DNA of 64,000 nucleotides. It comes from Agrobacterium tumefaciens (lineage in GTDB: Bacteria; Pseudomonadota; Alphaproteobacteria; Rhizobiales; Rhizobiaceae). Under the pieces are notes generated by a model. That model had not been told where the DNA came from. It did no database searches and was given only the letters and a program-made list of their open reading frames with translations. The first letter of the stretch is position 1; each line of letters begins with the position of its first letter. The stretch covers positions 496,001 through 560,000 of the forward strand of contig NZ_CP039903.1 of NCBI RefSeq assembly GCF_005221385.1. The letters are read 5' to 3'. Shown piece after piece: positions 1 to 64,000 of the stretch. The translations under genes were made by a program, and so were the position numbers.

Positions 1-412
1 GATCCTGTTCGTGGATGAGATCGACAATATCGGCAGCCGGTCTTCAGGTCGACGGGAGCAGCATGATGACTACTGGCGCTCGCTGATCAACCGGCTGCTT
101 GAGCTTCTCGATGGGACTTCGAAGACCGACGGCGTGATCGTCGTTGCGGCGACGAACCTCCCCGGAAAGATCGATCCGGCCCTGCTGCGGTCGGGGCGAT
201 TGGAAAAGCATGTCGCCATCCCCCTACCGGATACGGAGGTGCTGGCCGGCATCCTCGCTCATCATCTCGGTGACGATCTGGCGGGTGTGTTGGCGTCTGC
301 GCCGTCGGGCAGCTCCAGAACGATCAAGGCCGAACGGCAACGGCAAGTGCTTATCGAACGCGATGCGGATGTCATCAACGAATCCAATCCAGGAGTTTCC
401 CGCGATGCGTGA
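1..412 (+). CDS. AAA+ ATPase core of an FtsH-like protease, 5' end outside the window
   Basis: The reading frame enters from the left edge in frame 2. It opens with a Walker B motif (ILFVDEID, first 10 residues seen), followed by the sensor-1 segment VVAATN and an arginine-finger region LLRSGRLEKH. This order is that of FtsH/Yme1-type AAA ATPases, which unfold substrates for an attached peptidase. The Walker A part must lie upstream of the window. The frame stops at TGA 410-412, where an FtsH would continue into its helical lid. Lid and M41 peptidase are instead in another frame starting at 405. A real split into two proteins and an old frameshift are both possible. The neighbourhood is a defence-type island, so the substrate is unlikely to be that of housekeeping FtsH. 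Confidence 0.8.
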   Translation, partial: ILFVDEIDNIGSRSSGRREQHDDYWRSLINRLLELLDGTSKTDGVIVVAATNLPGKIDPALLRSGRLEKHVAIPLPDTEVLAGILAHHLGDDLAGVLASAPSGSSRTIKAERQRQVLIERDADVINESNPGVSRDA

Positions 413-1154
413 AGCAAATCAGTCAGTCACATCAAACCAGCATGCCGATCTTCGACGGCTCGCCTTGCTGGCGTCCGGCAGCACCGGAGCCGACATTGAG
501 CGACTTGTTCGTGACATCAGACGAAAGACCAGAAGGCAGCAGCGGTCCCTGACTTGGGGCGATCTCGAGCATGCCCTGCTCGCCGGCCAGCTGAAACTCT
601 CGGACGATGTGCGGTGGCGCACCGCCATTCATGAAGCCGGTCATGCCATCGCCTTCTGTGACATGGGGATCGCAGAGGTCATTACCGCAAGCATCGGGAT
701 GGGAGGAATGGGGCAGGTGGTCAGCCGTCAAGGTCAACATCTCCCGCAGACGCAGGACTGGCTGATGCGCAGCGTGGCCTGCATGCTGGCCGGGCGGACG
801 GCAGAGGTGCTGATCTTTGGTGACACGGTGGCCGGGGCAGGTGGATACGATGATAGCGATCTCGCCAGGGCCACCGAACATGCGGTCGCCGCCGAGACCC
901 GGCTCGGGTTCTCCAATCATCAGCCGTTGCTCTATCGGTCTGCGGCGGGAAGCATCAATGACCTCAGTCTCGACCGGCATCTGGCCGACCGGGTCAACAG
1001 TCGCCTTATGGAAGCCGAAGCGATGGCCCGCAGTCTGCTGGAAAACAGGCGGGACGCGCTGGTCGCCATCGCAACGCGGTTGAAGGACGTCGGGGTCATG
1101 ACGGGCGAGGAGATCACGCGTCTGCTCATCGCGTCCCCCGGTCCACCTACCTGA
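405..1154 (+). CDS. AAA lid plus M41 zinc peptidase half of an FtsH-like protease
   Basis: This 249-residue protein starts with the AAA small-domain signature STGADIERLV (about residues 24-33), followed by the peptidase M41 motif HEAGH (about 75-79), which supplies two zinc-binding histidines and the catalytic glutamate. A later GGYDDSDLARAT segment fits the position of the third zinc ligand, an aspartate. The start ATG at 405 has an AGGAG at 391-395, nine bases upstream, and overlaps the ATPase stop by 8 bp, so translation is probably coupled. No transmembrane segment is visible in this part, unlike membrane FtsH, whose membrane anchor is N-terminal. Together with the upstream frame it would form one functional ATP-dependent zinc protease. 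Confidence 0.8.
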   Translation: MREANQSVTSNQHADLRRLALLASGSTGADIERLVRDIRRKTRRQQRSLTWGDLEHALLAGQLKLSDDVRWRTAIHEAGHAIAFCDMGIAEVITASIGMGGMGQVVSRQGQHLPQTQDWLMRSVACMLAGRTAEVLIFGDTVAGAGGYDDSDLARATEHAVAAETRLGFSNHQPLLYRSAAGSINDLSLDRHLADRVNSRLMEAEAMARSLLENRRDALVAIATRLKDVGVMTGEEITRLLIASPGPPT

Positions 1155-1180
1155 CGAAACCCGGCGGGGAGCTCTGAAAC

Positions 1181-1285
1181 CGCGATTCCTGCCGGCGCCA
1201 CCCCGATTCCGAGTTCCCGATTGCCGATTCCGAAGTCGCGGAAATCGATTCCGATCTACGGAAGTTCGATTCCCGCTCCGGTACA
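1181..1285. repeat. Five degenerate 21-bp tandem units, core CGATTCC
   Basis: GATTCC begins at 1184, 1205, 1226, 1247 and 1268, an exact 21-bp period over five units. Outside the core the units are poorly conserved (several continue as GATTCCGA). A period of 21 bp equals two helical turns, so the cores lie on one face of the DNA, as in iteron-like binding arrays. It is also seven codons, and the reverse strand would read as Ser-Glu-containing heptads, so a decayed coding repeat cannot be excluded. Confidence 0.6.
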
Positions 1286-1607
1286 GGCACCGTTGGGACG
1301 AGTTCGGGTGACCTGCCATCGGCTGCCGTCGGAGGTGGCGTAGGCTGCAAGAGGACGATGACGAGGTGTGTCGGAGTGACCCTCGATGCCTCACCACAAT
1401 CCAGCCGCAGAGCTGGTTGGACAGGCCTCAGGGTACGTTGTCGAGAGTTGTGATGCTGTCCGCCTCCGGAAGGCGGCATCTCAACGTGGCGGCAATGCAC
1501 TTCACGCCGGATCAAGTCTTCTGCAAATCGATTCGCATCAGATCAAAGCACCATGCCTTGGTCTACGTTCCGGGCAACTCGTAACACATCATCTCAATTT
1601 ACCCTTC

Positions 1608-1670
1608 CGCGATTCCTGATCCAATTTTCTCGTTGCCAAACTCCCTATCGGCGATTCCGACAAGCCGCAT
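1608..1670. repeat. Second 21-bp-periodic GATTCC cluster
   Basis: GATTCC occurs at 1611 and 1653, 42 bp apart (two periods), with a degenerate GTTGCC at 1632 on the intermediate 21-bp position. Core and period match the array at 1181-1285. Confidence 0.45.
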
Positions 1671-1806
1671 TTGCAGGCTGAAGGCCGTCCCGCTGGCGAT
1701 TGGAGACGCACCTGCCCTCCCAGTCCGAAATGTCAACACAGGTAGCCCCGCTTGTTCCTTGCGTGGCCGGCACCGAGGCTGAGGCTCCACAACAAGGAGA
1801 CAGGCA

Positions 1807-2142
1807 ATGCCCCGGAAATCGAAGAAACAACGCAGTGCAGAACAGGTCGCCCGGCAGCAGCGGGTGAGGGATGCGGCCAAGGCCCGACGTCGGCCGTCTC
1901 GTGACGATCTGGCGAGGGTGCTGCTCTGGAAAATGATCACCGCCGCTCAGAGACGGAAAGATGCGCAACTTGCTCTGGACAAGCTGTCCGAAGCCATCGT
2001 TGGCGAGCTGGAACGCCAGGGCTTCGATGTCCGCGAAAGCGAGGATGTCTTTGAAGACCTGGCCGATCGGTACTCGGATGGCCTTTTTCCGTTCCGGCCT
2101 AAATGGCATCTCAAGCCTCGACCTATGGTCTCTCAACCATGA
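1807..2142 (+). CDS. Small basic hypothetical protein
   Basis: A 111-residue protein of unknown function. The first 40 residues are very rich in Lys, Arg and Gln, suggesting nucleic-acid contact or a charged helix. The middle (about residues 35-70) looks helical, and an acidic patch near residues 75-90 precedes a proline-rich tail. The ATG follows an AAGGAG at a normal distance (about 1793-1798). It has the same orientation as the split protease 650 bp upstream. No domain was recognised. Confidence 0.55.
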   Translation: MPRKSKKQRSAEQVARQQRVRDAAKARRRPSRDDLARVLLWKMITAAQRRKDAQLALDKLSEAIVGELERQGFDVRESEDVFEDLADRYSDGLFPFRPKWHLKPRPMVSQP

Positions 2143-2202
2143 TGTTGATGGCGGGGGTGCGGCGGTGTTAGCTCACACTTCCTCTGAAGGCTTGCAGTAT
2201 CA

Positions 2203-2292
<90 letters not shown>

Positions 2293-4392
2293 TCAAACGT
2301 GAAGCAGGTCCTCCAGGAACTCTGAACCTGGCGTGACCGCCGAGACGAAGAGATGGTCCCGCGCGCGGGTTGCGGCGACGTAGAGCAATTGTCGCTCTGT
2401 CGCCACGACCTCGTCCAGCTCGAACTCGTCGGCGACCTCATCGATCCGCGTCGCCAGCGGCAGGACCCCCTCATCGCATGCGACGATCAGGACTGCACGG
2501 AATTCCAATCCTTTTGCGAGATGCATCGTACCGATGAGCACTGCCTCTTCCGTGCCCCGCCTGACAAGCGATGAAACTGTCTCGACGGCTGCCAGTTCGG
2601 CCACCTTCGATGCACGAGCGATCTGATCGTTTGATCGACAGAAGATGCCGATCTCGTTGGCTCGTATTCCCTGTTCCAGGAGGTTGCGAAGGAATTGCGC
2701 CGCCGCCGTAGCCTCCTCATCCATTGTAGGTGCAACGACGATAACCGGCTCGACGCCATCGAAGACAGATACAGTTCCCTTGCGTTGATCTTCCTCGCCG
2801 TCGACGTCGCGGACACTTTCGGGAAGCAGCCTGTCCGCCATCCTTCTAATCTGATGCGAGGTGCGATAGTTGACCTTGAGCGTGAACGACCGCCCACGCA
2901 CTTCAATACCCAGCCCCTTCCAGGAAAACGGCTGCTGGAAGATGCGCTGGCCGATATCCCCGGCGAAGAAAAACGAGTCCGGTCGGTTGGGCACTATGGC
3001 GTTCAAGAACCGCAGTTCGGCGACGCCGAGGTCCTGGGCTTCATCGACGACTACATGCGTATAGGGCCTGTCTGCGCGGTCCCGGAAGTGGTCGGTAACC
3101 ACAGTGAACAGGTCGGCAGCGGTCAACAGCGCCTTTGCACGCAATTGCCTGCGTACCTCCGCAAACACTGTCCAGAGTTCATCGCGCTGTTTCGCGCCAA
3201 GTCGATTCTTACGCCCCATCCGCGGCACAGTTGCATAAGTTTCGGCGCTATCGATTTGCCAGGCGTCGATGACGTGCTCCCATTCGGAATTCAGGAACTG
3301 CGGCGTGTATTTCGTTGTGCTGCCCGCATTCGCCGCGTCGGTGATAAGTGCCCTCAGTTTCTCCCGACCGATCAGATAGGCCTTTCGACCCGTCATGAGC
3401 GCGAACAGGTCAGCAGCCGCTTGTTCGAAGGACGATATGGTCACCCTGTCGGCGAGAGAGGGGGTGTCGGCAAGGAGCACGCCAAGCTTGCGCTTCAGCG
3501 CGGCGGCAAGCGGCTCCGAGAAGGTCGTCAAGAGCACCTTCGCCTGAGGCTCGTTGCGGAGAATGCGAGCGACGCGGTGCAAGGCGACCACCGTCTTTCC
3601 GGTGCCGGCCGAGCCGACCACGCGCACCGGTCCGGAGAAGTCTCGATCCACCAACGCCTTCTGCGATGGATGAAGGAAGACTGCCCATTTCTCGAATGGC
3701 TGGTCGAGCGCCGCCGCCAGCTCCTCATGCCCTTCCAGAATACGAAACCGCCGTTGAGCGTCGGGATGGCTATAAGGATCGGAGGTAGCCGGCGGAGTCG
3801 GCTTACTCAGGACACCCGTTGCCGCATATTCCAGCAAAGCCTCGGCTGCTTCCTGGGGTAGATGATTGGCAAGCGTGAAGAATTTGTCTTCGCTTGCACC
3901 GAGGACATCTTTGATCCAGTCCTCGGGGACCCCGATCGACAATGCGTCGTCGGTTGACAGTTTTGAAAACAGCGGCAAAGCAGAAGCCGATGGCGTTGAC
4001 TGAACGAGGAACGGCAACTCTGGCTGTCGCGCCGGCGCCGGCTGGATCACGATCTCTTCAACCCGTTCACGCACTTCGACGATCTGAAGTGCACCTGTGC
4101 GCGGATGGGTCTCGATTCTCCGTCGTTCTGCCCACTTGTAGGCGTCGTCGTGGTGGTCGACGTAGGCGAGCATGACGCTGTCGCCGGTCTTGTGGATGAT
4201 AATCCGGAGATCGCGATTGACCCGCACCGACCAGAAGTTCGGGTCCTTGGACGCATCGATCCTGTGGAACTGCAGGCCTGGCCGGTTCGGATCGGTCTGC
4301 AGATCGAACGCCGTCAGCTTCACCTGCTTCTGTTCGTCATTGGTGAGCTTAGTGAGCGAGGTCGTAAAGCTGTCGGCGAGAATCGTGGGCAT
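2293..4392 (-). CDS. UvrD/REP-family helicase with RelE/ParE-like N-terminal domain
   Basis: 699 residues. Residues 1 to about 95 resemble a RelE/ParE-fold toxin: short basic strands, WSVRVNRDLRIII, and a HHDDAYKWAERR end. A linker follows, then an SF1 helicase with Walker A GSAGTGKT (260-267), Walker B VVVDEAQD, motif III GDIGQRIFQQ, motif IV VNYRTSHQIR, motif V MHLAKGLEF and motif VI LLYVAATRAR. Such enzymes are 3'-5' translocases on single-stranded DNA. The start ATG overlaps the stop of the upstream helicase by one base (TAATG), so the two are translationally coupled. It is the last gene of the five-gene operon starting at 14340. The toxin-like domain may act as a nuclease or a binding module. 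The catalytic state is not decidable by eye. Confidence 0.85.
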   Translation of the reverse strand: MPTILADSFTTSLTKLTNDEQKQVKLTAFDLQTDPNRPGLQFHRIDASKDPNFWSVRVNRDLRIIIHKTGDSVMLAYVDHHDDAYKWAERRRIETHPRTGALQIVEVRERVEEIVIQPAPARQPELPFLVQSTPSASALPLFSKLSTDDALSIGVPEDWIKDVLGASEDKFFTLANHLPQEAAEALLEYAATGVLSKPTPPATSDPYSHPDAQRRFRILEGHEELAAALDQPFEKWAVFLHPSQKALVDRDFSGPVRVVGSAGTGKTVVALHRVARILRNEPQAKVLLTTFSEPLAAALKRKLGVLLADTPSLADRVTISSFEQAAADLFALMTGRKAYLIGREKLRALITDAANAGSTTKYTPQFLNSEWEHVIDAWQIDSAETYATVPRMGRKNRLGAKQRDELWTVFAEVRRQLRAKALLTAADLFTVVTDHFRDRADRPYTHVVVDEAQDLGVAELRFLNAIVPNRPDSFFFAGDIGQRIFQQPFSWKGLGIEVRGRSFTLKVNYRTSHQIRRMADRLLPESVRDVDGEEDQRKGTVSVFDGVEPVIVVAPTMDEEATAAAQFLRNLLEQGIRANEIGIFCRSNDQIARASKVAELAAVETVSSLVRRGTEEAVLIGTMHLAKGLEFRAVLIVACDEGVLPLATRIDEVADEFELDEVVATERQLLYVAATRARDHLFVSAVTPGSEFLEDLLHV

Positions 4393-6467
4393 TACACAAT
4401 CCCCGCTTCAGCGATAAACGGCGACCTCGCCATGACCTTGTCGTCTATGCGGCCACTGAGCGTCATTACCAGCTTGGACTTAGCTCGTGTCATCGCCACG
4501 TAGAACAGCCGTCTTTCCTGTTCCTTCTGGTTTTCCGTCTCGGCATGCACCGACGGCCAAATGCCGTCGTTGACATCCAGCATGATAACCGTGTCGAATT
4601 CCTTTCCTTTTGCCCGCAGCGCCGTCATGAGGTGAATTGGTCGGGACCACATGTCACCGACAGATCGAGCATTCTGTTGCGCTTCGTCATCGTCGATCGG
4701 CACCTGGGCAGTCTGCCGCTTGGCCTCTTCCAGGTCCTCGATGAATCGCTCCAAATCGTCTCCGTATCGGGAGGCAAAACGGCTCAGGTAAAAGAATGGT
4801 GGATCGGCAAAGAAAATGTCCTCGTTGCTCTTTCCGTAATCCTTCTCCATGCCGCTGAGTTGACTTACGGCATCCAAGATTTCGGAAACGGTTTCGCCTC
4901 GTAGTATAGGGCGAATGGCGGACGCAAAGGACTGCGCCATTGCACGACCGTCTTTTTGCTTTTTGAGTTCGCCTGCATAGGAGCCAAGTAAATCTAGTGC
5001 TTCGTCATATGTCCTCGGAGCCGATCTATTCAGATGTGCCTCAAGCTGGCCCTTATCGTTCTTGCTGAGCGGATAACGTTTTACGACGTCACAAAGCGTC
5101 AGCACATCCTCAACAATTTTTCTGGGTCGCGGGCGACCGCGCGCGTCGGCGCAAATGCTGAGTACGTCGATAAGACTATCAAAGGCCTTGCTTAGGAACA
5201 CTTGAAGGTCCTCAGCTGCACAAAAGGGAATATTCTGAGAAGCTAAGAGTATCTGATACGGAATTAACTGTGCCCGTTTTCTGGAAATTAGGGCAAGACG
5301 CCCTTGTGGTGGCTTTTTGCCCGACGAAAGGTCTTTGCGAAACTCTTCGATCGTGCTCACGACCTCGTCAATCGCTTCATGGAACGTGGGTTTGGGACGG
5401 ACTTCAATGGTAGCCGTGGCTGTCTGAACAGCCTGTACGTTCTTTGGAACGCGATTCTTGTTTATTTTTATCAGCCTTTGTGAGTGATCGACGATGTTTG
5501 CGGGGCAACGATAGTTTTTCTCCAGAATGAAGGTCTCAAACTTCTTTGAGAGGTATTTCTCCGGGTTGACAATATATTTGAATGTAGCGCCTCTCCATTC
5601 GAATATTGCCTGATCGTCATCTCCCACAATAACGAGGCTGGCGTCATTAATGGCTGTAATCGCTTTGATCATATTCAGGTCTAGCGGGTTTACGTCCTGA
5701 AATTCATCAACGAGAATATTTGTATATCTTGCTCCGCCCAGAGGTTTTTTGCCCGCCTCGATCTGCTTTAGAAGATCGAGCCAGGCAACATACTTCTGGT
5801 CCTCCAGCGTGAAAAGTGATTGGCTGAACAGGTGGTCGCAGGCCTTGGACCAGAATTTGAGCAACTCCTTGAGGGTCTTCTCTTCATTCCCATCGATGTC
5901 CACCCCCAGGCTCTTCAGATCGCGAAGCGCCGTTTCGAGAATTATGAACAGCCCTTGGTCCTTCAGCCGATCGACGTGCTGCCATTGAATTTCGGCTTTT
6001 TCTCTATGGTTGAAACCCAGCGACTTCAGCAGGTCCATGAGATTCATCACGACCTTGCCAGCGGCGAACTTCTGATGATCAATCATACCTTTGATCAGCT
6101 TATTGTTCTGCCAAACCGGCTGCAATGCGTTCTGTACGCAGAAGGAGCGATCGGCTTCGGACGTGTGGAGTTTTGCGCTATGATGGTTTTGACGGACCCG
6201 GCGATATCCCCAGGCATTGAGGGTGGCGACTTCAACAGAGGAGCGAATTCCGGCAAACTCCGAATTTTCGCCGAGACGCTTGCGCAACTCGTCCCTGGCC
6301 GCACGCGTGAATGTCACGATCAGAAAGCGGGCGCTGCCCTTCTTGCGATCGTAAATCGATTTGCATCGCCACAGCAATGAATGAGTCTTCCCGCTTCCGG
6401 CTGGGGCGAGCAGCCTTATGTCCTCTGCCCAAGACTCACAGAACTGTTTCTGATAGACATCCAGCAT
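4392..6467 (-). CDS. UvrD/PcrA-type SF1 helicase
   Basis: 691 residues with all canonical SF1A motifs: Walker A APAGSGKT (21-28), motif Ia TFTRAARDEL (52-61), Walker B LVDEFQD (252-258), motif III GDDDQAIFEWRG (282-293), motif IV NYRCPANI, motif V RAKGKEFDTVIM and motif VI RRLFYVAMTRAKS. It is related to UvrD but carries its own insertions. Base composition is visibly more AT-rich than its neighbours in the middle section (5,200-5,700), a sign of horizontal origin. Its start lies 42 bp after the methyltransferase stop, and it overlaps the next helicase by one base. The position suggests it works with the restriction-modification genes, for example in processing cut or invading DNA. That role is inference. 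Confidence 0.88.
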   Translation of the reverse strand: MLDVYQKQFCESWAEDIRLLAPAGSGKTHSLLWRCKSIYDRKKGSARFLIVTFTRAARDELRKRLGENSEFAGIRSSVEVATLNAWGYRRVRQNHHSAKLHTSEADRSFCVQNALQPVWQNNKLIKGMIDHQKFAAGKVVMNLMDLLKSLGFNHREKAEIQWQHVDRLKDQGLFIILETALRDLKSLGVDIDGNEEKTLKELLKFWSKACDHLFSQSLFTLEDQKYVAWLDLLKQIEAGKKPLGGARYTNILVDEFQDVNPLDLNMIKAITAINDASLVIVGDDDQAIFEWRGATFKYIVNPEKYLSKKFETFILEKNYRCPANIVDHSQRLIKINKNRVPKNVQAVQTATATIEVRPKPTFHEAIDEVVSTIEEFRKDLSSGKKPPQGRLALISRKRAQLIPYQILLASQNIPFCAAEDLQVFLSKAFDSLIDVLSICADARGRPRPRKIVEDVLTLCDVVKRYPLSKNDKGQLEAHLNRSAPRTYDEALDLLGSYAGELKKQKDGRAMAQSFASAIRPILRGETVSEILDAVSQLSGMEKDYGKSNEDIFFADPPFFYLSRFASRYGDDLERFIEDLEEAKRQTAQVPIDDDEAQQNARSVGDMWSRPIHLMTALRAKGKEFDTVIMLDVNDGIWPSVHAETENQKEQERRLFYVAMTRAKSKLVMTLSGRIDDKVMARSPFIAEAGIV

Positions 6468-6509
6468 TGCATCCCCCCGGAGCTAAGCGTCATTTCGCTT
6501 CACTGTTCC

Positions 6510-9494
6510 TCACACCCCAAACACCTTCAACACCTCGTCCCCGAAGTGGTTGATCACTTTCACCGCGATCCGCCCCGTGCTCGGCCGCGCGAACGGCCGC
6601 GAGGTATCGGCGTAGAGCGACTCCCAGGCTTCCGGGTCGATCTCTGTCCTCAGCGCCGTCTTCAGCGACTTGTAGGGATCGTTCGCGCCGAGGAAGTAGG
6701 CGTGGCGGACGAAGAAGCTCTCCTCGTCGTATTCGGTGTCGATGAACCAGGCGGCGATGCCCTTAATGTCATCAGAGCGGATTTCGCCGGTCGAGGGGTC
6801 GAAGACATCGACGCCGTGGACCTTCACCTTGATCTCACCACCGGGCGCATCGAGGATTTCGACATCCGGCTCGCCGAAGACGACGAAGAGGTTGCCCTTG
6901 CCGGTGTTCTTCAGGTCCTCGGCCATGTGCAGGTCGGGGTTCATGCGTGCCTTCAGGATGGCGAGTGGGCCGAGGCGGTTGAGGTCGGTCGCCTGGGCGT
7001 CGAAATTGAAGGCGCAGGCGATCAGCACGTCGAAGCGGGCGTCGGAAGCCTCGCGGGCGGCGGCGGTAATCTGGCTGCGGGTCAGCGTGCCGAATTCCGG
7101 GCCGATCAGGATCGCCGCGCGTTTCTCGATAGAGCCGCCATCGGCATAGCGGCCCTCGGCGGCGATATAGTTACCCGGCCAGGGCTCGATGGAGTTGAAG
7201 TGGATCGTATCACGCTTCTCCTGCTGATGGACGCCGGCACTTCTCAGATGCGCCAGCACCATCTCCCCGAAATCGGCCTCCGGCATGTTGGCGGGGGTGG
7301 ATGCGCGCGAGGTGATTGCGCCGGCTGCGCCAAGCTCCGCGCCCAGTGTATCCTCGCGGGCGGCGACGACACGATGCGGTGACAGGCTCTCGACGGTGAA
7401 AGGCCCGGCAACGCGCACCTTGGTCTTGTCCTCATAGGGACGGTCATAGAGCGGTTCGACATCGGCGGCGCGGGCGATCGAGGCGTCGATTTCCTTCTGG
7501 CGGGCAATGCGCCCCTCCCACCAGCCGGCATGGAGTTTGCGCACCGCGTCGGTCACGAGATGCACCTTGGCCCCCCCGTCCTTGCTGTCGAGCCAAGCGT
7601 CGAGATCGCGGGGAATTTCCCATTCCTCGAAGGTGGTGGACAGCGCCTCGTTGAGCTGGCGACGCAGCGGCTCGAGTACGTCCTGCCACTTATCCCAGAT
7701 CACGTCGATTTGTGAGTTGTCAGCGATGGATTTGAGAGTAATGCGCGGAGCCCGCTCATAGACGAAACCCTGACGAATGTCGCCAGTCGCCCTGGCGTCG
7801 GGGAGAATCTTACCCGAAACTTCCCGTTCTTTTGCGTGCCCCTCAGGAGTGTCTGAAAGAAAATAGTACGGATACTGGGCGCACATCAGCCTTGTGCGGG
7901 CGAGTGCTAGTGCCACCCGGGAGGTATCGATTGTGATCCAGCGCCGTCCCCATTGCTCAGCGACTGCTGCTGTCGTTCCCGAACCACACGTGGGGTCTAG
8001 CACAAGATCGCCCGGGTCCGTGCTCATTAGTATGCAGCGTTGCACGACCTTTTCTGAGGTTTGCACAACATAAGACATGTCTACCTCGCCGCGGGTGTCG
8101 GTCCACAAGTTTACGACTGGCGAGTATGCGAAATCCAACAGGTAGCGTTTGAGAATTCTTTGGCCGACCTGGGGGAGCAACCGACGGGCACGAGCAATAC
8201 GGTTCAAACCGCTTTGTGTGAACTTGAAATGATATCGTGGAGCACATGGAATAGTCAGTGGCCCCGCCTCAGAAACGTATGAGAAGAACTTGGGGGCGTT
8301 TGGTGATTCCCCGGCTGAAAAAAGGCTGTAGGTGGCGAACAGCCGGTCGCCATCGGGAAGTGTGCGGTAGTCCTCGATCTCAGACGCAATCGCGGGCCGG
8401 AATGCTCCAGACGCCGTCTCAACCCGTTTGTATTCGGCCGCGCCTTCCTCTCCCGGCTGCTTCTTTGTGTAAAGCTGACGGTATTTTGAGAGCTTTACGT
8501 CCTTTGCATACCAGATGATGTAATCATTTGTTCTTCCTAGATGAGCAGCACCCTGTCCTGCCGTTTTTTGAACTGATATCTCCGAGATGAAATTCTTGTC
8601 ACCGAAAACCTCGTCCAGCAGCGCTCTTACCCGGTGAACATTCTCATCACTTATCTGCACGAAGATCGAACCGCTTTCTGTCAGCAATTCCCGCGCCACC
8701 ATCAGCCGGTCGCGCAGATAGGTTAGATAGGAGTGGATGCCGTCCTTCCAGGTGTCGCGGAAGGCCTTCACCTGTTCCGGCTCACGGGAAACGTCCTCCT
8801 TCTTGCCGTCCTTCACGTCCCGGCTCATGGTCGAGACCTGCCAGTTCGAATTGAACTTGATGCCATAGGGCGGGTCGAAATAGATGCACTGCACTTTGCC
8901 GCGCATCTCCTCGCGCTCGGCGAGGCTCGCCATCACCTGCAGCGAGTCGCCGAGGATCATGCGGTTCTGCCAATGCTTGGTGTGCTGGTAGAATTCCGCC
9001 CGCGCCTCCGGATCGGCAATGCCATTGAAATCGGCGAACAGATCGGGCGCGTCCGACTTCTCCTCGCGCGCCCTGTTCGTCCGGCGCTTGAGATCGTCGA
9101 TGATCGCCTTGGGATGCACCTTTTCCTGGATGTAGAGCGGCGGCGCGTTGACCACGAGATCGGACCAGTCCTGCCGGTCCTTGCCGCGCCAGACGAGCTG
9201 GGCGTCGCCGATCTCGATCTCGCCGGTCTCGGCGAGCTTCTTCATCTGCGCCTCAGTGATCCTGATCTTCGCGCCGTTCCAGATGATCTGCGGATCGCGG
9301 TCCATGTCCCGATCCCGCACTTCGCCCTCAGCCAGCGGCCGGTCGCGCGGAATGCGCATCTCACGGGAACTCTCGCCCAGTATCTCCACCTGCTGCTCAT
9401 AGAGCGACGCCATCTCGGCCGTCGGATTGTTCAGCCTCACCGCCTTGTCGTGTGTGAGGGTGGAGACGTCTTTTTCGCGCGGGGTCTTGGCCAT
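6510..9494 (-). CDS. Type III-like site-specific DNA methyltransferase (Mod)
   Basis: 994 residues. The catalytic DPPY (207-210) precedes the AdoMet-binding DPTCGSGTT (500-508), the beta-class order typical of type III Mod subunits, which methylate adenine N6. The intervening 290 residues would hold the target recognition domain. The long N-terminal (about 200) and C-terminal (about 450) extensions make it larger than classic EcoP1 Mod (about 650 residues). Such long versions usually pair with a Res helicase-nuclease, as here. It sits 57 bp after the DUF262 gene and 42 bp before the helicase, in one operon. It should set self-recognition for the whole cluster. The target sequence cannot be read from the protein. 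Confidence 0.9.
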   Translation of the reverse strand: MAKTPREKDVSTLTHDKAVRLNNPTAEMASLYEQQVEILGESSREMRIPRDRPLAEGEVRDRDMDRDPQIIWNGAKIRITEAQMKKLAETGEIEIGDAQLVWRGKDRQDWSDLVVNAPPLYIQEKVHPKAIIDDLKRRTNRAREEKSDAPDLFADFNGIADPEARAEFYQHTKHWQNRMILGDSLQVMASLAEREEMRGKVQCIYFDPPYGIKFNSNWQVSTMSRDVKDGKKEDVSREPEQVKAFRDTWKDGIHSYLTYLRDRLMVARELLTESGSIFVQISDENVHRVRALLDEVFGDKNFISEISVQKTAGQGAAHLGRTNDYIIWYAKDVKLSKYRQLYTKKQPGEEGAAEYKRVETASGAFRPAIASEIEDYRTLPDGDRLFATYSLFSAGESPNAPKFFSYVSEAGPLTIPCAPRYHFKFTQSGLNRIARARRLLPQVGQRILKRYLLDFAYSPVVNLWTDTRGEVDMSYVVQTSEKVVQRCILMSTDPGDLVLDPTCGSGTTAAVAEQWGRRWITIDTSRVALALARTRLMCAQYPYYFLSDTPEGHAKEREVSGKILPDARATGDIRQGFVYERAPRITLKSIADNSQIDVIWDKWQDVLEPLRRQLNEALSTTFEEWEIPRDLDAWLDSKDGGAKVHLVTDAVRKLHAGWWEGRIARQKEIDASIARAADVEPLYDRPYEDKTKVRVAGPFTVESLSPHRVVAAREDTLGAELGAAGAITSRASTPANMPEADFGEMVLAHLRSAGVHQQEKRDTIHFNSIEPWPGNYIAAEGRYADGGSIEKRAAILIGPEFGTLTRSQITAAAREASDARFDVLIACAFNFDAQATDLNRLGPLAILKARMNPDLHMAEDLKNTGKGNLFVVFGEPDVEILDAPGGEIKVKVHGVDVFDPSTGEIRSDDIKGIAAWFIDTEYDEESFFVRHAYFLGANDPYKSLKTALRTEIDPEAWESLYADTSRPFARPSTGRIAVKVINHFGDEVLKVFGV

Positions 9495-9550
9495 CAGCGG
9501 CTTCCTATCATGTGTCTTTCAATCGGCGCGAAGGCCAAGTTCGACGGGGT

Positions 9551-11239
9551 TTAATCCCCGACGTATGCGTGCTCGGTCGTTGCCTCGGATGCAATAGGTT
9601 CGGGAATTTCGAGATCGCCACGTAGCGCAGACAGCAGTTCATTTCCTGCCTTTGCCAGGCGCTCAGCCCGGGAAACTATCCACGCTGGCAGCTCACCTAT
9701 ATCGGTTGTCGCAAGCGAGGGCTCGATGTATTGCTGCGCGAGCTTTTCATCGTCGATGCTGTATTTCGCGACGTAGTTCATCGGATTATTCTTGGAAATT
9801 CGGATGTTCGTCTTGGGGCCTATCAACGCAATGTTTGCCAAGGCGTTGACCAGGGATTCAGGATGGCTGTTGCCGACAAACCCGCGAGGAAAAATGTGAT
9901 GAAACTGCGGCGTAAAACCAGCCACAAGCTCGTCCGAATCGAAACCGATTCTCATGTACGGTTTGTCCCAATCGACGGCTCCTGACTTGTGGATCAGCAG
10001 ATAAAGCAGGAGGCGACCAAATCGGCTGTCGGAGTAGTCGCGCATGAAATCCTCCGACGTCAGCATCGGTAGGTAGCGAATTCTCGCCAGCAGGCGCTCG
10101 AGTGCATCCTTGACGTTCGACGAGTCCGCGATCTCCTTCAGGTCTTCTTCCATCGAGCTCGTAGATGACGTCGAGTAACGTCCGAAACGCGACGCTTGCA
10201 GGAACCAGTAGAAGACCTGATTGAAAGGGGCTTCGGGATAGCGATCCAGCAACGCAGTCAGCGGGACCAAAGCGTTATCCGAAGGAAGGAGAGCATTGCC
10301 CGAGATGCCACGTTCGCGCAGATGCTTGACTGTCAACGCCCACGCCTTCTTCGTTCGGTCCCACGTAGGCAGTATGTGCGCCTCGTTCCAGAAGTCCGTG
10401 TCGATATCCTTGTATCGGATGCGTTTCCGCCCAATGCCGGTGAGGGTGCGGAACACCAGGTTGGGAGTCACGTCAAAGCCGGACTCGGCTAGGCTTTCGA
10501 TATAGGGAAGGTAATGTTGACGAACCCAGCCGGGCGTTCGCGCTGCTACAACACCGAGATAGATGTCGGCCTCGGTGACTCGGGTACCGCGGCTGTTGAG
10601 GCGAGCAAATATTTCGACAACGTCTTCGAGTTCGTTGTCTACCGTGATCAGAACGACTTCCTTGTCACGAGTTTTTCGCAGCCGATCCAGCCTTGTATAG
10701 ACCTCGGTGACGTCCATGCCATCACACAATCCGTCCAGTTTTACTTGCTTGGCGAGGTCCAGAAGTTTCTTTTGATCGGCCTCGTTCTCGACATCGAGGT
10801 TCAGAATATCTCGGATGGGTATGTAGCGCTTGGTCGTGACTTTTCGGGTTGCTGCATTGGCAACAACGAAGAACGGTGGCGTCTTTGCATGGACGTCAAA
10901 CCTGATGTCATACTTGCGAACCAGATCGTCCCACGGCTTTCCTGAATGCCACCAGTATGGCTTGCGGCCACTCAGGATACACAATGCCGTGGTACGCTGC
11001 TGCCCGTCGACCACCCACTGCTTTGGGCCCTGCGAGTCCACGGCCCCCTGGGTTTCTACTCCCGCGCCGCTGTCCCAAATGAGCAACGTTCCGACTGGAT
11101 AGTTGAGCCACAGAGACTCAGCCAAGTCCCTTACTTGGGTAGGCTTCCAGACAAATCCGCGCTGGAACTCAGGAATGCTCCACTCATGACCAACAGACCG
11201 TTTTACAATGTCTTTAACTTTCGCCGATGTGTAAGCCAT
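9551..11239 (-). CDS. DUF262 protein with C-terminal HNH-like (DUF1524) motif
   Basis: 562 residues. The N-terminus has the DUF262 pattern of the ParB/Srx-like fold: IPEFQRGFVWKPTQV, then DGQQR at 78-82, which in GmrS-type proteins is a nucleotide hydrolysis site. The C-terminal part carries HHIFP (447-451) followed by NIALIGPKTN, the DUF1524 variant of the HNH nuclease motif. This is the domain pair of GmrSD-type (type IV) enzymes that cleave modified DNA. Between Res and Mod it is an unusual third nuclease in a type III-like locus. Spacings of 53 bp upstream and 57 bp downstream imply one transcript. Cleavage of modified phage DNA that the Res/Mod pair cannot handle is a plausible but unproven role. 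Confidence 0.85.
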   Translation of the reverse strand: MAYTSAKVKDIVKRSVGHEWSIPEFQRGFVWKPTQVRDLAESLWLNYPVGTLLIWDSGAGVETQGAVDSQGPKQWVVDGQQRTTALCILSGRKPYWWHSGKPWDDLVRKYDIRFDVHAKTPPFFVVANAATRKVTTKRYIPIRDILNLDVENEADQKKLLDLAKQVKLDGLCDGMDVTEVYTRLDRLRKTRDKEVVLITVDNELEDVVEIFARLNSRGTRVTEADIYLGVVAARTPGWVRQHYLPYIESLAESGFDVTPNLVFRTLTGIGRKRIRYKDIDTDFWNEAHILPTWDRTKKAWALTVKHLRERGISGNALLPSDNALVPLTALLDRYPEAPFNQVFYWFLQASRFGRYSTSSTSSMEEDLKEIADSSNVKDALERLLARIRYLPMLTSEDFMRDYSDSRFGRLLLYLLIHKSGAVDWDKPYMRIGFDSDELVAGFTPQFHHIFPRGFVGNSHPESLVNALANIALIGPKTNIRISKNNPMNYVAKYSIDDEKLAQQYIEPSLATTDIGELPAWIVSRAERLAKAGNELLSALRGDLEIPEPIASEATTEHAYVGD

Positions 11240-11292
11240 AATTCCCCTGCGCTCTTCCGACCCTAGTCCCTAGTATTTTTGCGTTTCGTGCT

Positions 11293-14200
11293 TCAAGAAA
11301 CTTCGCGCATAGTTGCCGATCGCTCATTGAGGAAGTTGTCGATCAATTTCCCGTAGTCTTCCTCCATCGCAAAAGCGTTTCGGAATTCAGCAAACGCCCA
11401 ACGACCATAGGCTTTGAGATTGTTGACGCCGGGGACCCAGAGGTTCGTCATGGTCTCGGCCTTGATTTGCTCGTCGAGACCGCGGAAGCCTTTGACCTCC
11501 ACGATCAGGTTCAGCGGATCATCCGGCCCTCGGCCATCATCAACCTGTATGATGAAGTCCGGCAGGTAGCGGCGCGGCACGCTGCCGGAGCGATAGGGCA
11601 CTTCGAAACCGAGCGCCTGATTCTTGACGTAGGAGATCGTGGCCGGATGCGCTTCCACGACTCGGGCAAACTCCGCCTCCCAATCGCTGTCGCAAACGAC
11701 ATAATTTACGTGACTGAGGCGGGTCTCCCAAAGCGTCTGCTTGGTCGTGATGAAGGATACTTGGTCGGTGTAGCCATGCGGATTGTAGGGATCGAGCATC
11801 GCCTTCGCGACACTCTCCCCATCTTCGCCGGCGCTGCGGACGATGGCTTGGTAGATGAGCTCGGATGCTTTCTCCGCCAGCTCGGCATAGGTCAGCATGC
11901 CCGCCCTGGTGCCGCCAGTGAGCTTCAGGCAAGTGGCAATCCAGCGCCGGGTAATGGGCTGGAGCTGATTATAGAGGTAATAGGGAACGTCCTGATCCGG
12001 CTCACGGAAATACATCTCGATGAGCTTCTTGGTGAGATGCGTCGCGACGGTGTTCGGCCGCATGTCATCGAGCGCATCCGGAGAAATGTCATGGCCTTCG
12101 CCGACCAGCCCTTCGAGACGGACCGTACAGGGGCCGACCAATTCTGGCGTCAGGTCGAGGACTGAGTCCGCCGAGAAATTGGCGGAAAAGCTCTCGGAGG
12201 GGAGCTCGGCGCGATAACCGGCAACGCACGGAAAGCGGATGGAAAGGTCGTTGCGCTCTTTCAGCGCATGGACACGTGTGGTCGGCTTCGGTGGTGTTCG
12301 TGTGACCTCCTGGGGTTCGGTGGCGAAGTCGAAGGGAATGCCGAGGATGTCGGCGTATTCCGTGTTGAACAGCCCCCTGTCGTTCAGCTCATAGGACTGG
12401 CGGCGCAGGCCTCGACCAATCACCTGCTCGCAGAGGAGCTGCGTTCCGAATGCGCGAACGCCAAGGATGTGGGTGACCGTGTTGGCATCCCAGCCCTCGG
12501 TCAGCATCGAGACGGAGACGACGCAACGCACCTGCTCCCCGAGCTTGCCCTTCTGCCCGACGGTGTTCATCACTTCGCGCAGTAGTTCGGAATCCGATAG
12601 CTTGTCCGCCGCCGCGGCACCCTCGCGCTCCTTGATCTCCCTGCGGAACTGTTCGATTTCCGCCTCGGCCATATCGCGGAATTTGGAATCCAGCGCCTCG
12701 CCGGATTCGAGCTGCTGGGAATCGATCAGCAGTGTGTTCATGCGCGGCAGCCGATTGCCGTTGCGGTCATCGTAGTTCCGGAAGAGTTCCAGATGCCCGT
12801 AATGCTTTGTCTGGCGCTCACCTTCAACTTCCCGTTCCCAGCCGGAAATCCATTCGAATATGAGCTTCGAACTGGCAGTGTTGTTGCAGACGACGATGAA
12901 CACCGGCGGGACGCCGATGCCGACCTTTTGCCAGGCCTCGAACTCCTTCTCGTAGTGGGAGTAGAGCGAGTAGAGCGCGGTCTGCAGTTCGGCAGGTATG
13001 CTCAACGGATCAAGATCGCCGGATTTGCCCGCCCCCTTCTTCGGCATCTTCTTTCCGATGTGATCCCAAAGATTGCGGAACACGGGGGTGACGGCATTGA
13101 CGGCATTGTCCGACACCGGCACGCGGGGCAGCTTGACGATGCCGCACTCGATAGCATCGACGAGCGAAAAGTCGGAAACCACCCAGGGGAAGAGTGTACC
13201 TTCCTCGTATCCCGATCCACGCAAGAAGAACGGTGTCGCCGAGAGATCATAGACCGCGCGAACGCCGACTTTCCGCTTCAAAGCCTCGATGCCGGAAATC
13301 CAAAGCCGTGCAGCTTCATTGTTTTCCTTGGCTTCGTCCTTTTCCTCGCCCTTCAGTTCATCTTCTTCGTGGCTTCCCGGACGTTCGCGATAGCAATGGT
13401 GCGCCTCGTCGTTGATGACGACGACGTTCTTCATCTGCAGGAGATCGCCGCAGGCCCGCTGAAGCATCTGTCCCTCGGTCTCGAGTTCCTCGATTGCTTC
13501 TCCTTTCCAGCCCTTCATCAGGCGGAGACCTACTGCGTTCAGCTCGTGAGCCTTGCGCCGCTGAAAGACGTGATAGTTGACGATTTCGATCTTCGCCTTG
13601 TTCAGGTCGGGCATCATGTCCTGTGGGACAAGTTCCCGAGAGCGATAGTAGCTATTGCCGTCAGAAGGTTTCAGTACGCGCAGTCGGTCCTTGATGGTGA
13701 TGCCGGGCGCAACGATGAGGAAACCTCTCGAGAACAAACTGGAGTTCGGCTGCCGAGCGGCATTGATTGCTTGCCAGGCAATGAGCATGGCCATGACGGT
13801 TGTCTTGCCGGCGCCGGTGGCCAATTTCAGCGCAAGACGAAAGATTTCTGGGTTGGCATCTCGGTTTGCTTCTTCGAGATGGCGGAAGATGTGAGCGTAC
13901 TGCTTGTTCTTGCGCGCCACCTCGGCAAGCCAGATCGCAGTTTCAACGGCCTCCACCTGGCAATAGAAGGGGCGGGGGCCGGAGAAGTTGTCGCTTCGCC
14001 AATATTGGAGCAATCGCTGGGTAACGGGCGTGACGCCCCAGTCGTTGGGATTGGGAATTGAGCGCCATGACGCGATGTGGCCGCGAATTTCGTTGATGAT
14101 CGGCGTAGGGTTGTAGTGGCTGCTGCCGTCCTTGGTCTGGTCGAGATCAAGCGTAGCCTGCTTTTTTGCATCTGCTTTGATCTTGCGGCTCTTCGGAACG

Positions 14201-14340
14201 GGGGCCACGTATTTCGACCGGCGCCGGCCTTCGATGGGCGGTTGATTGAGCGGCTCGCCACTTTCGGACAGCGCATGATGGCGCTTGGGAACTTCGTATG
14301 GCGAATTAAGAATTGGCTCGGCGTAAAATGGCTTGGTCAT
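11293..14340 (-). CDS. Type III-like restriction subunit (Res): DEAD/DEAH helicase plus PD-(D/E)xK nuclease
   Basis: 1,015 residues from ATG 14340. Motifs in order: Walker A ATGAGKTT, Walker B NDEAHH, motif III SATPFFLRGSG, helicase C-domain motifs GWDANTV and QVIGRGLRR. The C-terminus holds a PD-(D/E)xK nuclease core, YLPDF followed about 20 residues later by EVKG, as in EcoP1/EcoP15 Res. The enzyme should translocate or slide on DNA and cut when paired with Mod. The frame extends 99 bp further upstream, but the ATG at 14340 (Met-Thr-Lys) is preferred because the phosphoesterase gene starts identically within a duplicated leader. First gene of the operon that runs to 2293. A palindrome about 100 bp upstream is a likely operator. 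Confidence 0.9.
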   Translation of the reverse strand: MTKPFYAEPILNSPYEVPKRHHALSESGEPLNQPPIEGRRRSKYVAPVPKSRKIKADAKKQATLDLDQTKDGSSHYNPTPIINEIRGHIASWRSIPNPNDWGVTPVTQRLLQYWRSDNFSGPRPFYCQVEAVETAIWLAEVARKNKQYAHIFRHLEEANRDANPEIFRLALKLATGAGKTTVMAMLIAWQAINAARQPNSSLFSRGFLIVAPGITIKDRLRVLKPSDGNSYYRSRELVPQDMMPDLNKAKIEIVNYHVFQRRKAHELNAVGLRLMKGWKGEAIEELETEGQMLQRACGDLLQMKNVVVINDEAHHCYRERPGSHEEDELKGEEKDEAKENNEAARLWISGIEALKRKVGVRAVYDLSATPFFLRGSGYEEGTLFPWVVSDFSLVDAIECGIVKLPRVPVSDNAVNAVTPVFRNLWDHIGKKMPKKGAGKSGDLDPLSIPAELQTALYSLYSHYEKEFEAWQKVGIGVPPVFIVVCNNTASSKLIFEWISGWEREVEGERQTKHYGHLELFRNYDDRNGNRLPRMNTLLIDSQQLESGEALDSKFRDMAEAEIEQFRREIKEREGAAAADKLSDSELLREVMNTVGQKGKLGEQVRCVVSVSMLTEGWDANTVTHILGVRAFGTQLLCEQVIGRGLRRQSYELNDRGLFNTEYADILGIPFDFATEPQEVTRTPPKPTTRVHALKERNDLSIRFPCVAGYRAELPSESFSANFSADSVLDLTPELVGPCTVRLEGLVGEGHDISPDALDDMRPNTVATHLTKKLIEMYFREPDQDVPYYLYNQLQPITRRWIATCLKLTGGTRAGMLTYAELAEKASELIYQAIVRSAGEDGESVAKAMLDPYNPHGYTDQVSFITTKQTLWETRLSHVNYVVCDSDWEAEFARVVEAHPATISYVKNQALGFEVPYRSGSVPRRYLPDFIIQVDDGRGPDDPLNLIVEVKGFRGLDEQIKAETMTNLWVPGVNNLKAYGRWAFAEFRNAFAMEEDYGKLIDNFLNERSATMREVS

Positions 14341-14460
14341 GCAATCTGTCCCAGAATCGGCATCGCCATTCAATCGCCTCCGCGAGGGTGATGCAACTCC
14401 TACGATGCGGATTACTGTGTTTGGCAAAGAATTGCACACGGAAATTATTTCCGCATTGTA
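14319..14460 (-). repeat. Leader copy 1, upstream of Res
   Basis: About 140 bp covering the first codons, start and upstream region of Res. By eye it is roughly 80% identical to 15498-15639 in front of the phosphoesterase gene, including the start context GCTTGGTCATGCAAT (plus strand) and the palindrome at the distal end. The shared promoter-leader implies co-regulation or duplication of a regulatory cassette. Confidence 0.8.
14439..14453. promoter_or_regulatory. Island palindrome site 1 (upstream of Res)
   Basis: CGGAAATTATTTCCG, a perfect 15-bp palindrome around a central base, about 100 bp before the Res start. Likely operator or activator site. The same word recurs at 15617, 25439 and 27590. 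Confidence 0.65.
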
Positions 14461-14497
14461 GCCCGATAACCGTCTGTTGGATGCGTCTTTGTCCTTG

Positions 14498-15517
14498 TTA
14501 TTTTGGCACCAGGATAAGATTGTCCGTACTTAACAACTGCTCTCCATTCCACCGATACGCGCAGGGCCTTTCTATGTAGTCGAGGCAGAGGGCATTGTGT
14601 GCAGCAAGTTCAGGCTGACTGAGCATTTTGTAGTGCCCGAAGAACACAGGTTTTTCCTGCGCGCCATAAAAGTTGATCCCGCCACTTTCGATCACAGGCG
14701 TATCCGGAAGGTCGTCTGAACGAGGCACGGACAGCGCAGAGCTTCGCCACGTGCGATCGCCTGCCTGCCACCATTTCAGCCGGACCGCGGTGCGGGTATG
14801 TCCTTTTATGTCCGTGAAAGAATGGCCGTGCGGCAGCTCGGCCTCTGGCCCCTTTAGACTGGATAGGACCGCGTCCGCGAATGGACTGGCATCCGTCTCG
14901 AACGCCAACTCCTGCAAATCATCTCGCTTCAAACGCGCATCGCCGGTTCGGCGTCGAATAGTGTCGATGTGACGATCGTCCCAGTATGCGTGGACAAGTC
15001 TGATCCCGGGCAGGTCCATAAACAGTGGTAGCGTCATGAACCAATCGAGCACTTCTTGCGTCTGAGGTGCGCCTATTGGAAATTCTTTCAGAAACGTTTC
15101 GTGCTGTGCGGTATTCTTTAGGGTGTGAGCCCGCATGAACCCGTCGCTAGTGCGCTCCGAATTTTCGCCGTGCTCATGATAGAGTAGCGCGTTGAGTTCG
15201 TGATTGCCCATGATCGCTATCGCGTGACCGTGCCGTTGCATTGCGCGCACGAGAGAGATCACCACGGAGTTTTGGTCCCCTCCATCAATGAAGTCCCCGA
15301 GAAAGGCGACAATTCGGCCCTCAGGATGTGCCCAGCATGAAGCTGATTCCCGATAGCCGAGGTAAGTGAGAGTTTTAGTTAGGCGATCCAGATCAGCGTG
15401 AATGTCGGGAATGACGTCGATATGTGAATGGTTTTGTAGCAAACGAACACCCTCGCTAGCTAGGTATGACGCCTTGGCATCATCTATGCAGTTCATCGGC
15501 GTAAATAGCTTGGTCAT
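14498..15517 (-). CDS. Metallophosphoesterase (calcineurin-like phosphatase family)
   Basis: 339 residues from ATG 15517. The family metal-binding motifs appear in order: DIHAD (DxH), GDFIDGG (GDxxDRG type), GNHE, then HAYWD and GHYK supplying later histidines. This is the arrangement of PP2A/bis-nucleoside tetraphosphatase-like phosphatases. Substrate could be a phosphoprotein, dinucleotide or nucleic-acid end. The longer frame to 15574 is rejected because Met-Thr-Lys at 15517 sits at the same place in the duplicated leader as the Res start. The gene is divergent from zorA and lies 157 bp upstream of the Res start in the same direction, so it may belong functionally with either system. Confidence 0.85.
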   Translation of the reverse strand: MTKLFTPMNCIDDAKASYLASEGVRLLQNHSHIDVIPDIHADLDRLTKTLTYLGYRESASCWAHPEGRIVAFLGDFIDGGDQNSVVISLVRAMQRHGHAIAIMGNHELNALLYHEHGENSERTSDGFMRAHTLKNTAQHETFLKEFPIGAPQTQEVLDWFMTLPLFMDLPGIRLVHAYWDDRHIDTIRRRTGDARLKRDDLQELAFETDASPFADAVLSSLKGPEAELPHGHSFTDIKGHTRTAVRLKWWQAGDRTWRSSALSVPRSDDLPDTPVIESGGINFYGAQEKPVFFGHYKMLSQPELAAHNALCLDYIERPCAYRWNGEQLLSTDNLILVPK

Positions 15518-15639
15518 GCAATTGGTCCCAGAATCGGTATCGCCGATACAATCGGCCCAACGAGGGCAATGCAACTCCTGTGATGCTCATTGCTGTGTTT
15601 CGCGAAGAACTGCACACGGAAATCATTTCCGTATTGCAA
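15498..15639 (-). repeat. Leader copy 2, upstream of the phosphoesterase
   Basis: Homologous to 14319-14460 over about 140 bp, with the same start context and distal palindrome. It also forms the left part of the divergent region in front of zorA. Confidence 0.8.
15617..15631. promoter_or_regulatory. Island palindrome site 2 (phosphoesterase/zorA divergent region)
   Basis: CGGAAATCATTTCCG, about 100 bp before the phosphoesterase start and 246 bp before zorA. It could act on either strand. Confidence 0.65.
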
Positions 15640-15808
15640 CAGAATCCAGGACGCCAAAGATTTGCTGCGCGAGCGTCCCGGATGGGCATCTCCGGTCTCA
15701 CACACTTCCGAACGGGGATTCGCCGCTCTTTCGCAAGTTGTGGAAAATAAATCACATCGCAGTTCAATTTTGTGGAGTTTCGGGCAAACCGCCTGGGTGT
15801 ACTTGATT

Positions 15809-15820
15809 GCACGGCCGTGC
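15809..15820. promoter_or_regulatory. Palindrome in the putative zorA promoter
   Basis: GCACGGCCGTGC, 12 bp perfect, lies between hexamers that could be the -35 and -10 of zorA, 57 bp before the GTG start. A repressor bound here would block transcription of the Zorya operon. Confidence 0.35.
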
Positions 15821-15876
15821 CTCTAATAGTTTCCAATCCGTTACCGCTCATGGGTAGTGGTTGGGGATGGGATTAA

Positions 15877-17907
15877 GTGGTTCAGGAAATTGGAAGTTTC
15901 GTCGTTGCCTCGATTCTTGACGCGGCGAATTATCTTGTAAAGGACGCGGCTGCTCCGGGTATCGTCGCTCTGGGAATTGTCGTTCTTCTGGTGATTTTTA
16001 CTGCCGCTTTCTTTCGGGAAGTCTTTCAGCGCCGGAAAGCAGTTCAATGGCTCAAGCGCGAAATTCAGAACAGTCCTACGGGGGCTGACTTCAGCCGTGA
16101 CATTGACGTTGTGTCCGCCTCAATCAAGGAAAGCAGCACAAACAAGTACCGCCGGCAACTGGCGGCGGCGTGGGACAAGTACAAGGAGACGCTTGTACCT
16201 CACGAAGAAGACGGCAAGGTCGTGCTTCGCAATGCCGTCCGACCGTCCATGTTTCTCAATCCAGAGGACTTGGGTTTTGGGGTTGGCTTTTGGCGCATCG
16301 TACCCGGGCTCTTTGTTTCGGTTGGCCTTTTTCTGACGTTCCTGGGGTTGATCGCCGCTCTCTCTACGATGGCGCAAGGAGCAGAGATCGATAGCGGTGT
16401 CATGCGACAGCTGCTTTCTGTGGCCTCGGCGAAGTTTATTATGTCGTTGACGGGGCTTTTCTGCTCAATCGTCTTCACGATCCTTCTTAGAAGCATCTAC
16501 GGGCGACTGGAGCAGTCGATCCATGAACTATGTGCCGCCATTGAGCAGCGTCTCACCTATATCAGTCTGGAGGCCCTTGCCACAGAACAGCTGAAGGCAA
16601 CCCGGGAACAGCGGGAGCATTTCCGATTGATTGGGATGGAGTTGGTCGCGGAGATTGGCCGTCCATTGAGAGAGGAGCTCCCGGCGGCAATCCAGAGTTC
16701 GATCGCCGGTGCAATGGCACCGATCGTAGAGCGAGTGGGCAAACTCGGCGCAGAGGGCGTGGGAGATATGGTGTCCGGAATTTCGGACAAGCTTACCGAT
16801 TCAATCGGTATTGCGCTAACTGAGGCTAGCCAGAAAATCTCGGATGCAGGTGAAAGGCTTGGGTTGCTTGCTGACCGTCTCGATCAAAGCTCGGGGCGGA
16901 TAGGCTCGGAGATGGAAGGCGTTACGGAGCGTGTCGCCCAAGCTGTGGAAGACCTCCGTGCGGCTATCACGAACACGGCCGAGGTAACCGGGGGGACGTT
17001 TAACGAAGGTGCCGAGAAGCTCCTTGCGGTCATGAACCGTACGCTTGAGGGCATTCGCGATAATACGGGCGAAGGTGCGCGCGCCATGTCGGCAGCGGCT
17101 GAGGACATGCGCCAGGCGGCCGAATCCTTCAAGCAGGAGATCGAGTCCGCAGCGCGAACAGGAACAGAAGCTGCGCAGGAACGCATGAAACTTGCAGGTC
17201 AGCAGGTGAGCTCGGCTATCGGCGTTGCCGGCAAGGACGTTGCAGAGGTGTTCAGCCGCACCAGCGCGGAGATTGCTCGGGTCGCGGAAGAGGTTTCCGA
17301 GAAAGCCGGCGCCGGCTTGCTCGCTCCGCTGGCTGAAATAGGCAACAGGTTCGAAGGTCTGGTCAAGCAGCTCAATGACGGCACGTCAGACATGCGGCGC
17401 ATGGCCGATGGAGTGAAGGCTGGTGCCGATGCTTCGGAAAAGGCTGCGGGTACCTTTAACGGGGCGGCAAGCTCACTCGTGGCTGCTGTCACTCCCGTGA
17501 AAGCCGTCGTGGATCGCATGGAAGGTTCGATCCGGCAACTTACTGACAGCACGCAACACGCGGCGAGCACCGTATCGAGGTCTTCGGAGGCTACCGCCGA
17601 GTCCGCAGCCTCTGCTCTTGCCGCTGCGAAGGAAATCCTCCAGGCGGAAGCGAAATCCATCGAGAACGCGCTGGGCGGTGTCTCTGTGATGCTGGAACGT
17701 CTGAAGGGGCAGGGCGACCGCCTCGATGAAATGGATGGAAAGCTCGGCCAGGCTTTCGATCTCTACACGGAAAATGTGGAGAAGTCCGTCCAGGGCATGT
17801 TCGGTCACGTGCGGGATCTGCAGGAAAGGCTAAATCCTGCGCTCGACACCATGCGTGAAATCGTTGAACAGGCCGAGCAATTCGCTCCGCAGTCGCGGAG
17901 AGCCTGA
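15877..17907 (+). CDS. zorA: Zorya protein ZorA (MotA-like proton-channel subunit)
   Basis: 676 residues, GTG start preceded by GGGGATGG. Hydrophobic segments near residues 29-49, 145-166 and 185-205 match a MotA/TolQ/ExbB-type channel subunit. After about residue 220 the protein is a long Ala/Glu/Lys-rich helical tail of about 450 residues. In the characterised Zorya systems ZorA and ZorB form a proton-driven membrane motor with a long cytoplasmic tail that senses phage entry. The longer ATG candidate at 15850 runs into a stop, so GTG 15877 is the start. The stop overlaps the zorB start (TGATG), the first of several overlaps in the operon. Confidence 0.9.
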   Translation: MVQEIGSFVVASILDAANYLVKDAAAPGIVALGIVVLLVIFTAAFFREVFQRRKAVQWLKREIQNSPTGADFSRDIDVVSASIKESSTNKYRRQLAAAWDKYKETLVPHEEDGKVVLRNAVRPSMFLNPEDLGFGVGFWRIVPGLFVSVGLFLTFLGLIAALSTMAQGAEIDSGVMRQLLSVASAKFIMSLTGLFCSIVFTILLRSIYGRLEQSIHELCAAIEQRLTYISLEALATEQLKATREQREHFRLIGMELVAEIGRPLREELPAAIQSSIAGAMAPIVERVGKLGAEGVGDMVSGISDKLTDSIGIALTEASQKISDAGERLGLLADRLDQSSGRIGSEMEGVTERVAQAVEDLRAAITNTAEVTGGTFNEGAEKLLAVMNRTLEGIRDNTGEGARAMSAAAEDMRQAAESFKQEIESAARTGTEAAQERMKLAGQQVSSAIGVAGKDVAEVFSRTSAEIARVAEEVSEKAGAGLLAPLAEIGNRFEGLVKQLNDGTSDMRRMADGVKAGADASEKAAGTFNGAASSLVAAVTPVKAVVDRMEGSIRQLTDSTQHAASTVSRSSEATAESAASALAAAKEILQAEAKSIENALGGVSVMLERLKGQGDRLDEMDGKLGQAFDLYTENVEKSVQGMFGHVRDLQERLNPALDTMREIVEQAEQFAPQSRRA

Positions 17908-18905
17908 TGCGCGGCGGTTTCCGGACGCGTTACAAAGAGGAAGAGGAGGAGAGCGCATTTGTGTCCATGACGGACATGACTGTCAGCTTCCTCTTCATCA
18001 TCATCCTTTTGCTAGCTTACTTCGCCCAGCAATATAGCGAAAAGGACACCGTACCCAGGCCCATACATGAGGAGGTCATTAAAGAAAGGAATGTCGCGCA
18101 ACAGGAGATAGTCCGACTGCAGGCAATCGTCGCTGTTCATGAGAAGACGATCGCTAACCTCAAGGAGGAGATTAACAGGAAGCAGGTGGAGATCGAGCGG
18201 TTACAGGCTGAGATCGCGAAGCTGCAGGCCGAGATCAAAGAGCTAAGAGAGGCGCTTGAAAAGCTTCGGAAAGTTGACCCACTGGAAGCCTACCTGGCCA
18301 CGTCGGCGATCGAGAGACGACGAATTCTCGAAACTCTACGCGATCAGCTGAAGATTGATTTTCCTGATCTCGAGGTGGTTATCAGTGAAGAAACCGACGC
18401 TTTGCGCTTTCAGGGCGACGGCCTATTTGCAACCGGATCATCCACGTTGCGCCCCGACCGGAGGGCAATCGTGGAAACTGTCGCAACGAGGCTATCGCAG
18501 ATTTTGCCCTGCTATACGATTGGCCCGCGTTCGAAGTGGACGGCCGAATGTAATCCAGGCAATGCGATTATTGAAGCTTTGCAGATTGAAGGACATACCG
18601 ACTCAACCGGGGATTTTACGGCCAACCTGGCCCTGTCCACTAATCGCGCAAACAGCACTTTTTCTACAATTCTCGGCAAATCCGGTGAGCTAGTCGATTT
18701 TCTGAACTTCCGACATCAACCCGTGTTGTCCGTCGCCGGATACGGCCAAATGCGTCCGGTTAAGGACAACTCGACGAAGGAGGGACGAGATACGAACCGC
18801 CGCGTCGACCTGCGAATCATCATGTACACGCCTAGCCAGTCGGCGGAAATCGACCGCATTCGTCAGGCGTTGAGTCAAGACAGCTCCGGGGGTATCGCGA
18901 ATTGA
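17907..18905 (+). CDS. zorB: Zorya protein ZorB (MotB/OmpA-like stator subunit)
   Basis: 332 residues. One transmembrane helix near residues 24-40 carries the expected aspartate just before or within it (D23 in SMTDMTVSF), the likely proton-binding residue. A coiled-coil stretch follows (about 60-125, heavy in Glu, Lys, Gln). The C-terminal OmpA-like peptidoglycan-binding domain has EGHTDSTG and a later NRRVDLRI. This is the architecture of MotB-like ZorB, which anchors the motor to the cell wall. ATG 17907 overlaps the zorA stop by one base. The gene ends inside the zorC start. Confidence 0.9.
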   Translation: MRGGFRTRYKEEEEESAFVSMTDMTVSFLFIIILLLAYFAQQYSEKDTVPRPIHEEVIKERNVAQQEIVRLQAIVAVHEKTIANLKEEINRKQVEIERLQAEIAKLQAEIKELREALEKLRKVDPLEAYLATSAIERRRILETLRDQLKIDFPDLEVVISEETDALRFQGDGLFATGSSTLRPDRRAIVETVATRLSQILPCYTIGPRSKWTAECNPGNAIIEALQIEGHTDSTGDFTANLALSTNRANSTFSTILGKSGELVDFLNFRHQPVLSVAGYGQMRPVKDNSTKEGRDTNRRVDLRIIMYTPSQSAEIDRIRQALSQDSSGGIAN

Positions 18906-20209
18906 CCCTCAGCAAGAGCCTCTCCCAGACCCGTCAGTTCGTCAGGCCCGCCTTGCCGGCTTTGAACTCACTTGCATCCAGAACAGAGCGAATTCTATCC
19001 CGTTGGCCGGACGTCGTCGCCAATCCCCCCGAGAAAGACCGTGAAAAACTCGTGGCCATTGTTCGGGACAAACTGGAGAATAATAGCTGGGAGGACACGA
19101 AGCTCTCGCTGATTACAAGCGCTGGCAGGGCGTTGTTCGACGAGGATCGTCGCACTAGACCTGATTTGGCGGAGATGCGAGATTTTTATTACGGCGAGAC
19201 CCGCGCCTCGACACGGGCGGGGTTTCTCGGCGGAATGTTCTCCATCTACATGGACAGCTTTGATGCCAACGCGGAACATACGTGGCAATTGGCCGGTGCA
19301 TTGTCGGCAGCGACAAGGCGTCTCGGAGCTCGCTGGCGTATGATGCTCGATGCCATCCCCGAGATGCTCTCGCCCGATGCAGTGGCCGATGCCGTCGCGC
19401 GACAGATGGTGCTGATGGACCATCTGTGGATCGGCCTGCAGAAGCTTGGTATTCGCAGCCCTCACGCACCTGGTCTGATGAATGCCGTCCACCTGGCCTA
19501 TGTGAAGCAGATCGAGCCGCATCTCGATCAGCGTGTGGAGATGGAGCGGCTGATCGAGTGGCTGAAGCCGGAGGGCAGGGAGGCGAAGACGACCGGCGCC
19601 GGCGAAGCGATCTCGGCTCTGCTTGGACACTGGGTCAAGCATTCTCCGAAGCCCGATGACCTACGCTACCTGACAGAGAACATCATCGGCATTTACGGTG
19701 ATCCTCGTGTCCAGCGTGGCGGCGTTTGGTCAGCAGTACCGGAAGACAGGATGGCGGTTATCCTGCGCTGGCTGACGGGCGAGAATATCCGGTTCTTCCT
19801 TGATGTCGTCTCTGAGGTGGAAGACAGCCACATGTGGGAGCCTCGCAGGAGATTTTGGCTCGGCCTGCATGATCGTGGCCGTATCGATGCAGCCTGGGTT
19901 GCTTTCAGCGATTCCGCCGCGAAAGAGGCAAGGCGACGCGGGGCGGGAGGTAAGGGGACGTTGAGATTTGGCGTTCAAACGGCAGGCTACGGTCGCGCGA
20001 ATACATCACTGCTTATACTGAAGATCGGCAGGAAGATCGTCGTTGAGGGCTCTCACAGCTATAAGGTCCACATTTTCGACGAGTCCAACCAGCGTGCGCC
20101 TGCGCTCTACCAGTGGCGATATGACTGTGAAGCCATCAGGTTCATACCCGGCTCCAATGCGAAATCGCACAACGGCGATTGGCAGAGTTGGGTCTTGGAA
20201 CACATCTAG
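18902..20209 (+). CDS. zorC: Zorya protein ZorC (EH_Signature-like)
   Basis: 435 residues, assigned mainly by position between zorB and zorD and by the C-terminal pattern with YKVHIFDESNQRAPALYQWRYDC, which fits the EH_Signature domain of ZorC. The body is helical with many Arg and Trp. In Zorya type I, ZorC acts with ZorD as a cytoplasmic effector, probably contacting DNA. The only start joining the operon is TTG 18902, overlapping the zorB stop as TTGA. A TTG start would lower translation relative to zorA and zorB. The next gene begins eight bases after its stop. Confidence 0.82.
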   Translation: MTLSKSLSQTRQFVRPALPALNSLASRTERILSRWPDVVANPPEKDREKLVAIVRDKLENNSWEDTKLSLITSAGRALFDEDRRTRPDLAEMRDFYYGETRASTRAGFLGGMFSIYMDSFDANAEHTWQLAGALSAATRRLGARWRMMLDAIPEMLSPDAVADAVARQMVLMDHLWIGLQKLGIRSPHAPGLMNAVHLAYVKQIEPHLDQRVEMERLIEWLKPEGREAKTTGAGEAISALLGHWVKHSPKPDDLRYLTENIIGIYGDPRVQRGGVWSAVPEDRMAVILRWLTGENIRFFLDVVSEVEDSHMWEPRRRFWLGLHDRGRIDAAWVAFSDSAAKEARRRGAGGKGTLRFGVQTAGYGRANTSLLILKIGRKIVVEGSHSYKVHIFDESNQRAPALYQWRYDCEAIRFIPGSNAKSHNGDWQSWVLEHI

Positions 20210-20217
20210 GTGAAAAA

Positions 20218-23200
20218 ATGAACTTGGAAGCTTCTTTCTCTCCAGATACAATCACTCTGTCCGCAAAGAACGAGCGCGCGGGTCTACTGCACCGGTTGGT
20301 GCGCCGTAGTGTCAAATCTGATCTTCAGAACCTGAGTCCCGACGAACGTTCACTGGCCTTTGCTATTGCCGATCTACGGGCGGCAGCGGACACGCTCGGC
20401 GAACAGCTTTCGATCGATTCTGATCGCATCGTCCTGTCCCATCGCATCGCTGCGTCCGTCACCGGTGAAACGGGCGCAGTACTCGGTCTGCCGCCTTTGG
20501 TAGAGATGACGCTGAAGACCGATGCGGAGGGAATTGTCGGTTCGTCAGGTTTCCGTCTTAGGTACGAATGGTCGCGCAATGGCCAACGGCAAATGCCACG
20601 TCGAACTGGAGCCATTCTGGAAACCGCAAACGGTTTGCGACGAATTCCTATGTGGATGATGGACGCCATCGCCATCGCCGACGCCTACCGGCCGGATGGA
20701 AACGACGCCGCCGATTGGGAGGCGCTAGGACGTTTCCGCAAGGCACTTGATCCTGGTGCTGTCAGCGGAGCCTCGGACGAGGCGTCGCGTATCTCGATGA
20801 CAGATTTTCTGAGCGGTCTGGAGGTGCGTCTCGTCGACCGCTTCTCACTCTCGCCAAAGGGGGAGACGGACTTCGACGTGGTGCCGTTCTCTGGTGATAC
20901 CTTGGAGGTGCATGGTAGCGCTTCTGAAGCCGCCGAGGTTTCCGAGTCCATGAGCGAGGTACAGGGACTAGACCTGCAGCGATTTCAGACATTGGTAAGA
21001 GGAAGAGGGGCGCTGCCCGCCTATCGATTATCTCCTGGTCGTTATGTGGTGGTAGAACAGTCAGCGTCACCGGCCCTTGCCGTGATGGCTGAAATGCAGA
21101 AGGCAGCACCCGAGGAGCGGCGCGCCTTCATCCGTAATCCCTTGCCACGAGTAACGGAAGCAATGGAGGCGCAGCTCCGTTCTTCCGGGCAATTGGATGG
21201 TTTGTCGCCCCAGGCCGAGCAGGAAGCCATAGAGGCAGCGGTTGGTCCCGTACTTGTTGAAACCCGAGAATTTTCCGAACGGGTTACTGGCGTCGTCAAG
21301 TATGAAAAGCCGGGTCTCGGCGAGTTCGAGGATAGCGGGACAAGCTGGCTGCCGGAGGACTTCAGCGCGCGCCTGATCGATATCCTCGACAGGCAGGATA
21401 CTGCCGAGCTGCAGACCCTGCGCGAGCGCGTCCAGGAAGCAATTGAGGCTGGAAGGCCGACCGTCGATTTCGAGGATTTGGAGGTCCCCGCTCGACCGGA
21501 AATGCTGCAGCTCATCGACGAGCGGATGGTGTCGGGAGACGCTGACGACGGTGGCGAGGATGAGGCAAAACCAGAAAAGGTGGGCCCATTCGTTCTCGAT
21601 ACCGAAGTGAACTACGACGATCTCAAATGGCTCGCTAAGCTCAGGCCGCGCATGTCCGAGTTGCCGGACACCCTACCCGAGGGCATTCGAACGCCGTTGA
21701 AAGGGCATCAGAAGGAGAGTTTCATCTGGCAGGTTGGCGCGTGGCGGGCCGGATTGCCGGGCGTCCTCAATGCCGACGAGCAGGGCCTCGGCAAAACTCT
21801 CCAAACCATCTCTTTCCTGGCCTGGCTCAAGGAAGTGATCGCTCGTCCTCAAGCCCAGAGCCGGGGGCCTGTTCTCGTTGTTGCGCCAACATCCCTTCTC
21901 GAAAATTGGGAGCAGGAAGTCGCCCGACACATGCACGAGCCTGGGCTGGGTCATCTGATCCGCCTCTATGGGTCGAGTATCGGTGGACGCAAGCTGACGG
22001 GAGCGAAGGGAAAGGACACGGACGATGGGGAGGCCAAGCTTGACTTGGGCGCGCTGCATGAAGCCGTGGCAGAGGGGCGGGCGCATCGCTACTGGCTTCT
22101 CACCACTTATACGACGCTGACGAACTATCAGCATTCGCTGGCTCGCATACCCTTTTCCGCCGTTGTCTTTGACGAAATCCAGGCCTTGAAAAACCCTGTC
22201 AGCCTCCGTGCAGTTGCTGCCCGTTCGATCAATGCTGATTTTCGAATTGGCCTCACCGGTACACCCATCGAGAATGCGACTGTTGACCTCTGGGCAATCA
22301 TGGACCAGCTGGCACCGGGATCGCTCGACAGCCTCAAAGATTTCCGTCAACGCTATGCGAAGCCAGAGGAAGACAACATGGCCGAGCTGCACGGCAGGGT
22401 TTTTCTGCCCCGTGGCGGCACGCCGCCGCTTGCTGTCCGCCGCCTGAAGGAAACGGTCGCAACCGATCTGCCCGCCAAATCCCGTCGTATTCACCCCCGC
22501 CTGATGCCGGATGTTCAGGCCTTGGCATATGACGATGCCCGACTGAAGCTTGCGCGAGGCGGCATGGGCGCGCAGCTCAAAATGCTTCATCACATTCGCA
22601 GCGTTTCCGTCCACCCGGCGCTGGAAATCAAAGCAAGTAATGATGAGTTCGTCGTATCGTCTGCGCGGCTACAGGCTGCCATGGATATCCTGAATCGCAT
22701 CAAAGCGAATGGCGAACGTGCCCTTGTCTTCATCGAGCACCGGCAGATGCAGTATCGCTTCATCGAGTTGGTTCGCAGTGAACTAGGTCTGCCGCGCGTC
22801 GATCTCATCAACGGTGACACTCCCATTCCTCAACGTCAGGCAATTGTGAACCGGTTCCAGCGCCATCTGGATGACGACCAGGGGTTTGACCTGCTGGTTC
22901 TCGGTCCAAAGGCAGCGGGCACCGGGCTGACGCTAACGGCGGCGACCCACGTCATCCACTTATCTCGATGGTGGAATCCGGCAGTTGAGGAACAGTGCAA
23001 CGATCGCGTACACCGGATTGGCCAGACGCGGCCTGTTACAGTGCATTTGCCCATGGCCATTCACGAAGGCTATCGGGAGCAGTCTTTTGACTGCCTCCTC
23101 CAGAGCTTGATGATGCGCAAGCGTCGCCTCGCCAGTTCGGCGCTTTGGCCCATGGGGGACGTCGATGACGACGTTGCTGGCCTTCAGAAGGGCATGGCGT

Positions 23201-23316
23201 CCGAGCGGTTAGGCATGGAGGCTGACCCTCTTGGCAAGACCATGGCGGCCATGTTTGCTCGCGACGAGCTGGAGTTGCCGCCGCGAGAAGCTGACGGTTC
23301 CTACCCCATCCATTGA
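20218..23316 (+). CDS. zorD: Zorya protein ZorD (SNF2-family ATPase/nuclease)
   Basis: 1,032 residues from ATG 20218, which has AGGTG just upstream. The C-terminal half is an SNF2-like helicase: KGHQKESF, Walker A DEQGLGKT (about 519-526), Walker B VFDEIQ (about 650), LTGTPIEN, then the C-lobe with HRIGQTRPV (about 934). The first 500 residues are specific to the ZorD group and contain acidic linkers. In type I Zorya, ZorD is the DNA-degrading effector recruited by ZorA/B. DEIQ replaces the more common DEAH box. The longer frame from 20179 overlaps zorC and lacks a good ribosome site. Confidence 0.9.
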   Translation: MNLEASFSPDTITLSAKNERAGLLHRLVRRSVKSDLQNLSPDERSLAFAIADLRAAADTLGEQLSIDSDRIVLSHRIAASVTGETGAVLGLPPLVEMTLKTDAEGIVGSSGFRLRYEWSRNGQRQMPRRTGAILETANGLRRIPMWMMDAIAIADAYRPDGNDAADWEALGRFRKALDPGAVSGASDEASRISMTDFLSGLEVRLVDRFSLSPKGETDFDVVPFSGDTLEVHGSASEAAEVSESMSEVQGLDLQRFQTLVRGRGALPAYRLSPGRYVVVEQSASPALAVMAEMQKAAPEERRAFIRNPLPRVTEAMEAQLRSSGQLDGLSPQAEQEAIEAAVGPVLVETREFSERVTGVVKYEKPGLGEFEDSGTSWLPEDFSARLIDILDRQDTAELQTLRERVQEAIEAGRPTVDFEDLEVPARPEMLQLIDERMVSGDADDGGEDEAKPEKVGPFVLDTEVNYDDLKWLAKLRPRMSELPDTLPEGIRTPLKGHQKESFIWQVGAWRAGLPGVLNADEQGLGKTLQTISFLAWLKEVIARPQAQSRGPVLVVAPTSLLENWEQEVARHMHEPGLGHLIRLYGSSIGGRKLTGAKGKDTDDGEAKLDLGALHEAVAEGRAHRYWLLTTYTTLTNYQHSLARIPFSAVVFDEIQALKNPVSLRAVAARSINADFRIGLTGTPIENATVDLWAIMDQLAPGSLDSLKDFRQRYAKPEEDNMAELHGRVFLPRGGTPPLAVRRLKETVATDLPAKSRRIHPRLMPDVQALAYDDARLKLARGGMGAQLKMLHHIRSVSVHPALEIKASNDEFVVSSARLQAAMDILNRIKANGERALVFIEHRQMQYRFIELVRSELGLPRVDLINGDTPIPQRQAIVNRFQRHLDDDQGFDLLVLGPKAAGTGLTLTAATHVIHLSRWWNPAVEEQCNDRVHRIGQTRPVTVHLPMAIHEGYREQSFDCLLQSLMMRKRRLASSALWPMGDVDDDVAGLQKGMASERLGMEADPLGKTMAAMFARDELELPPREADGSYPIH

Positions 23317-23335
23317 TACAGAATGGCAGATTTTC

Positions 23336-24124
23336 ATGAATGACATTTGGGTGAGCAAAGGGCTGGTCATCGACGCGCCTTGGATCAGTTTGATCTTGAG
23401 TGGCCAGAAAGATTGGGAGATGCGCTCCACCGGTACAAGCCACCGCGGATGGTTTGGCTTGATCTGGAAAGGGATGGGGAGCGTCTATGGCGTCGCACGA
23501 TTGGCCGGCGCCGGCGGTCCTATGAGCCCGCAGGAAATGATCGAGGCTTTTGAACACCACCGTATTCCAGAAGAGATGATCCGTTCGGGTGCGGTTGCCA
23601 AATGGAAGAGGCCCTGGTTTCTGGCTGATGTTGTGAGGCTTCCCTCGCCAGTGAGTTACAAGCATCCGAACGGTGCCGTGACCTGGGTCGCGTTAAGCGA
23701 AAGCGTAAGCTTGGCCATTAGGGATCAGATTGCAGCGCTAGCTGACCCGCTCCCGGAGCCGGCGCCGGTGATGAACCTGGAAGCAAATGGCACGCCCCCG
23801 GACCCTGTGTGGCGTCAAATCGGCGAAAGCGTTCTTACCCAAGGCAACATCGATCACAATCACATTTATCTACGTGAATTTTTTGATCGATTTCCAAAGG
23901 GGGCCGTGGGTGGTTCGAACAAATCAGAGAGGGCCTCTCGTGAGATATCGATCGTGTGGGATGGCGGTCCGTTGGTTGTCACCGATCTGGATGGATCGAA
24001 GAAGTTTTTCCGAGCGAGGGGCTGGATAGGATCGTTCTTCCGCCATAACGCTGCTAGGCCCGGGGATCATGTACTGGTCGAAGAAGGCGCGCCCTATCAG
24101 TACAGGGTTCGCATCCGAAGGTGA
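23336..24124 (+). CDS. ASCH-like domain protein appended to the Zorya operon
   Basis: 262 residues, 19 bp after zorD in the same direction. Residues 8-55 (DAPWISLILSGQKDWEMR, then WFGLIWKG and VYGVARLAG) match the ASCH/EVE-like pattern: a Trp/Leu-rich helix, GxKxxExR and a strand with G-V-A. These folds bind modified bases or RNA. The C-terminal 80 residues end in RPGDHVLVEEGAPYQYRVRIR, reminiscent of B3/SPOC-like DNA-binding barrels, but this is weak. Such a gene is not one of the four core Zorya proteins. Its place suggests a partner, perhaps a sensor of base modification. ATG 23336 is chosen as the first Met after the zorD stop. Confidence 0.6.
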   Translation: MNDIWVSKGLVIDAPWISLILSGQKDWEMRSTGTSHRGWFGLIWKGMGSVYGVARLAGAGGPMSPQEMIEAFEHHRIPEEMIRSGAVAKWKRPWFLADVVRLPSPVSYKHPNGAVTWVALSESVSLAIRDQIAALADPLPEPAPVMNLEANGTPPDPVWRQIGESVLTQGNIDHNHIYLREFFDRFPKGAVGGSNKSERASREISIVWDGGPLVVTDLDGSKKFFRARGWIGSFFRHNAARPGDHVLVEEGAPYQYRVRIRR

Positions 24125-24167
24125 ATCAGCCGAAGGCTGTGTTTGATTGTGGTAATGGTCTCGGCGT

Positions 24168-25346
24168 TCACTCGGCAGATTCGCTTCTCACAACCCTTCC
24201 AATGCGGGAAAGACGGCTCGCGATTTCATCAACAGACATCTCTCCTGACGCTGCCATTGGAGTGGCATCTGGCCTCGGTTTCCCAGGTTGCCGGGTCTTG
24301 CCATGCGGTTCGTTGTCTGTGGGTGCTGCCGGCTTGTCATTGAACATTAGGCCCAACAAGAAATAGACGAGACGGGGCGTCCATTTTGAGCCTGACGCTG
24401 TCTTGTAGCCTTGTGCGTTGAGGCGAACGGCCACATCTCTCGGCTTTCTCGTCCCTTCTTTGGCGTACGTCCTTACGACTGGCTCCAGCTTGCCGAATAA
24501 ATCAGCAAGTTCGACCTTCTTGTTATTGAAATGCACCATCTCCGCCTTGGTCATGTCATACTTCGAACCGTTAGCGCTGTTCGGCTTTTGTTTCTTCCGG
24601 ATCAGTTGCGGTTGGTTCGACCTATTAGCTGGCTGGGAGACTGGGCGCGGTATGGTCGCGGGCCGCTCTACCACTGACCGTGCCGGCGCAGGAGTAACCC
24701 ATGTGCCAGCGGTGAACACCACAGGCAGCAAAGTCGCGCGCTCGACAAACGAGATTCGATCGCCATTGACACTGATAAACTCGCCGACCTCGAACAGCGG
24801 CATTTCCGAGTGGCAGGTGAACCTGAATGTTTCATTCGTCTCGGAGTCCAGGAACTCGCCCTCAACTTTATTTTCGTGGCCCCGTCGGTCGACCGCTAGA
24901 ACGACAACAAGTGTCCACTCGCCTTCGTACCGCCGGCCGAACGTCCGGAACTTGGAGAGGCCCGCGGCACTGGACGCGCTGAGTAATTCCTTTACTTCCC
25001 CTTTGTTGCGGCGCGTTGGCCGGTTTACTGGTCCGGTGGCCAACGAGACCGATGCGCGGGGGTTATCTGTGCATGGGTGTTTTGGCCAAGGGGGGCCGAG
25101 ATCATCGAAATAGACGCGGCTCCCCGCGGCGTTCGCGTAGAAGAAAACTGGTGCATTGCAGCAAGGGCAACGCGCGTTGGGGTTTACGTAGCATCCGGAA
25201 ACCGAATTAGCTCCCCGCTGCTTCAGAAGAAGGCGCGCATCGCGCTCGCGAAAGCTCTGCGTGTAGTCCGCGAGCGCCGCTCTTGACCGACCGAAATTCA
25301 CACACCAGCCGCAGGTGCAATCGCTATAGTGATTGTGGCCCGTCAC
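24168..25346 (-). CDS. Zinc-ribbon hypothetical protein of a defence-island type
   Basis: 392 residues from GTG 25346, with GGAAAG seven bases upstream. The N-terminal region has CTCGWC and then CPCCNAPVFFY...PPWPKHPC, a metal-ribbon arrangement (four or more Cys plus His). The C-terminal 90 residues (KPNSANGSKYDMTKAEM, later LNAQGYKTASGSKWTPRLVYFLL) look like a recombinase-type winged helix as in resolvase C-termini. No enzymatic motif was recognised. The frame continues to 25565 without a stop, but that part overlaps the DUF429 gene and has no ribosome site. Convergent with the ASCH-like gene (43 bp apart). A palindrome lies about 95 bp upstream. Confidence 0.6.
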   Translation of the reverse strand: MTGHNHYSDCTCGWCVNFGRSRAALADYTQSFRERDARLLLKQRGANSVSGCYVNPNARCPCCNAPVFFYANAAGSRVYFDDLGPPWPKHPCTDNPRASVSLATGPVNRPTRRNKGEVKELLSASSAAGLSKFRTFGRRYEGEWTLVVVLAVDRRGHENKVEGEFLDSETNETFRFTCHSEMPLFEVGEFISVNGDRISFVERATLLPVVFTAGTWVTPAPARSVVERPATIPRPVSQPANRSNQPQLIRKKQKPNSANGSKYDMTKAEMVHFNNKKVELADLFGKLEPVVRTYAKEGTRKPRDVAVRLNAQGYKTASGSKWTPRLVYFLLGLMFNDKPAAPTDNEPHGKTRQPGKPRPDATPMAASGEMSVDEIASRLSRIGRVVRSESAE

Positions 25347-25438
25347 GCTCGTCTTTCCACCTTCCGTTAGATGATAGATTTGCAATGTAACCAAAGATGG
25401 CGCACAGGTAGCAGCGTGTCCAGATAGGACGCGGCATG

Positions 25439-25452
25439 CGGAAATTATTTCC
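25439..25452. promoter_or_regulatory. Island palindrome site 3
   Basis: CGGAAATTATTTCC, same core as sites 1 and 2, lacking only the last G. It overlaps the DUF429 stop codon and lies about 95 bp before the zinc-ribbon start, the same distance as at sites 1 and 2. Confidence 0.6.
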
Positions 25453-26311
25453 CCAAGGCCGGGGTTGCGTTTGTCGTCGAGGCAAGTGGTGTCGGTATCC
25501 AGATCGCGGACGTGTCGTCTCCAAATGGGATCGCGCGTCCCTGAAGCGCGCAGATGGCAACCCAACAGCAGACGATTGCATCCAGCATGTCTTCAAAGGC
25601 CTTTAGCTCCACCGCACTCGCCTTCGGCTCGATCGGCGGCAACATTCGCCCAACACCGGAGATGTTGGCTTCGAGCAGACTAACAATTTCGTACCATTGA
25701 AAGAGAAGATTTTCTCGCCGTTGTTGGGCATTGATGCTCGGCCAATATTTCCGAACCTTCTGCGCCTTGTAGGGCAACCGCTCTACGGCACAAGCGAGCT
25801 CAACCAAGGCGGGGTGAGGATAAACCTCAATCAGAGCTCGTGGAAAAATTGCCTCTGTGGCCAAGGCGTAGCCCTCACCTTCGGCCTGCGCGCGCAATGT
25901 GTCGCTGATGATGCCCGGGCGAATGTCACTCGGTGAGTGCGTGCTACATTTCCGACCACCATAGGCTCGTGATACCGCATCATCCGACCGGCGCCGGCCG
26001 ACAATCGGAGAATTTGACAGGGGCATGTCTATGGCGACGATGTCGATCGGCGCTGCAGCCAATTTCCTCCCAGCTTGGAGAAGTGCCCTGACATCCGGTG
26101 TTCTTCCGAGAGGCTTGGGTTCGCAAACAAGACTTTCATCAGCCAAAGCCTGAAAGCGTTGATACGACGGAGCTACTGCTCGAAGCTGCCATTCATCGCC
26201 AATTAGGACGGCGAGCGCGACGCCACTCGGTTGTGTCAAAGTCCACGCAGCGTCTATGCCGATGACAGCTGCACGAGCGCCGCCGGTCGCTGCATCCCAT
26301 TCTTGGCTCAT
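25445..26311 (-). CDS. DUF429 family protein (predicted RNase H-like nuclease)
   Basis: 288 residues from ATG 26311 (ATG 26314 is adjacent; AAGAGG lies just upstream). The DUF429 signatures are present: IGIDAAWTL near the N-terminus, AIDMPLSN with a conserved acidic residue about 90 residues in, and EVYPHPALV further on. This set of acidic residues is why the family is predicted to have an RNase H-like fold. Members are frequent in defence islands and as standalone housekeeping genes, with no settled activity. It reads toward the zinc-ribbon gene and may be co-transcribed, although a palindrome separates them. Divergent from the HNH gene at 26479. Confidence 0.75.
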   Translation of the reverse strand: MSQEWDAATGGARAAVIGIDAAWTLTQPSGVALAVLIGDEWQLRAVAPSYQRFQALADESLVCEPKPLGRTPDVRALLQAGRKLAAAPIDIVAIDMPLSNSPIVGRRRSDDAVSRAYGGRKCSTHSPSDIRPGIISDTLRAQAEGEGYALATEAIFPRALIEVYPHPALVELACAVERLPYKAQKVRKYWPSINAQQRRENLLFQWYEIVSLLEANISGVGRMLPPIEPKASAVELKAFEDMLDAIVCCWVAICALQGRAIPFGDDTSAIWIPTPLASTTNATPALGK

Positions 26312-26478
26312 CATTCCTCTTATGGGGCCTGGATGCTGCGAATATACTGATAGATGATTGTTAATCATTCCAAACAAATATTCGCCGATTCTGATTGATG
26401 TGCTGTAATTTATCCCGAACTGAAGGGAACCTATTCAGGTTGGTGTATTGCATTTCCTGAAGAGATTGGGCCAGGGGC

Positions 26479-27153
26479 GTGCTAAAGTACAGTCGGCGTG
26501 TTGCTGAGAAGCGGTTTTCAAGTGTTTATGTGCCCGTTACCGGGGACCAGTGCATTTATTGCGGCATGCCAAGCGACGGCAGAGTTGACCACCAGCCGCC
26601 TGTCTATGTTCTTCACCGCTTCGCCAAAGGTGGGCTCGTCACCAAACGAGAGATACGGAACCAATTTGGCCAGTGTAAGCTGGTTCCTTGTTGCACCATT
26701 TGCAATATGGGGCTCGGTGCGTTCCATGGCTCAGCTGACATTGAGCGTAGACGAGAGATTGTGAACTGGTTTCTCCCCGATGAGCGTTATCCCGAAGATA
26801 ACCTGATCTTGGGTCTAGGACACAAACTCTTGGAGCAAAGACTACGCGGGAACCGCGGCGTCGAGGTCTACGAGTTTCCCGGCGTTGGACGTTCCATCTA
26901 CCTAAGTGCTTTGCTTGGCTTGATCAACGGCGAATACGATAGCCCTGAAGCCTTCCCCCCTTGGCTGCGGCAGTCCCAGTCTGAACTCGCAGGTTGGCTT
27001 CGTGGAGCGCCGAAACGCAAGAGCCGGTATTTTTTGGATATGGCCAACCTTGCGAGCTACGACCTACTTCCTCACGCGCGCAGCGATCCTCGCGGCCAGT
27101 TCGACGATTCTCAAGACGATCTTTTCGGCAATAGCGCTTCGGATTTAGAATAG
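26479..27153 (+). CDS. HNH-like zinc-binding protein
   Basis: 224 residues, GTG start. CIYCG near residue 25, VDHQPP about 12 residues later and LVPCCTICNMGLG follow one another: a treble-clef/HNH-like zinc site with a histidine in the middle, as in small HNH endonucleases. The rest, including a helical region and a C-terminal acidic tail (DDSQDDLFGN), has no recognised domain. The ribosome site is poor (AGGGG directly before GTG), so the start is uncertain. It is followed 16 bp later by a second HNH gene in the same direction. Activity on DNA is likely but unproven. Confidence 0.65.
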   Translation: MLKYSRRVAEKRFSSVYVPVTGDQCIYCGMPSDGRVDHQPPVYVLHRFAKGGLVTKREIRNQFGQCKLVPCCTICNMGLGAFHGSADIERRREIVNWFLPDERYPEDNLILGLGHKLLEQRLRGNRGVEVYEFPGVGRSIYLSALLGLINGEYDSPEAFPPWLRQSQSELAGWLRGAPKRKSRYFLDMANLASYDLLPHARSDPRGQFDDSQDDLFGNSASDLE

Positions 27154-27169
27154 AGGTGAGGGACACCTG

Positions 27170-27541
27170 TTGACGGCAATAGCACTGACGAATGCAAGAA
27201 CCAGGGCCGCTTCCCGCCAAGGGTGGCTTTGTTACTATTGCGGGCTGCCGATGTGGGAACGCGATCCCCAATTGTTCGTCCGGCGGTACGGAGTGTCGCG
27301 AAAGGAGGCGCAACGCTTTCGCTGCACAGCGGAGCACCTTGTTGCGCGCCACCAAGGGGGAAATAATGGTCAGGCAAACATTGTCGCCGCCTGCCAGTTT
27401 TGCAATCGAGCTCGACATCGAAGAAGGGAACCCTTGTCATCCTCCGATCATATCGCCCACGTTCGCAAACGCCTCACGCGAGGGAAGTGGCTGCCACATC
27501 ATCTGTATGCGCTATTTTACACGGCTAGCCGGGCGACGTAG
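27170..27541 (+). CDS. HNH endonuclease
   Basis: 123 residues with a complete HNH core: CYYCG near residue 21, then AEHLVARHQGG (about 54-64) and NIVAACQFCNRARH. This is the classic Cys4-zinc HNH nicking or cleaving fold. The only usable start is TTG 27170, preceded by GAGGTGAGGG. It is short for a standalone restriction enzyme, so it may act with the HNH-like protein encoded directly upstream. No methyltransferase is adjacent. Confidence 0.75.
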   Translation: MTAIALTNARTRAASRQGWLCYYCGLPMWERDPQLFVRRYGVSRKEAQRFRCTAEHLVARHQGGNNGQANIVAACQFCNRARHRRREPLSSSDHIAHVRKRLTRGKWLPHHLYALFYTASRAT

Positions 27542-27589
27542 ATTGAGTGTGTCTCAGAAGGAATGCGAAGGGCGACAATCGAGTCTACG

Positions 27590-27604
27590 CGGAAATAATT
27601 TCCG
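27590..27604. promoter_or_regulatory. Island palindrome site 4
   Basis: CGGAAATAATTTCCG, 48 bp after the HNH gene stop and in a convergent interval. No gene start lies about 100 bp from it on either strand, so it may mark a lost gene, an RNA gene or a non-promoter function. Confidence 0.5.
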
Positions 27605-27640
27605 CACCCTTCCATATTCGCCCGGACTGCCGCTCCGGAA

Positions 27641-27664
27641 TGTCGTACAAGAGTGTCGTACAAG
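27641..27664. repeat. Direct repeat TGTCGTACAAG, two copies
   Basis: TGTCGTACAAG at 27641 and 27654 (13-bp spacing) in the convergent gap after palindrome 4. Looks like a tandem protein-binding site, but no promoter could be assigned to it. Confidence 0.4.
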
Positions 27665-27788
27665 CATATTAGGTGATCAGGATTTGTTAACCTTCTCAAA
27701 GACTTGAAAAAGGGCAATTTCCTTAGCTGGGAATCCTGGCGCCCCAGCCAAAACTCTCATTTCGCGGGCAACCGGCTTCGCCTCGGAA

Positions 27789-28439
27789 CTATCGACGCCG
27801 AGCGTGGAAAATTAGCTCAAGCGCAGCTTCGACGTCGTTAGGGCCACGCACCTTAAAACGTGTATTTCCTCGATCATCTTTGATCTCCAACTTCGATACA
27901 CGAGAAAAGTGGTCAACTGTGCCGCGAACGGTAACAGATAGTTCCTCCGCACGGGGCTGCACAATAACGTACCAGAAGTTATCCGGGGTTTCGCTGAAGT
28001 TACGGGATTGACCACGCTTCAGTTCTCCTGGATAGCGTTTCCGAACGCCTTCGAGCAATTGCGCGGCAGCTCTCTGCATTGGATCGGGCAACTTGCTTTG
28101 GACCAACTGCAGAAACTCGCGATCGCCTGTAGGCATTGATATCGAGTATCCATCCATAGGCTTCTCGATTTCGCGGCGTACTAAAGAAACTTCGGCGGTC
28201 GATAACAGAACGATAGTCTCCTGCTGCGTCCCCACATTCAATGCAGAGGCGTCGCCGATATCGAACTCTAATGTGCCTGCTGCGGGTTCGTACTTTCCTT
28301 CGCGAAGTAACAAAATGCTGCGCTCGCCCATAGCGCTAGGGGGATTGCCCAGCAACCTCACCTGATGAGGCGGCATATCTAGCCGCCATATGCCCTCTGC
28401 CAGCTTTTGCACGCCGGTCGCCGTCATTTTTAGTGACAT
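27789..28439 (-). CDS. Hypothetical protein at the island's right end
   Basis: 216 residues of unknown function, ATG preceded by GGAGG at a good distance. Features: a mixed alpha/beta composition, no membrane segment, and a C-terminal part NFWYVIVQPRAEELSVTVRG that looks like a small beta-rich DNA-binding or SET/PUA-like module. The promoter has a strong operator-like palindrome (28461-28488), so expression is probably controlled by a dedicated repressor, possibly the protein itself. Nothing ties it to a known pathway. Confidence 0.6.
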   Translation of the reverse strand: MSLKMTATGVQKLAEGIWRLDMPPHQVRLLGNPPSAMGERSILLLREGKYEPAAGTLEFDIGDASALNVGTQQETIVLLSTAEVSLVRREIEKPMDGYSISMPTGDREFLQLVQSKLPDPMQRAAAQLLEGVRKRYPGELKRGQSRNFSETPDNFWYVIVQPRAEELSVTVRGTVDHFSRVSKLEIKDDRGNTRFKVRGPNDVEAALELIFHARRR

Positions 28440-28460
28440 ATGTTTCCTCCAGATATATAT

Positions 28461-28488
28461 CTATCTGTACAGATAAATCTACAGATAG
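28461..28488. promoter_or_regulatory. Operator-like nested palindromes
   Basis: TATCTGTACAGATA (28462-28475) is a perfect 14-bp palindrome. CTATCTGTA (28461-28469) also pairs with TACAGATAG (28480-28488). Three half-sites in 28 bp sit 22 bp before the start of the 27789-28439 gene, where a repressor would block it. Confidence 0.55.
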
Positions 28489-28612
28489 TCAAATCAGATA
28501 AGCTGAAGGTGTGATTCTGGTGCGGTTGCCTGATGACAATCACTTATAAACAGGTTCAGTATTTTGGACGGCGATAGAAGATGACGGTGCGGGCGCAGAA
28601 GTCATCTCCAAT

Positions 28613-28644
28613 AAAAACGCCGCGCATCCAGAGACACGCGGCGT
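28613..28644 (-). terminator. Rho-independent terminator of mqo
   Basis: On the minus strand ACGCCGCG, a 12-base loop and CGCGGCGT are followed by TTTTTAT, 27 bp after the mqo stop. Marks the end of the core chromosome next to the island. Confidence 0.8.
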
Positions 28645-28670
28645 CCAAACTCAAAAATCGCAGCCAAGCC

Positions 28671-30419
28671 TTAAAGCGCGATATCCGGCACCTTCTTCAC
28701 CGGTGCACCCGCAGGTGCCGCACCGGCACCCTTCAGCGCCTCAAGGTCGATCTGCGGCGGGGTCGGCAGTTGCAGGTGTTCGGCGGTGTAGGCCCATTCC
28801 TGCTGTACCTTTTCCGGGTCGTCATTGAGCTTGGTGCCGTAGCTCGGCACGATCTGGCGGATCTTGGCCTGCCATTCCGGCGTCGCCACCTTGTCCTTGA
28901 AGACCTTTTCCAAAACGCTGAGCATGATCGGCGCGGCCGTGGAAGCACCCGGCGAAGCGCCGAGCAGGCCGGCGATGCTGCCGTCCTGTGCGGCGACGAC
29001 TTCGGTGCCGAGCCGCAGCACGCCGCCCTTTTCTTCGTCGCGCTTGATGATCTGCACGCGCTGGCCGGCCTGCCACAGGCGCCATTCGCCTTGCTTGGCA
29101 TTGGGGAAATATTCCTTCAGCGCAGCAAAACGGTCGTCATCCGACATCATCAGCTGGCCGGCGAGATATTCCACCAGCGGATATTCATCGATGCCCACCC
29201 GTACCATCGGCCAGGCATTGCTTGTTGTGACGGAGGAGACGAGATCGAAATAGGAGCCTTCCTTCAGGAACTTGGTGGAGAAGGTGGCGAAAGGTCCAAA
29301 CAGGATGACGCGCTTGCCGCCCAGCACACGCGTATCGAGATGCGGAACCGACATCGGCGGGGAGCCGACCGAGGCCTTGCCATAGGCCTTGGCCAGATGC
29401 TGCATCGTCACGTCAGGGTTCTCGTTGATGAGGAACGAACCGCCCACCGGGAAGCCGGCATAATCGTCCGCTTCCGGGATGCCGGACATCTGCAACAGAT
29501 GCAGCGCGCCGCCGCCGGCGCCGATGAACACGAATTTCGCATCCACCACCTGTTCGGCATCGGTCTTGGTGTTGGTATAGGTCACGCGCCAGCTGCCATC
29601 GGCATTGCGCTGAATGTCGGAAACCTCGCTGTTGACCTGAAGGTCGAAATTCTGGTCGCCCTGCAGATGCGACACGAATTGCCGGGTGATTTCGCCGAAT
29701 TCCATGTCGGTGCCGAGCGGCGACCAGGTCGCGCCGATCTTTTGGGAAGGATCGCGGCCTTCCATCATCAGCGGCACCCATTTTTTGATCTGCTCGGGGT
29801 CGCTGGAATATTCCATGCCGGCGAAAAGCGGGCTGGTTTTGAGCGCCTGATAGCGCTTTTCCAGATAGGCGACGTTTTCATCACCCCAGACGAAGCTCAT
29901 ATGCGGCGTGTGGTTGATGAAGGAGCGCGGGTTCTTCAAAACACCGTTCTTCACCTGCCAAGCCCAGAACTGCCGGGAAATCTGGAAGGATTCGTTGATG
30001 TTGATCGCCTGGGCGATCTTGATGTTGCCGTTGTCGTCTTCCGGCGTGTAGTTGAGTTCCGCCAGCGCGGAATGTCCGGTGCCGGCATTGTTCCAGCCGT
30101 TGGAGCTTTCAAGCGCCACGCCATCCAGCCGCTCCAGCATCTGCATCGACCAGGTTGGCTCGAGTTCGCGCAGCCATACACCGAGCGTCGCGCTCATGAT
30201 GCCGCCGCCGATCAAAAGCACGTCGACCTTCTTGGCGGTCGTGCTGGCGAGAAGTGGAGAGGAGGGCAGCGCCGCTGCGGCAATCCCGGCAAGCGCGCCA
30301 CCCAGAACCTGACGGCGGTTCATTGGAAGCGCGCCGGGGGGAAATGCTTGGGAAAGGGAGGTGTCCTGGGAAAGATCAGTGAGCTGGGATTTGTCTTGAT
30401 CGATGGGAGTCACGGCCAT
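28671..30419 (-). CDS. mqo: Malate:quinone oxidoreductase
   Basis: 582 residues from ATG 30419. The FAD-binding motif [13 protein letters not shown] lies near residue 70, followed by [22 protein letters not shown], characteristic of MQO. Later MQO segments include [15 protein letters not shown] and GASPGASTA. The enzyme oxidises malate to oxaloacetate and passes electrons to the membrane quinone pool, replacing or supplementing malate dehydrogenase. The N-terminus has a basic NRRQVLGG and a hydrophobic Ala-rich stretch, a possible twin-arginine-like signal that is uncommon for MQO, so the start or localisation deserves a check. A longer frame reaches 30506 but lacks a ribosome site. The gene is flanked by terminators and stands alone. 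Confidence 0.93.
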
Positions 30420-30807
30420 ACCTGATTCTTGTTTTGTGTTAAAAACACTCCTCCCGTCCGCCCCGTTATAGCAAAGCGCAAAGCGGCACAACCCGGACTC
30501 TTTCACTCCAGTTCAAGCGTTTTTGCAGCTGGCTTGTCGGGATATATGGCCGCAAGAGCGCTTTTTCCGGTCTTGCGGATTGTCAGTTTTATGAATGCGA
30601 AGATCAGGCAGGGCTTTCAAACGGTTGAAAGTGCTCTGTGGGCCGAATATTGCGCAACGGCCCACAATCCCGTGCTTGCATGGCGCAATGGAACGGGCCT
30701 TGTGATTTTAGGCGAGAGTTTTTTCAGGAAAATGACAATAATCCCGAAAAAGTGAAAAGGCCCGCCGTTTCGGGCGGGCCTCGTTCGTCCGGTTTCCGGG
30801 GCGAATC
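30420..30807. other. Intergenic region upstream of mqo
   Basis: Contains the mqo promoter side and, at its right end, the terminator of the lipoprotein gene. The 108-codon frame at 30429-30755 has no ribosome site or recognisable product and was left out. Confidence 0.5.
30751..30781 (-). terminator. Rho-independent terminator of the 30808-31230 gene
   Basis: Minus-strand stem AGGCCCGCC, loop CGAAAC, GGCGGGCCT followed by TTTTCACTTTTT, 27 bp after the gene stop. Confidence 0.8.
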
Positions 30808-31230
30808 TTAGTTCGCGGCGAGGAATTCCGCGCAGTAGCTGGGGCCGTTGACGCCGGGGCGGTCGGAGACCGTGCGCACCGAGGTGATCGTATAATTGCT
30901 GGAAACGACCAGCTGCACCGTGCAGGAGAGCGAGGCGGTGCGGGCGGGCGAAATCTGGCGACCCTTCTTGCCGTCCTTGCCTTCTTCGAACCTGGCCGGA
31001 ATGGTGGCCTTCTTGTAACCGCCGCGCCAGTTATAGACGGTGGAGCTGCCGGATTCCGTGTCGCTCAGCGGTGGGCCGAATTTTGCGAAGAAAATGCCTG
31101 CCGACTGACCGACCCACCGTGTTTCAACGGGGCTCTTCTGGGTGAAGGAAGGGACGGAGGAGCCTTCCGATGTCGTGCAGGCGGAGAGCGCAATGGCGAG
31201 CCCTGCGAGCGTTATGCTGCGAAATAGCAT
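30808..31230 (-). CDS. Small lipoprotein of unknown function
   Basis: 140 residues with a lipoprotein signal: a short hydrophobic stretch ending in LSAC at about residue 18, the lipobox cysteine. The mature part is small and beta-rich, with WRGGYKKATI and two further cysteines (near residues 103 and 133) that could form a disulfide. No catalytic motif was seen. Likely anchored to a membrane on the periplasmic side. It has its own terminator and no partner gene. Confidence 0.75.
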   Translation of the reverse strand: MLFRSITLAGLAIALSACTTSEGSSVPSFTQKSPVETRWVGQSAGIFFAKFGPPLSDTESGSSTVYNWRGGYKKATIPARFEEGKDGKKGRQISPARTASLSCTVQLVVSSNYTITSVRTVSDRPGVNGPSYCAEFLAAN

Positions 31231-31494
31231 GGTGAAATGTCCTTTGTGCCGTGTCCGGCATCCCGCCGGTCATTCCGTTCCCCTAGCAGATTTGGCGGCG
31301 GCGGGCAGGGGAGGTATGCGGCTTGACGAAAATTTCCTGCCACAATTGCTTTTTTGTAACGTTTTTCAGCCCTGCGCCCTTTGCCGCAAGCGGTTGGCGA
31401 GGCTGCCTCGCTGCAGGGAGAAAACTTGTCATAAAAAATGCAATATGCCGCTTGTCGAATGCTGGAGGCTGGTCTATAGAAGCGCCGCTGGTCA

Positions 31495-31571
31495 CGGAGT
31501 GTAGCGCAGTCTGGTAGCGCACCACGTTCGGGACGTGGGGGTCGGAGGTTCGAATCCTCTCACTCCGACCA
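31495..31571 (+). tRNA. tRNA-Pro (anticodon CGG)
   Basis: Cloverleaf of 77 bases with encoded CCA. The acceptor stem CGGAGTG pairs with CACTCCG. The anticodon stem CCACG/CGTGG holds the loop TTCGGGA, giving anticodon CGG (31529-31531), which reads proline codon CCG. T-loop GTTCGAATC is present. No integrase gene or repeated 3' end was seen beside it. Confidence 0.95.
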
Positions 31572-31890
31572 GCTGAAAGCCTTACATTCACGATGGCTTG
31601 CAACTGATCCCGATATTTCCTGAAAATCCCTGAATATAAAGTCTCGTATCAAAGCCGGACCGTTTAAAACCCTGGCCGGTTCGAATGCAGTCGCCGACTG
31701 TGCGGGCTCGACACCCAGTTGTGCCGTCCATAGTCTCCACATTAGCGACTGTAAGAGCAGTGAATTTCTCATTCTCGTCAGCGCGAGAATGAGAAAAGCA
31801 AACAACGGCCCCGCGCGCCGGACGTCCGTCAAACCATCCCATCACCAGTTCCAGAAATAATCGGCCTGATGTAGGTCCAGTCGATCATTA
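31572..31890. other. Intergenic region after tRNA-Pro
   Basis: No supported gene. Its notable element is a long perfect hairpin at 31765-31796. Confidence 0.5.
31765..31796. repeat. 13-bp perfect inverted repeat
   Basis: TTTCTCATTCTCG and CGAGAATGAGAAA separated by six bases form a strong hairpin. No T-run follows on either strand, so it is not a standard terminator. Confidence 0.6.
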
Positions 31891-32112
31891 TCAGCGGTAG
31901 CGGTGGTCACCACGCCAGTCGCGACGATCACGCCAATCCCTCCGGTCGCGCCAGTCGCGGCGATCATAGTCGCGGTAGTGGCGATCGCGGTCATAGGAGC
32001 GGTAGTATACGCCTGTCGTATAGTATCCGCCGCTACGGTATCCCCGATCGTCAACACAGCCGCTTAGGATGCCGACCGAAACAAGACAGATCGCTGCAGT
32101 CAAAATTTTCAT
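31891..32112 (-). CDS. Small Arg/Asp/Tyr-rich lipoprotein
   Basis: 73 residues from ATG 32112, with GGAG nine bases upstream. A lipoprotein signal (MKILTAAICL, then LSGC with the cysteine near residue 19) precedes a low-complexity tail built of RRDWRD/RDRHYRD units, about 45% Arg and Asp with Tyr. Such proteins are common in Rhizobiaceae as small envelope proteins. No enzymatic role is expected. The longer frame to 32550 covers non-coding sequence. Confidence 0.65.
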   Translation of the reverse strand: MKILTAAICLVSVGILSGCVDDRGYRSGGYYTTGVYYRSYDRDRHYRDYDRRDWRDRRDWRDRRDWRGDHRYR

Positions 32113-32445
32113 GATCTCAATCTCCCAATGACGGACCCCAACGTGCGCTGGAGTACGTAGTTCCATTGTTGAGAGAGTGACGTGTCGGCCATTAACCGGG
32201 CCTGAACGCGGTTCCACGGGTTTCCCTGCGAACAGCGAACAGGTCGTGGTTGCGCGATGGGTGACGGCGCAGGCTTCAGCGCCAATGTGGCGGGGTGCAA
32301 TGGCGAGCCATCTTCTCGGTTTTTCCCGCCTTCGCAAACCTGATGCATTGCCGTTATCAACTGCATGAAGCCAATGTCGGCTCAGCCACAGGGAACGCAA
32401 CCGCGCTTCAGCCGTTATCCATTCACAACAACGATGGAGGATAAT
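32113..32445. other. Intergenic region, no element seen
   Basis: Divergent spacer between the Arg/Asp lipoprotein and the 25-residue peptide. Contains their promoters by position, with no clear repeat or hairpin. Confidence 0.4.
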
Positions 32446-32523
32446 ATGCTGAAGGGTATTGCACTGTGGGCTATGGGCGTTCCGGTCGTCGTGATCATTC
32501 TGCTTTATATGTTCGTGTTTTAA
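32446..32523 (+). CDS. 25-residue membrane peptide
   Basis: ATG 32446 has GGAGG five bases before ATAAT. The peptide begins MLKGIALWAMGV, continues as one hydrophobic helix of about 20 residues (PVVVIILLYMF) and ends at TAA. It is followed 30 bp later by a strong terminator, so it is a free-standing transcription unit. Short single-helix proteins of this kind are typical small membrane proteins. Function unknown. Confidence 0.65.
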   Translation: MLKGIALWAMGVPVVVIILLYMFVF

Positions 32524-32552
32524 GCGGCGCCTCACACCAATGGCCCGCAACG

Positions 32553-32586
32553 AAAAAAGGCGACCGTTTTGCGGTCGCCTTTTTGT
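32553..32586. terminator. Bidirectional terminator between the small peptide gene and cysN
   Basis: AAAAAAGGCGACCG, loop TTTTG, CGGTCGCC and TTTTTT. A- and T-runs on both sides let it end transcription from both directions. Confidence 0.85.
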
Positions 32587-32603
32587 TTGTATCGCAAACT
32601 TTC

Positions 32604-34085
32604 TCAGTCCAGATCGGTGATCAGCCTTGAGGCGGTCGCCACGTCGGTGCGGCGGATGTCGATCTCGTCGCGATGTCTGGCCAGCAACTCGCTCGCCAGC
32701 AGCTTTTCCGCAAGATCGGCGGGCAGGGACAGAATGACCCGGTCACCCTTTTCTTCCGCCGCGCCAACGCTGCGCTTGCTGGTGATCATGCCGCCCGCAA
32801 CCGTGTTGTTGGTGTCGGGGTCGATCAGGATGAAGGAGCCGGTCGCCCGGTTTTGTTCATAGGCATCGAAAATCGCCGTCTCATCAAAGGAGAGCCGCAC
32901 CTTGCCGATGGCGTTCATGGAAAGCGACGTCTCATGCGCCTGCCATTCGCCTTCCTTGAGGTTCAACTGGCTGATCGGCTGCACGCTGACACGCTGGCGG
33001 CGGCTGCCGCTTTTCAGCCAATAGCGCTTTCCGGCCTCGATGCCACCGGGCTGCAAAGCCACGATCTGCGCGTCGAAGGCAAGCCCCGTCTGTGGCTGCG
33101 CCTCGATGGAGACGATCATGTCGCCGCGCGACACATCCACCTGACGGTCGAGCACGAGCGTGATGGCGTCACCGGCCACAGCGGCGTTGCGCACCAGATC
33201 GAAAGTGACGATCTGCTTGACATTGGCGACCATGCCGGAAGGCAGGACGACGACGCTGTCGCCGGGCTTCACCGAACCGCCGGCAACTGTGCCCTGATAA
33301 CCGCGAAAACTTTCGCCGGGACGAGACACACGCTGCACGGGGAAACGGAAGCCGCCCGATTGCGCCGAGCGAACCGTTGCCAGTTCCAGCGTTTCGACCA
33401 GCGTCGGTCCTTCATACCAGGGCATGGCGGCCTTGCCTGATAGCACGACGTTTTCGCCCTTGAGCGCCGACATCGGAATGGCGGTGATCTGCTTGATGCC
33501 GAGATTGGACGCGAATTCGCGGAACTCATGGGCGATCAGCTCGAAACCGGCCTTGTCGTAATTCGTCAGGTCGATCTTGTTGATCGCCAGCACGAATTGG
33601 CGGATGCCCATCAGCGCCGCAATGGTGGCGTGGCGGCGGGTCTGTTCCAGAATGCCGGTGCGGGCATCCACCAGAAGCACGGCGAGATCGGCCGTGGAAG
33701 CGCCGGTCGCCATGTTGCGGGTATATTGCTCGTGGCCGGGGGTGTCGGCGACGATGAAGGCGCGCCGGTCGGTGGCGAAATAACGATAGGCGACATCGAT
33801 GGTGATGCCCTGTTCGCGTTCCGCCTGCAAACCGTCGAGCAGCAGCGCGAAATCGGGCAGGCCGAGATCGTTCTGCTTGCCGCTGTCGCGGTGCAGCGTG
33901 GCGGCCTGATCTTCCTTGACGGCTTTCGTATCCCAGAGGAGACGGCCGATCAGGGTGGATTTGCCGTCATCCACGCTGCCGCAGGTGATGAGACGAAGCG
34001 GGCGTGTATCGCGCGTTGCCTTCGAATGTTCGGCAAAGGGCAGAATGGTGGCGGAAGAGGGGGTGTTGGCGATGGCTGCACTCAT
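32604..34085 (-). CDS. cysN: Sulfate adenylyltransferase subunit 1 (GTPase)
   Basis: 493 residues. GTPase motifs: G1 GSVDDGKST (about 36-44), G3 DTPGHEQY, G4 NKIDL. With CysD it forms ATP sulfurylase, making adenosine 5'-phosphosulfate (APS) from sulfate and ATP, driven by GTP hydrolysis. There is no C-terminal CysC kinase domain, unlike rhizobial NodQ, which fits direct reduction of APS by the neighbouring CysH. ATG overlaps the cysD stop by one base (TGATG). Confidence 0.95.
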   Translation of the reverse strand: MSAAIANTPSSATILPFAEHSKATRDTRPLRLITCGSVDDGKSTLIGRLLWDTKAVKEDQAATLHRDSGKQNDLGLPDFALLLDGLQAEREQGITIDVAYRYFATDRRAFIVADTPGHEQYTRNMATGASTADLAVLLVDARTGILEQTRRHATIAALMGIRQFVLAINKIDLTNYDKAGFELIAHEFREFASNLGIKQITAIPMSALKGENVVLSGKAAMPWYEGPTLVETLELATVRSAQSGGFRFPVQRVSRPGESFRGYQGTVAGGSVKPGDSVVVLPSGMVANVKQIVTFDLVRNAAVAGDAITLVLDRQVDVSRGDMIVSIEAQPQTGLAFDAQIVALQPGGIEAGKRYWLKSGSRRQRVSVQPISQLNLKEGEWQAHETSLSMNAIGKVRLSFDETAIFDAYEQNRATGSFILIDPDTNNTVAGGMITSKRSVGAAEEKGDRVILSLPADLAEKLLASELLARHRDEIDIRRTDVATASRLITDLD

Positions 34086-35038
34086 CAGAAATACCCCTCG
34101 CGCTTCTTCTTCTCCATCGAGCCGGACTGGTCGCGGTCAATCGCGCGGCCCTGCCGTTCGGAAACGGTGGCGATTTCCAGTTCGGCGATGACCTCCTGAA
34201 GCGTCGTCGCCTCGGAACGGATCGCGCCGGTCAGCGGGAAGCAGCCGAGCGTGCGGAAGCGGATCGAGCCGTGCTGGATTTCTTCGCCGGGCAACAGTTC
34301 CAGACGCTCGTCCTCGGCAAGGATCATCATGCCGTCACGCTCGATATAGGGGCGCTCGGCGGCGTAATAGAGCGGCACCAGCGGAATGTTTTCCGCTTCG
34401 ATGTAACGCCAGATGTCAACTTCGGTCCAGTTGGAAAGCGGGAAGGCACGCACGCTTTCGCCCTTGCGGACCATGCCGTTATAGATGTTCCACAGTTCCG
34501 GGCGCTGGTTGCGCGGGTCCCATTTATGGTCGGGCGTGCGGAAGGAATAGATGCGCTCCTTGGCGCGGCTCGCTTCCTCGTCACGACGCGCGCCGCCGAA
34601 GGCCGCATCGAACTGGCCGGCATCCAGCGCCTGACGCAGCGCTTCGGTCTTCATGATGTCGGTGTAAAGCGCCGATCCATGGGAGAAGGGCGTGACGTTT
34701 TCACTCGCACCGCGCGGGTTGGTGTAGGAAATGAGGTCGAGATCATATTCCCTGACGATATTGTCGCGGAACTCGATCATTTCCTTGAACTTCCAGCCGG
34801 TATTGACGTGCAACAGCGGGAAGGGAATGCGCCCGGGGAAGAAGGCCTTGCGCGCCAGGTGCAGCAGCACGGATGAATCCTTGCCGATGGAATAAAGCAT
34901 CACAGGGTTATCGAATTCGGCGGCGACTTCGCGGAAAATATGAATAGCTTCGTTTTCAAGCGCCTTCAGATGGGGATCGAGCGGCGGCTTGGATGCGACA
35001 GTATTCTTGCTGTCCGTCTCGTGGACTGCGTTGGACAT
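34085..35038 (-). CDS. cysD: Sulfate adenylyltransferase subunit 2
   Basis: 317 residues from ATG 35038, which has GGAG at a proper distance. The PP-loop of the N-type ATP pyrophosphatase family appears as YSIGKDSSV, followed by [16 protein letters not shown], both diagnostic for CysD. It is the catalytic subunit of ATP sulfurylase with CysN. The open frame reaches 35422 but overlaps cysH. The 28-bp gap to cysH and the overlap with cysN indicate one cysHDN transcript. Confidence 0.95.
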
Positions 35039-35066
35039 TGTGAACTCCGGGAGATGTACTGAATGA

Positions 35067-35828
35067 TTATCGTTGCGGGATGGCGGAAACGGCGGATGTT
35101 TGCTCCGCACCGGCGACGTGAAGACCGCATTCGCGCTTCTCGTCGTTTTCCCACCACCATCGTCCGGCGCGCTCAGGCTCGCCGGGCTTGATGGCGCGCG
35201 TACACGGCTCGCAGCCGATGGAGGGGTAACCGCGCTGATGCAACGGGTTGACGGGGATGTTTTCCTTGAGCACATGCGCGCGGATAAGGTCGATATCCCA
35301 GTCAGCCAAAGGATTGATCTTGATGAGATTACGCTCGGCGTCGAATTCGGCGAAAGGCGTCGTGGCGCGATTGCCCGACTGGCCGCGACGAAGGCCGGTG
35401 ATCCAGAAGGCAGCACCATCAAGCGCCTTGCCGAGCGGGATCAGCTTTCTGACATGACAGCAGGCGTGACGGGCTTCGACACTCTCATAAAAACCGTTCA
35501 GGCCGTATTTTTCGGCATAGGCGTCGATATCGTCCTGTTCGGGCCGGAAGCGACGGATTTCAATGCCGAAGCGCTCTTCGGTTTCATCGATGAGATCGAC
35601 GGTTTCCTTGAACAGCCGACCCGTCTCCAACGTTACGACATCGATCGGCAGGCGATGCGTGCCGATGGCGGCGGTGATGACCTGATCCTCGATGCCGAGG
35701 CTGGTGGTGAAAACCGCCCGCCCGCCGAGGCCGGCGATAAACGAAAGCCGACCCGCCAGATCGAGCTCGGCAAGCGTGGCGTCGAGGGAAGCGGTATCGG
35801 CTAAGGCATTTGCTGAATTGATCGTCAT
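35067..35828 (-). CDS. cysH: APS-type (adenylyl-sulfate) reductase
   Basis: 253 residues from ATG 35828 (ATG 35849, seven codons upstream, is also possible but has no ribosome site). CysH-family segments include [10 protein letters not shown] and [10 protein letters not shown]. Cysteine pairs CC (123-124) and CEPC (206-209) are ligands for a [4Fe-4S] cluster, which marks the APS-reducing class rather than the PAPS-reducing enterobacterial class. ECGLH near the C-terminus carries the catalytic cysteine (C234). Product is sulfite. First gene of the cysHDN operon, divergent from the Rrf2 regulator. Confidence 0.93.
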
Positions 35829-36038
35829 TGTCACGTCCGGGATTTCCATGGCCGATTATTGTTGAAATCCTTATCCGCGAACAGAAATGACAGTGCTTGT
35901 GCGCTGCACTTGAGAGCAAAAATGCCTCAGGCGTGCGGGGTATGAGCAAAAGATACCCGTTCACCTTCTTCGCAGCTTGGATTTGAATTGTGACAACTTC
36001 TGCGCTAAGCCGGAATTGCCGGGTTTCCGGGCTTGTGG

Positions 36039-36048
36039 TCTACTGGTT
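36039..36048. promoter_or_regulatory. Possible Rrf2-regulator half-site in front of its own gene
   Basis: TCTACTGGTT, whose reverse complement AACCAGTAGA resembles AACCGGTAGA in the sbp promoter (36913-36922). It lies just before the Rrf2 start and between two divergent sulfur genes. Confidence 0.35.
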
Positions 36049-36053
36049 TTACG

Positions 36054-36494
36054 ATGATTTCGCAGAAGGCAAAATATGCGCTGAGGGCGCTCCTTTCGCT
36101 GGCTAAGGCCGACGGTGCCTGTCCTGTGCAGATTTCCGACATTGCCCGCGAACAGGCCATCCCCAAAAAGTTCCTCGAACAGATCCTTCTCGAAATGAAG
36201 AAGGAACGCCTGGTCGAAAGCCGGCGCGGCAAGCAGGGCGGTTATCTGCTGGCGCGCCCGGCCTCGGATATCACCTTCGGCGAGGTACTGCGCCTCATCG
36301 ACGGGCCGCTTGCCCCCTTGCCCTGCCTCTCGCAGACCGCCTATCGCCGCTGTGAGGATTGCGACGGCGAAAAGCAGTGCGAGATACGCCACGTCTTTGC
36401 CCGCGTGGCCGATGCGACGCGCAACATCCTTTTCAACACCACCATCGCCGATGCGGTGGCCGGTGTCGAAGTGCCCGAGCTTTTGACGGCCTGA
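36054..36494 (+). CDS. Rrf2-family transcriptional regulator, probable sulfur-assimilation regulator
   Basis: 146 residues from ATG 36054. The N-terminal winged helix has the Rrf2 pattern MISQKAKYALRALLSLA and KKFLEQILLEMKK, then GKQGGYLLARP. A cysteine cluster follows (C91, C100, C103, C109), similar to the Fe-S or thiol-sensing site of IscR-type members. It is divergent from cysH (226 bp) and upstream of the sulfate transporter, so it probably senses cysteine or Fe-S status and controls both operons. The 7-codon longer frame has no ribosome site. Confidence 0.85.
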   Translation: MISQKAKYALRALLSLAKADGACPVQISDIAREQAIPKKFLEQILLEMKKERLVESRRGKQGGYLLARPASDITFGEVLRLIDGPLAPLPCLSQTAYRRCEDCDGEKQCEIRHVFARVADATRNILFNTTIADAVAGVEVPELLTA

Positions 36495-36552
36495 CACTCG
36501 TCTTTTTTCACGTTTCGCTGTCGAGAGTTTGCAACGAGGGTCCTCAACCCGT

Positions 36553-36666
36553 CCGTCATTCCGGCCCTGAGCCGGAATCCAGCCGACGCGCGTCTGCGCG
36601 GCGAAACGACTCCTTCAGCCCAAGGACTTGGGCTGGCTGGATTCCGGCTCAGGGCCGGAATGACGG
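36553..36666. repeat. Intergenic palindromic repeat, type A copy 1
   Basis: 32-bp arms, starting CCGTCATTCCGGCCCTGAG, are perfectly inverted at 36553-36584 and 36635-36666, with an inner hairpin CAGCCCAAG/CTTGGGCTG. A related copy lies at 41001-41112. Structure is that of rhizobial intergenic mosaic repeats. Confidence 0.8.
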
Positions 36667-36902
36667 ATGAGGAGATTGTAATGGTCCCCTTGCCTCGTTC
36701 CTTCAAAACGAAAAAATCGTCTAAAACCCCATAATATTTTTCGCCATCGCGGCAAAAAATCGCCAAAAAAGTGAAACGGTTTTGCATTCAGCAAAGTTTT
36801 ACACGACGCTTGTTGCGCCTTTCGCTTATGCTGCGCTGTATTTGTTGCCCGGGGAAACGCTCTTGGGAAACACTTTTTCGATCGTATTCGGCCTCATTGA
36901 CC

Positions 36903-36925
36903 AACTCTACTCAACCGGTAGAGTT
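36903..36925. promoter_or_regulatory. Inverted repeat in the sbp promoter
   Basis: AACTCTAC and GTAGAGTT, 8-bp perfect arms separated by seven bases, 29 bp before the sbp start. Likely binding site of the sulfur regulator. Confidence 0.5.
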
Positions 36926-36953
36926 AAGCCATCGCAATCAGGAGGGAATACCG

Positions 36954-37979
36954 ATGTCCAAGCTTCTGTCCGGTTTGAGCGTTGTCGCGCTTAGCCTTTC
37001 ACTGGCACTTGGCGGCGCTGGCTCGGCCGCCGCGCAGACCAAGCTGCTCAACGTGTCCTATGATCCGACCCGTGAGCTCTACAAGGATTTCAACGAAGCC
37101 TTCGCCAAGAAGTGGAAGGCCGATACCGGTGAGGACGTCACGATCCAGCAGTCGCATGGCGGCTCCGGCAAGCAGGCGCGCTCGGTCATCGACGGTCTGG
37201 AAGCGGATGTGGTGACGCTGGCGCTGCAGAGCGATATCGATGCCATCGTCCAGAATTCCGGCAAGATCAACAAGGACTGGCGCACCCGCCTGCCACACAA
37301 CTCCTCGCCCTACACTTCGACAATCGTTTTCCTGGTGCGCAAGGGTAATCCCAAGGGCATCCATAATTGGGGCGATCTGGTGAAGGGTGATATCCAGATC
37401 GTTACGCCGAACCCCAAGACTTCGGGCGGCGCCCGCTGGAACTACCTTGCCGCCTGGGCCTGGGCCAATGAAGAGTTCAAGGGCGACCAGGACAAGATCA
37501 AGGCCTATGTCGGCGATCTCTACAAGCGCGCCCCGGTTCTCGATACCGGCGCCCGCGGCTCCACGGTCACCTTCGCGCAGCGCCAGATTGGCGACGTGCT
37601 GCTGGCCTGGGAAAACGAGGCCTATCTCGCCGGCCAGGAATTCGGCGCGGACGCCTTCGATATCGTCGTGCCGCCGATCTCGATCCTTGCTGAACCGCCG
37701 GTCGCCGTGGTTGACGCCAATGTCGACGCCAAGGGCACCCGCAAGGCGGCGGAAGCCTATCTGCAATATCTCTATTCCGACGAGGGCCAGAATATTGCGG
37801 CCAAGCACTTCTACCGCCCGTCCAACCCCGCCGTGGTCTCCAAGGATCTGCTGAAGCAGCTGCCCGATATCAAGCTCGTCACCATCGACGACCCGATCTT
37901 CGGTGGTTGGGCCAAGGCGCAGCCGGAACATTTCGGTGATGGCGGCATCTTCGACCAGATTTACAAGCCCGCAAAGTAA
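36954..37979 (+). CDS. Sulfate ABC transporter, periplasmic binding protein
   Basis: 341 residues, ATG preceded by GGAGG. A cleavable signal peptide of about 27 residues ends in AAAQ. The mature part has the sulfate-binding-protein signatures [17 protein letters not shown] and [16 protein letters not shown], and later [16 protein letters not shown]. It captures sulfate or thiosulfate in the periplasm and delivers it to CysT/CysW. First gene of sbp-cysT-cysW-cysA. The product could be named Sbp or CysP; sequence alone does not decide which. Confidence 0.93.
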
Positions 37980-38103
37980 GCGGATGATGGGGTGAAACGC
38001 GATCACCCGTCCGCAGGGACAAGACAATAAGAACCTGATCGACCGGACGCCGTGCCGGTCGATACTTTATAATAAACGCCGGGGAACGCCGGCTCCCAGA
38101 GGG

Positions 38104-38146
38104 CATTTCCAGGAAAAGTGGACCCCGGTTTCCTGTCCTGGAAATG
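38104..38146. repeat. Inverted repeat in the sbp-cysT gap
   Basis: CATTTCCAGGA and TCCTGGAAATG, 11-bp perfect arms 21 bp apart, 30 bp before cysT. Could protect the sbp message or lower read-through, giving more binding protein than permease. Confidence 0.55.
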
Positions 38147-38175
38147 TACAAAAACAAAGATTATCCGGAGCCTTG

Positions 38176-39033
38176 ATGAGCAATAATACATCCGGAAACA
38201 GGTGGAAATGGCGGCAGTCGAGCGTCATACCCGGCTTCGGCCTGACGTTTGGTTACACCGTCACCTATCTGTTTCTCATCATTCTTATTCCGCTCGGCGG
38301 CCTTGTCTGGTCCACGGCGAAACTTGGTTTTGCAGATTTCATTGCGATTGCCACGGATAGCCGAACGCTGAATGCGCTGCGCGTCAGCTTCGGCACGGCC
38401 TTCATCGCCGCTCTGGTCAACGCCGTTTTCGGCGTCATCGTCGCCTGGGTGCTGACACGTTACCGGTTTCCCGGCCGCCGTTTTGTCGATGCCATCGTCG
38501 ATCTGCCCTTTGCCCTGCCAACGGCGGTTGCCGGTATCGCGCTCACCACGCTTTACGCCAATCGCGGCTGGGTCGGCTCGCTGTTCGAGCCCTTTGGCAT
38601 CAAGATCGCGTTTACGCCCACCGGCATCGTCATTGCGTTGATCTTCATCGGCCTGCCTTTCGTGGTTCGCACGGTGCAGCCGGTCATGGAAGAGATCGAC
38701 CGGCAGGTGGAGGAGGTGGCGGCCACGCTCGGCGCCAACCGTTTCCAGACCATCACAAGAGTGCTGCTGCCGAGCCTCACGCCCGCCATCCTCACGGGTT
38801 TCGCGCTCGCCTTCGCGCGCGGCGTCGGCGAATATGGCTCGGTCATCTTCATCGCCGGCAACATTCCATATGTCTCGGAAATTGCACCGCTCCTCATCGT
38901 CATCAGGCTGGAGGAGTTCAATTATGCGGCCGCGACCGGCATCGCCACCATCATGCTGATCATCTCGTTTGCCATGCTGTTCCTCATCAATCTCATTCAG
39001 GCCTGGAGCCGCAAGAGGTACGGTTATGTCTGA
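38176..39033 (+). CDS. cysT: Sulfate ABC transporter permease CysT
   Basis: 285 residues from ATG 38176, with GGAG upstream. About six transmembrane helices. The inner-membrane permease EAA loop is visible as [21 protein letters not shown]. It forms the transmembrane pore with CysW. Its last eight bases overlap the cysW start, so the two subunits are translationally coupled. Confidence 0.93.
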
Positions 39034-39898
39034 GGCCGCTTCCCGCACGTCCCCCCGGCCGTTCCGCGATCCCGCCAGCGAAAGCCTTCCCGCTCGCCTG
39101 GCGCTGATCGCCGTTGCCTTCCTGTTCCTCGCGGCCTTCCTCGTGTTGCCGCTCGTCTCAGTCTTCTTCGAAGCCTTCCGCAAGGGCGCGGATGCCTTCT
39201 GGGAAGCGATTGTGGAGCCGGATGCGTTCTCCGCCATCCGCCTGACGCTGCTTGTCGCCGCCATCTCGGTGCCGCTCAATGTGGTCTTCGGGGTTGCCGC
39301 CGCCTGGGCGATCGCCAAATTCGAGTTCAAGGGCAAAGCGTTCCTGATTACGCTCATCGACCTGCCGTTTTCGATCTCGCCGGTTATTTCCGGTCTGGTC
39401 TATGTCATCCTGTTCTCCGCCCACAGCGTGCTCGGGCCATGGCTGAAGAGTTACGGCATCGAAATCCTCTTCGCGGTGCCCGGCATCGTGCTGGCCACCA
39501 TCTTCGTCACCTTTCCCTTCGTCGCACGTGAACTGATCCCGCTGATGCAGGATCAGGGCAATGGCGACGAGGAGGCGGCGATTTCGCTCGGCGCGTCCGG
39601 CTGGCAGACCTTCTGGTATGTCACGCTGCCCAATATCAAATGGGGCCTGCTTTACGGCGTGCTGCTCTGCAACGCCCGCGCCATGGGCGAGTTCGGCGCC
39701 GTCTCTGTCGTATCAGGCCATATTCGCGGCGAGACCAACACCATGCCGCTGCATGTAGAGATACTCTATAATGAGTACAATATCGGCGCTGCCTTTGCGG
39801 TGGCGACGCTGCTGGCCGGTCTGGCGCTCGTGACGCTCGTTCTCAAAACCATTCTCGAAATACGCTTTGGCGCGGGCAACGCAGCCGGCAAGCACTGA
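39026..39898 (+). CDS. cysW: Sulfate ABC transporter permease CysW
   Basis: 290 residues from ATG 39026, overlapping cysT by 8 bp. About six transmembrane helices and an EAA loop [21 protein letters not shown] for contact with the ATPase CysA. Partner of CysT. The frame begins earlier at 38969, but that part lies inside cysT. Confidence 0.93.
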
Positions 39899-39909
39899 AA
39901 GGCATTTTT

Positions 39910-40950
39910 ATGGAAGTAAAAGTTTCCGGCATCACCAAGCAGTTCGATCGGTTTCCGGCGCTGAACGACGTGTCGCTCGACATACGCTCAGGCGAGCTGA
40001 TCGCGCTGCTCGGTCCTTCCGGTTCCGGCAAGACGACGCTCCTGCGTCTGATCGCCGGCCTCGAACAGCCGACGCAGGGCCGTATCTTCTTCGGCGATGA
40101 GGACGCCTCGCACCGCACGGTGCAGGAGCGCAATGTCGGTTTCGTGTTCCAGCATTACGCCCTGTTCCGCCATATGACGGTGGCCGAGAACATCGCCTTC
40201 GGCCTGAAGGTGCGCCCCTCCGCCAAGCGCCCGCCAAAGGCGGAAATCCGCAGGCGGGTGTCCGAGCTTCTCGACATGGTGCATCTCTCCGGTCTTGAAA
40301 AGCGCTATCCAACCCAGCTTTCCGGCGGCCAGCGCCAGCGCGTGGCGCTCGCCCGCGCCGTCGCCATCGAGCCGAAGGTGCTGCTTCTCGATGAACCCTT
40401 CGGCGCGCTCGACGCCAAGGTGCGCAAGGAGCTGCGCCGCTGGCTGCGTGAATTTCACGACCGTACCGGCCACACCACTGTTTTCGTCACCCACGATCAG
40501 GAAGAGGCGCTGGAACTGGCCGACCGCGTCGTCGTCATGAGCCAGGGCAAGATCGAACAGGTCGGCACGGCAGACGATGTCTACGACACGCCCAACTCCC
40601 CCTTCGTTTTCTCCTTCATCGGCGAATCCTCCAGCCTGCCGGTAACGATCCGCGACGGCCATGTGCTGTTTCAGGGTGAAAGCATCGGCATCGATGAGAG
40701 CGGCACGGGCGAGGGCGAGCTGTTCTTCCGACCTGAAGATGTGGTGCTGACGCAGGAGAAGGACGCGCTTTACGGCAAGGTCACCACCTGTCGCCGCCTC
40801 GCGGGCACCCGTATCGCCGAAATCGACATCGCCAATAACGGCCACGAGCCCTATCACCTCGAAATCGAAGTCCCGCTCAACGCCGCCGTGGCCGTTGGTG
40901 CGGAACTGCGCTTCCGCCCGACGCGATGGAAGGTGTTCGGGAAGAAGTAG
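39910..40950 (+). CDS. cysA: Sulfate ABC transporter ATP-binding protein
   Basis: 346 residues. Walker [10 protein letters not shown] (about 35-43), Q-loop FQHYALF, signature [14 protein letters not shown], Walker [12 protein letters not shown] and H-loop VTHDQEEA. The C-terminal 100 residues form a TOBE/regulatory domain as in CysA and MalK. It hydrolyses ATP to power CysT/CysW. Last gene of the transport operon, 11 bp after cysW. Confidence 0.94.
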
Positions 40951-41000
40951 GGGACGTGACCGTAATTGACGGTCGATGATCCGCCGCTCTCCCAGTTCTC

Positions 41001-41112
41001 CGTCATACCGGCCTCGAGCCGATATCCAGCCAGCCCAAGTCCTTGGGCTGAAAGGCCTCCTTCTCGCCGCGCAGACTCGCGTCTGCTGGATGCCGGATCA
41101 AGGCCGGCATGA
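41001..41112. repeat. Intergenic palindromic repeat, type A copy 2
   Basis: CGTCATACCGGCCTCGAGCC on the left and GCCGGATCAAGGCCGGCATGA on the right, with the same inner CAGCCCAAG/CTTGGGCTG hairpin as 36553-36666. The arms are diverged. Confidence 0.7.
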
Positions 41113-41200
41113 GGGGAGAGAAGTTTCAGGGCAACGTAGGGCACCGAACCTGCCGCAGGGGCATCCGCACGCGCGTCGTCATCAAAGGCAAATAACCCGG

Positions 41201-41230
41201 AAACGGAAAAGGGCCGCCGAAGCGACCCTT
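41201..41230 (-). terminator. Terminator of the 24-codon gene
   Basis: Minus strand: AAGGGTCGC, loop TTCG, GCGGCCCTT, then TTCCGTTT. The nine-pair stem (one G-U) ends a transcript of about 200 bases. Confidence 0.7.
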
Positions 41231-41292
41231 CCATGAGTTTGGTCCTGTTTACAGACCCGGGACTGTTTCTCAACGTTCCGAAGGCAAGAGGT

Positions 41293-41367
41293 TTACGCCG
41301 AGGGTTGCCCCGTCGAAAACACACCCTTTCCATTGCCTGCACCAGAGACCGAAATCTCACTAGACAT
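41293..41367 (-). CDS. 24-residue peptide gene with an extreme Shine-Dalgarno
   Basis: ATG 41367 is preceded directly by AAGGAGGTGATCC, 13 bases fully complementary to the 3' end of 16S rRNA as known for these bacteria. The peptide starts MSSEISVSGAGNGKGV and ends at TAA. It is Ser/Gly-rich, with no hydrophobic helix. The own terminator 63 bp downstream and a possible promoter (TTGCAT region near 41430) make it a small transcription unit. It could be a leader-type peptide, a small protein or an RNA that binds ribosomes. Confidence 0.5.
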   Translation of the reverse strand: MSSEISVSGAGNGKGVFSTGQPSA

Positions 41368-41440
41368 TGGATCACCTCCTTCCGATACGTTGAACATAAC
41401 TAGAAGGTAGTACGATTCGTGAGTAATGCAAGAGGTTCCG

Positions 41441-42454
41441 TCACGACACCCGCATCACGATCTTCCCGATATGATTGCTGCTTTCCATCAGCCGGTGCGC
41501 TTCCACGACCTCATCCAGCGCAAAGACCCGGTTGATCACCGGTGCGACCTTACCGGTTTCGATGAGCGGCCAGACCAGCTCGATGAGGTCGTCGCGGATC
41601 GCTCGTTTTTCTTCGGCGGTGCGGGGCCGCATGGTGGAGCCGGTGACGGTGAGACGTTTGACCATGATGGGTCGCAGATCGACTTTATCGGCCGTCGTGC
41701 CACCCAGAAAGGCGATGATGGAGAGGCAGCCGTCCCTGGCGAGTGCGGCGATGTTCTTTTCGAAATAGGCCGCGCCGATCATGTCGAGAACCACATCCAC
41801 GCCCTTGCCGCCGGTCTCAGCCTTGATGACGGCAGCGAAATCCTCTTCGCGGTAATTGATCGCCCGTTTGGCGCCGAGCTTGACGCAGGCGTCGCATTTT
41901 TCCGCTGAGCCGGCCGTGGCATAGACCTCCGCACCAAAGGCTTTGGCGAGCTGGATGGCCGTCGTGCCGATGCCGCTGGTGCCGCCGTGGATCAGCACGC
42001 TTTCGCCTTCGGTGAGGCCCGCCATCTGGAAGAGATTGGCCCAGACAGTGAAGAAGGTTTCCGGCAGCGCTGCGGCTTTGACGGCATCATAACCCTTGGG
42101 GAAGGGCAGGGACTGACTGGCCGGCACTGTGCAATATTCTGCGTAACCGCCGCCATTGGCGAGCGCGCAGATTTTATCGCCCGGCTTGAATTCGGTGACA
42201 CCTTCGCCGAGAGCAACGACTTCTCCGGCAATCTCCAGGCCGAGGATCGGGCTTGCATCCTTGGGCGGCGGATATATGCCCTGTCTCTGCGCGACATCGG
42301 GACGGTTGACGCCCATAGCCTCGACCTTGACCAGAATCTCGCCTTTGGCGGGTTTCGGCAAAGCCATCTGCGAAAGCCGCATGACCTCCGGGCCGCCATG
42401 GGAAGGAAGGTCGATGAAGCGCATTGTTTCGGGCAGGGTCGTGGGGTCGGACAT
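41441..42454 (-). CDS. NAD(P)H:quinone oxidoreductase, zinc-independent MDR family
   Basis: 337 residues from ATG 42454. Pattern of quinone oxidoreductases: [26 protein letters not shown], then the Rossmann motif [19 protein letters not shown] and [16 protein letters not shown]. Zinc-ligand cysteines of alcohol dehydrogenases are missing, as expected. Likely reduces quinones or alkenal-type compounds with NADPH. The frame reaches 42622 through a mosaic repeat, which argues against the longer start. It stands alone, upstream of the 24-codon gene in the same direction. Confidence 0.88.
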
Positions 42455-42791
42455 GGGCGAGGGCAACTCCCTGAGCATTGGCGTTACCTTAAGATGTAGG
42501 CCGGATGCGTCCTTTAGGGAAGGCGGCTCTTTGACGCTGCGGCGCGCTGCACGTTTTTGGACGACACGGGCTTGGAGTATGCCGCTCACCCCCCTCTGTC
42601 CTGCCGGACATCTCCCCCTCAAGGGGGGAGATCGACATGCCGTGAGGTTTCGGCCGTCTCGATTTCAGAGAATGACGTGGCTTTAGCGCTTCTTGCCGAT
42701 CTCCCCCCTTGAGGGGGAGATGTCCGGCAGGACAGAGGGGGGTGAGCGGCGCATGCAGAGACGAACGCATCCCAAGCCCAGTGTTTATTTC
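42455..42791. other. Intergenic region with mosaic repeat B
   Basis: Contains the type B palindromic repeat (42581-42750) and the promoter side of the quinone oxidoreductase. No gene seen. Confidence 0.5.
42581..42750. repeat. Intergenic palindromic repeat, type B copy 1
   Basis: About 50-bp inverted arms starting GCCGCTCACCCCCCTCTGTC with inner GATCTCCCCCCTTGAGGG, around a variable centre. A second copy lies between betB and betA. Resembles the RIME-type elements of rhizobia. Confidence 0.8.
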
Positions 42792-44594
42792 TCAATTCGT
42801 CTCGCCGAACACCCGGATGACGAGGCCGCTTTCGTTTTCCTTCGCGGCTGTCTTGACCCCGGCGATTTCGCTGCCAATGCGTTCGGGATTGGCGATGATC
42901 AGCCCTTTCGGCAGGGTGAGCACACCGATCGAGCAGCGCAGCAGGGCGAAATCCCGCTCATTGCCGCGCCGGTCGAGGCCGACCATGCGGCCTGCCTGCC
43001 GGTCCTCCGGCGAATAGAGTTCCGCCACGTCGTCATGAAAATCGCTGAGCAGGCGTTCGAGGATTTCCGTCAGTTCCTCCACCGTCCAGTCCCGCACGCC
43101 GATGAAGAAATCGTCGCCGCCAATATGGCCGAGAAAGCAGTCGCCGGCAAAAAAGTAGCGGCGCATCAGCGCTGAAAACAGGGTAATGGCGTGGTCGCCG
43201 GCGTTGAAGCCGTATTTGTCGTTGAAGGGTTTGAAATTGTCGAAGTCGCAATAGCAGAAGAACCGCGTCTCGTCGCCGTCGCCGCAGCTGTCGGCAATGA
43301 AGCCGCCAATGGCGCGGTTACCGGGCAGCGCGGTCAGCGGGTTCTGGTCCTGCGCCATCTTCAGCTGTTTTTCATTGATGACCTTGATGAGCGAGGCCGC
43401 CGAGACGATGCCGGCGTAACGCATGTTCTCGGTCAGGATGATGCAGGCGCTGCCGCCCATGCTGGCGAACATGTTCATCAACTGGTCGGCATCCGCATCA
43501 AGACCGACGATCGGCGCGGGATCGACGAAATGGGAGATGGTGCGCTCATAGATCTTGTTCTTGAGCAGGTCGCGACCGAAAGGCCGGTAGATATATTCCT
43601 TGAGGTGATATTCGTTGATGACGCCGCGCGGTTCGCCATTGGCGTTGAGAACCGGAAAAAATGCCTGCTGCGGGTTTCTGCGAAACAGTTCGAAGACATT
43701 ATCGACGCTGTCATGCTCATAGACGGTGGGAAGACGCTCAATTTCCCGGCGGATCAATATTTCGTCCAGCGACTGGCTGCTGCGCCGCGCCACGCCCATG
43801 CGGTTGAGGTGCGGAAAGCTCTCTGGAAGCTCGCTGGTGAAGACGGTCGGCTTGGCGATCAGCCAGCCCTGCACCAGATCGACGCCATATTCGCGGCAGG
43901 TCAGAAACTCCGCTTCCGTTTCGATGCCTTCCGCAATCACCCGCACACCGAGAACATGGGCGATGTTGACGATGTTGCGGACGAGGTGCTGTTTGCGCGG
44001 AAGATGATCGACGCCACTGATGAAGTGCCGGTCGATCTTCAGGTAGTCCAGCGGATAGTCGCACAAAAGCTTCATCTCGCCGTGACCGGCGCCGAAATCA
44101 TCGATCGCCAGCTTGAAGCCTTCCTTGCGCATACGGGCAATCAGCGCCGTGAATTCCGGCACGCTGGTATTGTCGAAACGTTCGGAAAGCTCAAAGCAGA
44201 TGGAGGAGGCCGGAATGCCTGCCCGCGCCAGATGGCCGACGAGCTTGTCGAGAATGGCGTCGCCATGCGGGATCAGCCGCACATCGAGATTGAGGAACAG
44301 CGTGGTGGAGGAAAAGTCGGGAAGGGTGGAGAACTTTGCCAGCGCGCGGCTTGCCAGCATCTGCTCGAAAGCCTTCAGTTCGCCGTCGGCAGCAGCCTGG
44401 TCGAGAAGCGCCAGCGGATTGGAAAAACCGAGCCGGTCATGGCCGCGCATCAGCGATTCATAACCGAAAATCGTGCCCGTCGTCGCCTCGACAATCGGCT
44501 GAAACGCGGTTTCAAGTACAAGCTTCGCCATGGGAAACATGTGCCCGGAGGCAAATCGCCTTATGACATCATTCTCCATCGTGACGGCCTGCAT
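42792..44594 (-). CDS. EAL-CBS-GGDEF cyclic di-GMP signalling protein
   Basis: 600 residues from ATG 44594 (GGAG seven bases upstream). The EAL domain comes first (about 15-260): GYESLMRG, NLD, ELSER, IDDFGAGHG, KIDRHFI and AEGIETE, with most catalytic acids present. A CBS-like pair follows (about 285-420). The C-terminal GGDEF domain has IGGDDFF in place of GGDEF and a CDFDNFKPFND metal segment. The EAL part should hydrolyse c-di-GMP. Activity of the GGDDF site is uncertain. No transmembrane segment, so it is cytosolic. CBS domains could sense an adenine nucleotide. It stands alone in the genome context. Confidence 0.9.
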   Translation of the reverse strand: MQAVTMENDVIRRFASGHMFPMAKLVLETAFQPIVEATTGTIFGYESLMRGHDRLGFSNPLALLDQAAADGELKAFEQMLASRALAKFSTLPDFSSTTLFLNLDVRLIPHGDAILDKLVGHLARAGIPASSICFELSERFDNTSVPEFTALIARMRKEGFKLAIDDFGAGHGEMKLLCDYPLDYLKIDRHFISGVDHLPRKQHLVRNIVNIAHVLGVRVIAEGIETEAEFLTCREYGVDLVQGWLIAKPTVFTSELPESFPHLNRMGVARRSSQSLDEILIRREIERLPTVYEHDSVDNVFELFRRNPQQAFFPVLNANGEPRGVINEYHLKEYIYRPFGRDLLKNKIYERTISHFVDPAPIVGLDADADQLMNMFASMGGSACIILTENMRYAGIVSAASLIKVINEKQLKMAQDQNPLTALPGNRAIGGFIADSCGDGDETRFFCYCDFDNFKPFNDKYGFNAGDHAITLFSALMRRYFFAGDCFLGHIGGDDFFIGVRDWTVEELTEILERLLSDFHDDVAELYSPEDRQAGRMVGLDRRGNERDFALLRCSIGVLTLPKGLIIANPERIGSEIAGVKTAAKENESGLVIRVFGETN

Positions 44595-44773
44595 TTCGTT
44601 CTCCGCAATTGGCCGGCTCCTTGATTGCATGGCGCGAAAATGCGCCAAAAAGGGGCCGCTTCTTTTACGGCGAACAATTGCAGATGACAGGTCAACAAAA
44701 GCTTTCACGACTGTGAAGCTTTGATGAACGTTTTATCACAGCCCCCTCAATATGCGGGGTTGTCGGGCAAGCA

Positions 44774-45010
44774 TCAGGCCCGGCGTGCGTGCCCGGTGTG
44801 AGCGGCGTAGAGTTCCGCAACATTCATGCGTTCCCGGTCCGCTTCGACAGGGGCGGCAGGGCTTGTTTCCGTGTTGTGCTGTGCAGAGGCCGCCCATAGC
44901 CGCAGCGCGGCCCTGACGACCTCGCTGCCGGATGCGTAAGCGCCGCAATTCACGGCCTCGCGCATTCTTGCTGCCTGTTCCGGGGAAATCGATACTGTTA
45001 CCATTGGCAT
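44774..45010 (-). CDS. ParD-like ribbon-helix-helix protein, no toxin partner seen
   Basis: 78 residues from ATG 45010, with GGGAG eight bases upstream. MVTVSISPEQAARMREAV followed by YASGSEVVRAALRLW is the ribbon-helix-helix pattern of ParD antitoxins, which bind their own promoter. No ParE/RelE frame lies next to it on either side, so it is orphaned or has another role. The longer frame to 45058 lacks a ribosome site. Confidence 0.75.
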   Translation of the reverse strand: MPMVTVSISPEQAARMREAVNCGAYASGSEVVRAALRLWAASAQHNTETSPAAPVEADRERMNVAELYAAHTGHARRA

Positions 45011-45403
45011 GATATCACTCCCTTCTTTAAACACTGCGATCGAACCTTTGATGTCCAATTTGCGGACAGGGTACCGTCGTGGTCTATGGCGGGCGTTTTT
45101 ATCGTTTTTCGTCTGGCGCCGCTTCCAGCGAAATTTGTATCACTTCTCATATTAGCACGAAACGCGTTTCATTCCCAATTCGCAGTATATCACGGTTTAG
45201 TTTTTCCCCTGTGAGGAGGGGAAGTGAGCGGATGCGAGCCGCGCAGCAGCGGCGGGTTCATAACGCTGCTCGGCATTGATGAGATTATCGGAACAGGGCG
45301 ATGGAAAATATGATCCATCGCAAATCCGCGACATAAAATGGCGCGTTTTTTATTGATTGATTGATCAATCAAGAATAATTTGCCATCCGTCAAGGAGACG
45401 ATT
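45011..45403. other. Intergenic region upstream of betI
   Basis: Includes the betI operator-like palindrome at its right end and a short GC hairpin (CCCCT/AGGGG near 45207-45222). No gene seen. Confidence 0.5.
45357..45372. promoter_or_regulatory. BetI operator candidate
   Basis: TTGATTGATCAATCAA, a perfect 16-bp palindrome, 32 bp before the betI start. TTGATTGA-type half-sites fit known BetI boxes, so choline-responsive autorepression of betIBA is likely. Confidence 0.6.
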
Positions 45404-46024
45404 ATGCCCAAGATCGGAATGGAGCCTCTGCGCCGCAAGGCGCTTGTTGATGCGGCGCTGCGCACCATCGGCCACCATGGTTCGCTGAATGTGACGATGT
45501 CTGACATCGCCCGGGAGGCGGGCGTGTCGGCGGCCCTTGCGCATCATTATTTCGGCAGCAAGCAGCAGCTTCTTCTCGAAACCATCCGCAGCCTGCTGCG
45601 CGACCTCAGGCGCGATGCCGTCGCCGCGCTGACCCGCGCTTCCGGCCCGCGTGAAAGGCTGAGCGCCATCGTGCATGTCTCCTTCCAGAGCGATCAGTTC
45701 ACGCCGGAAACGGTGGCGGCATGGCTTGCCTTTTATGTCGAGGCGCAGCGTTCGGAGGAAACCCGGCGGCTGCTGGTGATTTATTCCCGCCGCCTGCGCT
45801 CCAACCTCATGGCAAGCCTCAACCGGCTCTGCCCGCCCGATGATGCCGCACGCATTGCGGAGGGGGCGGCGGCCCTCATCGACGGGCTTTATATCAGACA
45901 CAGCCTGCATTCAGCCCCGCTCGGCCTCGCTTCCGCGCCGGCGCTTGTCGAGGATTATTTCGACATGCAGCTCAAACCCTATCCCGATGGACAGCGCCCT
46001 AGGCCGTCCATCCGCGTTCTTTAA
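45404..46024 (+). CDS. betI: Choline-responsive repressor BetI
   Basis: 206 residues, TetR family. The helix-turn-helix lies in VTMSDIAREAGVSAALAHHYF (about 31-51), preceded by the BetI-specific GMEPLRRKALVDAAL. ATG 45404 has AAGGAG at a normal distance. It represses the bet genes until choline binds. First in betI-betB-betA, 12 bp before betB. Confidence 0.93.
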   Translation: MPKIGMEPLRRKALVDAALRTIGHHGSLNVTMSDIAREAGVSAALAHHYFGSKQQLLLETIRSLLRDLRRDAVAALTRASGPRERLSAIVHVSFQSDQFTPETVAAWLAFYVEAQRSEETRRLLVIYSRRLRSNLMASLNRLCPPDDAARIAEGAAALIDGLYIRHSLHSAPLGLASAPALVEDYFDMQLKPYPDGQRPRPSIRVL

Positions 46025-46036
46025 GGAGACTTCGAC

Positions 46037-47518
46037 ATGACCATTGCGACGCCGCTTAAGGCGCAGCCCAAAGCCTCGCATTTCATCGACGGCGACTATG
46101 TCGAAGACAATACCGGCACCCTTTTCGAAAGCGTCTTTCCGGCCACCGGCGAGGTTATCGCAAGGCTGCATGCGGCAACCCCGGCGATTGTCGAACGCGC
46201 CATCGCCTCGGCCAAACGCGCCCAGAAGGAATGGGCGGCGATGAGCCCCATGGCCCGTGGCCGTATCCTCAAGCGCGCCGCCGATATCATGCGTGAACGC
46301 AACGACGCGCTTTCGACGCTCGAGACGCTGGATACCGGCAAGCCCATTCAGGAAACCATCGTCGCCGACCCGACATCAGGCGCGGATGCCTTCGAATTTT
46401 TCGGCGGCATCGCACCTTCTGCGCTGAACGGCGATTACATCCCGCTTGGTGGCGATTTCGCCTATACCAAACGCGTGCCGCTCGGCGTCTGTGTCGGTAT
46501 CGGCGCCTGGAACTATCCGCAGCAGATCGCCTGCTGGAAGGCAGCGCCCGCGCTTGTCGCCGGCAACGCCATGGTCTTCAAACCCTCGGAAAACACCCCG
46601 CTCGGCGCCTTGAAGATTGCCGAAATCCTCATCGAGGCGGGACTGCCCAAGGGCCTGTTCAACGTCATTCAGGGTGATCGCGATACTGGCCCGCTATTGG
46701 TCAATCACCCCGATGTCGCCAAGGTCTCGCTCACCGGCTCGGTGCCGACCGGCCGCAAGGTGGCCGCCGCCGCTGCCGGGCATCTGAAGCATGTGACGAT
46801 GGAACTTGGCGGCAAGTCGCCGCTGATCGTCTTCGACGACGCCGATATCGAAAGCGCGGTCGGCGGTGCGATGCTCGGGAATTTTTATTCCTCCGGGCAG
46901 GTCTGCTCCAACGGTACACGCGTCTTCGTGCAGAAAAAGGCCAAGGAGCGCTTCCTCGAAAACCTGAAGCGCCGCACCGAGGCGATGATCCTCGGCGATC
47001 CGCTCGACTATGCCACCCATCTCGGCCCGCTGGTCTCCAAAGCCCAGCAGGAGAAGGTTCTCGCCTATATCGAAAAGGGCAAGGCGGAAGGCGCAACACT
47101 CGTCACCGGCGGCGGCATTCCCAACAATGTTGCGGGTGAGGGCGCTTACGTGCAGCCGACCGTGTTCGCCGATGTGACCGACAACATGACCATTGCCCGC
47201 GAGGAAATCTTCGGCCCGGTCATGTGTGTCCTGGATTTCGACGATGAGGACGAGGTTCTCGCCCGCGCCAACGCCACGGAATTCGGGCTGGCCGGCGGCG
47301 TCTTTACCGCCGACCTTGCCCGCGCCCACCGTGTGGTGGATGGGCTGGAGGCCGGTACGCTGTGGATCAATACGTACAATCTCTGCCCGGTGGAAATCCC
47401 GTTTGGCGGCTCCAAACAATCCGGCTTCGGGCGGGAGAATTCGGCGGCGGCGCTGGAGCATTATAGCGAGTTGAAGACGGTTTATGTGAGCACGGGGAAG
47501 GTGGACGCGCCTTATTAA
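46037..47518 (+). CDS. betB: Betaine aldehyde dehydrogenase
   Basis: 493 residues, aldehyde dehydrogenase family. NAD-binding segment [19 protein letters not shown], catalytic glutamate in MELGGKSP and catalytic cysteine in GQVCSNGTR. It oxidises betaine aldehyde to glycine betaine, an osmoprotectant and carbon source. Start follows betI by 12 bp, with AAGGAG upstream. A 150-bp mosaic repeat separates it from betA and may reduce read-through. Confidence 0.95.
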
Positions 47519-47539
47519 TAAGGCTCGGCGGGTGGGTCA

Positions 47540-47692
47540 CCCCCCTCTGCCCTGCCGGGCATCTCCCCCTCAAGGGGGGAGATCGATCTGCGGCGAGGTT
47601 TCGCCCATCTCAATGTTTGCGAATGAGGTGGCGGTAGCGCCTCCTGCCGATCTCCCCCCTTGAGGGGGAGATGCCCGGCAGGGCAGAGGGGG
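47540..47692. repeat. Intergenic palindromic repeat, type B copy 2
   Basis: Same arms as 42581-42750 (CCCCCTCTGCCCTGCCGGGC outer, CTCCCCCTCAAGGGGGGAGA inner) with a different centre. It lies inside the bet operon, between betB and betA. Confidence 0.8.
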
Positions 47693-47752
47693 TAAGCCTC
47701 ACCCACTGACAGTCAATCAATCGGAACCAACGCTCATCGGAGAGAGCAGATC

Positions 47753-49402
47753 ATGCAAGCAGATTACATCATCGTCGGCTCCGGCTCCGCAGGTTCCGCC
47801 ATCGCCTATCGCCTGTCGGAAGACGGCCGTTATTCGGTGATTGTCATCGAGGCCGGTGGATCGGATTTCGGCCCCTTCATCCAGATGCCGGCCGCATTGG
47901 CGTGGCCGATGAGCATGAAGCGCTATAATTGGGGTTATCTCTCCGAGCCCGAGCCGAACCTCGACAACCGCAGAATTACGGCGCCGCGTGGAAAAGTCAT
48001 CGGCGGTTCGTCTTCCATCAACGGCCTCGTTTATGTGCGCGGCCATGCGGAGGATTTCAACCGCTGGGAAGAGCTTGGCGCGCATGGCTGGGCCTATGCG
48101 GATGTGCTGCCCTATTTCAAGCGCATGGAACACAGCCATGGCGGCGAGGAGGGATGGCGTGGCACGGATGGGCCGCTGCATGTGCAGCGCGGGCCGGTGA
48201 ATAATCCTCTGTTCCATGCCTTCATTCAGGCCGGCGCACAGGCGGGCTTCGAACTGACGGACGACTATAACGGCTCGAAGCAGGAAGGTTTCGGCCTTAT
48301 GGAGCAGACCATCCACAACGGCCGTCGCTGGTCCGCCGCCAACGCCTATCTGCGGCCGGCGCTGAAGCGCGGCAATGTCACACTGGTTAGCGGTTTCGCC
48401 CGCAAGATCGTCATCGAGAACGGCCGGGCCGTGGGTGTCGAGATCGAGCGCAAGGGCGTGGTCGAAACCATCAAGGCCAATCGCGAAGTCATCATTTCCG
48501 CCTCCTCCTTCAATTCGCCGAAACTGCTGATGCTTTCGGGCATCGGCCCCGCCGCGCATCTGGCTGAGATGGGCATCGAGGTGAAGGCGGATCGTCCGGG
48601 TGTCGGCGCAAACCTCCAGGACCATATGGAGTTCTATTTCCAGCAGGTCTCCACCAAGCCCGTCTCGCTATATTCCTGGCTGCCATGGTTCTGGCAGGGA
48701 GTGGCCGGTGCGCAATGGCTGCTGTCGAAAGGCGGGCTTGGTGCCTCCAACCAGTTCGAGGCCTGCGCCTTCCTGCGCTCCGCACCAGGCCTGAAACAGC
48801 CTGATATCCAGTATCATTTCCTGCCCGTCGCCATTTCCTATGACGGCAAGGCGGCGGCGAAAAGTCATGGTTTTCAAGTGCATGTCGGTTACAACCTGTC
48901 AAAATCACGCGGCAACGTCACGCTCCGCTCCGCCGATCCGAAGGACGACCCCGTCATTCGTTTCAATTATATGAGCCACCCGGAAGACTGGGAGAAGTTC
49001 CGCCATTGCGTGCGCCTGACGCGTGAAATCTTCAGCCAGAAAGCCTTTGACGATTTTCGCGGACCGGAAATCCAGCCGGGTGAAAAAGTGGCGAGCGACG
49101 ATGAGATCGACGCCTTTTTGCGGGAACATCTGGAAAGCGCATATCACCCCTGCGGCACCTGCCGGATGGGCGACAGGGACGACCCGATGGCCGTGGTCGA
49201 TCCCGAATGCCGGGTGATCGGCGTTGAGGGATTGAGGGTTGCCGACAGCTCGATCTTCCCGCATGTGACCTATGGCAACCTGAACGGCCCGTCGATCATG
49301 ACCGGTGAAAAGGCGGCCGATCATATTCTCGGCAAGACCCCGCTGCCGCGTTCCAATCAGGAACCTTGGACGAACCCGCGCGCGGCCGTCAGCGACCGGT
49401 GA
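47753..49402 (+). CDS. betA: Choline dehydrogenase
   Basis: 549 residues, GMC oxidoreductase family. FAD-binding [17 protein letters not shown] at the N-terminus, then [18 protein letters not shown] and the C-terminal catalytic HPCGTCRMG with the active-site His. Oxidises choline to betaine aldehyde, which BetB completes. It is membrane-associated in relatives. GGAGAG lies before the ATG. Confidence 0.94.
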
Positions 49403-49405
49403 GGA

Positions 49406-49705
49406 TCAGTGGTAGTCATCCTCGCGCTGGTGGCGGATCGCGAGGATTGTTACTTTCTCGGCATTCTCTATTTCAAAGAGAATGACATAACCCGAAGACC
49501 CAAACGGGATGAGAAATTCCCGCAGAAACGGGCTTTCCGCATCAACTTTTCTGCAACTCATTGGAAAGTCCGCAAGTGCGGCGATCCCCTTTTCGATTGC
49601 CCTGTAAGCTCGCTTCGCCGCATGTTTGTCCTGGCGAAGGAGATGAGCATATAGACGCGTTATGTTGTCGCGTGCTCTGTCGGCGAGAAAAACCTGATAT
49701 GTCAC
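49406..49705 (-). CDS. RelE/ParE-family toxin
   Basis: 99 residues with the ParE pattern: VFLADRARDNITRLYAHLL, the middle helices AKRAYRAIEKGIAALADFP and the terminal strand VTILAIRHQREDD. Such toxins act on gyrase or mRNA. It follows the antitoxin with a 4-bp overlap (ATGA), the usual order for parDE. Convergent with betA, 3 bp from its stop. The full-length domain suggests an active toxin. Confidence 0.85.
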   Translation of the reverse strand: MTYQVFLADRARDNITRLYAHLLRQDKHAAKRAYRAIEKGIAALADFPMSCRKVDAESPFLREFLIPFGSSGYVILFEIENAEKVTILAIRHQREDDYH

Positions 49706-49977
49706 TTGTCGTCGTCTTCAGTGAGCTTTGCGTCAAGCATAATTTTCAGTTCGGCAAGCACATCTTCCGCTCTGTGATAAACACCCGTTTTCTTCGATTC
49801 TTCACGCGCGGCCAGCCCGCGTGCAATAAAATCCGCCTGCGATTTGCGGATTTCCACTTCCCTGCGCACGGAATCCTCAACGAAGGAAGAGAGCGTTTCG
49901 CCGTCCTTCAGCACGCTTTCCGCCGCCTCGCGAAAATCCGCAGTTACCCGAAGCGAGGGCAATGTCGCCGTTTTCAT
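49702..49977 (-). CDS. ParD-like antitoxin
   Basis: 91 residues. N-terminal ribbon-helix-helix (TLPSLRVTADFREAAESVL and SSFVEDSVRREVEIRKSQ), then a tail with GVYHRAEDVLAELK that would wrap the toxin. It precedes the toxin gene and overlaps it by 4 bp. ATG has AGGTG just upstream. Expected to repress the pair and neutralise the toxin. Confidence 0.85.
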   Translation of the reverse strand: MKTATLPSLRVTADFREAAESVLKDGETLSSFVEDSVRREVEIRKSQADFIARGLAAREESKKTGVYHRAEDVLAELKIMLDAKLTEDDDK

Positions 49978-50032
49978 GTTGCACCTCCATGCGTTGCAAT
50001 TGCGATGCTTAGAATGAGCCGGTTATGACGCT

Positions 50033-51466
50033 ATGTCAAATGCGAAACTTGCAATCCCTGCCCGAGAGGTCGATAAACGGGCGTCCCGCCTGAAGAATGC
50101 AAAATCACCGATCTGGACCGCCATGCCCGTCGATTACAAGAAGCTGAAGATGCTCCGCCGTTCCCGTGTTGTCTGGGGGTCGTGGCGGGCTTGGAAACCG
50201 CGGGCGGTTTTCTGGATCGGCGCGCTTGCGGTGGGCGTCATCAGCGTCGGTTTTGCATGGGCGGCGGATCGCGCCCAGCATCTTTTCTTCGCGGCCACTT
50301 CTTCGGGGCCGTGGGCGTTCCTGTTGCCGCTCATCATAACACCACTCGGTTTCACGCTCTGCGCCTGGCTGGCATTGACGGTTTTCCCCAATGCCGGTGG
50401 CAGCGGTATTCCGCAGGCGATCGCCGCGCGGCATCTGCGTGACGATGCGGATCGTTCGCGGCTTCTGTCGCTGAAGCTCGCTTTCGGCAAGGTGGTGCTG
50501 ACGGTGGCGGGTCTTTTGTCCGGCGCCTCGATCGGGCGTGAGGGGCCGACCGTTCAGGTGGGTGCCTCGATCATGCTGCAGGCTGCCCGCTGGGGCGGTA
50601 TGGCGCAGGCGAAGGGTCTCATCCTCGCCGGATCGGCGGCGGGCATCGCGGCCGCCTTCAATACGCCGCTGGCAGGCATCGTCTTTGCCATCGAGGAAAT
50701 GAGTAAAACCTACGAATCCCGCGCCAATGGTCTTGTTCTCACCGCCGTCATCCTGTCCGGCCTTGCTTCGCTGGCGCTGGTCGGCAGCTACACATATTTC
50801 GGTACGAGTTCCGTTCTGGCGAAAACGACAGCAGACTGGCTTCTGGTGCTGATCTGTGGCATTGGCGGCGGCGCTTTCGGCGCGCTCTTCAGCGCCGGGG
50901 CGCTGCGACTGTCCGCCCGCATCCGGCGTTTCGCGCAGTCCGTGCCGTTAAAACGAATGCTGGCGGTTGCTGCCGCCTGTGGCCTCGCTTCGGCCGTCAT
51001 CGGTATTGCAACGGGTGGCGCGACCTTTGGAACCGGCTACGAACAGGCCCGTGCGGCGATTGAGGGGCAAGCCGCTCCGACCTTCTTCTTCATCGAAAAG
51101 CTGGCGGCGACCTTTCTTGCGATGATGTCGGGTATTCCCGGCGGCATCTTCGCGCCCTCCCTGTCCGTGGGTGCCGGTTTCGGCAGCACCATGGCCGCTC
51201 TGCTCGGCACCAGCATCGGCCTCGGCGCGATCGTCGGCATGGCAGGATATTTCGCCGGCGTGGTGCAGGCGCCGATGACGGCTTTTGTCATCATCCTCGA
51301 AATGACCGGCAATCATGAAGGCGTCATCCCCATCATGGTCGCATCGATGCTGGGATATCTGACCTCCCGCCTGTTCTCCCGGGAGCCGCTCTATCACGGC
51401 CTGTCGCGCGTTTTCATCGCCCAGGCCATCCGCGCAAAAAGGGCAAGTCACGCCACCGATGCCTGA
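50033..51466 (+). CDS. ClC-family chloride channel/antiporter
   Basis: 477 residues. The ClC signatures GSGIPQ, GREGPTVQVG (gating glutamate in GREGP, about residue 168) and GGIFAPSLSVGA are present, with about ten transmembrane helices. No C-terminal CBS domains. It probably exchanges chloride for protons and aids acid or osmotic response. ATG 50033 has no clear ribosome site; ATG 50123 would also keep all conserved parts. Convergent with the DUF3750 gene, 5 bp apart. Confidence 0.88.
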   Translation: MSNAKLAIPAREVDKRASRLKNAKSPIWTAMPVDYKKLKMLRRSRVVWGSWRAWKPRAVFWIGALAVGVISVGFAWAADRAQHLFFAATSSGPWAFLLPLIITPLGFTLCAWLALTVFPNAGGSGIPQAIAARHLRDDADRSRLLSLKLAFGKVVLTVAGLLSGASIGREGPTVQVGASIMLQAARWGGMAQAKGLILAGSAAGIAAAFNTPLAGIVFAIEEMSKTYESRANGLVLTAVILSGLASLALVGSYTYFGTSSVLAKTTADWLLVLICGIGGGAFGALFSAGALRLSARIRRFAQSVPLKRMLAVAAACGLASAVIGIATGGATFGTGYEQARAAIEGQAAPTFFFIEKLAATFLAMMSGIPGGIFAPSLSVGAGFGSTMAALLGTSIGLGAIVGMAGYFAGVVQAPMTAFVIILEMTGNHEGVIPIMVASMLGYLTSRLFSREPLYHGLSRVFIAQAIRAKRASHATDA

Positions 51467-51471
51467 TGGCG

Positions 51472-52224
51472 TCAGACGCGTGCGCCGGCCACCCCGAAAT
51501 ACCCAAGGCCGGGTATTTTAACGCCCGGGCGGCTGAAATCGATACCCGCGACCAGACCGAGAAAATTGATCTCGAAACCGCTGCGCGTTCCCGCCGAAAT
51601 ACCGAACAATCCGCCCAGCGAAACGCTCGCATCCTTCCAGTCGTCGGCGACATGATAAAACGCGCCGTTCGGCAAGTAATCACGTCCCACCGCGTCAGGC
51701 GGCAGGACTACGCCGAGTTCCGGTACGCTGCGCAGCACATGCGCGACGAAGGTGTTGGAGTTGGGACCGGGATAGATGCGATAGCCGCCCGGCTTGCCAT
51801 AGGGATAATCGGCAATTGCCTGCTCGATCTTTGGGATCAGCTTTTCCGCCGCCGCGCCGTGAATGGCCACCACCTCGCGCGGCGTGTTGGAATACCAATA
51901 GGCATCCGCCGCATAGCCATTGCGGCGGATGGGCGTTCCCCAACCCACCTTGTCGTAGCGATCATAGGCCGTCGCACCCGGCTTTTTGAGCACAATCCAG
52001 GCATGGCTGGCGACGGAGCCCTTGAAGCCGCCGGTCATGGCGGAAAACACGTAAATCGCAGCCTGCTTGTCGGCTCCGGCTAGCGGAAGGGTGCCGGAGG
52101 AAGACCAGCGGGCATCGCGTCAGCCCTGCGGATGATCCCGCATCGCCCACAAGCCGGCCGATGCCAGAGCGGGAAGCAGATAGATAATGGCAATCGCCAG
52201 CAGCAGACGTTTTGCAAATTTCAC
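51472..52224 (-). pseudogene. DUF3750 gene interrupted by an in-frame TGA
   Basis: The 193-residue frame 51472-52050 carries the DUF3750 core (FKGSVASHAWIVLKK, GWGTPIRRNGYAADAYW, GYRIYPGPNSNTFVAHVL). Reading further upstream in the same frame gives an N-terminal membrane helix (KRLLLAIAIIYLLPALASA) and DHPQG, then TGA at 52120-52122, then RDARWSSSGTLP. Family members have a tryptophan at this point (DRPxxWRxADWSS), so TGG to TGA is the simplest explanation. The start would be GTG 52224. The product is either lost or shortened to a version without the membrane anchor. A sequencing error is the alternative. Confidence 0.75.
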
Positions 52225-52297
52225 TGGTAGCCCCGTGCATCGAAAAATCAATTGCGGTATCAACGACATAAAATCAGAACTTTTTGAGGCTGCGAAC

Positions 52298-53296
52298 ATG
52301 AACAATTCCGTTACCGTCGAAGTCACCAGGGGAAACCTCGTCGAAAGCCGCCATCAGGGCCTCGCCGTGGTGGTGGATGGTGATGGCGGCGTTGTGTTTT
52401 CCGCAGGTGACGTCGAGCGCGGCATCTTCCCGCGTTCCGCCTGCAAGGCCATGCAGGCGCTGCCGCTGGTGGAAAGCGGCGCGGCGGATGCCTATGGTTT
52501 CGGCAATCGCGAACTGGCGCTTGCCTGTTCCTCCCACTCCGGTGAAGATGAGCACGCAGCGCTTGCCGCTTCCATGCTGGCCAGAGCGGGGCGGGATGTG
52601 GAGACGCTGGAATGCGGCGCGCACTGGTCATCCGACCAGAAAACCATCATCCATCAGGCGCGCACGCTGGAAAAACCGACGGCGCTGCACAATAATTGCT
52701 CCGGCAAACATTCCGGCTTCATCTGCGCCTGCTGCCACACGGGCACTGACCCCAAGGGCTATGTCGGTTATGATCACCCGTTGCAGCAGGAAATCCGCGC
52801 CACCATGGCCAGCCTGACGGGGGCGACGCTCGGCCATGACAATTGCGGCGTCGATGGTTGCTCCATCCCCACCTATGCGGTGCCGCTCACGGGGCTGGCG
52901 CATGGTTTCGCCAGGATGGCGACGGGCACGGGGCTGGAAGCGGGCCGCGCCAAAGCCTCGCGTCGTCTCATCGAGGCCTGCATGGCGGAACCCTTTTTTG
53001 TGGCAGGCACCGGCCGCGCCTGCACGAAGCTGATGCAGATCGCACCGGGCAGGATTTTCGCCAAAACCGGCGCTGAAGGTGTCTTCGTGGCGGCCCTGCC
53101 GGAAAAGGGTATTGCCATGGCGGTGAAATGCGAAGACGGCACCACACGCGCGGCCGAAGCCATGGTCTCGGCATTGCTCGCCCGCTATTTCGATGAGGGC
53201 AGCGCCGAGCAGCAGGCTCTGACAGGCATGGCCAACCGGCAGATGCGCAATTGGAACGGCATCCATGTCGGTGATGTCAGAGTCGTCGGGCTGTAA
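52298..53296 (+). CDS. L-asparaginase II, rhizobial type
   Basis: 332 residues from ATG 52298, with GAGG nine bases upstream. Active-site residues of the Rhizobium etli ReAV-type enzyme all line up one position earlier: S47 and K50 (PRSACK), S79 (ACSSHSGE), C134 and K137 (NNCSGKHSG), D186 and C188 (CGVDGC). These zinc-stabilised enzymes hydrolyse asparagine to aspartate and are unrelated to E. coli AnsA/AnsB. Likely cytoplasmic. The frame runs to 52187, but that part overlaps the DUF3750 start. Confidence 0.9.
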   Translation: MNNSVTVEVTRGNLVESRHQGLAVVVDGDGGVVFSAGDVERGIFPRSACKAMQALPLVESGAADAYGFGNRELALACSSHSGEDEHAALAASMLARAGRDVETLECGAHWSSDQKTIIHQARTLEKPTALHNNCSGKHSGFICACCHTGTDPKGYVGYDHPLQQEIRATMASLTGATLGHDNCGVDGCSIPTYAVPLTGLAHGFARMATGTGLEAGRAKASRRLIEACMAEPFFVAGTGRACTKLMQIAPGRIFAKTGAEGVFVAALPEKGIAMAVKCEDGTTRAAEAMVSALLARYFDEGSAEQQALTGMANRQMRNWNGIHVGDVRVVGL

Positions 53297-53300
53297 AATC

Positions 53301-53334
53301 CGGCGTCAAAAACGCGATAAAACCTTTGACGCCG
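53301..53334. terminator. Hairpin after the asparaginase gene
   Basis: CGGCGTCAAA and TTTGACGCCG, 10-bp perfect arms with a 14-base loop, begin 5 bp after the stop. No U-run follows, so termination is plausible but not certain. Confidence 0.45.
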
Positions 53335-53450
53335 CCGGTTGCCGGCACGATGATGGCTTGCCCTGCGCGTGATGGCCGTCTCTGGCCGACCGTAAGGCGC
53401 GGCGTCCGCACGAGGGTGGACGCCTTCATTGCACTGGAGGTCGCATATCC

Positions 53451-54074
53451 ATGTTCACCCTGTTTTTTTCCCCCGGCTCCTGCTCGCGCGCCAGCCATAT
53501 CGTGCTTGAGGAATCCGGCCTGCCCTATACGGCCCACCGCGTCAATTTCGCCGAGGGCGAACAGCGCTCCGAGACATTTCTGAAGATCAATCCGAAAGGC
53601 CGCGTGCCGGCGCTCGCCACCGCAAGCGGGGTGCTGACCGAGACCCCGGCCATCCTCGCCTTCATCGCCCAGATGGCCCCGGAGAAGAAGCTCGCACCGC
53701 TTGACGATCCCTTTGAATTTGCCGTCATGCAGTCCTTCAACGCCTTCATTTCCTCCACCGTACATGTCGCGCACGCCCATGGCCGGCGCGGCAGCCGCTG
53801 GGCGAACGACGATAGTTCGCTGGCGGATATGAAGGCGAAGGTGCCGCAGACCATGGGTGAGTGCTTCGAGCTGATCGAGCACGGCCTATTGCACGGCCCG
53901 TGGGTTCTGGGCACGGCCTATTCGGTGGCCGATCCCTATCTTTTCGTCATGTCCGGCTGGCTGGAAAGCGACGGCGTGGATATTGCCCGGTTCCCGAAAG
54001 TGCACGACCACTTCCGCCGCATGAACGACCGCCCGGCGGTACAGCGGGCGCTGGCGAGCGAGAGGGGTCAATAG
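53451..54074 (+). CDS. Glutathione S-transferase family protein
   Basis: 207 residues. Thioredoxin-like N-domain (LFFSPGSCSRASHIVLEESG with the catalytic-type Ser/Cys near residue 10, then INPKGRVPALAT and LTETPAILAFIA) and a helical C-domain with VLGTAYSVADPYLFV. This matches the bacterial GST group. It should conjugate glutathione to electrophiles or act as a reductase; the substrate is unknown. It stands between asparaginase and a second GST on the other strand. Confidence 0.85.
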   Translation: MFTLFFSPGSCSRASHIVLEESGLPYTAHRVNFAEGEQRSETFLKINPKGRVPALATASGVLTETPAILAFIAQMAPEKKLAPLDDPFEFAVMQSFNAFISSTVHVAHAHGRRGSRWANDDSSLADMKAKVPQTMGECFELIEHGLLHGPWVLGTAYSVADPYLFVMSGWLESDGVDIARFPKVHDHFRRMNDRPAVQRALASERGQ

Positions 54075-54083
54075 TTACTGTCG

Positions 54084-54168
54084 TCATCCTCGGGCTTGTC
54101 CCGAGGATCTGCAACGTATTGATTTTATTTGACGTGGTTGGATCCTCGGGACAAGTCCGGGGATGACG
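54084..54168. repeat. Intergenic palindromic repeat, type C
   Basis: GTCATCCTCGGGCTTGTCCC on the left (54084-54110) and GGACAAGTCCGGGGATGAC on the right (54142-54168) are near-perfect inverted arms between two convergent GST genes. Could serve as a bidirectional terminator. Confidence 0.7.
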
Positions 54169-54211
54169 TTGAGTACGGAGGGACGTCTCCAGTCCGCGCC
54201 CAAAGCTCGTG

Positions 54212-54871
54212 TCAAGCCGCCTCAGCCGCGCGCGTATCCCACATCGTCTTGAACGCCGTGCGCGCCTGGCAGCGGGTGAGCCAGGCTTTCACCGCCGGAT
54301 GGGCATCAAACAGCGGCTGGTGGCCCTGCGCATAACGGACGATTTCCGCCGCATTGAGATCGGCGACGGTGAAACGATCGCCAACCAGATAGTCATGGCG
54401 GGAAAGATGCTGCTCCAGCACCCGGAACGGGCGTTTCAGCAGGCGGGCGGCAACATCGATTACTGCTTTGCCGCTATCGCTTTCCGACAGGCCTTCGGCG
54501 ATGGCGGAGGAAATTTTCAGCGAATTGGTCTCGATTTCGGTTGCGGCAAAGAAAGACCATTGCAGCATCGCCGCATCTTCCTTCAGATCGACCGGGGCGA
54601 GCGGCCCGCCATATTTGCGGGCAAGGTAAAGATTGATGGCCATGGATTCGTAAAGCACCATGCCGTCATCCTCGATGCAGGGAATGGTGCCCATCGGGTT
54701 GACGGCCAGAAACGCGGGCGACAGCGTGTTGAGCGGCGCATCCGCAGCGAGCGGATCGGCAAGGCGGCGGGCCTGTATCACGGGCACGTGCTTGAATTCT
54801 ATGCCGAGTTCGCCTGCCAGCCACAGCGTGCGCGTGGCGCGGGACCGGTAGACACCGTAAATCGTCAACAT
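54212..54871 (-). CDS. Glutathione S-transferase family protein
   Basis: 219 residues. N-domain: [33 protein letters not shown] and [17 protein letters not shown]-domain with the capping motif [15 protein letters not shown] typical soluble GST. Orientation and the 82-bp gap to the MarR gene (same strand) make co-expression with a detoxification regulator possible. Confidence 0.87.
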
Positions 54872-54953
54872 CGAAATTACCCCTTGAACCTGTTCGATGG
54901 CGGCACGTTACGGTCTCGCCGCTTTAAAGTGAAGTTGCAGATATCAGGGGCAA

Positions 54954-55523
54954 CTATGATTTTTTCTGATCCGTCAGCAAGTCCGTATCCGGCGATAGCC
55001 GATATTCGAAACGGTCGATGAACCGCTCGAACAGGCGGGCGAAAGTCTCCACATCCTCCGCCGGCCAACCGTCCATCACATCCTCGATGACGCTCATCTT
55101 GGTGCGGCGCATTTCCTGCAGCAGGCTGGTGCCGAGCGGCGTGATTTCGACGATGCTGCGGCGGCCGTCTTCCTGCGAGACGCCACGCTTCAACAAGCCG
55201 CGCCCCACCATATCCGCCACAACGCGGCTGCCGCGTGAGGGATCGATGCGCATGCCCTCGGCAATCGCGCCCACGGTGACATCACCTTCGGAGCGGCGCA
55301 GAATATCCAGAACGTCGATATGCGAGAGTTCGAGACCCGGAGCGAGCTTGGCAAGCGCCATGCGGCCGATGATGCGGCGGCCGATCATGATGCGCATGCG
55401 CGTCATCGTATTGCCGATCCGCTTGATGTCCTCGGGCAAATCTTCGTTCCAGTTTTCCTCAGTCGCCACTCTCAGCCGTTCCTCTTCTTGCGCGTTCGCG
55501 ATCACATTTAGCGCGAATAGCAT
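54954..55523 (-). CDS. MarR-family regulator
   Basis: 189 residues. Winged helix with VGAIAEGMRIDPSRGSRVVADMV as recognition part and wing GVSQEDGRRSIVEITPLG. Divergent from the DHA2 exporter at 55611, so it very probably represses that exporter until a toxic compound binds. ATG 55523 lacks a clear Shine-Dalgarno; a few later Met codons are alternatives. An AT-rich palindrome (CATATATATG, 55548-55557) in the intergenic region may be its operator. Confidence 0.87.
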   Translation of the reverse strand: MLFALNVIANAQEEERLRVATEENWNEDLPEDIKRIGNTMTRMRIMIGRRIIGRMALAKLAPGLELSHIDVLDILRRSEGDVTVGAIAEGMRIDPSRGSRVVADMVGRGLLKRGVSQEDGRRSIVEITPLGTSLLQEMRRTKMSVIEDVMDGWPAEDVETFARLFERFIDRFEYRLSPDTDLLTDQKKS

Positions 55524-55610
55524 GGATGTCAAAAACTTGCCATTGACATATATATGCTGATAGCACACAAATTGTCGCAGCAAATATGCCGGAACTCAAC
55601 GAGATTTTTC

Positions 55611-57140
55611 ATGGATATGTCCGCAGCCCCCGTGGCGCCGCTTGTGTCGGATCATCGGCGCAGGCTCATCGTTTTCCTATTTCTGATGCTGGCTATGTTC
55701 ATGGCCACCCTCGACAATCAGATCGTATCGACAGCGCTGCCCACCATCGTCGGCGAATTCGGCGCGCTGGAACGTTTCGGCTGGATCGGCTCCGCCTATC
55801 TTCTGGCAACCAGCGCGGTCATGCCTGTTTATGGCAAGCTCGGCGATCTGTTCGGGCGCAAATATGTGATGATCGCGGCGGTGGTCATCTTCACGCTGGG
55901 CTCGCTCGCCTGCGGTCTGGCCTGGTCGATGGATAGCCTGATTGCTGCCCGTGTGTTGCAGGGGCTTGGCGGCGGCGGCATTATGGTGTCGATCTTTTCC
56001 GTCAATGCGGATCTGTTCGAGCCGCGTGAACGCGCCCGCTACCAGAGCTATTCCAGCCTCACCATCATGGCGTCAGGCAGTGTCGGCCCGATCCTCGGCG
56101 GCACGATGAGTGACCTGTTCGGCTGGCGGTCGATCTTCCTCATCAACCTGCCGCTCGGCATCATCGTCATCGCCGGTCTGGCGCTGATGCTGCCTTACCG
56201 CCGCCCGGCGCGCCAGCCGAAGATCGATTATCTCGGTGCGGTTCTGCTGGCGGCCACCATTGCCAGCGTCGTCTTCTGGGCTGACAGCAGCGAACTGTTC
56301 GGCTCGTTGATCGCAGGCCCGAGCCTCGGCATCATCGCCTTCGCCGTCATCGCCGCTTTCCTGTGGGTACAGGTGGAGCGCCGCGCGCCGGAGCCCGTGG
56401 TGCCGCTGAGGCTCTTCAAGGACAGCACCTTTCCGTTGCTTATGATCGTCTCGCTGACAAGCGGCGGCATCGGCATCGGCATGGTCAATTATTACGCCCT
56501 GTTCCTGCAGACCACGACCGGGCTTTCCCCTTCCCATGCCGGCCTGTTCTTCATCGCGGTCACCGGCGGCATCGTCATGGGCTCGCTTTCGGCAGGACGG
56601 TTGATTTCGATCACCGGTGTCTACAAGCCCTTCTCGGTGGCGGGGCTCACCATCAATCTCGTCGCCATGCTGCTGTTCACGCAAATGCATGCGGGCACGC
56701 CGCTGGCGCTGATTGCGGCACTGATGCTGGTGCAGGGTTTCGCCGTTGGCCTCGGCCAGCAGGCGCCGATCATCGGTGTGCAGAATTCCGCGCCCAAGGC
56801 GGATATCGGTGCGGCGAGCGGCGCGGTGACGCTGACCCGCATGGGTGGTGCTGCCATCGCCATCTCGGTCTATGGCGCGATCGTCACCTCCAGCCTCAAG
56901 GGCGTGGCGGTCAATATCCCCGGCGTCGGCAGAATAGAGGAACTGACGCCGAAAATGCTCGCCGAACTGCCCGCCGCCTCACAGGCCGCCGTCGCCTCGC
57001 TTTATTCGGACGCCTTTACGCCGCTGTTCTTCGCGGCCGCCGCAACCGCTGCCATCGGCCTTGCGGCAGCGCTGATGCTGAAACCGGTGCGCCTGCCGGC
57101 CGCGGTTGAGGCGAAGCGGGCGGAAGCGGCGGGGGAGTAG
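55611..57140 (+). CDS. DHA2-family multidrug exporter (MFS, 14 helices)
   Basis: 509 residues, about 14 transmembrane helices. DHA2 motifs: TLDNQIVSTALPTIVGEF (motif D1) in helix 1, GKLGDLFGRKYV (motif A) and GGGGIMVSIFSV (motif B region), later RMGGAAIAISVYG. Proton-driven export of hydrophobic drugs or antimicrobials is the family role. The divergent MarR gene is its likely regulator. Start is ATG 55611; the frame extension to 55554 overlaps the promoter. Confidence 0.9.
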   Translation: MDMSAAPVAPLVSDHRRRLIVFLFLMLAMFMATLDNQIVSTALPTIVGEFGALERFGWIGSAYLLATSAVMPVYGKLGDLFGRKYVMIAAVVIFTLGSLACGLAWSMDSLIAARVLQGLGGGGIMVSIFSVNADLFEPRERARYQSYSSLTIMASGSVGPILGGTMSDLFGWRSIFLINLPLGIIVIAGLALMLPYRRPARQPKIDYLGAVLLAATIASVVFWADSSELFGSLIAGPSLGIIAFAVIAAFLWVQVERRAPEPVVPLRLFKDSTFPLLMIVSLTSGGIGIGMVNYYALFLQTTTGLSPSHAGLFFIAVTGGIVMGSLSAGRLISITGVYKPFSVAGLTINLVAMLLFTQMHAGTPLALIAALMLVQGFAVGLGQQAPIIGVQNSAPKADIGAASGAVTLTRMGGAAIAISVYGAIVTSSLKGVAVNIPGVGRIEELTPKMLAELPAASQAAVASLYSDAFTPLFFAAAATAAIGLAAALMLKPVRLPAAVEAKRAEAAGE

Positions 57141-57153
57141 GATGGTGAAGGCC

Positions 57154-57180
57154 GCCGCGTAAACGCCGGCCTTACGCGGC
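57154..57180. terminator. Hairpin between convergent exporter and antitoxin genes
   Basis: GCCGCGTAA and TTACGCGGC, 9-bp arms, overlapping the last codons of the antitoxin. No U-run on either side. Confidence 0.35.
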
Positions 57181-57465
57181 GTCCAATGATTTTTCGACGG
57201 CCAGCCGGAAGCCCAGCGCATGCAGGACTTTCTGCACGGTCTCGTAGCGGAGCTTCGAACCGGGTTTAAGCGCTTTATAGAGACTTTCCCGCCCGAGACC
57301 CGACACATCCGCGACATGCGACATTCCGCGAGCTCTTGCGACTGCGCCAAGGGCGGCAATGAACACATCGGGGTTTTCGTCTTCCATCGCCACTGCCAGA
57401 TATTCGATCATGGCTTCATCGCTATCCAGATAGTCCGACACATCAAATTTGCTAAATTCCGTCAT
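57172..57465 (-). CDS. Addiction-module antidote protein (HigA/RelB-like helix-turn-helix)
   Basis: 97 residues from ATG 57465 (ATG 57471 two codons earlier is possible). KFDVSDYLDSDEAMIEYLA and the HTH ARGMSHVADVSGLGRESLYKAL match the family found downstream of small RelE-type toxins. It overlaps the toxin stop as ATGA, normal for this toxin-first order. Since the toxin is shortened, this antidote may be a remnant or repress only its own promoter. Confidence 0.8.
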   Translation of the reverse strand: MTEFSKFDVSDYLDSDEAMIEYLAVAMEDENPDVFIAALGAVARARGMSHVADVSGLGRESLYKALKPGSKLRYETVQKVLHALGFRLAVEKSLDAA

Positions 57466-57662
57466 TGCCATCCCCAGACCCGATAACCCGGACCATAGTG
57501 GATACGCATTTCTGAAACGCCTGCACCCACCGGCGCACAATCGCCGAAATTCCCATGCGCGGCTGCCGTGAGGCGATGAAGAATCCGCACCTTTCCGGTG
57601 CGATCTTTCAAAGTCTTCAGCCATTCGTCGAACTCTGCCGATTTCTCGAAACTGTTTATCAT
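57462..57662 (-). pseudogene. RelE/HigB-type toxin, C-terminally truncated
   Basis: 66 residues. The N-terminal two thirds match the family pattern (EFDEWLKTLKDRTGKVRILHR, GNFGDCAPVGAGVSEMRIHYGPGYRV). Intact relatives are about 95-100 residues and continue after GYRV with a strand and a CGGDKSTQ-type C-terminus. Here GWQ and a stop follow at once, so about 30 residues are gone. The loss removes the last strand and helix needed for RNase activity. The overlap with the antitoxin is kept, which points to a deletion just before the antitoxin start. Confidence 0.65.
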
Positions 57663-57712
57663 GGAATGTATCCGAATGGATACATTTTCACAAGCTCAAA
57701 TCTCATGGTCGT

Positions 57713-57795
57713 CCTCTAAGCCGGCCTTACGCTGGTGTTGCGTGCGAACTGCGCTCGCAACTCGATACAGCCCCGGCTCAAAGCCGCAATGACAG
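57713..57795. repeat. Degenerate intergenic palindromic element
   Basis: TAAGCCGGCCTTACGCTGG at the left and CCCCGGCTCAAAGCCGCAAT at the right resemble worn arms of the type A repeat. Weak. Confidence 0.35.
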
Positions 57796-57894
57796 GGAGG
57801 TGACGGCAAAACAAAAACACCCCTGCGGGAAATTTAACGCCCGTTCCGCGTTATGCTCGCAGCACTTTACATTCGCGCGGGCGGCCCTATCTCA

Positions 57895-58911
57895 ATGAAT
57901 ATGAAGCCGGAACAGCTCCTGAACTCCACGCCCAAAGGCCTTTATTGCCCGGCGGGCGATTTCTATATCGATCCCGTGCGCCCCGTGGCGCGGGCGCTCA
58001 TCACCCACGGCCATTCCGATCACGCCCGTGCCGGCCATGGCGCGGTGCTGGCCACGCGGCAGACGCTCGATATCATGCGTATCCGTTACGGCGAGGATTT
58101 CTGCGGCAGCGAGCAGGCAGTGGCATTCGGTGAAACGGTGGCGGTGAACGGCGTCACTGTCGGGTTCCACCCGGCTGGCCATGTGCTGGGCTCGGCGCAA
58201 ATCTCCGTGGAGATGAACAGCATGCGCATCGTCGCGTCCGGTGATTACAAGCGCGGCATCGATCCCACCTGTGCGCCGTTCGAGACGGTGCCTTGCGATG
58301 TCTTCATCACCGAGGCCACCTTCGGTCTGCCGGTGTTTCACCATCCGCTGCCACGTGTGGAAACGGCAAAGCTGCTCACCTCCATCAAACAATTTCCCGA
58401 ACGCACCCATCTGGTCGGCGCCTATTCGCTCGGCAAGGCGCAACGCGTTATCCGGCTATTGCGCGACAATGGTTATGCCGAGCCGGTCTACATCCACGGC
58501 GCGCTGGCGAGGCTCTGCGATTATTATGTCTCGCAGGGCATTGATCTCGGCGATCTCAGGCCCGCGACGCTGGAAAAAAGTAACCCCGCCGCTTTCAAGG
58601 GCGCGATCGTCGTCGGCCCGCCCTCCGCCTTTCAGGAACGCTGGGCGCGGCGCTTCAACGAGCCGCTGATCGCCTTCGCATCCGGCTGGATGATGGTGCG
58701 GCAACGGGCAAAGCAGGGCGGAGTGGAATTGCCGCTGGTCATATCAGACCATTGCGATTGGCCGGAACTCCTGGAAACCATCAAGGAAATCGGCCCGCAA
58801 GCCGTCTGGGTCACCCATGGCCGCGAAGAGGCACTGGTGCGCTGGTGCGAATTGCAGGGCATCGCCGCCAAGCCGCTGCATCTGGTCGGTTACGAAGACG
58901 AGGGGGATTGA
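57895..58911 (+). CDS. Ligase-associated DNA exonuclease (metallo-beta-lactamase/beta-CASP)
   Basis: 338 residues from ATG 57895 (ATG 57901 equally possible). THGHSDHARAGH near residue 37 is the metal-binding HxHxDH, then AGHVLGSAQI and SGDYKRGIDP supply the remaining ligands. This Artemis/SNM1-like family is tied to ATP-dependent DNA ligases in bacteria. It directly precedes the ligase. The usual companions (Lhr-type helicase and PdeM-type phosphoesterase) are not in the window. Confidence 0.88.
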   Translation: MNMKPEQLLNSTPKGLYCPAGDFYIDPVRPVARALITHGHSDHARAGHGAVLATRQTLDIMRIRYGEDFCGSEQAVAFGETVAVNGVTVGFHPAGHVLGSAQISVEMNSMRIVASGDYKRGIDPTCAPFETVPCDVFITEATFGLPVFHHPLPRVETAKLLTSIKQFPERTHLVGAYSLGKAQRVIRLLRDNGYAEPVYIHGALARLCDYYVSQGIDLGDLRPATLEKSNPAAFKGAIVVGPPSAFQERWARRFNEPLIAFASGWMMVRQRAKQGGVELPLVISDHCDWPELLETIKEIGPQAVWVTHGREEALVRWCELQGIAAKPLHLVGYEDEGD

Positions 58912-58912
58912 G

Positions 58913-60538
58913 ATGAAAGCCTTCGCCACGCTTCTCGACCGCCTTGTCCTCACCCCCTCGCGCAACGGCAAGCTGAAGCTTCTCACCGATTATTTCCGCG
59001 ATACGCCCGATCCCGACCGGGGTTACGGGCTGGCGGCGATTGCCGGCACGCTGGACCTCAAAAGCGTCAAACCGGCCCTGTTGCGGGAACTTGTGCTGGA
59101 GCGCATGGACGAGGTGCTGTTTCGCTACTCCTACGATTATGTCGGCGATCTGGCCGAAACCATCTCGCTGGTCTGGGGTAATATCGGCGGTTCTGACGAT
59201 TCCGAGGCGCAGGATCCGCGACTCGGCGAAGTCGTCACATTGATGAATTCGCTGGGGCGCACCGAGGTGCGCGGCGCAGTGCGCGATCTGCTCGACCGGC
59301 TCGATACCTCTTCACGTTTCGCTTTCCTCAAACTCGCCACTGGCAGCCTGCGCATCGGCGTTTCGGCGCGGCTGGCGCGGCAGGCGCTGGCGGATTTTGC
59401 GGGAAAAGACATCACCGAAATCGAAACCCTCTGGCACGGTCTGACGCCGCCCTACACTTCGCTTTTTGCGTGGCTGGAGGGCAAGTCGGACCGGCCGGTG
59501 CTGGCCACACCGGCCATTTTCCATTCTGTGATGCTGGCCACACCGGTGGCCGATGGCGATCTCGATGGCTTAGACCCGGCCGATTATGCCGCCGAATGGA
59601 AATGGGACGGCATTCGCGTGCAGCTCTCCCGCGCCGGGGAGACGCGAAAGCTTTACTCCCGCTCCGGCGACGATATTTCCGGGGCATTCCCGGATGTACT
59701 CGATGCGCTTGATTTCGAAGGCGTGATGGATGGTGAATTGCTGATTGGCGGCACCGCGCGCTCCAACAATCTCACCCGCACCTTCTCGGATTTGCAGCAG
59801 CGCCTGAACCGCAAGACGGTGACGGCAAAGATGCTGGACGACTGCCCCGCCTTCATCCGCGCCTACGATCTGCTGTTCGATGGCGAGAGAGATATCCGCG
59901 CGCAGAGCTATCTGGAGCGTCGCGGCCGGCTGTCTGACATCATCGAGCATGCCCCGCATGACCGCTTCGATCTATCGCCACTGATTGGCTTTTCCAGCTG
60001 GACCGAGCTCGACAGGCTGCGCGCCGCGCCGCCTGATCCGGTGATTGAGGGTGTGATGATCAAGCGCCGCGACAGCGCTTATCAGGCAGGCCGCGCCAAG
60101 GGGCCATGGTTCAAGTGGAAACGTGACCCTTACAATATCGACGCGGTCATGATGTATGCGCAGCGCGGCCACGGCAAAAGATCGAGCTATTATTCCGATT
60201 TCACCTTTGGTGTATGGGCGGAAGGCGAGGATGGCGAACAACTCGTTCCCGTGGGCAAGGCCTATTTCGGCTTCACCGACGCGGAACTCGAAGTGCTGGA
60301 CAAGTTCGTGCGCGACAATACCGTCGAGCGTTTCGGCCCGGTGCGGGCGGTGCGGGCCACGCCGGATTTCGGTTTCGTGCTGGAGGTGGCCTTCGAGGGC
60401 ATCAACCGCTCCACCCGCCACAAATCCGGCGTCGCCATGCGGTTTCCGCGCATTGCGCGGCTGAGGGCCGACAAGCTGCCGGCCGAGGCGGATCGGCTTT
60501 CGACGCTGGTGGCGATGATCGATGGCGCGGAAGGGTAG
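58913..60538 (+). CDS. ATP-dependent DNA ligase (LigB-type)
   Basis: 541 residues from ATG 58913, one base after the exonuclease stop. N-terminal helical DNA-binding domain, then motif I EWKWDGIRVQ with the adenylated lysine (about residue 225), motif IV VIEGVMIKR and motif V WFKWKRD. OB-fold C-domain. Seals nicks in a repair pathway with the preceding nuclease; it has no polymerase or nuclease domain as in LigD. Confidence 0.9.
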   Translation: MKAFATLLDRLVLTPSRNGKLKLLTDYFRDTPDPDRGYGLAAIAGTLDLKSVKPALLRELVLERMDEVLFRYSYDYVGDLAETISLVWGNIGGSDDSEAQDPRLGEVVTLMNSLGRTEVRGAVRDLLDRLDTSSRFAFLKLATGSLRIGVSARLARQALADFAGKDITEIETLWHGLTPPYTSLFAWLEGKSDRPVLATPAIFHSVMLATPVADGDLDGLDPADYAAEWKWDGIRVQLSRAGETRKLYSRSGDDISGAFPDVLDALDFEGVMDGELLIGGTARSNNLTRTFSDLQQRLNRKTVTAKMLDDCPAFIRAYDLLFDGERDIRAQSYLERRGRLSDIIEHAPHDRFDLSPLIGFSSWTELDRLRAAPPDPVIEGVMIKRRDSAYQAGRAKGPWFKWKRDPYNIDAVMMYAQRGHGKRSSYYSDFTFGVWAEGEDGEQLVPVGKAYFGFTDAELEVLDKFVRDNTVERFGPVRAVRATPDFGFVLEVAFEGINRSTRHKSGVAMRFPRIARLRADKLPAEADRLSTLVAMIDGAEG

Positions 60539-60666
60539 GGTGGCCGTCCAGAAATTGCCATGAATGCTGCGAATACATTGTTGTCATTCGCGAATCCGTG
60601 ATTGGACAGTCTCCCGCCGCAGTGCTGAACTGCTAATATCTCCATCCCCGTACTCAGAGTGCACCC

Positions 60667-61632
60667 ATGGCCGATAAACGCTTTCTTTCCTCAGCCTTCG
60701 GACAGGAAGAGAGCGGCGTGATATGCCAGGGCCTGACACGGCGCGGCCTGCTTGCCGGCGCCATGGGCCTGTCTGTGGCAACGCTTCTGCCGCAGGGTGC
60801 GAAAGCCGGCATCGTCGCCCCCGAGGTTTTGCCGCTCGAAAGACAGGATTACGCGGAGGCCCGCCAACATTTTCACACCCACCTGCTGCGCAAGATGGCC
60901 GCGCCGGAAAAATCCTCGGCGCTTGGCACACCGCCCGGCGCGGAACGCGTCACCTATCCCGGCGGGCCTGATGGTTCCATCGAGCTTGTTGCCTGGCTTT
61001 CCCACTATCAGCCCTCCAGGACACCAAAGCCGGCAGTGCTTTTCCTCCATGGCGGCAATGCCACGGGAGACGGCCACTGGGCGCTGATGAAGCCCTATTG
61101 GGAGGCTGGTTTTGTCGTGCTTCTACCGTCTTTCCGGGGCGAGAACGGCCAGAGTGGCAATTATTCCGGCTTTTACAATGAAACGGCGGATGCGTTGGCG
61201 GCGGCAACCTATCTGGAAAACCTGCCCGGCATCGATAAAAAGCGCTTCTTCATTGCCGGCCATTCCAATGGCGGTACGCTGACATTGCTCGCCGCCATGA
61301 GCCGCAAATTCCGTGCGGCCGCACCCATGTCGGCGGGCGTTAATTCATGGCGTTATTTCAACCGTTATTCGGACGAGATCTGTTTCGACGAAACCGACGA
61401 GCGCGAATTCATCATGCGCTCCTCTGTCTGTTTCGGCCCCAGCCTCAAATGTCCGGCCCTGTTGCTGCGCGGCGATGAGGAGCGGCCTTTCGACGCCGAT
61501 CACCAGCTTTTTGTGGATCGTGCCCTGATGTCAGGGTTCAAGGTTGATAAAAAACTGCTGCCCGGCACCCACAATGGCGTGGTCCCGGGCGCGGTTGCGG
61601 AAAGCATCCGTTTTTTTAATCAGTTCGCATAA
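60667..61632 (+). CDS. Tat-exported alpha/beta hydrolase
   Basis: 321 residues. The N-terminus has a twin-arginine signal (LTRRGLLAGAMGL) and a cleavage site near AKA. The catalytic core carries FLHGGNATG (oxyanion loop) and GHSNGG with the nucleophilic serine, with acid and histidine expected near RGDEERPFDADH and GTHNG. Dienelactone hydrolase/prolyl-oligopeptidase-like. Substrate unknown. Likely periplasmic. Confidence 0.8.
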   Translation: MADKRFLSSAFGQEESGVICQGLTRRGLLAGAMGLSVATLLPQGAKAGIVAPEVLPLERQDYAEARQHFHTHLLRKMAAPEKSSALGTPPGAERVTYPGGPDGSIELVAWLSHYQPSRTPKPAVLFLHGGNATGDGHWALMKPYWEAGFVVLLPSFRGENGQSGNYSGFYNETADALAAATYLENLPGIDKKRFFIAGHSNGGTLTLLAAMSRKFRAAAPMSAGVNSWRYFNRYSDEICFDETDEREFIMRSSVCFGPSLKCPALLLRGDEERPFDADHQLFVDRALMSGFKVDKKLLPGTHNGVVPGAVAESIRFFNQFA

Positions 61633-61676
61633 AAGGGCCGAAAACCGCTCCTGCAGCTTTCGACCCTCCTGCGAAA

Positions 61677-64000
61677 TCAGGCGCTTTTCTTGAAGTAACC
61701 AAGCAGCCGCATGGCGTTGGCAGTCACCAGCACCGTCGCGCCGGTGTCGGCAAACACCGCCAGCCACAGGCCGGACAGACCGGTGACGGTCGTGACCAGA
61801 AACACCGCCTTGAGGCCGAGCGAGATCGCCACGTTTTGGCGGATGTTGCTCATGGTGGCGCGTGACAGGCCGATGAGGCGGGCGGCATCGCCGACATTGT
61901 TGCGCATCAGAGCCGCATCGGCCGCTTCCATCGCCACGTCAGTGCCGGAGCCGATGGCCACGCCGACGCTGGCGGCGGCAAGCGCCGGTGCATCGTTGAT
62001 GCCGTCACCCACCATCACCACGGTCTTCTTTGCGGCAAGCTTGCGGATTTCCTCGACCTTGTTCTGCGGCAGGAGTTCGCCGCGTGCTTCAAGACCCAGC
62101 TTGTTGCCGATGGCACGCGCCGTGCGGGCATTGTCGCCCGACAGCATCAGCGAGGAAATGCCCATCTCCTTCAGCGTCTTGATGCCTTCAGCCGCATCCT
62201 TGCGCGGTTCGTCGCGCATGGCGAAGAGGCCGCTTGCCGCACCGCCGGCCATGACCACGGCCACCGTCTTGCCTTCGCTCTCAAGCGCGGTGATGCGGTC
62301 GGCCAGTTCCTTCGAGAGGGTGCCGACTTCGGTTGCAAAGCGCGGCGCGCCGATGAACAGGTCTTTTCCACCGACATTGCCCTGCATGCCGCGACCGGAA
62401 ATCGCCTTGATGTTGGAGCCGGGCAGGGGCTTCACGCCGGCCTTTTCAGCATGGTTGACGATGGCTCTGGCAAGCGGATGGCTCGATTCATGCTCGATGG
62501 TTGCGGCTTCGGCAATCAGTCCGGCCTCGTTGCCGTCAAGCGCCACCACGTCGGTCACCACAGGTTCGCCGAGCGTCAGCGTGCCCGTTTTGTCGAAGGC
62601 GACGGTTTCGGTGCGCGCCAGCATTTCGATGACGGCGCCGCCCTTCACCAGCATGCCATGGCGTGCCGCAGCCGAAAGGCTGGAGGCGATGGCGGCGGGA
62701 ACGGAGATGACCAGCGCACAGGGGCAACCGATCAGCAGCAAGGCGAGACCGCGGTAAATCCAGGTATCCCAGTCACCGAGACCGGCAAGCGGCGGCACGA
62801 TGATGGTGAGCACGGAGATCGCCACGATCAGCGGCATGTAATAACGCGAGAAATTCTGGATGAAGCGCTCGGTAGGCGCGCGCGCGTCCTGCGCTTCCTC
62901 GACAAGCGTGATGATGCGGGCAATGGTGTTGTCTTCCGGCGCGCGGTCAACGCGGATGCGCAGCGAGCCGTCATGGTTGATCGAACCTGCAAAAACGCGG
63001 GCGCCTTTTTCCTTGGCGACCGGGATGCTCTCGCCGGTCATCGGCGATTCGTCGACACTCGATTCGCCCTCCATCACCACGCCATCGGCGGCGATGCGGT
63101 CACCGGGACGGGCCACGACCACCTGGCCGATGCGGACCTGATCGGCAGGCATCTGACGGAGCGTACCGTTTTCCTCGACCAGCGCTGTTTTCGGCAGCAG
63201 GGAGCCAAGGGCCTTGATGCCGGAACGGGCGCGAGCGGCGGCAAAGCCTTCCAGCAGCTCGCCGATCGAAAAGAGCAGCACGACGATCGCCGCTTCTTCC
63301 GCCTCGCCGATGAAGATCGCGCCGATGGCGGCAATGGTCATCAGCATCTCGATGGTGAAGACCGCGCCGAAACGGGCGGCGTTGAAGGCATTGCGCGCAA
63401 TCGGGAACAGCGTCACCAGCGTGGCGATGATGAAGGCGTAACCACCCCAGGCCGGAAAGGTGAGTTCCGCCGCATAGGCGACCGCGACCAGAATGGTGCC
63501 GGTGAAGGTGTTTCGGGCCTTGGCCGTACGCCACCATGCACCCTTTTCATCAGCGCCATGGGCGTGTCCGACCTCTGCGCTTGAGGTCACTGCCGCGGGC
63601 TGCGCCTTTTCATGCGAATGCCCGGCGTGGTCATGGTCCGCATGATCGTGCCCGGAATGGTCATGGCCCGAGTGATCGTGGCCTGAATGATCATGATCAC
63701 CGTTGCAGGACCCGTGGTCGTGCCCGTCATCTTCCACCTTGCCTCGCGCCGATTTGTCTTGCGCCAGCAAGGCGGGTTTGAAACCGAGCTTGCGCAGCGT
63801 ATCCTCGATTTTTGCGGTCGGGGTTGTGTTCTCGGCAAGCGAAAGGTTCAACCTTTCCCGCGCAACCGATACCTTGACGTCGGCAACACCGGGCAGGCGG
63901 CCAAGTGCGGTTTCGATCTTCGCGGCGCAGCTGCCGCAATCCATGCCACCCACCGAAAATGTCAGGGCGTTGTTCTGCTCAACGCTGGGGGCGGCTTCCG
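61677..64000 (-). CDS. zntA: Zinc/cadmium/lead-translocating P1B-type ATPase, N-terminus outside the window
   Basis: At least 774 residues; the gene enters from the right edge in frame. N-terminal heavy-metal domain with GMDCGSCAAK (metal-binding CxxC). A His/Asp-rich linker of DHSGH repeats (about 12 His) follows, then the transmembrane core with CPC in GCPCALVI, phosphorylation site DKTGTLT, TGES motif MTGESIP and hinge GDGINDAP. CPC plus the His linker fit the ZntA/CadA class, which exports Zn, Cd and Pb. Symbol rests on this class assignment. No regulator is seen in the window. Confidence 0.88.
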   Translation of the reverse strand, partial: EAAPSVEQNNALTFSVGGMDCGSCAAKIETALGRLPGVADVKVSVARERLNLSLAENTTPTAKIEDTLRKLGFKPALLAQDKSARGKVEDDGHDHGSCNGDHDHSGHDHSGHDHSGHDHADHDHAGHSHEKAQPAAVTSSAEVGHAHGADEKGAWWRTAKARNTFTGTILVAVAYAAELTFPAWGGYAFIIATLVTLFPIARNAFNAARFGAVFTIEMLMTIAAIGAIFIGEAEEAAIVVLLFSIGELLEGFAAARARSGIKALGSLLPKTALVEENGTLRQMPADQVRIGQVVVARPGDRIAADGVVMEGESSVDESPMTGESIPVAKEKGARVFAGSINHDGSLRIRVDRAPEDNTIARIITLVEEAQDARAPTERFIQNFSRYYMPLIVAISVLTIIVPPLAGLGDWDTWIYRGLALLLIGCPCALVISVPAAIASSLSAAARHGMLVKGGAVIEMLARTETVAFDKTGTLTLGEPVVTDVVALDGNEAGLIAEAATIEHESSHPLARAIVNHAEKAGVKPLPGSNIKAISGRGMQGNVGGKDLFIGAPRFATEVGTLSKELADRITALESEGKTVAVVMAGGAASGLFAMRDEPRKDAAEGIKTLKEMGISSLMLSGDNARTARAIGNKLGLEARGELLPQNKVEEIRKLAAKKTVVMVGDGINDAPALAAASVGVAIGSGTDVAMEAADAALMRNNVGDAARLIGLSRATMSNIRQNVAISLGLKAVFLVTTVTGLSGLWLAVFADTGATVLVTANAMRLLGYFKKSA

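Follow-up and report, generated by a model that had tools for sequence, protein, structure and literature searches.

Type III restriction-modification (R-M) systems of the EcoP1/EcoP15 kind, built from Mod and Res, recognize an asymmetric site, methylate one strand of it, and cleave 25–27 bp away, two sites being needed. In BREX, as described in PMC12839542, varied nuclease effectors, GmrSD-like proteins among them, lie inside or adjoin a host-marking core (e.g. BrxU). Embedded GmrSD-like type IV genes, with a proposed complementary action, are described also for TgvAB within a type I R-M operon and for HEC genes within Hma (PMC11411939), Hma being a system of helicase, m5C methylase, and ATPase genes (PMC8565338). 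In ARMADA type II, the RelE-UvrD protein ArmD is reported to be essential, and its D454N mutant to lose defence in part only (PMC12458937).

The window analysed here is a 64,000-nucleotide stretch of Agrobacterium tumefaciens DNA, in which a sequence-only reading had seen five tightly packed leftward genes acting as one restriction system. The packing is borne out: the five genes are co-directional, with gaps of 53, 56, and 42 bp and a 1-bp overlap. Promoter and terminator scans gave nothing above chance. The operon and its surroundings are laid out as follows.

2293..4392, minus strand: core gene 3, RelE-fold/UvrD-like helicase (RelE/UvrD), 699 aa, ArmD homologue by 31% identity to the UvrD gene of locus L143 and by its folds
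4392..6467, minus strand: slot B cargo, UvrD/PcrA-like SF1 helicase (UvrDa), 691 aa (Pfam UvrD-helicase, UvrD_C)
6510..9494, minus strand: core gene 2, Mod, N4/N6 amino-methyltransferase, 994 aa (Pfam N6_N4_Mtase, 119 bits; PADLOC MTase_III PDLC03632, 1175 bits)
8055..8582, minus strand: variable, probable target-recognition region of Mod, about residues 305–480, seen as a drop in identity among near-related Mods
9551..11239, minus strand: slot A cargo, DUF262 (GmrSD_N) protein, 562 aa (Pfam GmrSD_N, 96 bits; PADLOC best HEC-05, 107.9 bits)
11293..14340, minus strand: core gene 1, Res, 1015 aa, BPTD_3080 family (NCBIfam NF046055, 1271 bits; Pfam ResIII, 36.6 bits)
14318..14458, minus strand: leader of Res with the inverted repeat CGGAAATNATTTCCG (14439–14453)
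14498..15574, minus strand: metallophosphatase gene between two leader copies (Pfam Metallophos)
15496..15636, minus strand: second leader copy, before the phosphatase gene, about 85% identical to the first

We consider it probable that this operon represents a type III-like R-M core of three genes, Res, Mod, and RelE/UvrD, whose internal slots carry exchangeable accessory genes, in many cases with a role in defence. The one-off five-gene reading gives way to a rule, namely a three-gene restriction core with two variable slots. Res combines an SF2 helicase with a C-terminal PD-(D/E)xK nuclease, judged by motifs between residues 170–647 and 923–952; the catalytic P, D, E, and K are kept in 59 of 59 aligned sequences, in which the key motif residues are invariant as well. 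NCBIfam places it in the separate BPTD_3080 family, for which no paper was found in the literature searched, and the PADLOC REase_III model matches it weakly and partially (26.9 bits over 48 residues). In Mod, DPPY precedes the AdoMet motif with the variable region between them, where identity among seven near-related Mods (21 pairs) is 24–37%, against 78–95% before the region and 76–91% after it.

The order Res, slot A, Mod, slot B, RelE/UvrD is fixed in most loci. For counting, a locus was eligible when its Res pieces summed to at least 880 aa and at least 9 kb of DNA followed Res; 81 loci were inspected (37 contig loci and 44 survey loci, L038 and L107 giving no Res ORF). Of these, 57 qualified: 51 belong to the main clade (profile score >1200) and 6 to a distant Res subfamily. 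These counts leave out the window and the duplicate L094 and take the near relatives L002, L003, and L005 separately; G251, G559, G497, and G534 are left out although over the family cut-off, and G651, below it, is included. Within the main clade, Mod follows Res in 49 of the 51 loci and all three core genes stand in order in 40; the full order occurs in none of the six distant loci. The earlier idea of an enlarged type III-like system with a helicase of its own is upheld. Nine of the 11 main-clade loci lacking the full order have Res then Mod and no RelE/UvrD after them, so some lineages may do without the third gene.

Searches started from the third gene lead back to the first. RelE/UvrD matches occur in 27 of 398 genomes of the phylum, 19 of them at 49% identity or more (own genome included), and in these 19 Res lies on the same contig in 17 and on another contig in 1, while G042, with its RelE/UvrD (54%) at a contig edge, has no Res match whatsoever; the 8 genomes with weaker matches have no Res over the cut-off. 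Of 11 plasmid records in which RelE/UvrD reaches 48% identity, 10 have Res too, and a Qipengyuania plasmid carries RelE/UvrD without it. Genomes of alpha- and gammaproteobacteria as well as plasmids carry the three-gene core, which exists as a bare operon in L033, L098, L118, and L126 and on the conjugative plasmid p1NCPPB4222.

In comparison with the three nearest loci (L002; L003, of a Rhizobium strain; and L005, of a Shinella strain), the aligned core has about 85–97% DNA identity, while both slots and the target-recognition region of Mod are replaced. Among the loci compared with the window, only L003 and L005 have the metallophosphatase gene, and L002 has no metallophosphatase match and a single leader copy. 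The position of this gene is probably a third cargo site in the lineage of the window.

Slots elsewhere are empty or hold GmrSD-like, HNH, TIR, RhuM, SNase-like, HEC-07, or AAA genes. The slot scan took co-directional ORFs of at least 120 aa and dropped shorter, opposite-strand, and boundary-overlapping ones, including a GmrSD-like ORF in slot A of L099; it returned 84 ORFs from 37 loci (window included) in 60 families, 49 of them singletons, with some slot genes perhaps misplaced by longest-ORF calling in GC-rich DNA. Nuclease, TIR, RhuM, SLOG, PIN, NYN, and PADLOC candidate families are represented; of 30 slot proteins scanned singly, 14 matched no Pfam family. Such strong turnover is also what one would expect if the core were simply an R-M system whose gaps serve as defence-island insertion hot spots, with cargo having no working link to the core, a reading we regard as possible though somewhat doubtful. 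It gains from the Zorya-like and other genes found outside the core too, and from a family scan confined to the slot ORFs, beside 130 flank ORFs that were only listed. Against it speaks the direction of the longest ORF, which agrees with that of the core in 57 of 68 slots but in 44 of 79 flank stretches (Fisher p 3e-4). So does the presence of one and the same GmrSD-like family in slot A of nine full loci, window included. The longest ORF lies on the opposite strand in 11 slots, and in three slots of 400 bp or longer no ORF reaches 100 aa, so that some of the cargo may be no more than inserted DNA.

The slot A protein of the window has the DGQQR motif and an HNH-like end (HHIFP...N), with no match to Pfam GmrSD_C, and is 20–25% identical to the DUF262 cargo of 11 other loci. 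The sequence-only reading took it for a type IV-like gene directed at modified DNA, and its place inside the operon fits such a complementary action, for which TgvAB and BrxU are precedents (PMC11411939).

RelE/UvrD links this core to ARMADA. The 31% identity to the L143 gene extends over nearly the full length, and we infer L143 to be ARMADA type II from its annotated gene order; in both ARMADA-like loci, L143 and L144, the annotation names an N-6 DNA methylase and two DEAD/DEAH helicases. Residues 1–90 adopt a RelE/YafQ/YoeB fold predicted with high confidence; the sequence profile of this part finds a weak match in the PDB (YoeB, E 0.008), and the helicase part has a UvrD/Rep/PcrA fold in a full-length model of moderate confidence (mean pLDDT 69.6). 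At this level of identity, a function carried over from ArmD would hold by analogy. The confident fold, together with the invariance of R63, H81, D82, Y85, and W87 and near-invariance of R57 in 18 aligned N-termini (four of them of ARMADA type), might suggest that the RelE-fold domain is itself the main effector, an R-M-guarded toxin stopping translation by abortive infection in response to unmodified DNA sensed by the core or to inhibition of the core. We think this unlikely, considering that ARMADA with its homologous ArmD is reported to be non-abortive (PMC12458937), that Res retains its catalytic residues throughout, and that the bare operons hold no separate antitoxin gene among the genes within them.

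The second helicase fares differently. UvrDa lies in a slot of none of the 44 other full core loci, and the claim of a conserved five-gene operon falls with this count; of the two helicases assigned to the system, RelE/UvrD stays as part of the core and UvrDa becomes slot B cargo. At the set limits, UvrDa was matched in 1 of 385 genomes of the class and 6 of 397 of the order (own genome included), and the six relatives whose neighbourhoods were read lie mostly near Zorya-like genes or else near RelE/UvrD; because of this rarity and these neighbours, we do not take it for a housekeeping UvrD. The plasmid search with UvrDa gave nothing at 1e-60 and, at 1e-20, matches of 24–25% identity only. An integrated restriction system that relies on the cooperation of all five products, with two helicases processing the ends, is very unlikely in light of the empty count above, the bare three-gene operons, and the confinement of UvrDa relatives to 5 of 396 other genomes of the order, despite the tight co-directional packing, despite L096, the sole full locus of the 44 with a UvrDa relative just downstream of the core, where a DUF262-like protein (DGQQR present, 24.8% identical to that of the window) sits together with it, and despite L166 (the best of 80 viral-contig loci and the only one of them in the neighbourhood reading), where a UvrDa relative has, about 6.6 kb upstream of it, a relative of that DUF262-like protein of L096.

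The three-gene core with exchangeable cargo probably marks host DNA and destroys DNA that lacks the mark. Mod would methylate host sites selected by its own recognition domain; where sites are unmethylated, Mod would guide Res, which would move on DNA by its SF2 motor and cut with the PD-(D/E)xK nuclease; and the ArmD-like RelE/UvrD helicase would be a required partner acting on engaged or cut DNA, with a RelE-fold domain that may cut RNA on invader transcripts under translation or serve for docking or sensing. The cargo would then form a second layer of defence, in the window a GmrSD-like nuclease in slot A, probably directed against modified phage DNA escaping Res-Mod, and in slot B a UvrD helicase of a type that elsewhere occurs near Zorya. 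More doubtful is a further step, which we put forward tentatively: that this is an unnamed, widespread platform in which RelE/UvrD is an adaptor shared with ARMADA that couples recognition of unmarked DNA to slot effectors, the slots being functional plug-in sites, with secondary effectors that step in once a phage has blocked the core and that are swapped together with new Mod recognition domains. The two internal slots are a place to seek new anti-phage genes.

The literature searched, with subscription papers mostly outside the search, yielded neither a description of the Res-Mod-RelE/UvrD core nor experiments on any such locus, whereas embedded cargo as such was known before from BREX, Hma, and TgvAB. 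Among the matches listed in family scans of the five window proteins are ResIII, GmrSD_N, N6_N4_Mtase, and UvrD-type families. Both window helicases match GajB models of Gabija (155.8 and 104.8 bits, PADLOC), yet assignment to Gabija was rejected, no GajA-type OLD nuclease or OLD/AAA_15 family appearing in the Pfam scans of these proteins; so was Hma, the sole window methyltransferase being of N4/N6 type and no Hma model being among the PADLOC matches listed. BREX resembles the operon in having auxiliary effectors embedded in a host-marking core (PMC12839542), but the core genes differ, and the five window proteins gave no PglZ, BrxC, or PglX match in the Pfam and NCBIfam scans. TgvAB and Hma share with the window a GmrSD-like gene embedded in an R-M or defence operon, but there the host operon is type I or Hma. 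Type III R-M is close in its N4/N6 methyltransferase with an internal variable region and its Res with SF2 and C-terminal PD-(D/E)xK parts in the same operon; the window operon differs in having Res first, a Mod of 994 aa, RelE/UvrD as a third gene, two cargo slots, and a Res with a weak, partial match to the PADLOC type III models. ARMADA was not at the position examined in E. coli ATCC 8739. ARMADA type II likewise combines a methyltransferase and helicases with a RelE-UvrD (ArmD) gene that comes last; its methyltransferase is PglX-like and its helicases are BrxHII-like and YprA-like (PMC12458937). These three defining families were not seen among the matches listed for the five window proteins, and membership in ARMADA was rejected. 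Through what the two systems share, the recently described ArmD helicase becomes connected with a restriction system of classical appearance, and the part played by RelE-UvrD fusions can thus be tested in two distinct backgrounds.

The leftward restriction operon of the window consists of five closely packed genes (2293-14340, reverse strand), and the kinds of gene that the sequence-only reading had named were borne out by family scans of the five proteins:

14340-11293, reverse strand: Res, NCBIfam BPTD_3080 family, 1271 bits
11239-9551, reverse strand: DUF262 protein, GmrSD-like; nearest PADLOC model HEC-05
9494-6510, reverse strand: Mod, matching the PADLOC type III methyltransferase model over residues 97-993, 1175 bits
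6467-4392, reverse strand: UvrDa, UvrD-like helicase resembling GajB and PcrA/UvrD
4392-2293, reverse strand: RelE-fold/UvrD fusion (RelE/UvrD), an ArmD homologue whose helicase resembles GajB and PcrA/UvrD

Left of the operon lies an FtsH-like peptidase M41 gene (144-1154, forward strand; Pfam Peptidase_M41).

The same reading took the five genes together as one unit, which does not hold: what is conserved is Res-Mod-RelE/UvrD, with the order kept in 40 of 51 loci. We consider it fairly likely that these three genes, one of them encoding an ArmD-type helicase, make up a type III-like core with two slots for exchangeable cargo, slot A between Res and Mod and slot B between Mod and RelE/UvrD, the functions of core and cargo genes being predicted throughout. 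Res relatives were taken from 37 loci on named contigs and from genomes sampled from the order and from the phylum, where Res exceeded the family cut-off in 25/397 and 27/398 genomes, respectively (own genome in both); the genome-sample neighbourhoods came from 45 places. The 51 loci are those of the main clade (profile score >1200) with near-complete Res (pieces summing to at least 880 aa) and at least 9 kb beyond it, the window and the duplicate L094 excluded; Mod lies downstream of Res on the same strand in 49. The full order is absent in 11 (L007, L015, L020-L023, L110, L112, L121, L135, L136), including two with a RelE/UvrD match limited to the first 62-69 residues (L007 and L022) and one with the three core genes rearranged (L015). 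In a distant Res subfamily, neither Mod nor RelE/UvrD was in place at any of the six eligible loci, each of which has a Mod-like-scoring ORF somewhere.

Used as query, RelE/UvrD matched 27 of the 398 phylum genomes, 19 of them at at least 49% identity (own included), and 17 of these 19 have Res on the same contig. Genome G412 has Res on a different contig; in G042 RelE/UvrD sits at a contig edge and Res gave no match, which counts against the three-gene core. Eight phylum genomes with RelE/UvrD at 30-37% have no Res above the cut-off. Among 11 plasmid records carrying RelE/UvrD at at least 48%, Res is also present in 10, the exception being the Qipengyuania plasmid L140. There (7787-19757), RelE/UvrD stands in a third setting, close to a RecB-like nuclease of the TM0106 type and ahead of a DUF4011 protein.

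The slots turn over extensively. Of 44 full loci (window excluded), 6 have an empty slot A (<150 bp) and 8 an empty slot B; both slots are empty in L033 (Res split in two frames), L098, L118 and L126, as they are on the annotated Pseudomonas avellanae plasmid p1NCPPB4222. Across 37 loci including the window, the filled slots contain 84 ORFs that are at least 120 aa long and point the same way as the core; these form 60 families, 49 of them singletons, and a homologue is common to 41/378 locus pairs in slot A and 13/496 in slot B. The families include GmrSD_N (10/84), HNH_2 (3), REase-ARP (2), ThsB TIR (2), RhuM, SLOG, PIN, NYN, DUF3644 and AAA_15, besides an SNase-like protein and the PADLOC candidates HEC-07, PDC-S05, S11 and S13; of 30 slot proteins scanned one by one, 14 gave no Pfam hit at 0.01. 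Among slots of 400 bp or more, leaving aside three that lack an ORF of 100 aa, 57 of 68 have their longest ORF running the same way as the core, as against 44 of 79 stretches in the flanks (Fisher p 3e-4). The slots therefore do not resemble random insertion sites, even though in 11 the longest ORF is on the opposite strand. The Methylomagnum plasmid L151 has no RelE/UvrD match, and a CBASS phospholipase and nucleotidyltransferase follow Mod. Its order at 9980-19174 is Res, small gene, Mod and then these two at the expected RelE/UvrD place, in a record whose gene table is incomplete.

DNA comparison of the window locus with L003 (Rhizobium altiplani), L005 (Shinella sp.) and L002 (R. rhizogenes) shows this exchange within its own lineage. 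Res with its upstream region is ~89-97% identical and RelE/UvrD ~85-94%, and no DNA alignment was found across slots A and B; alignment breaks ~50 bp before the Res stop and resumes at the Mod start codon and, for RelE/UvrD, no more than 4 bp from its start. Mod itself looks like a specificity module undergoing exchange, because residues ~305-480, where methyltransferases of this class carry their target-recognition domain, are 24-37% identical among seven near relatives (21 pairs), versus 78-95% before and 76-91% after this stretch.

Upstream of Res, a metallophosphatase gene sits between two 141-bp leader copies, ~85% identical to each other:

14318-14458: leader copy
15496-15636: leader copy

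The leader holds the Res start region and the inverted repeat CGGAAATNATTTCCG, kept in 7/7 aligned copies with variation confined to the first or central base, and looks like an operator that the Res operon shares with the phosphatase gene. In L002 there is no phosphatase, and a lone leader mixes features of both copies, which would fit a third cassette having been gained or lost when leaders recombined.

As to the window's own cargo, the DUF262 protein retains DGQQR and HHIFP, and, because it is only 20-25% identical to DUF262 proteins carried as cargo at 11 other loci, its gene was probably recruited independently, as cargo of the same kind. UvrDa is rare, its own genome being the one match at 1e-60 in 385 genomes of the class; at 1e-50, 6/397 order genomes match, own included. 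Six relatives were examined: those in L163-L165 adjoin a complete Zorya-like set, that in L166 lies one gene from a ZorD-like gene, that in L096 is directly downstream of RelE/UvrD with a ZorD-like gene before Res, and that in L162 is 1.5 kb upstream of RelE/UvrD with neither Res nor Mod. By its neighbourhoods, UvrDa looks like a defence-associated helicase, in the window occupying slot B.

Adjoining the operon and divergent from it, four forward-strand genes (15877-23316; MotA/ExbB, OmpA, EH_Signature and SNF2 helicase families) read, from their family matches, as a complete Zorya type I system, with proteins 96-99% identical in L002, L003 and L005. Seven loci besides the window lineage suggest a preferred pairing of restriction core and Zorya-like genes. 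By BLAST, ZorA, B, C or D-like genes flank the core in L006, L096, L097, L099, L105, L108 and L109, several being cut by locus ends.

No account of this Res-Mod core combined with RelE/UvrD, and with its slot structure, turned up in the literature searched. BREX, Hma and type I R-M systems already provide examples of accessory effectors embedded in defence operons; for a GmrSD-like gene, TgvAB is a precedent within an R-M operon (PMC11411939) and BrxU the corresponding one in BREX (PMC11411939; PMC12839542).
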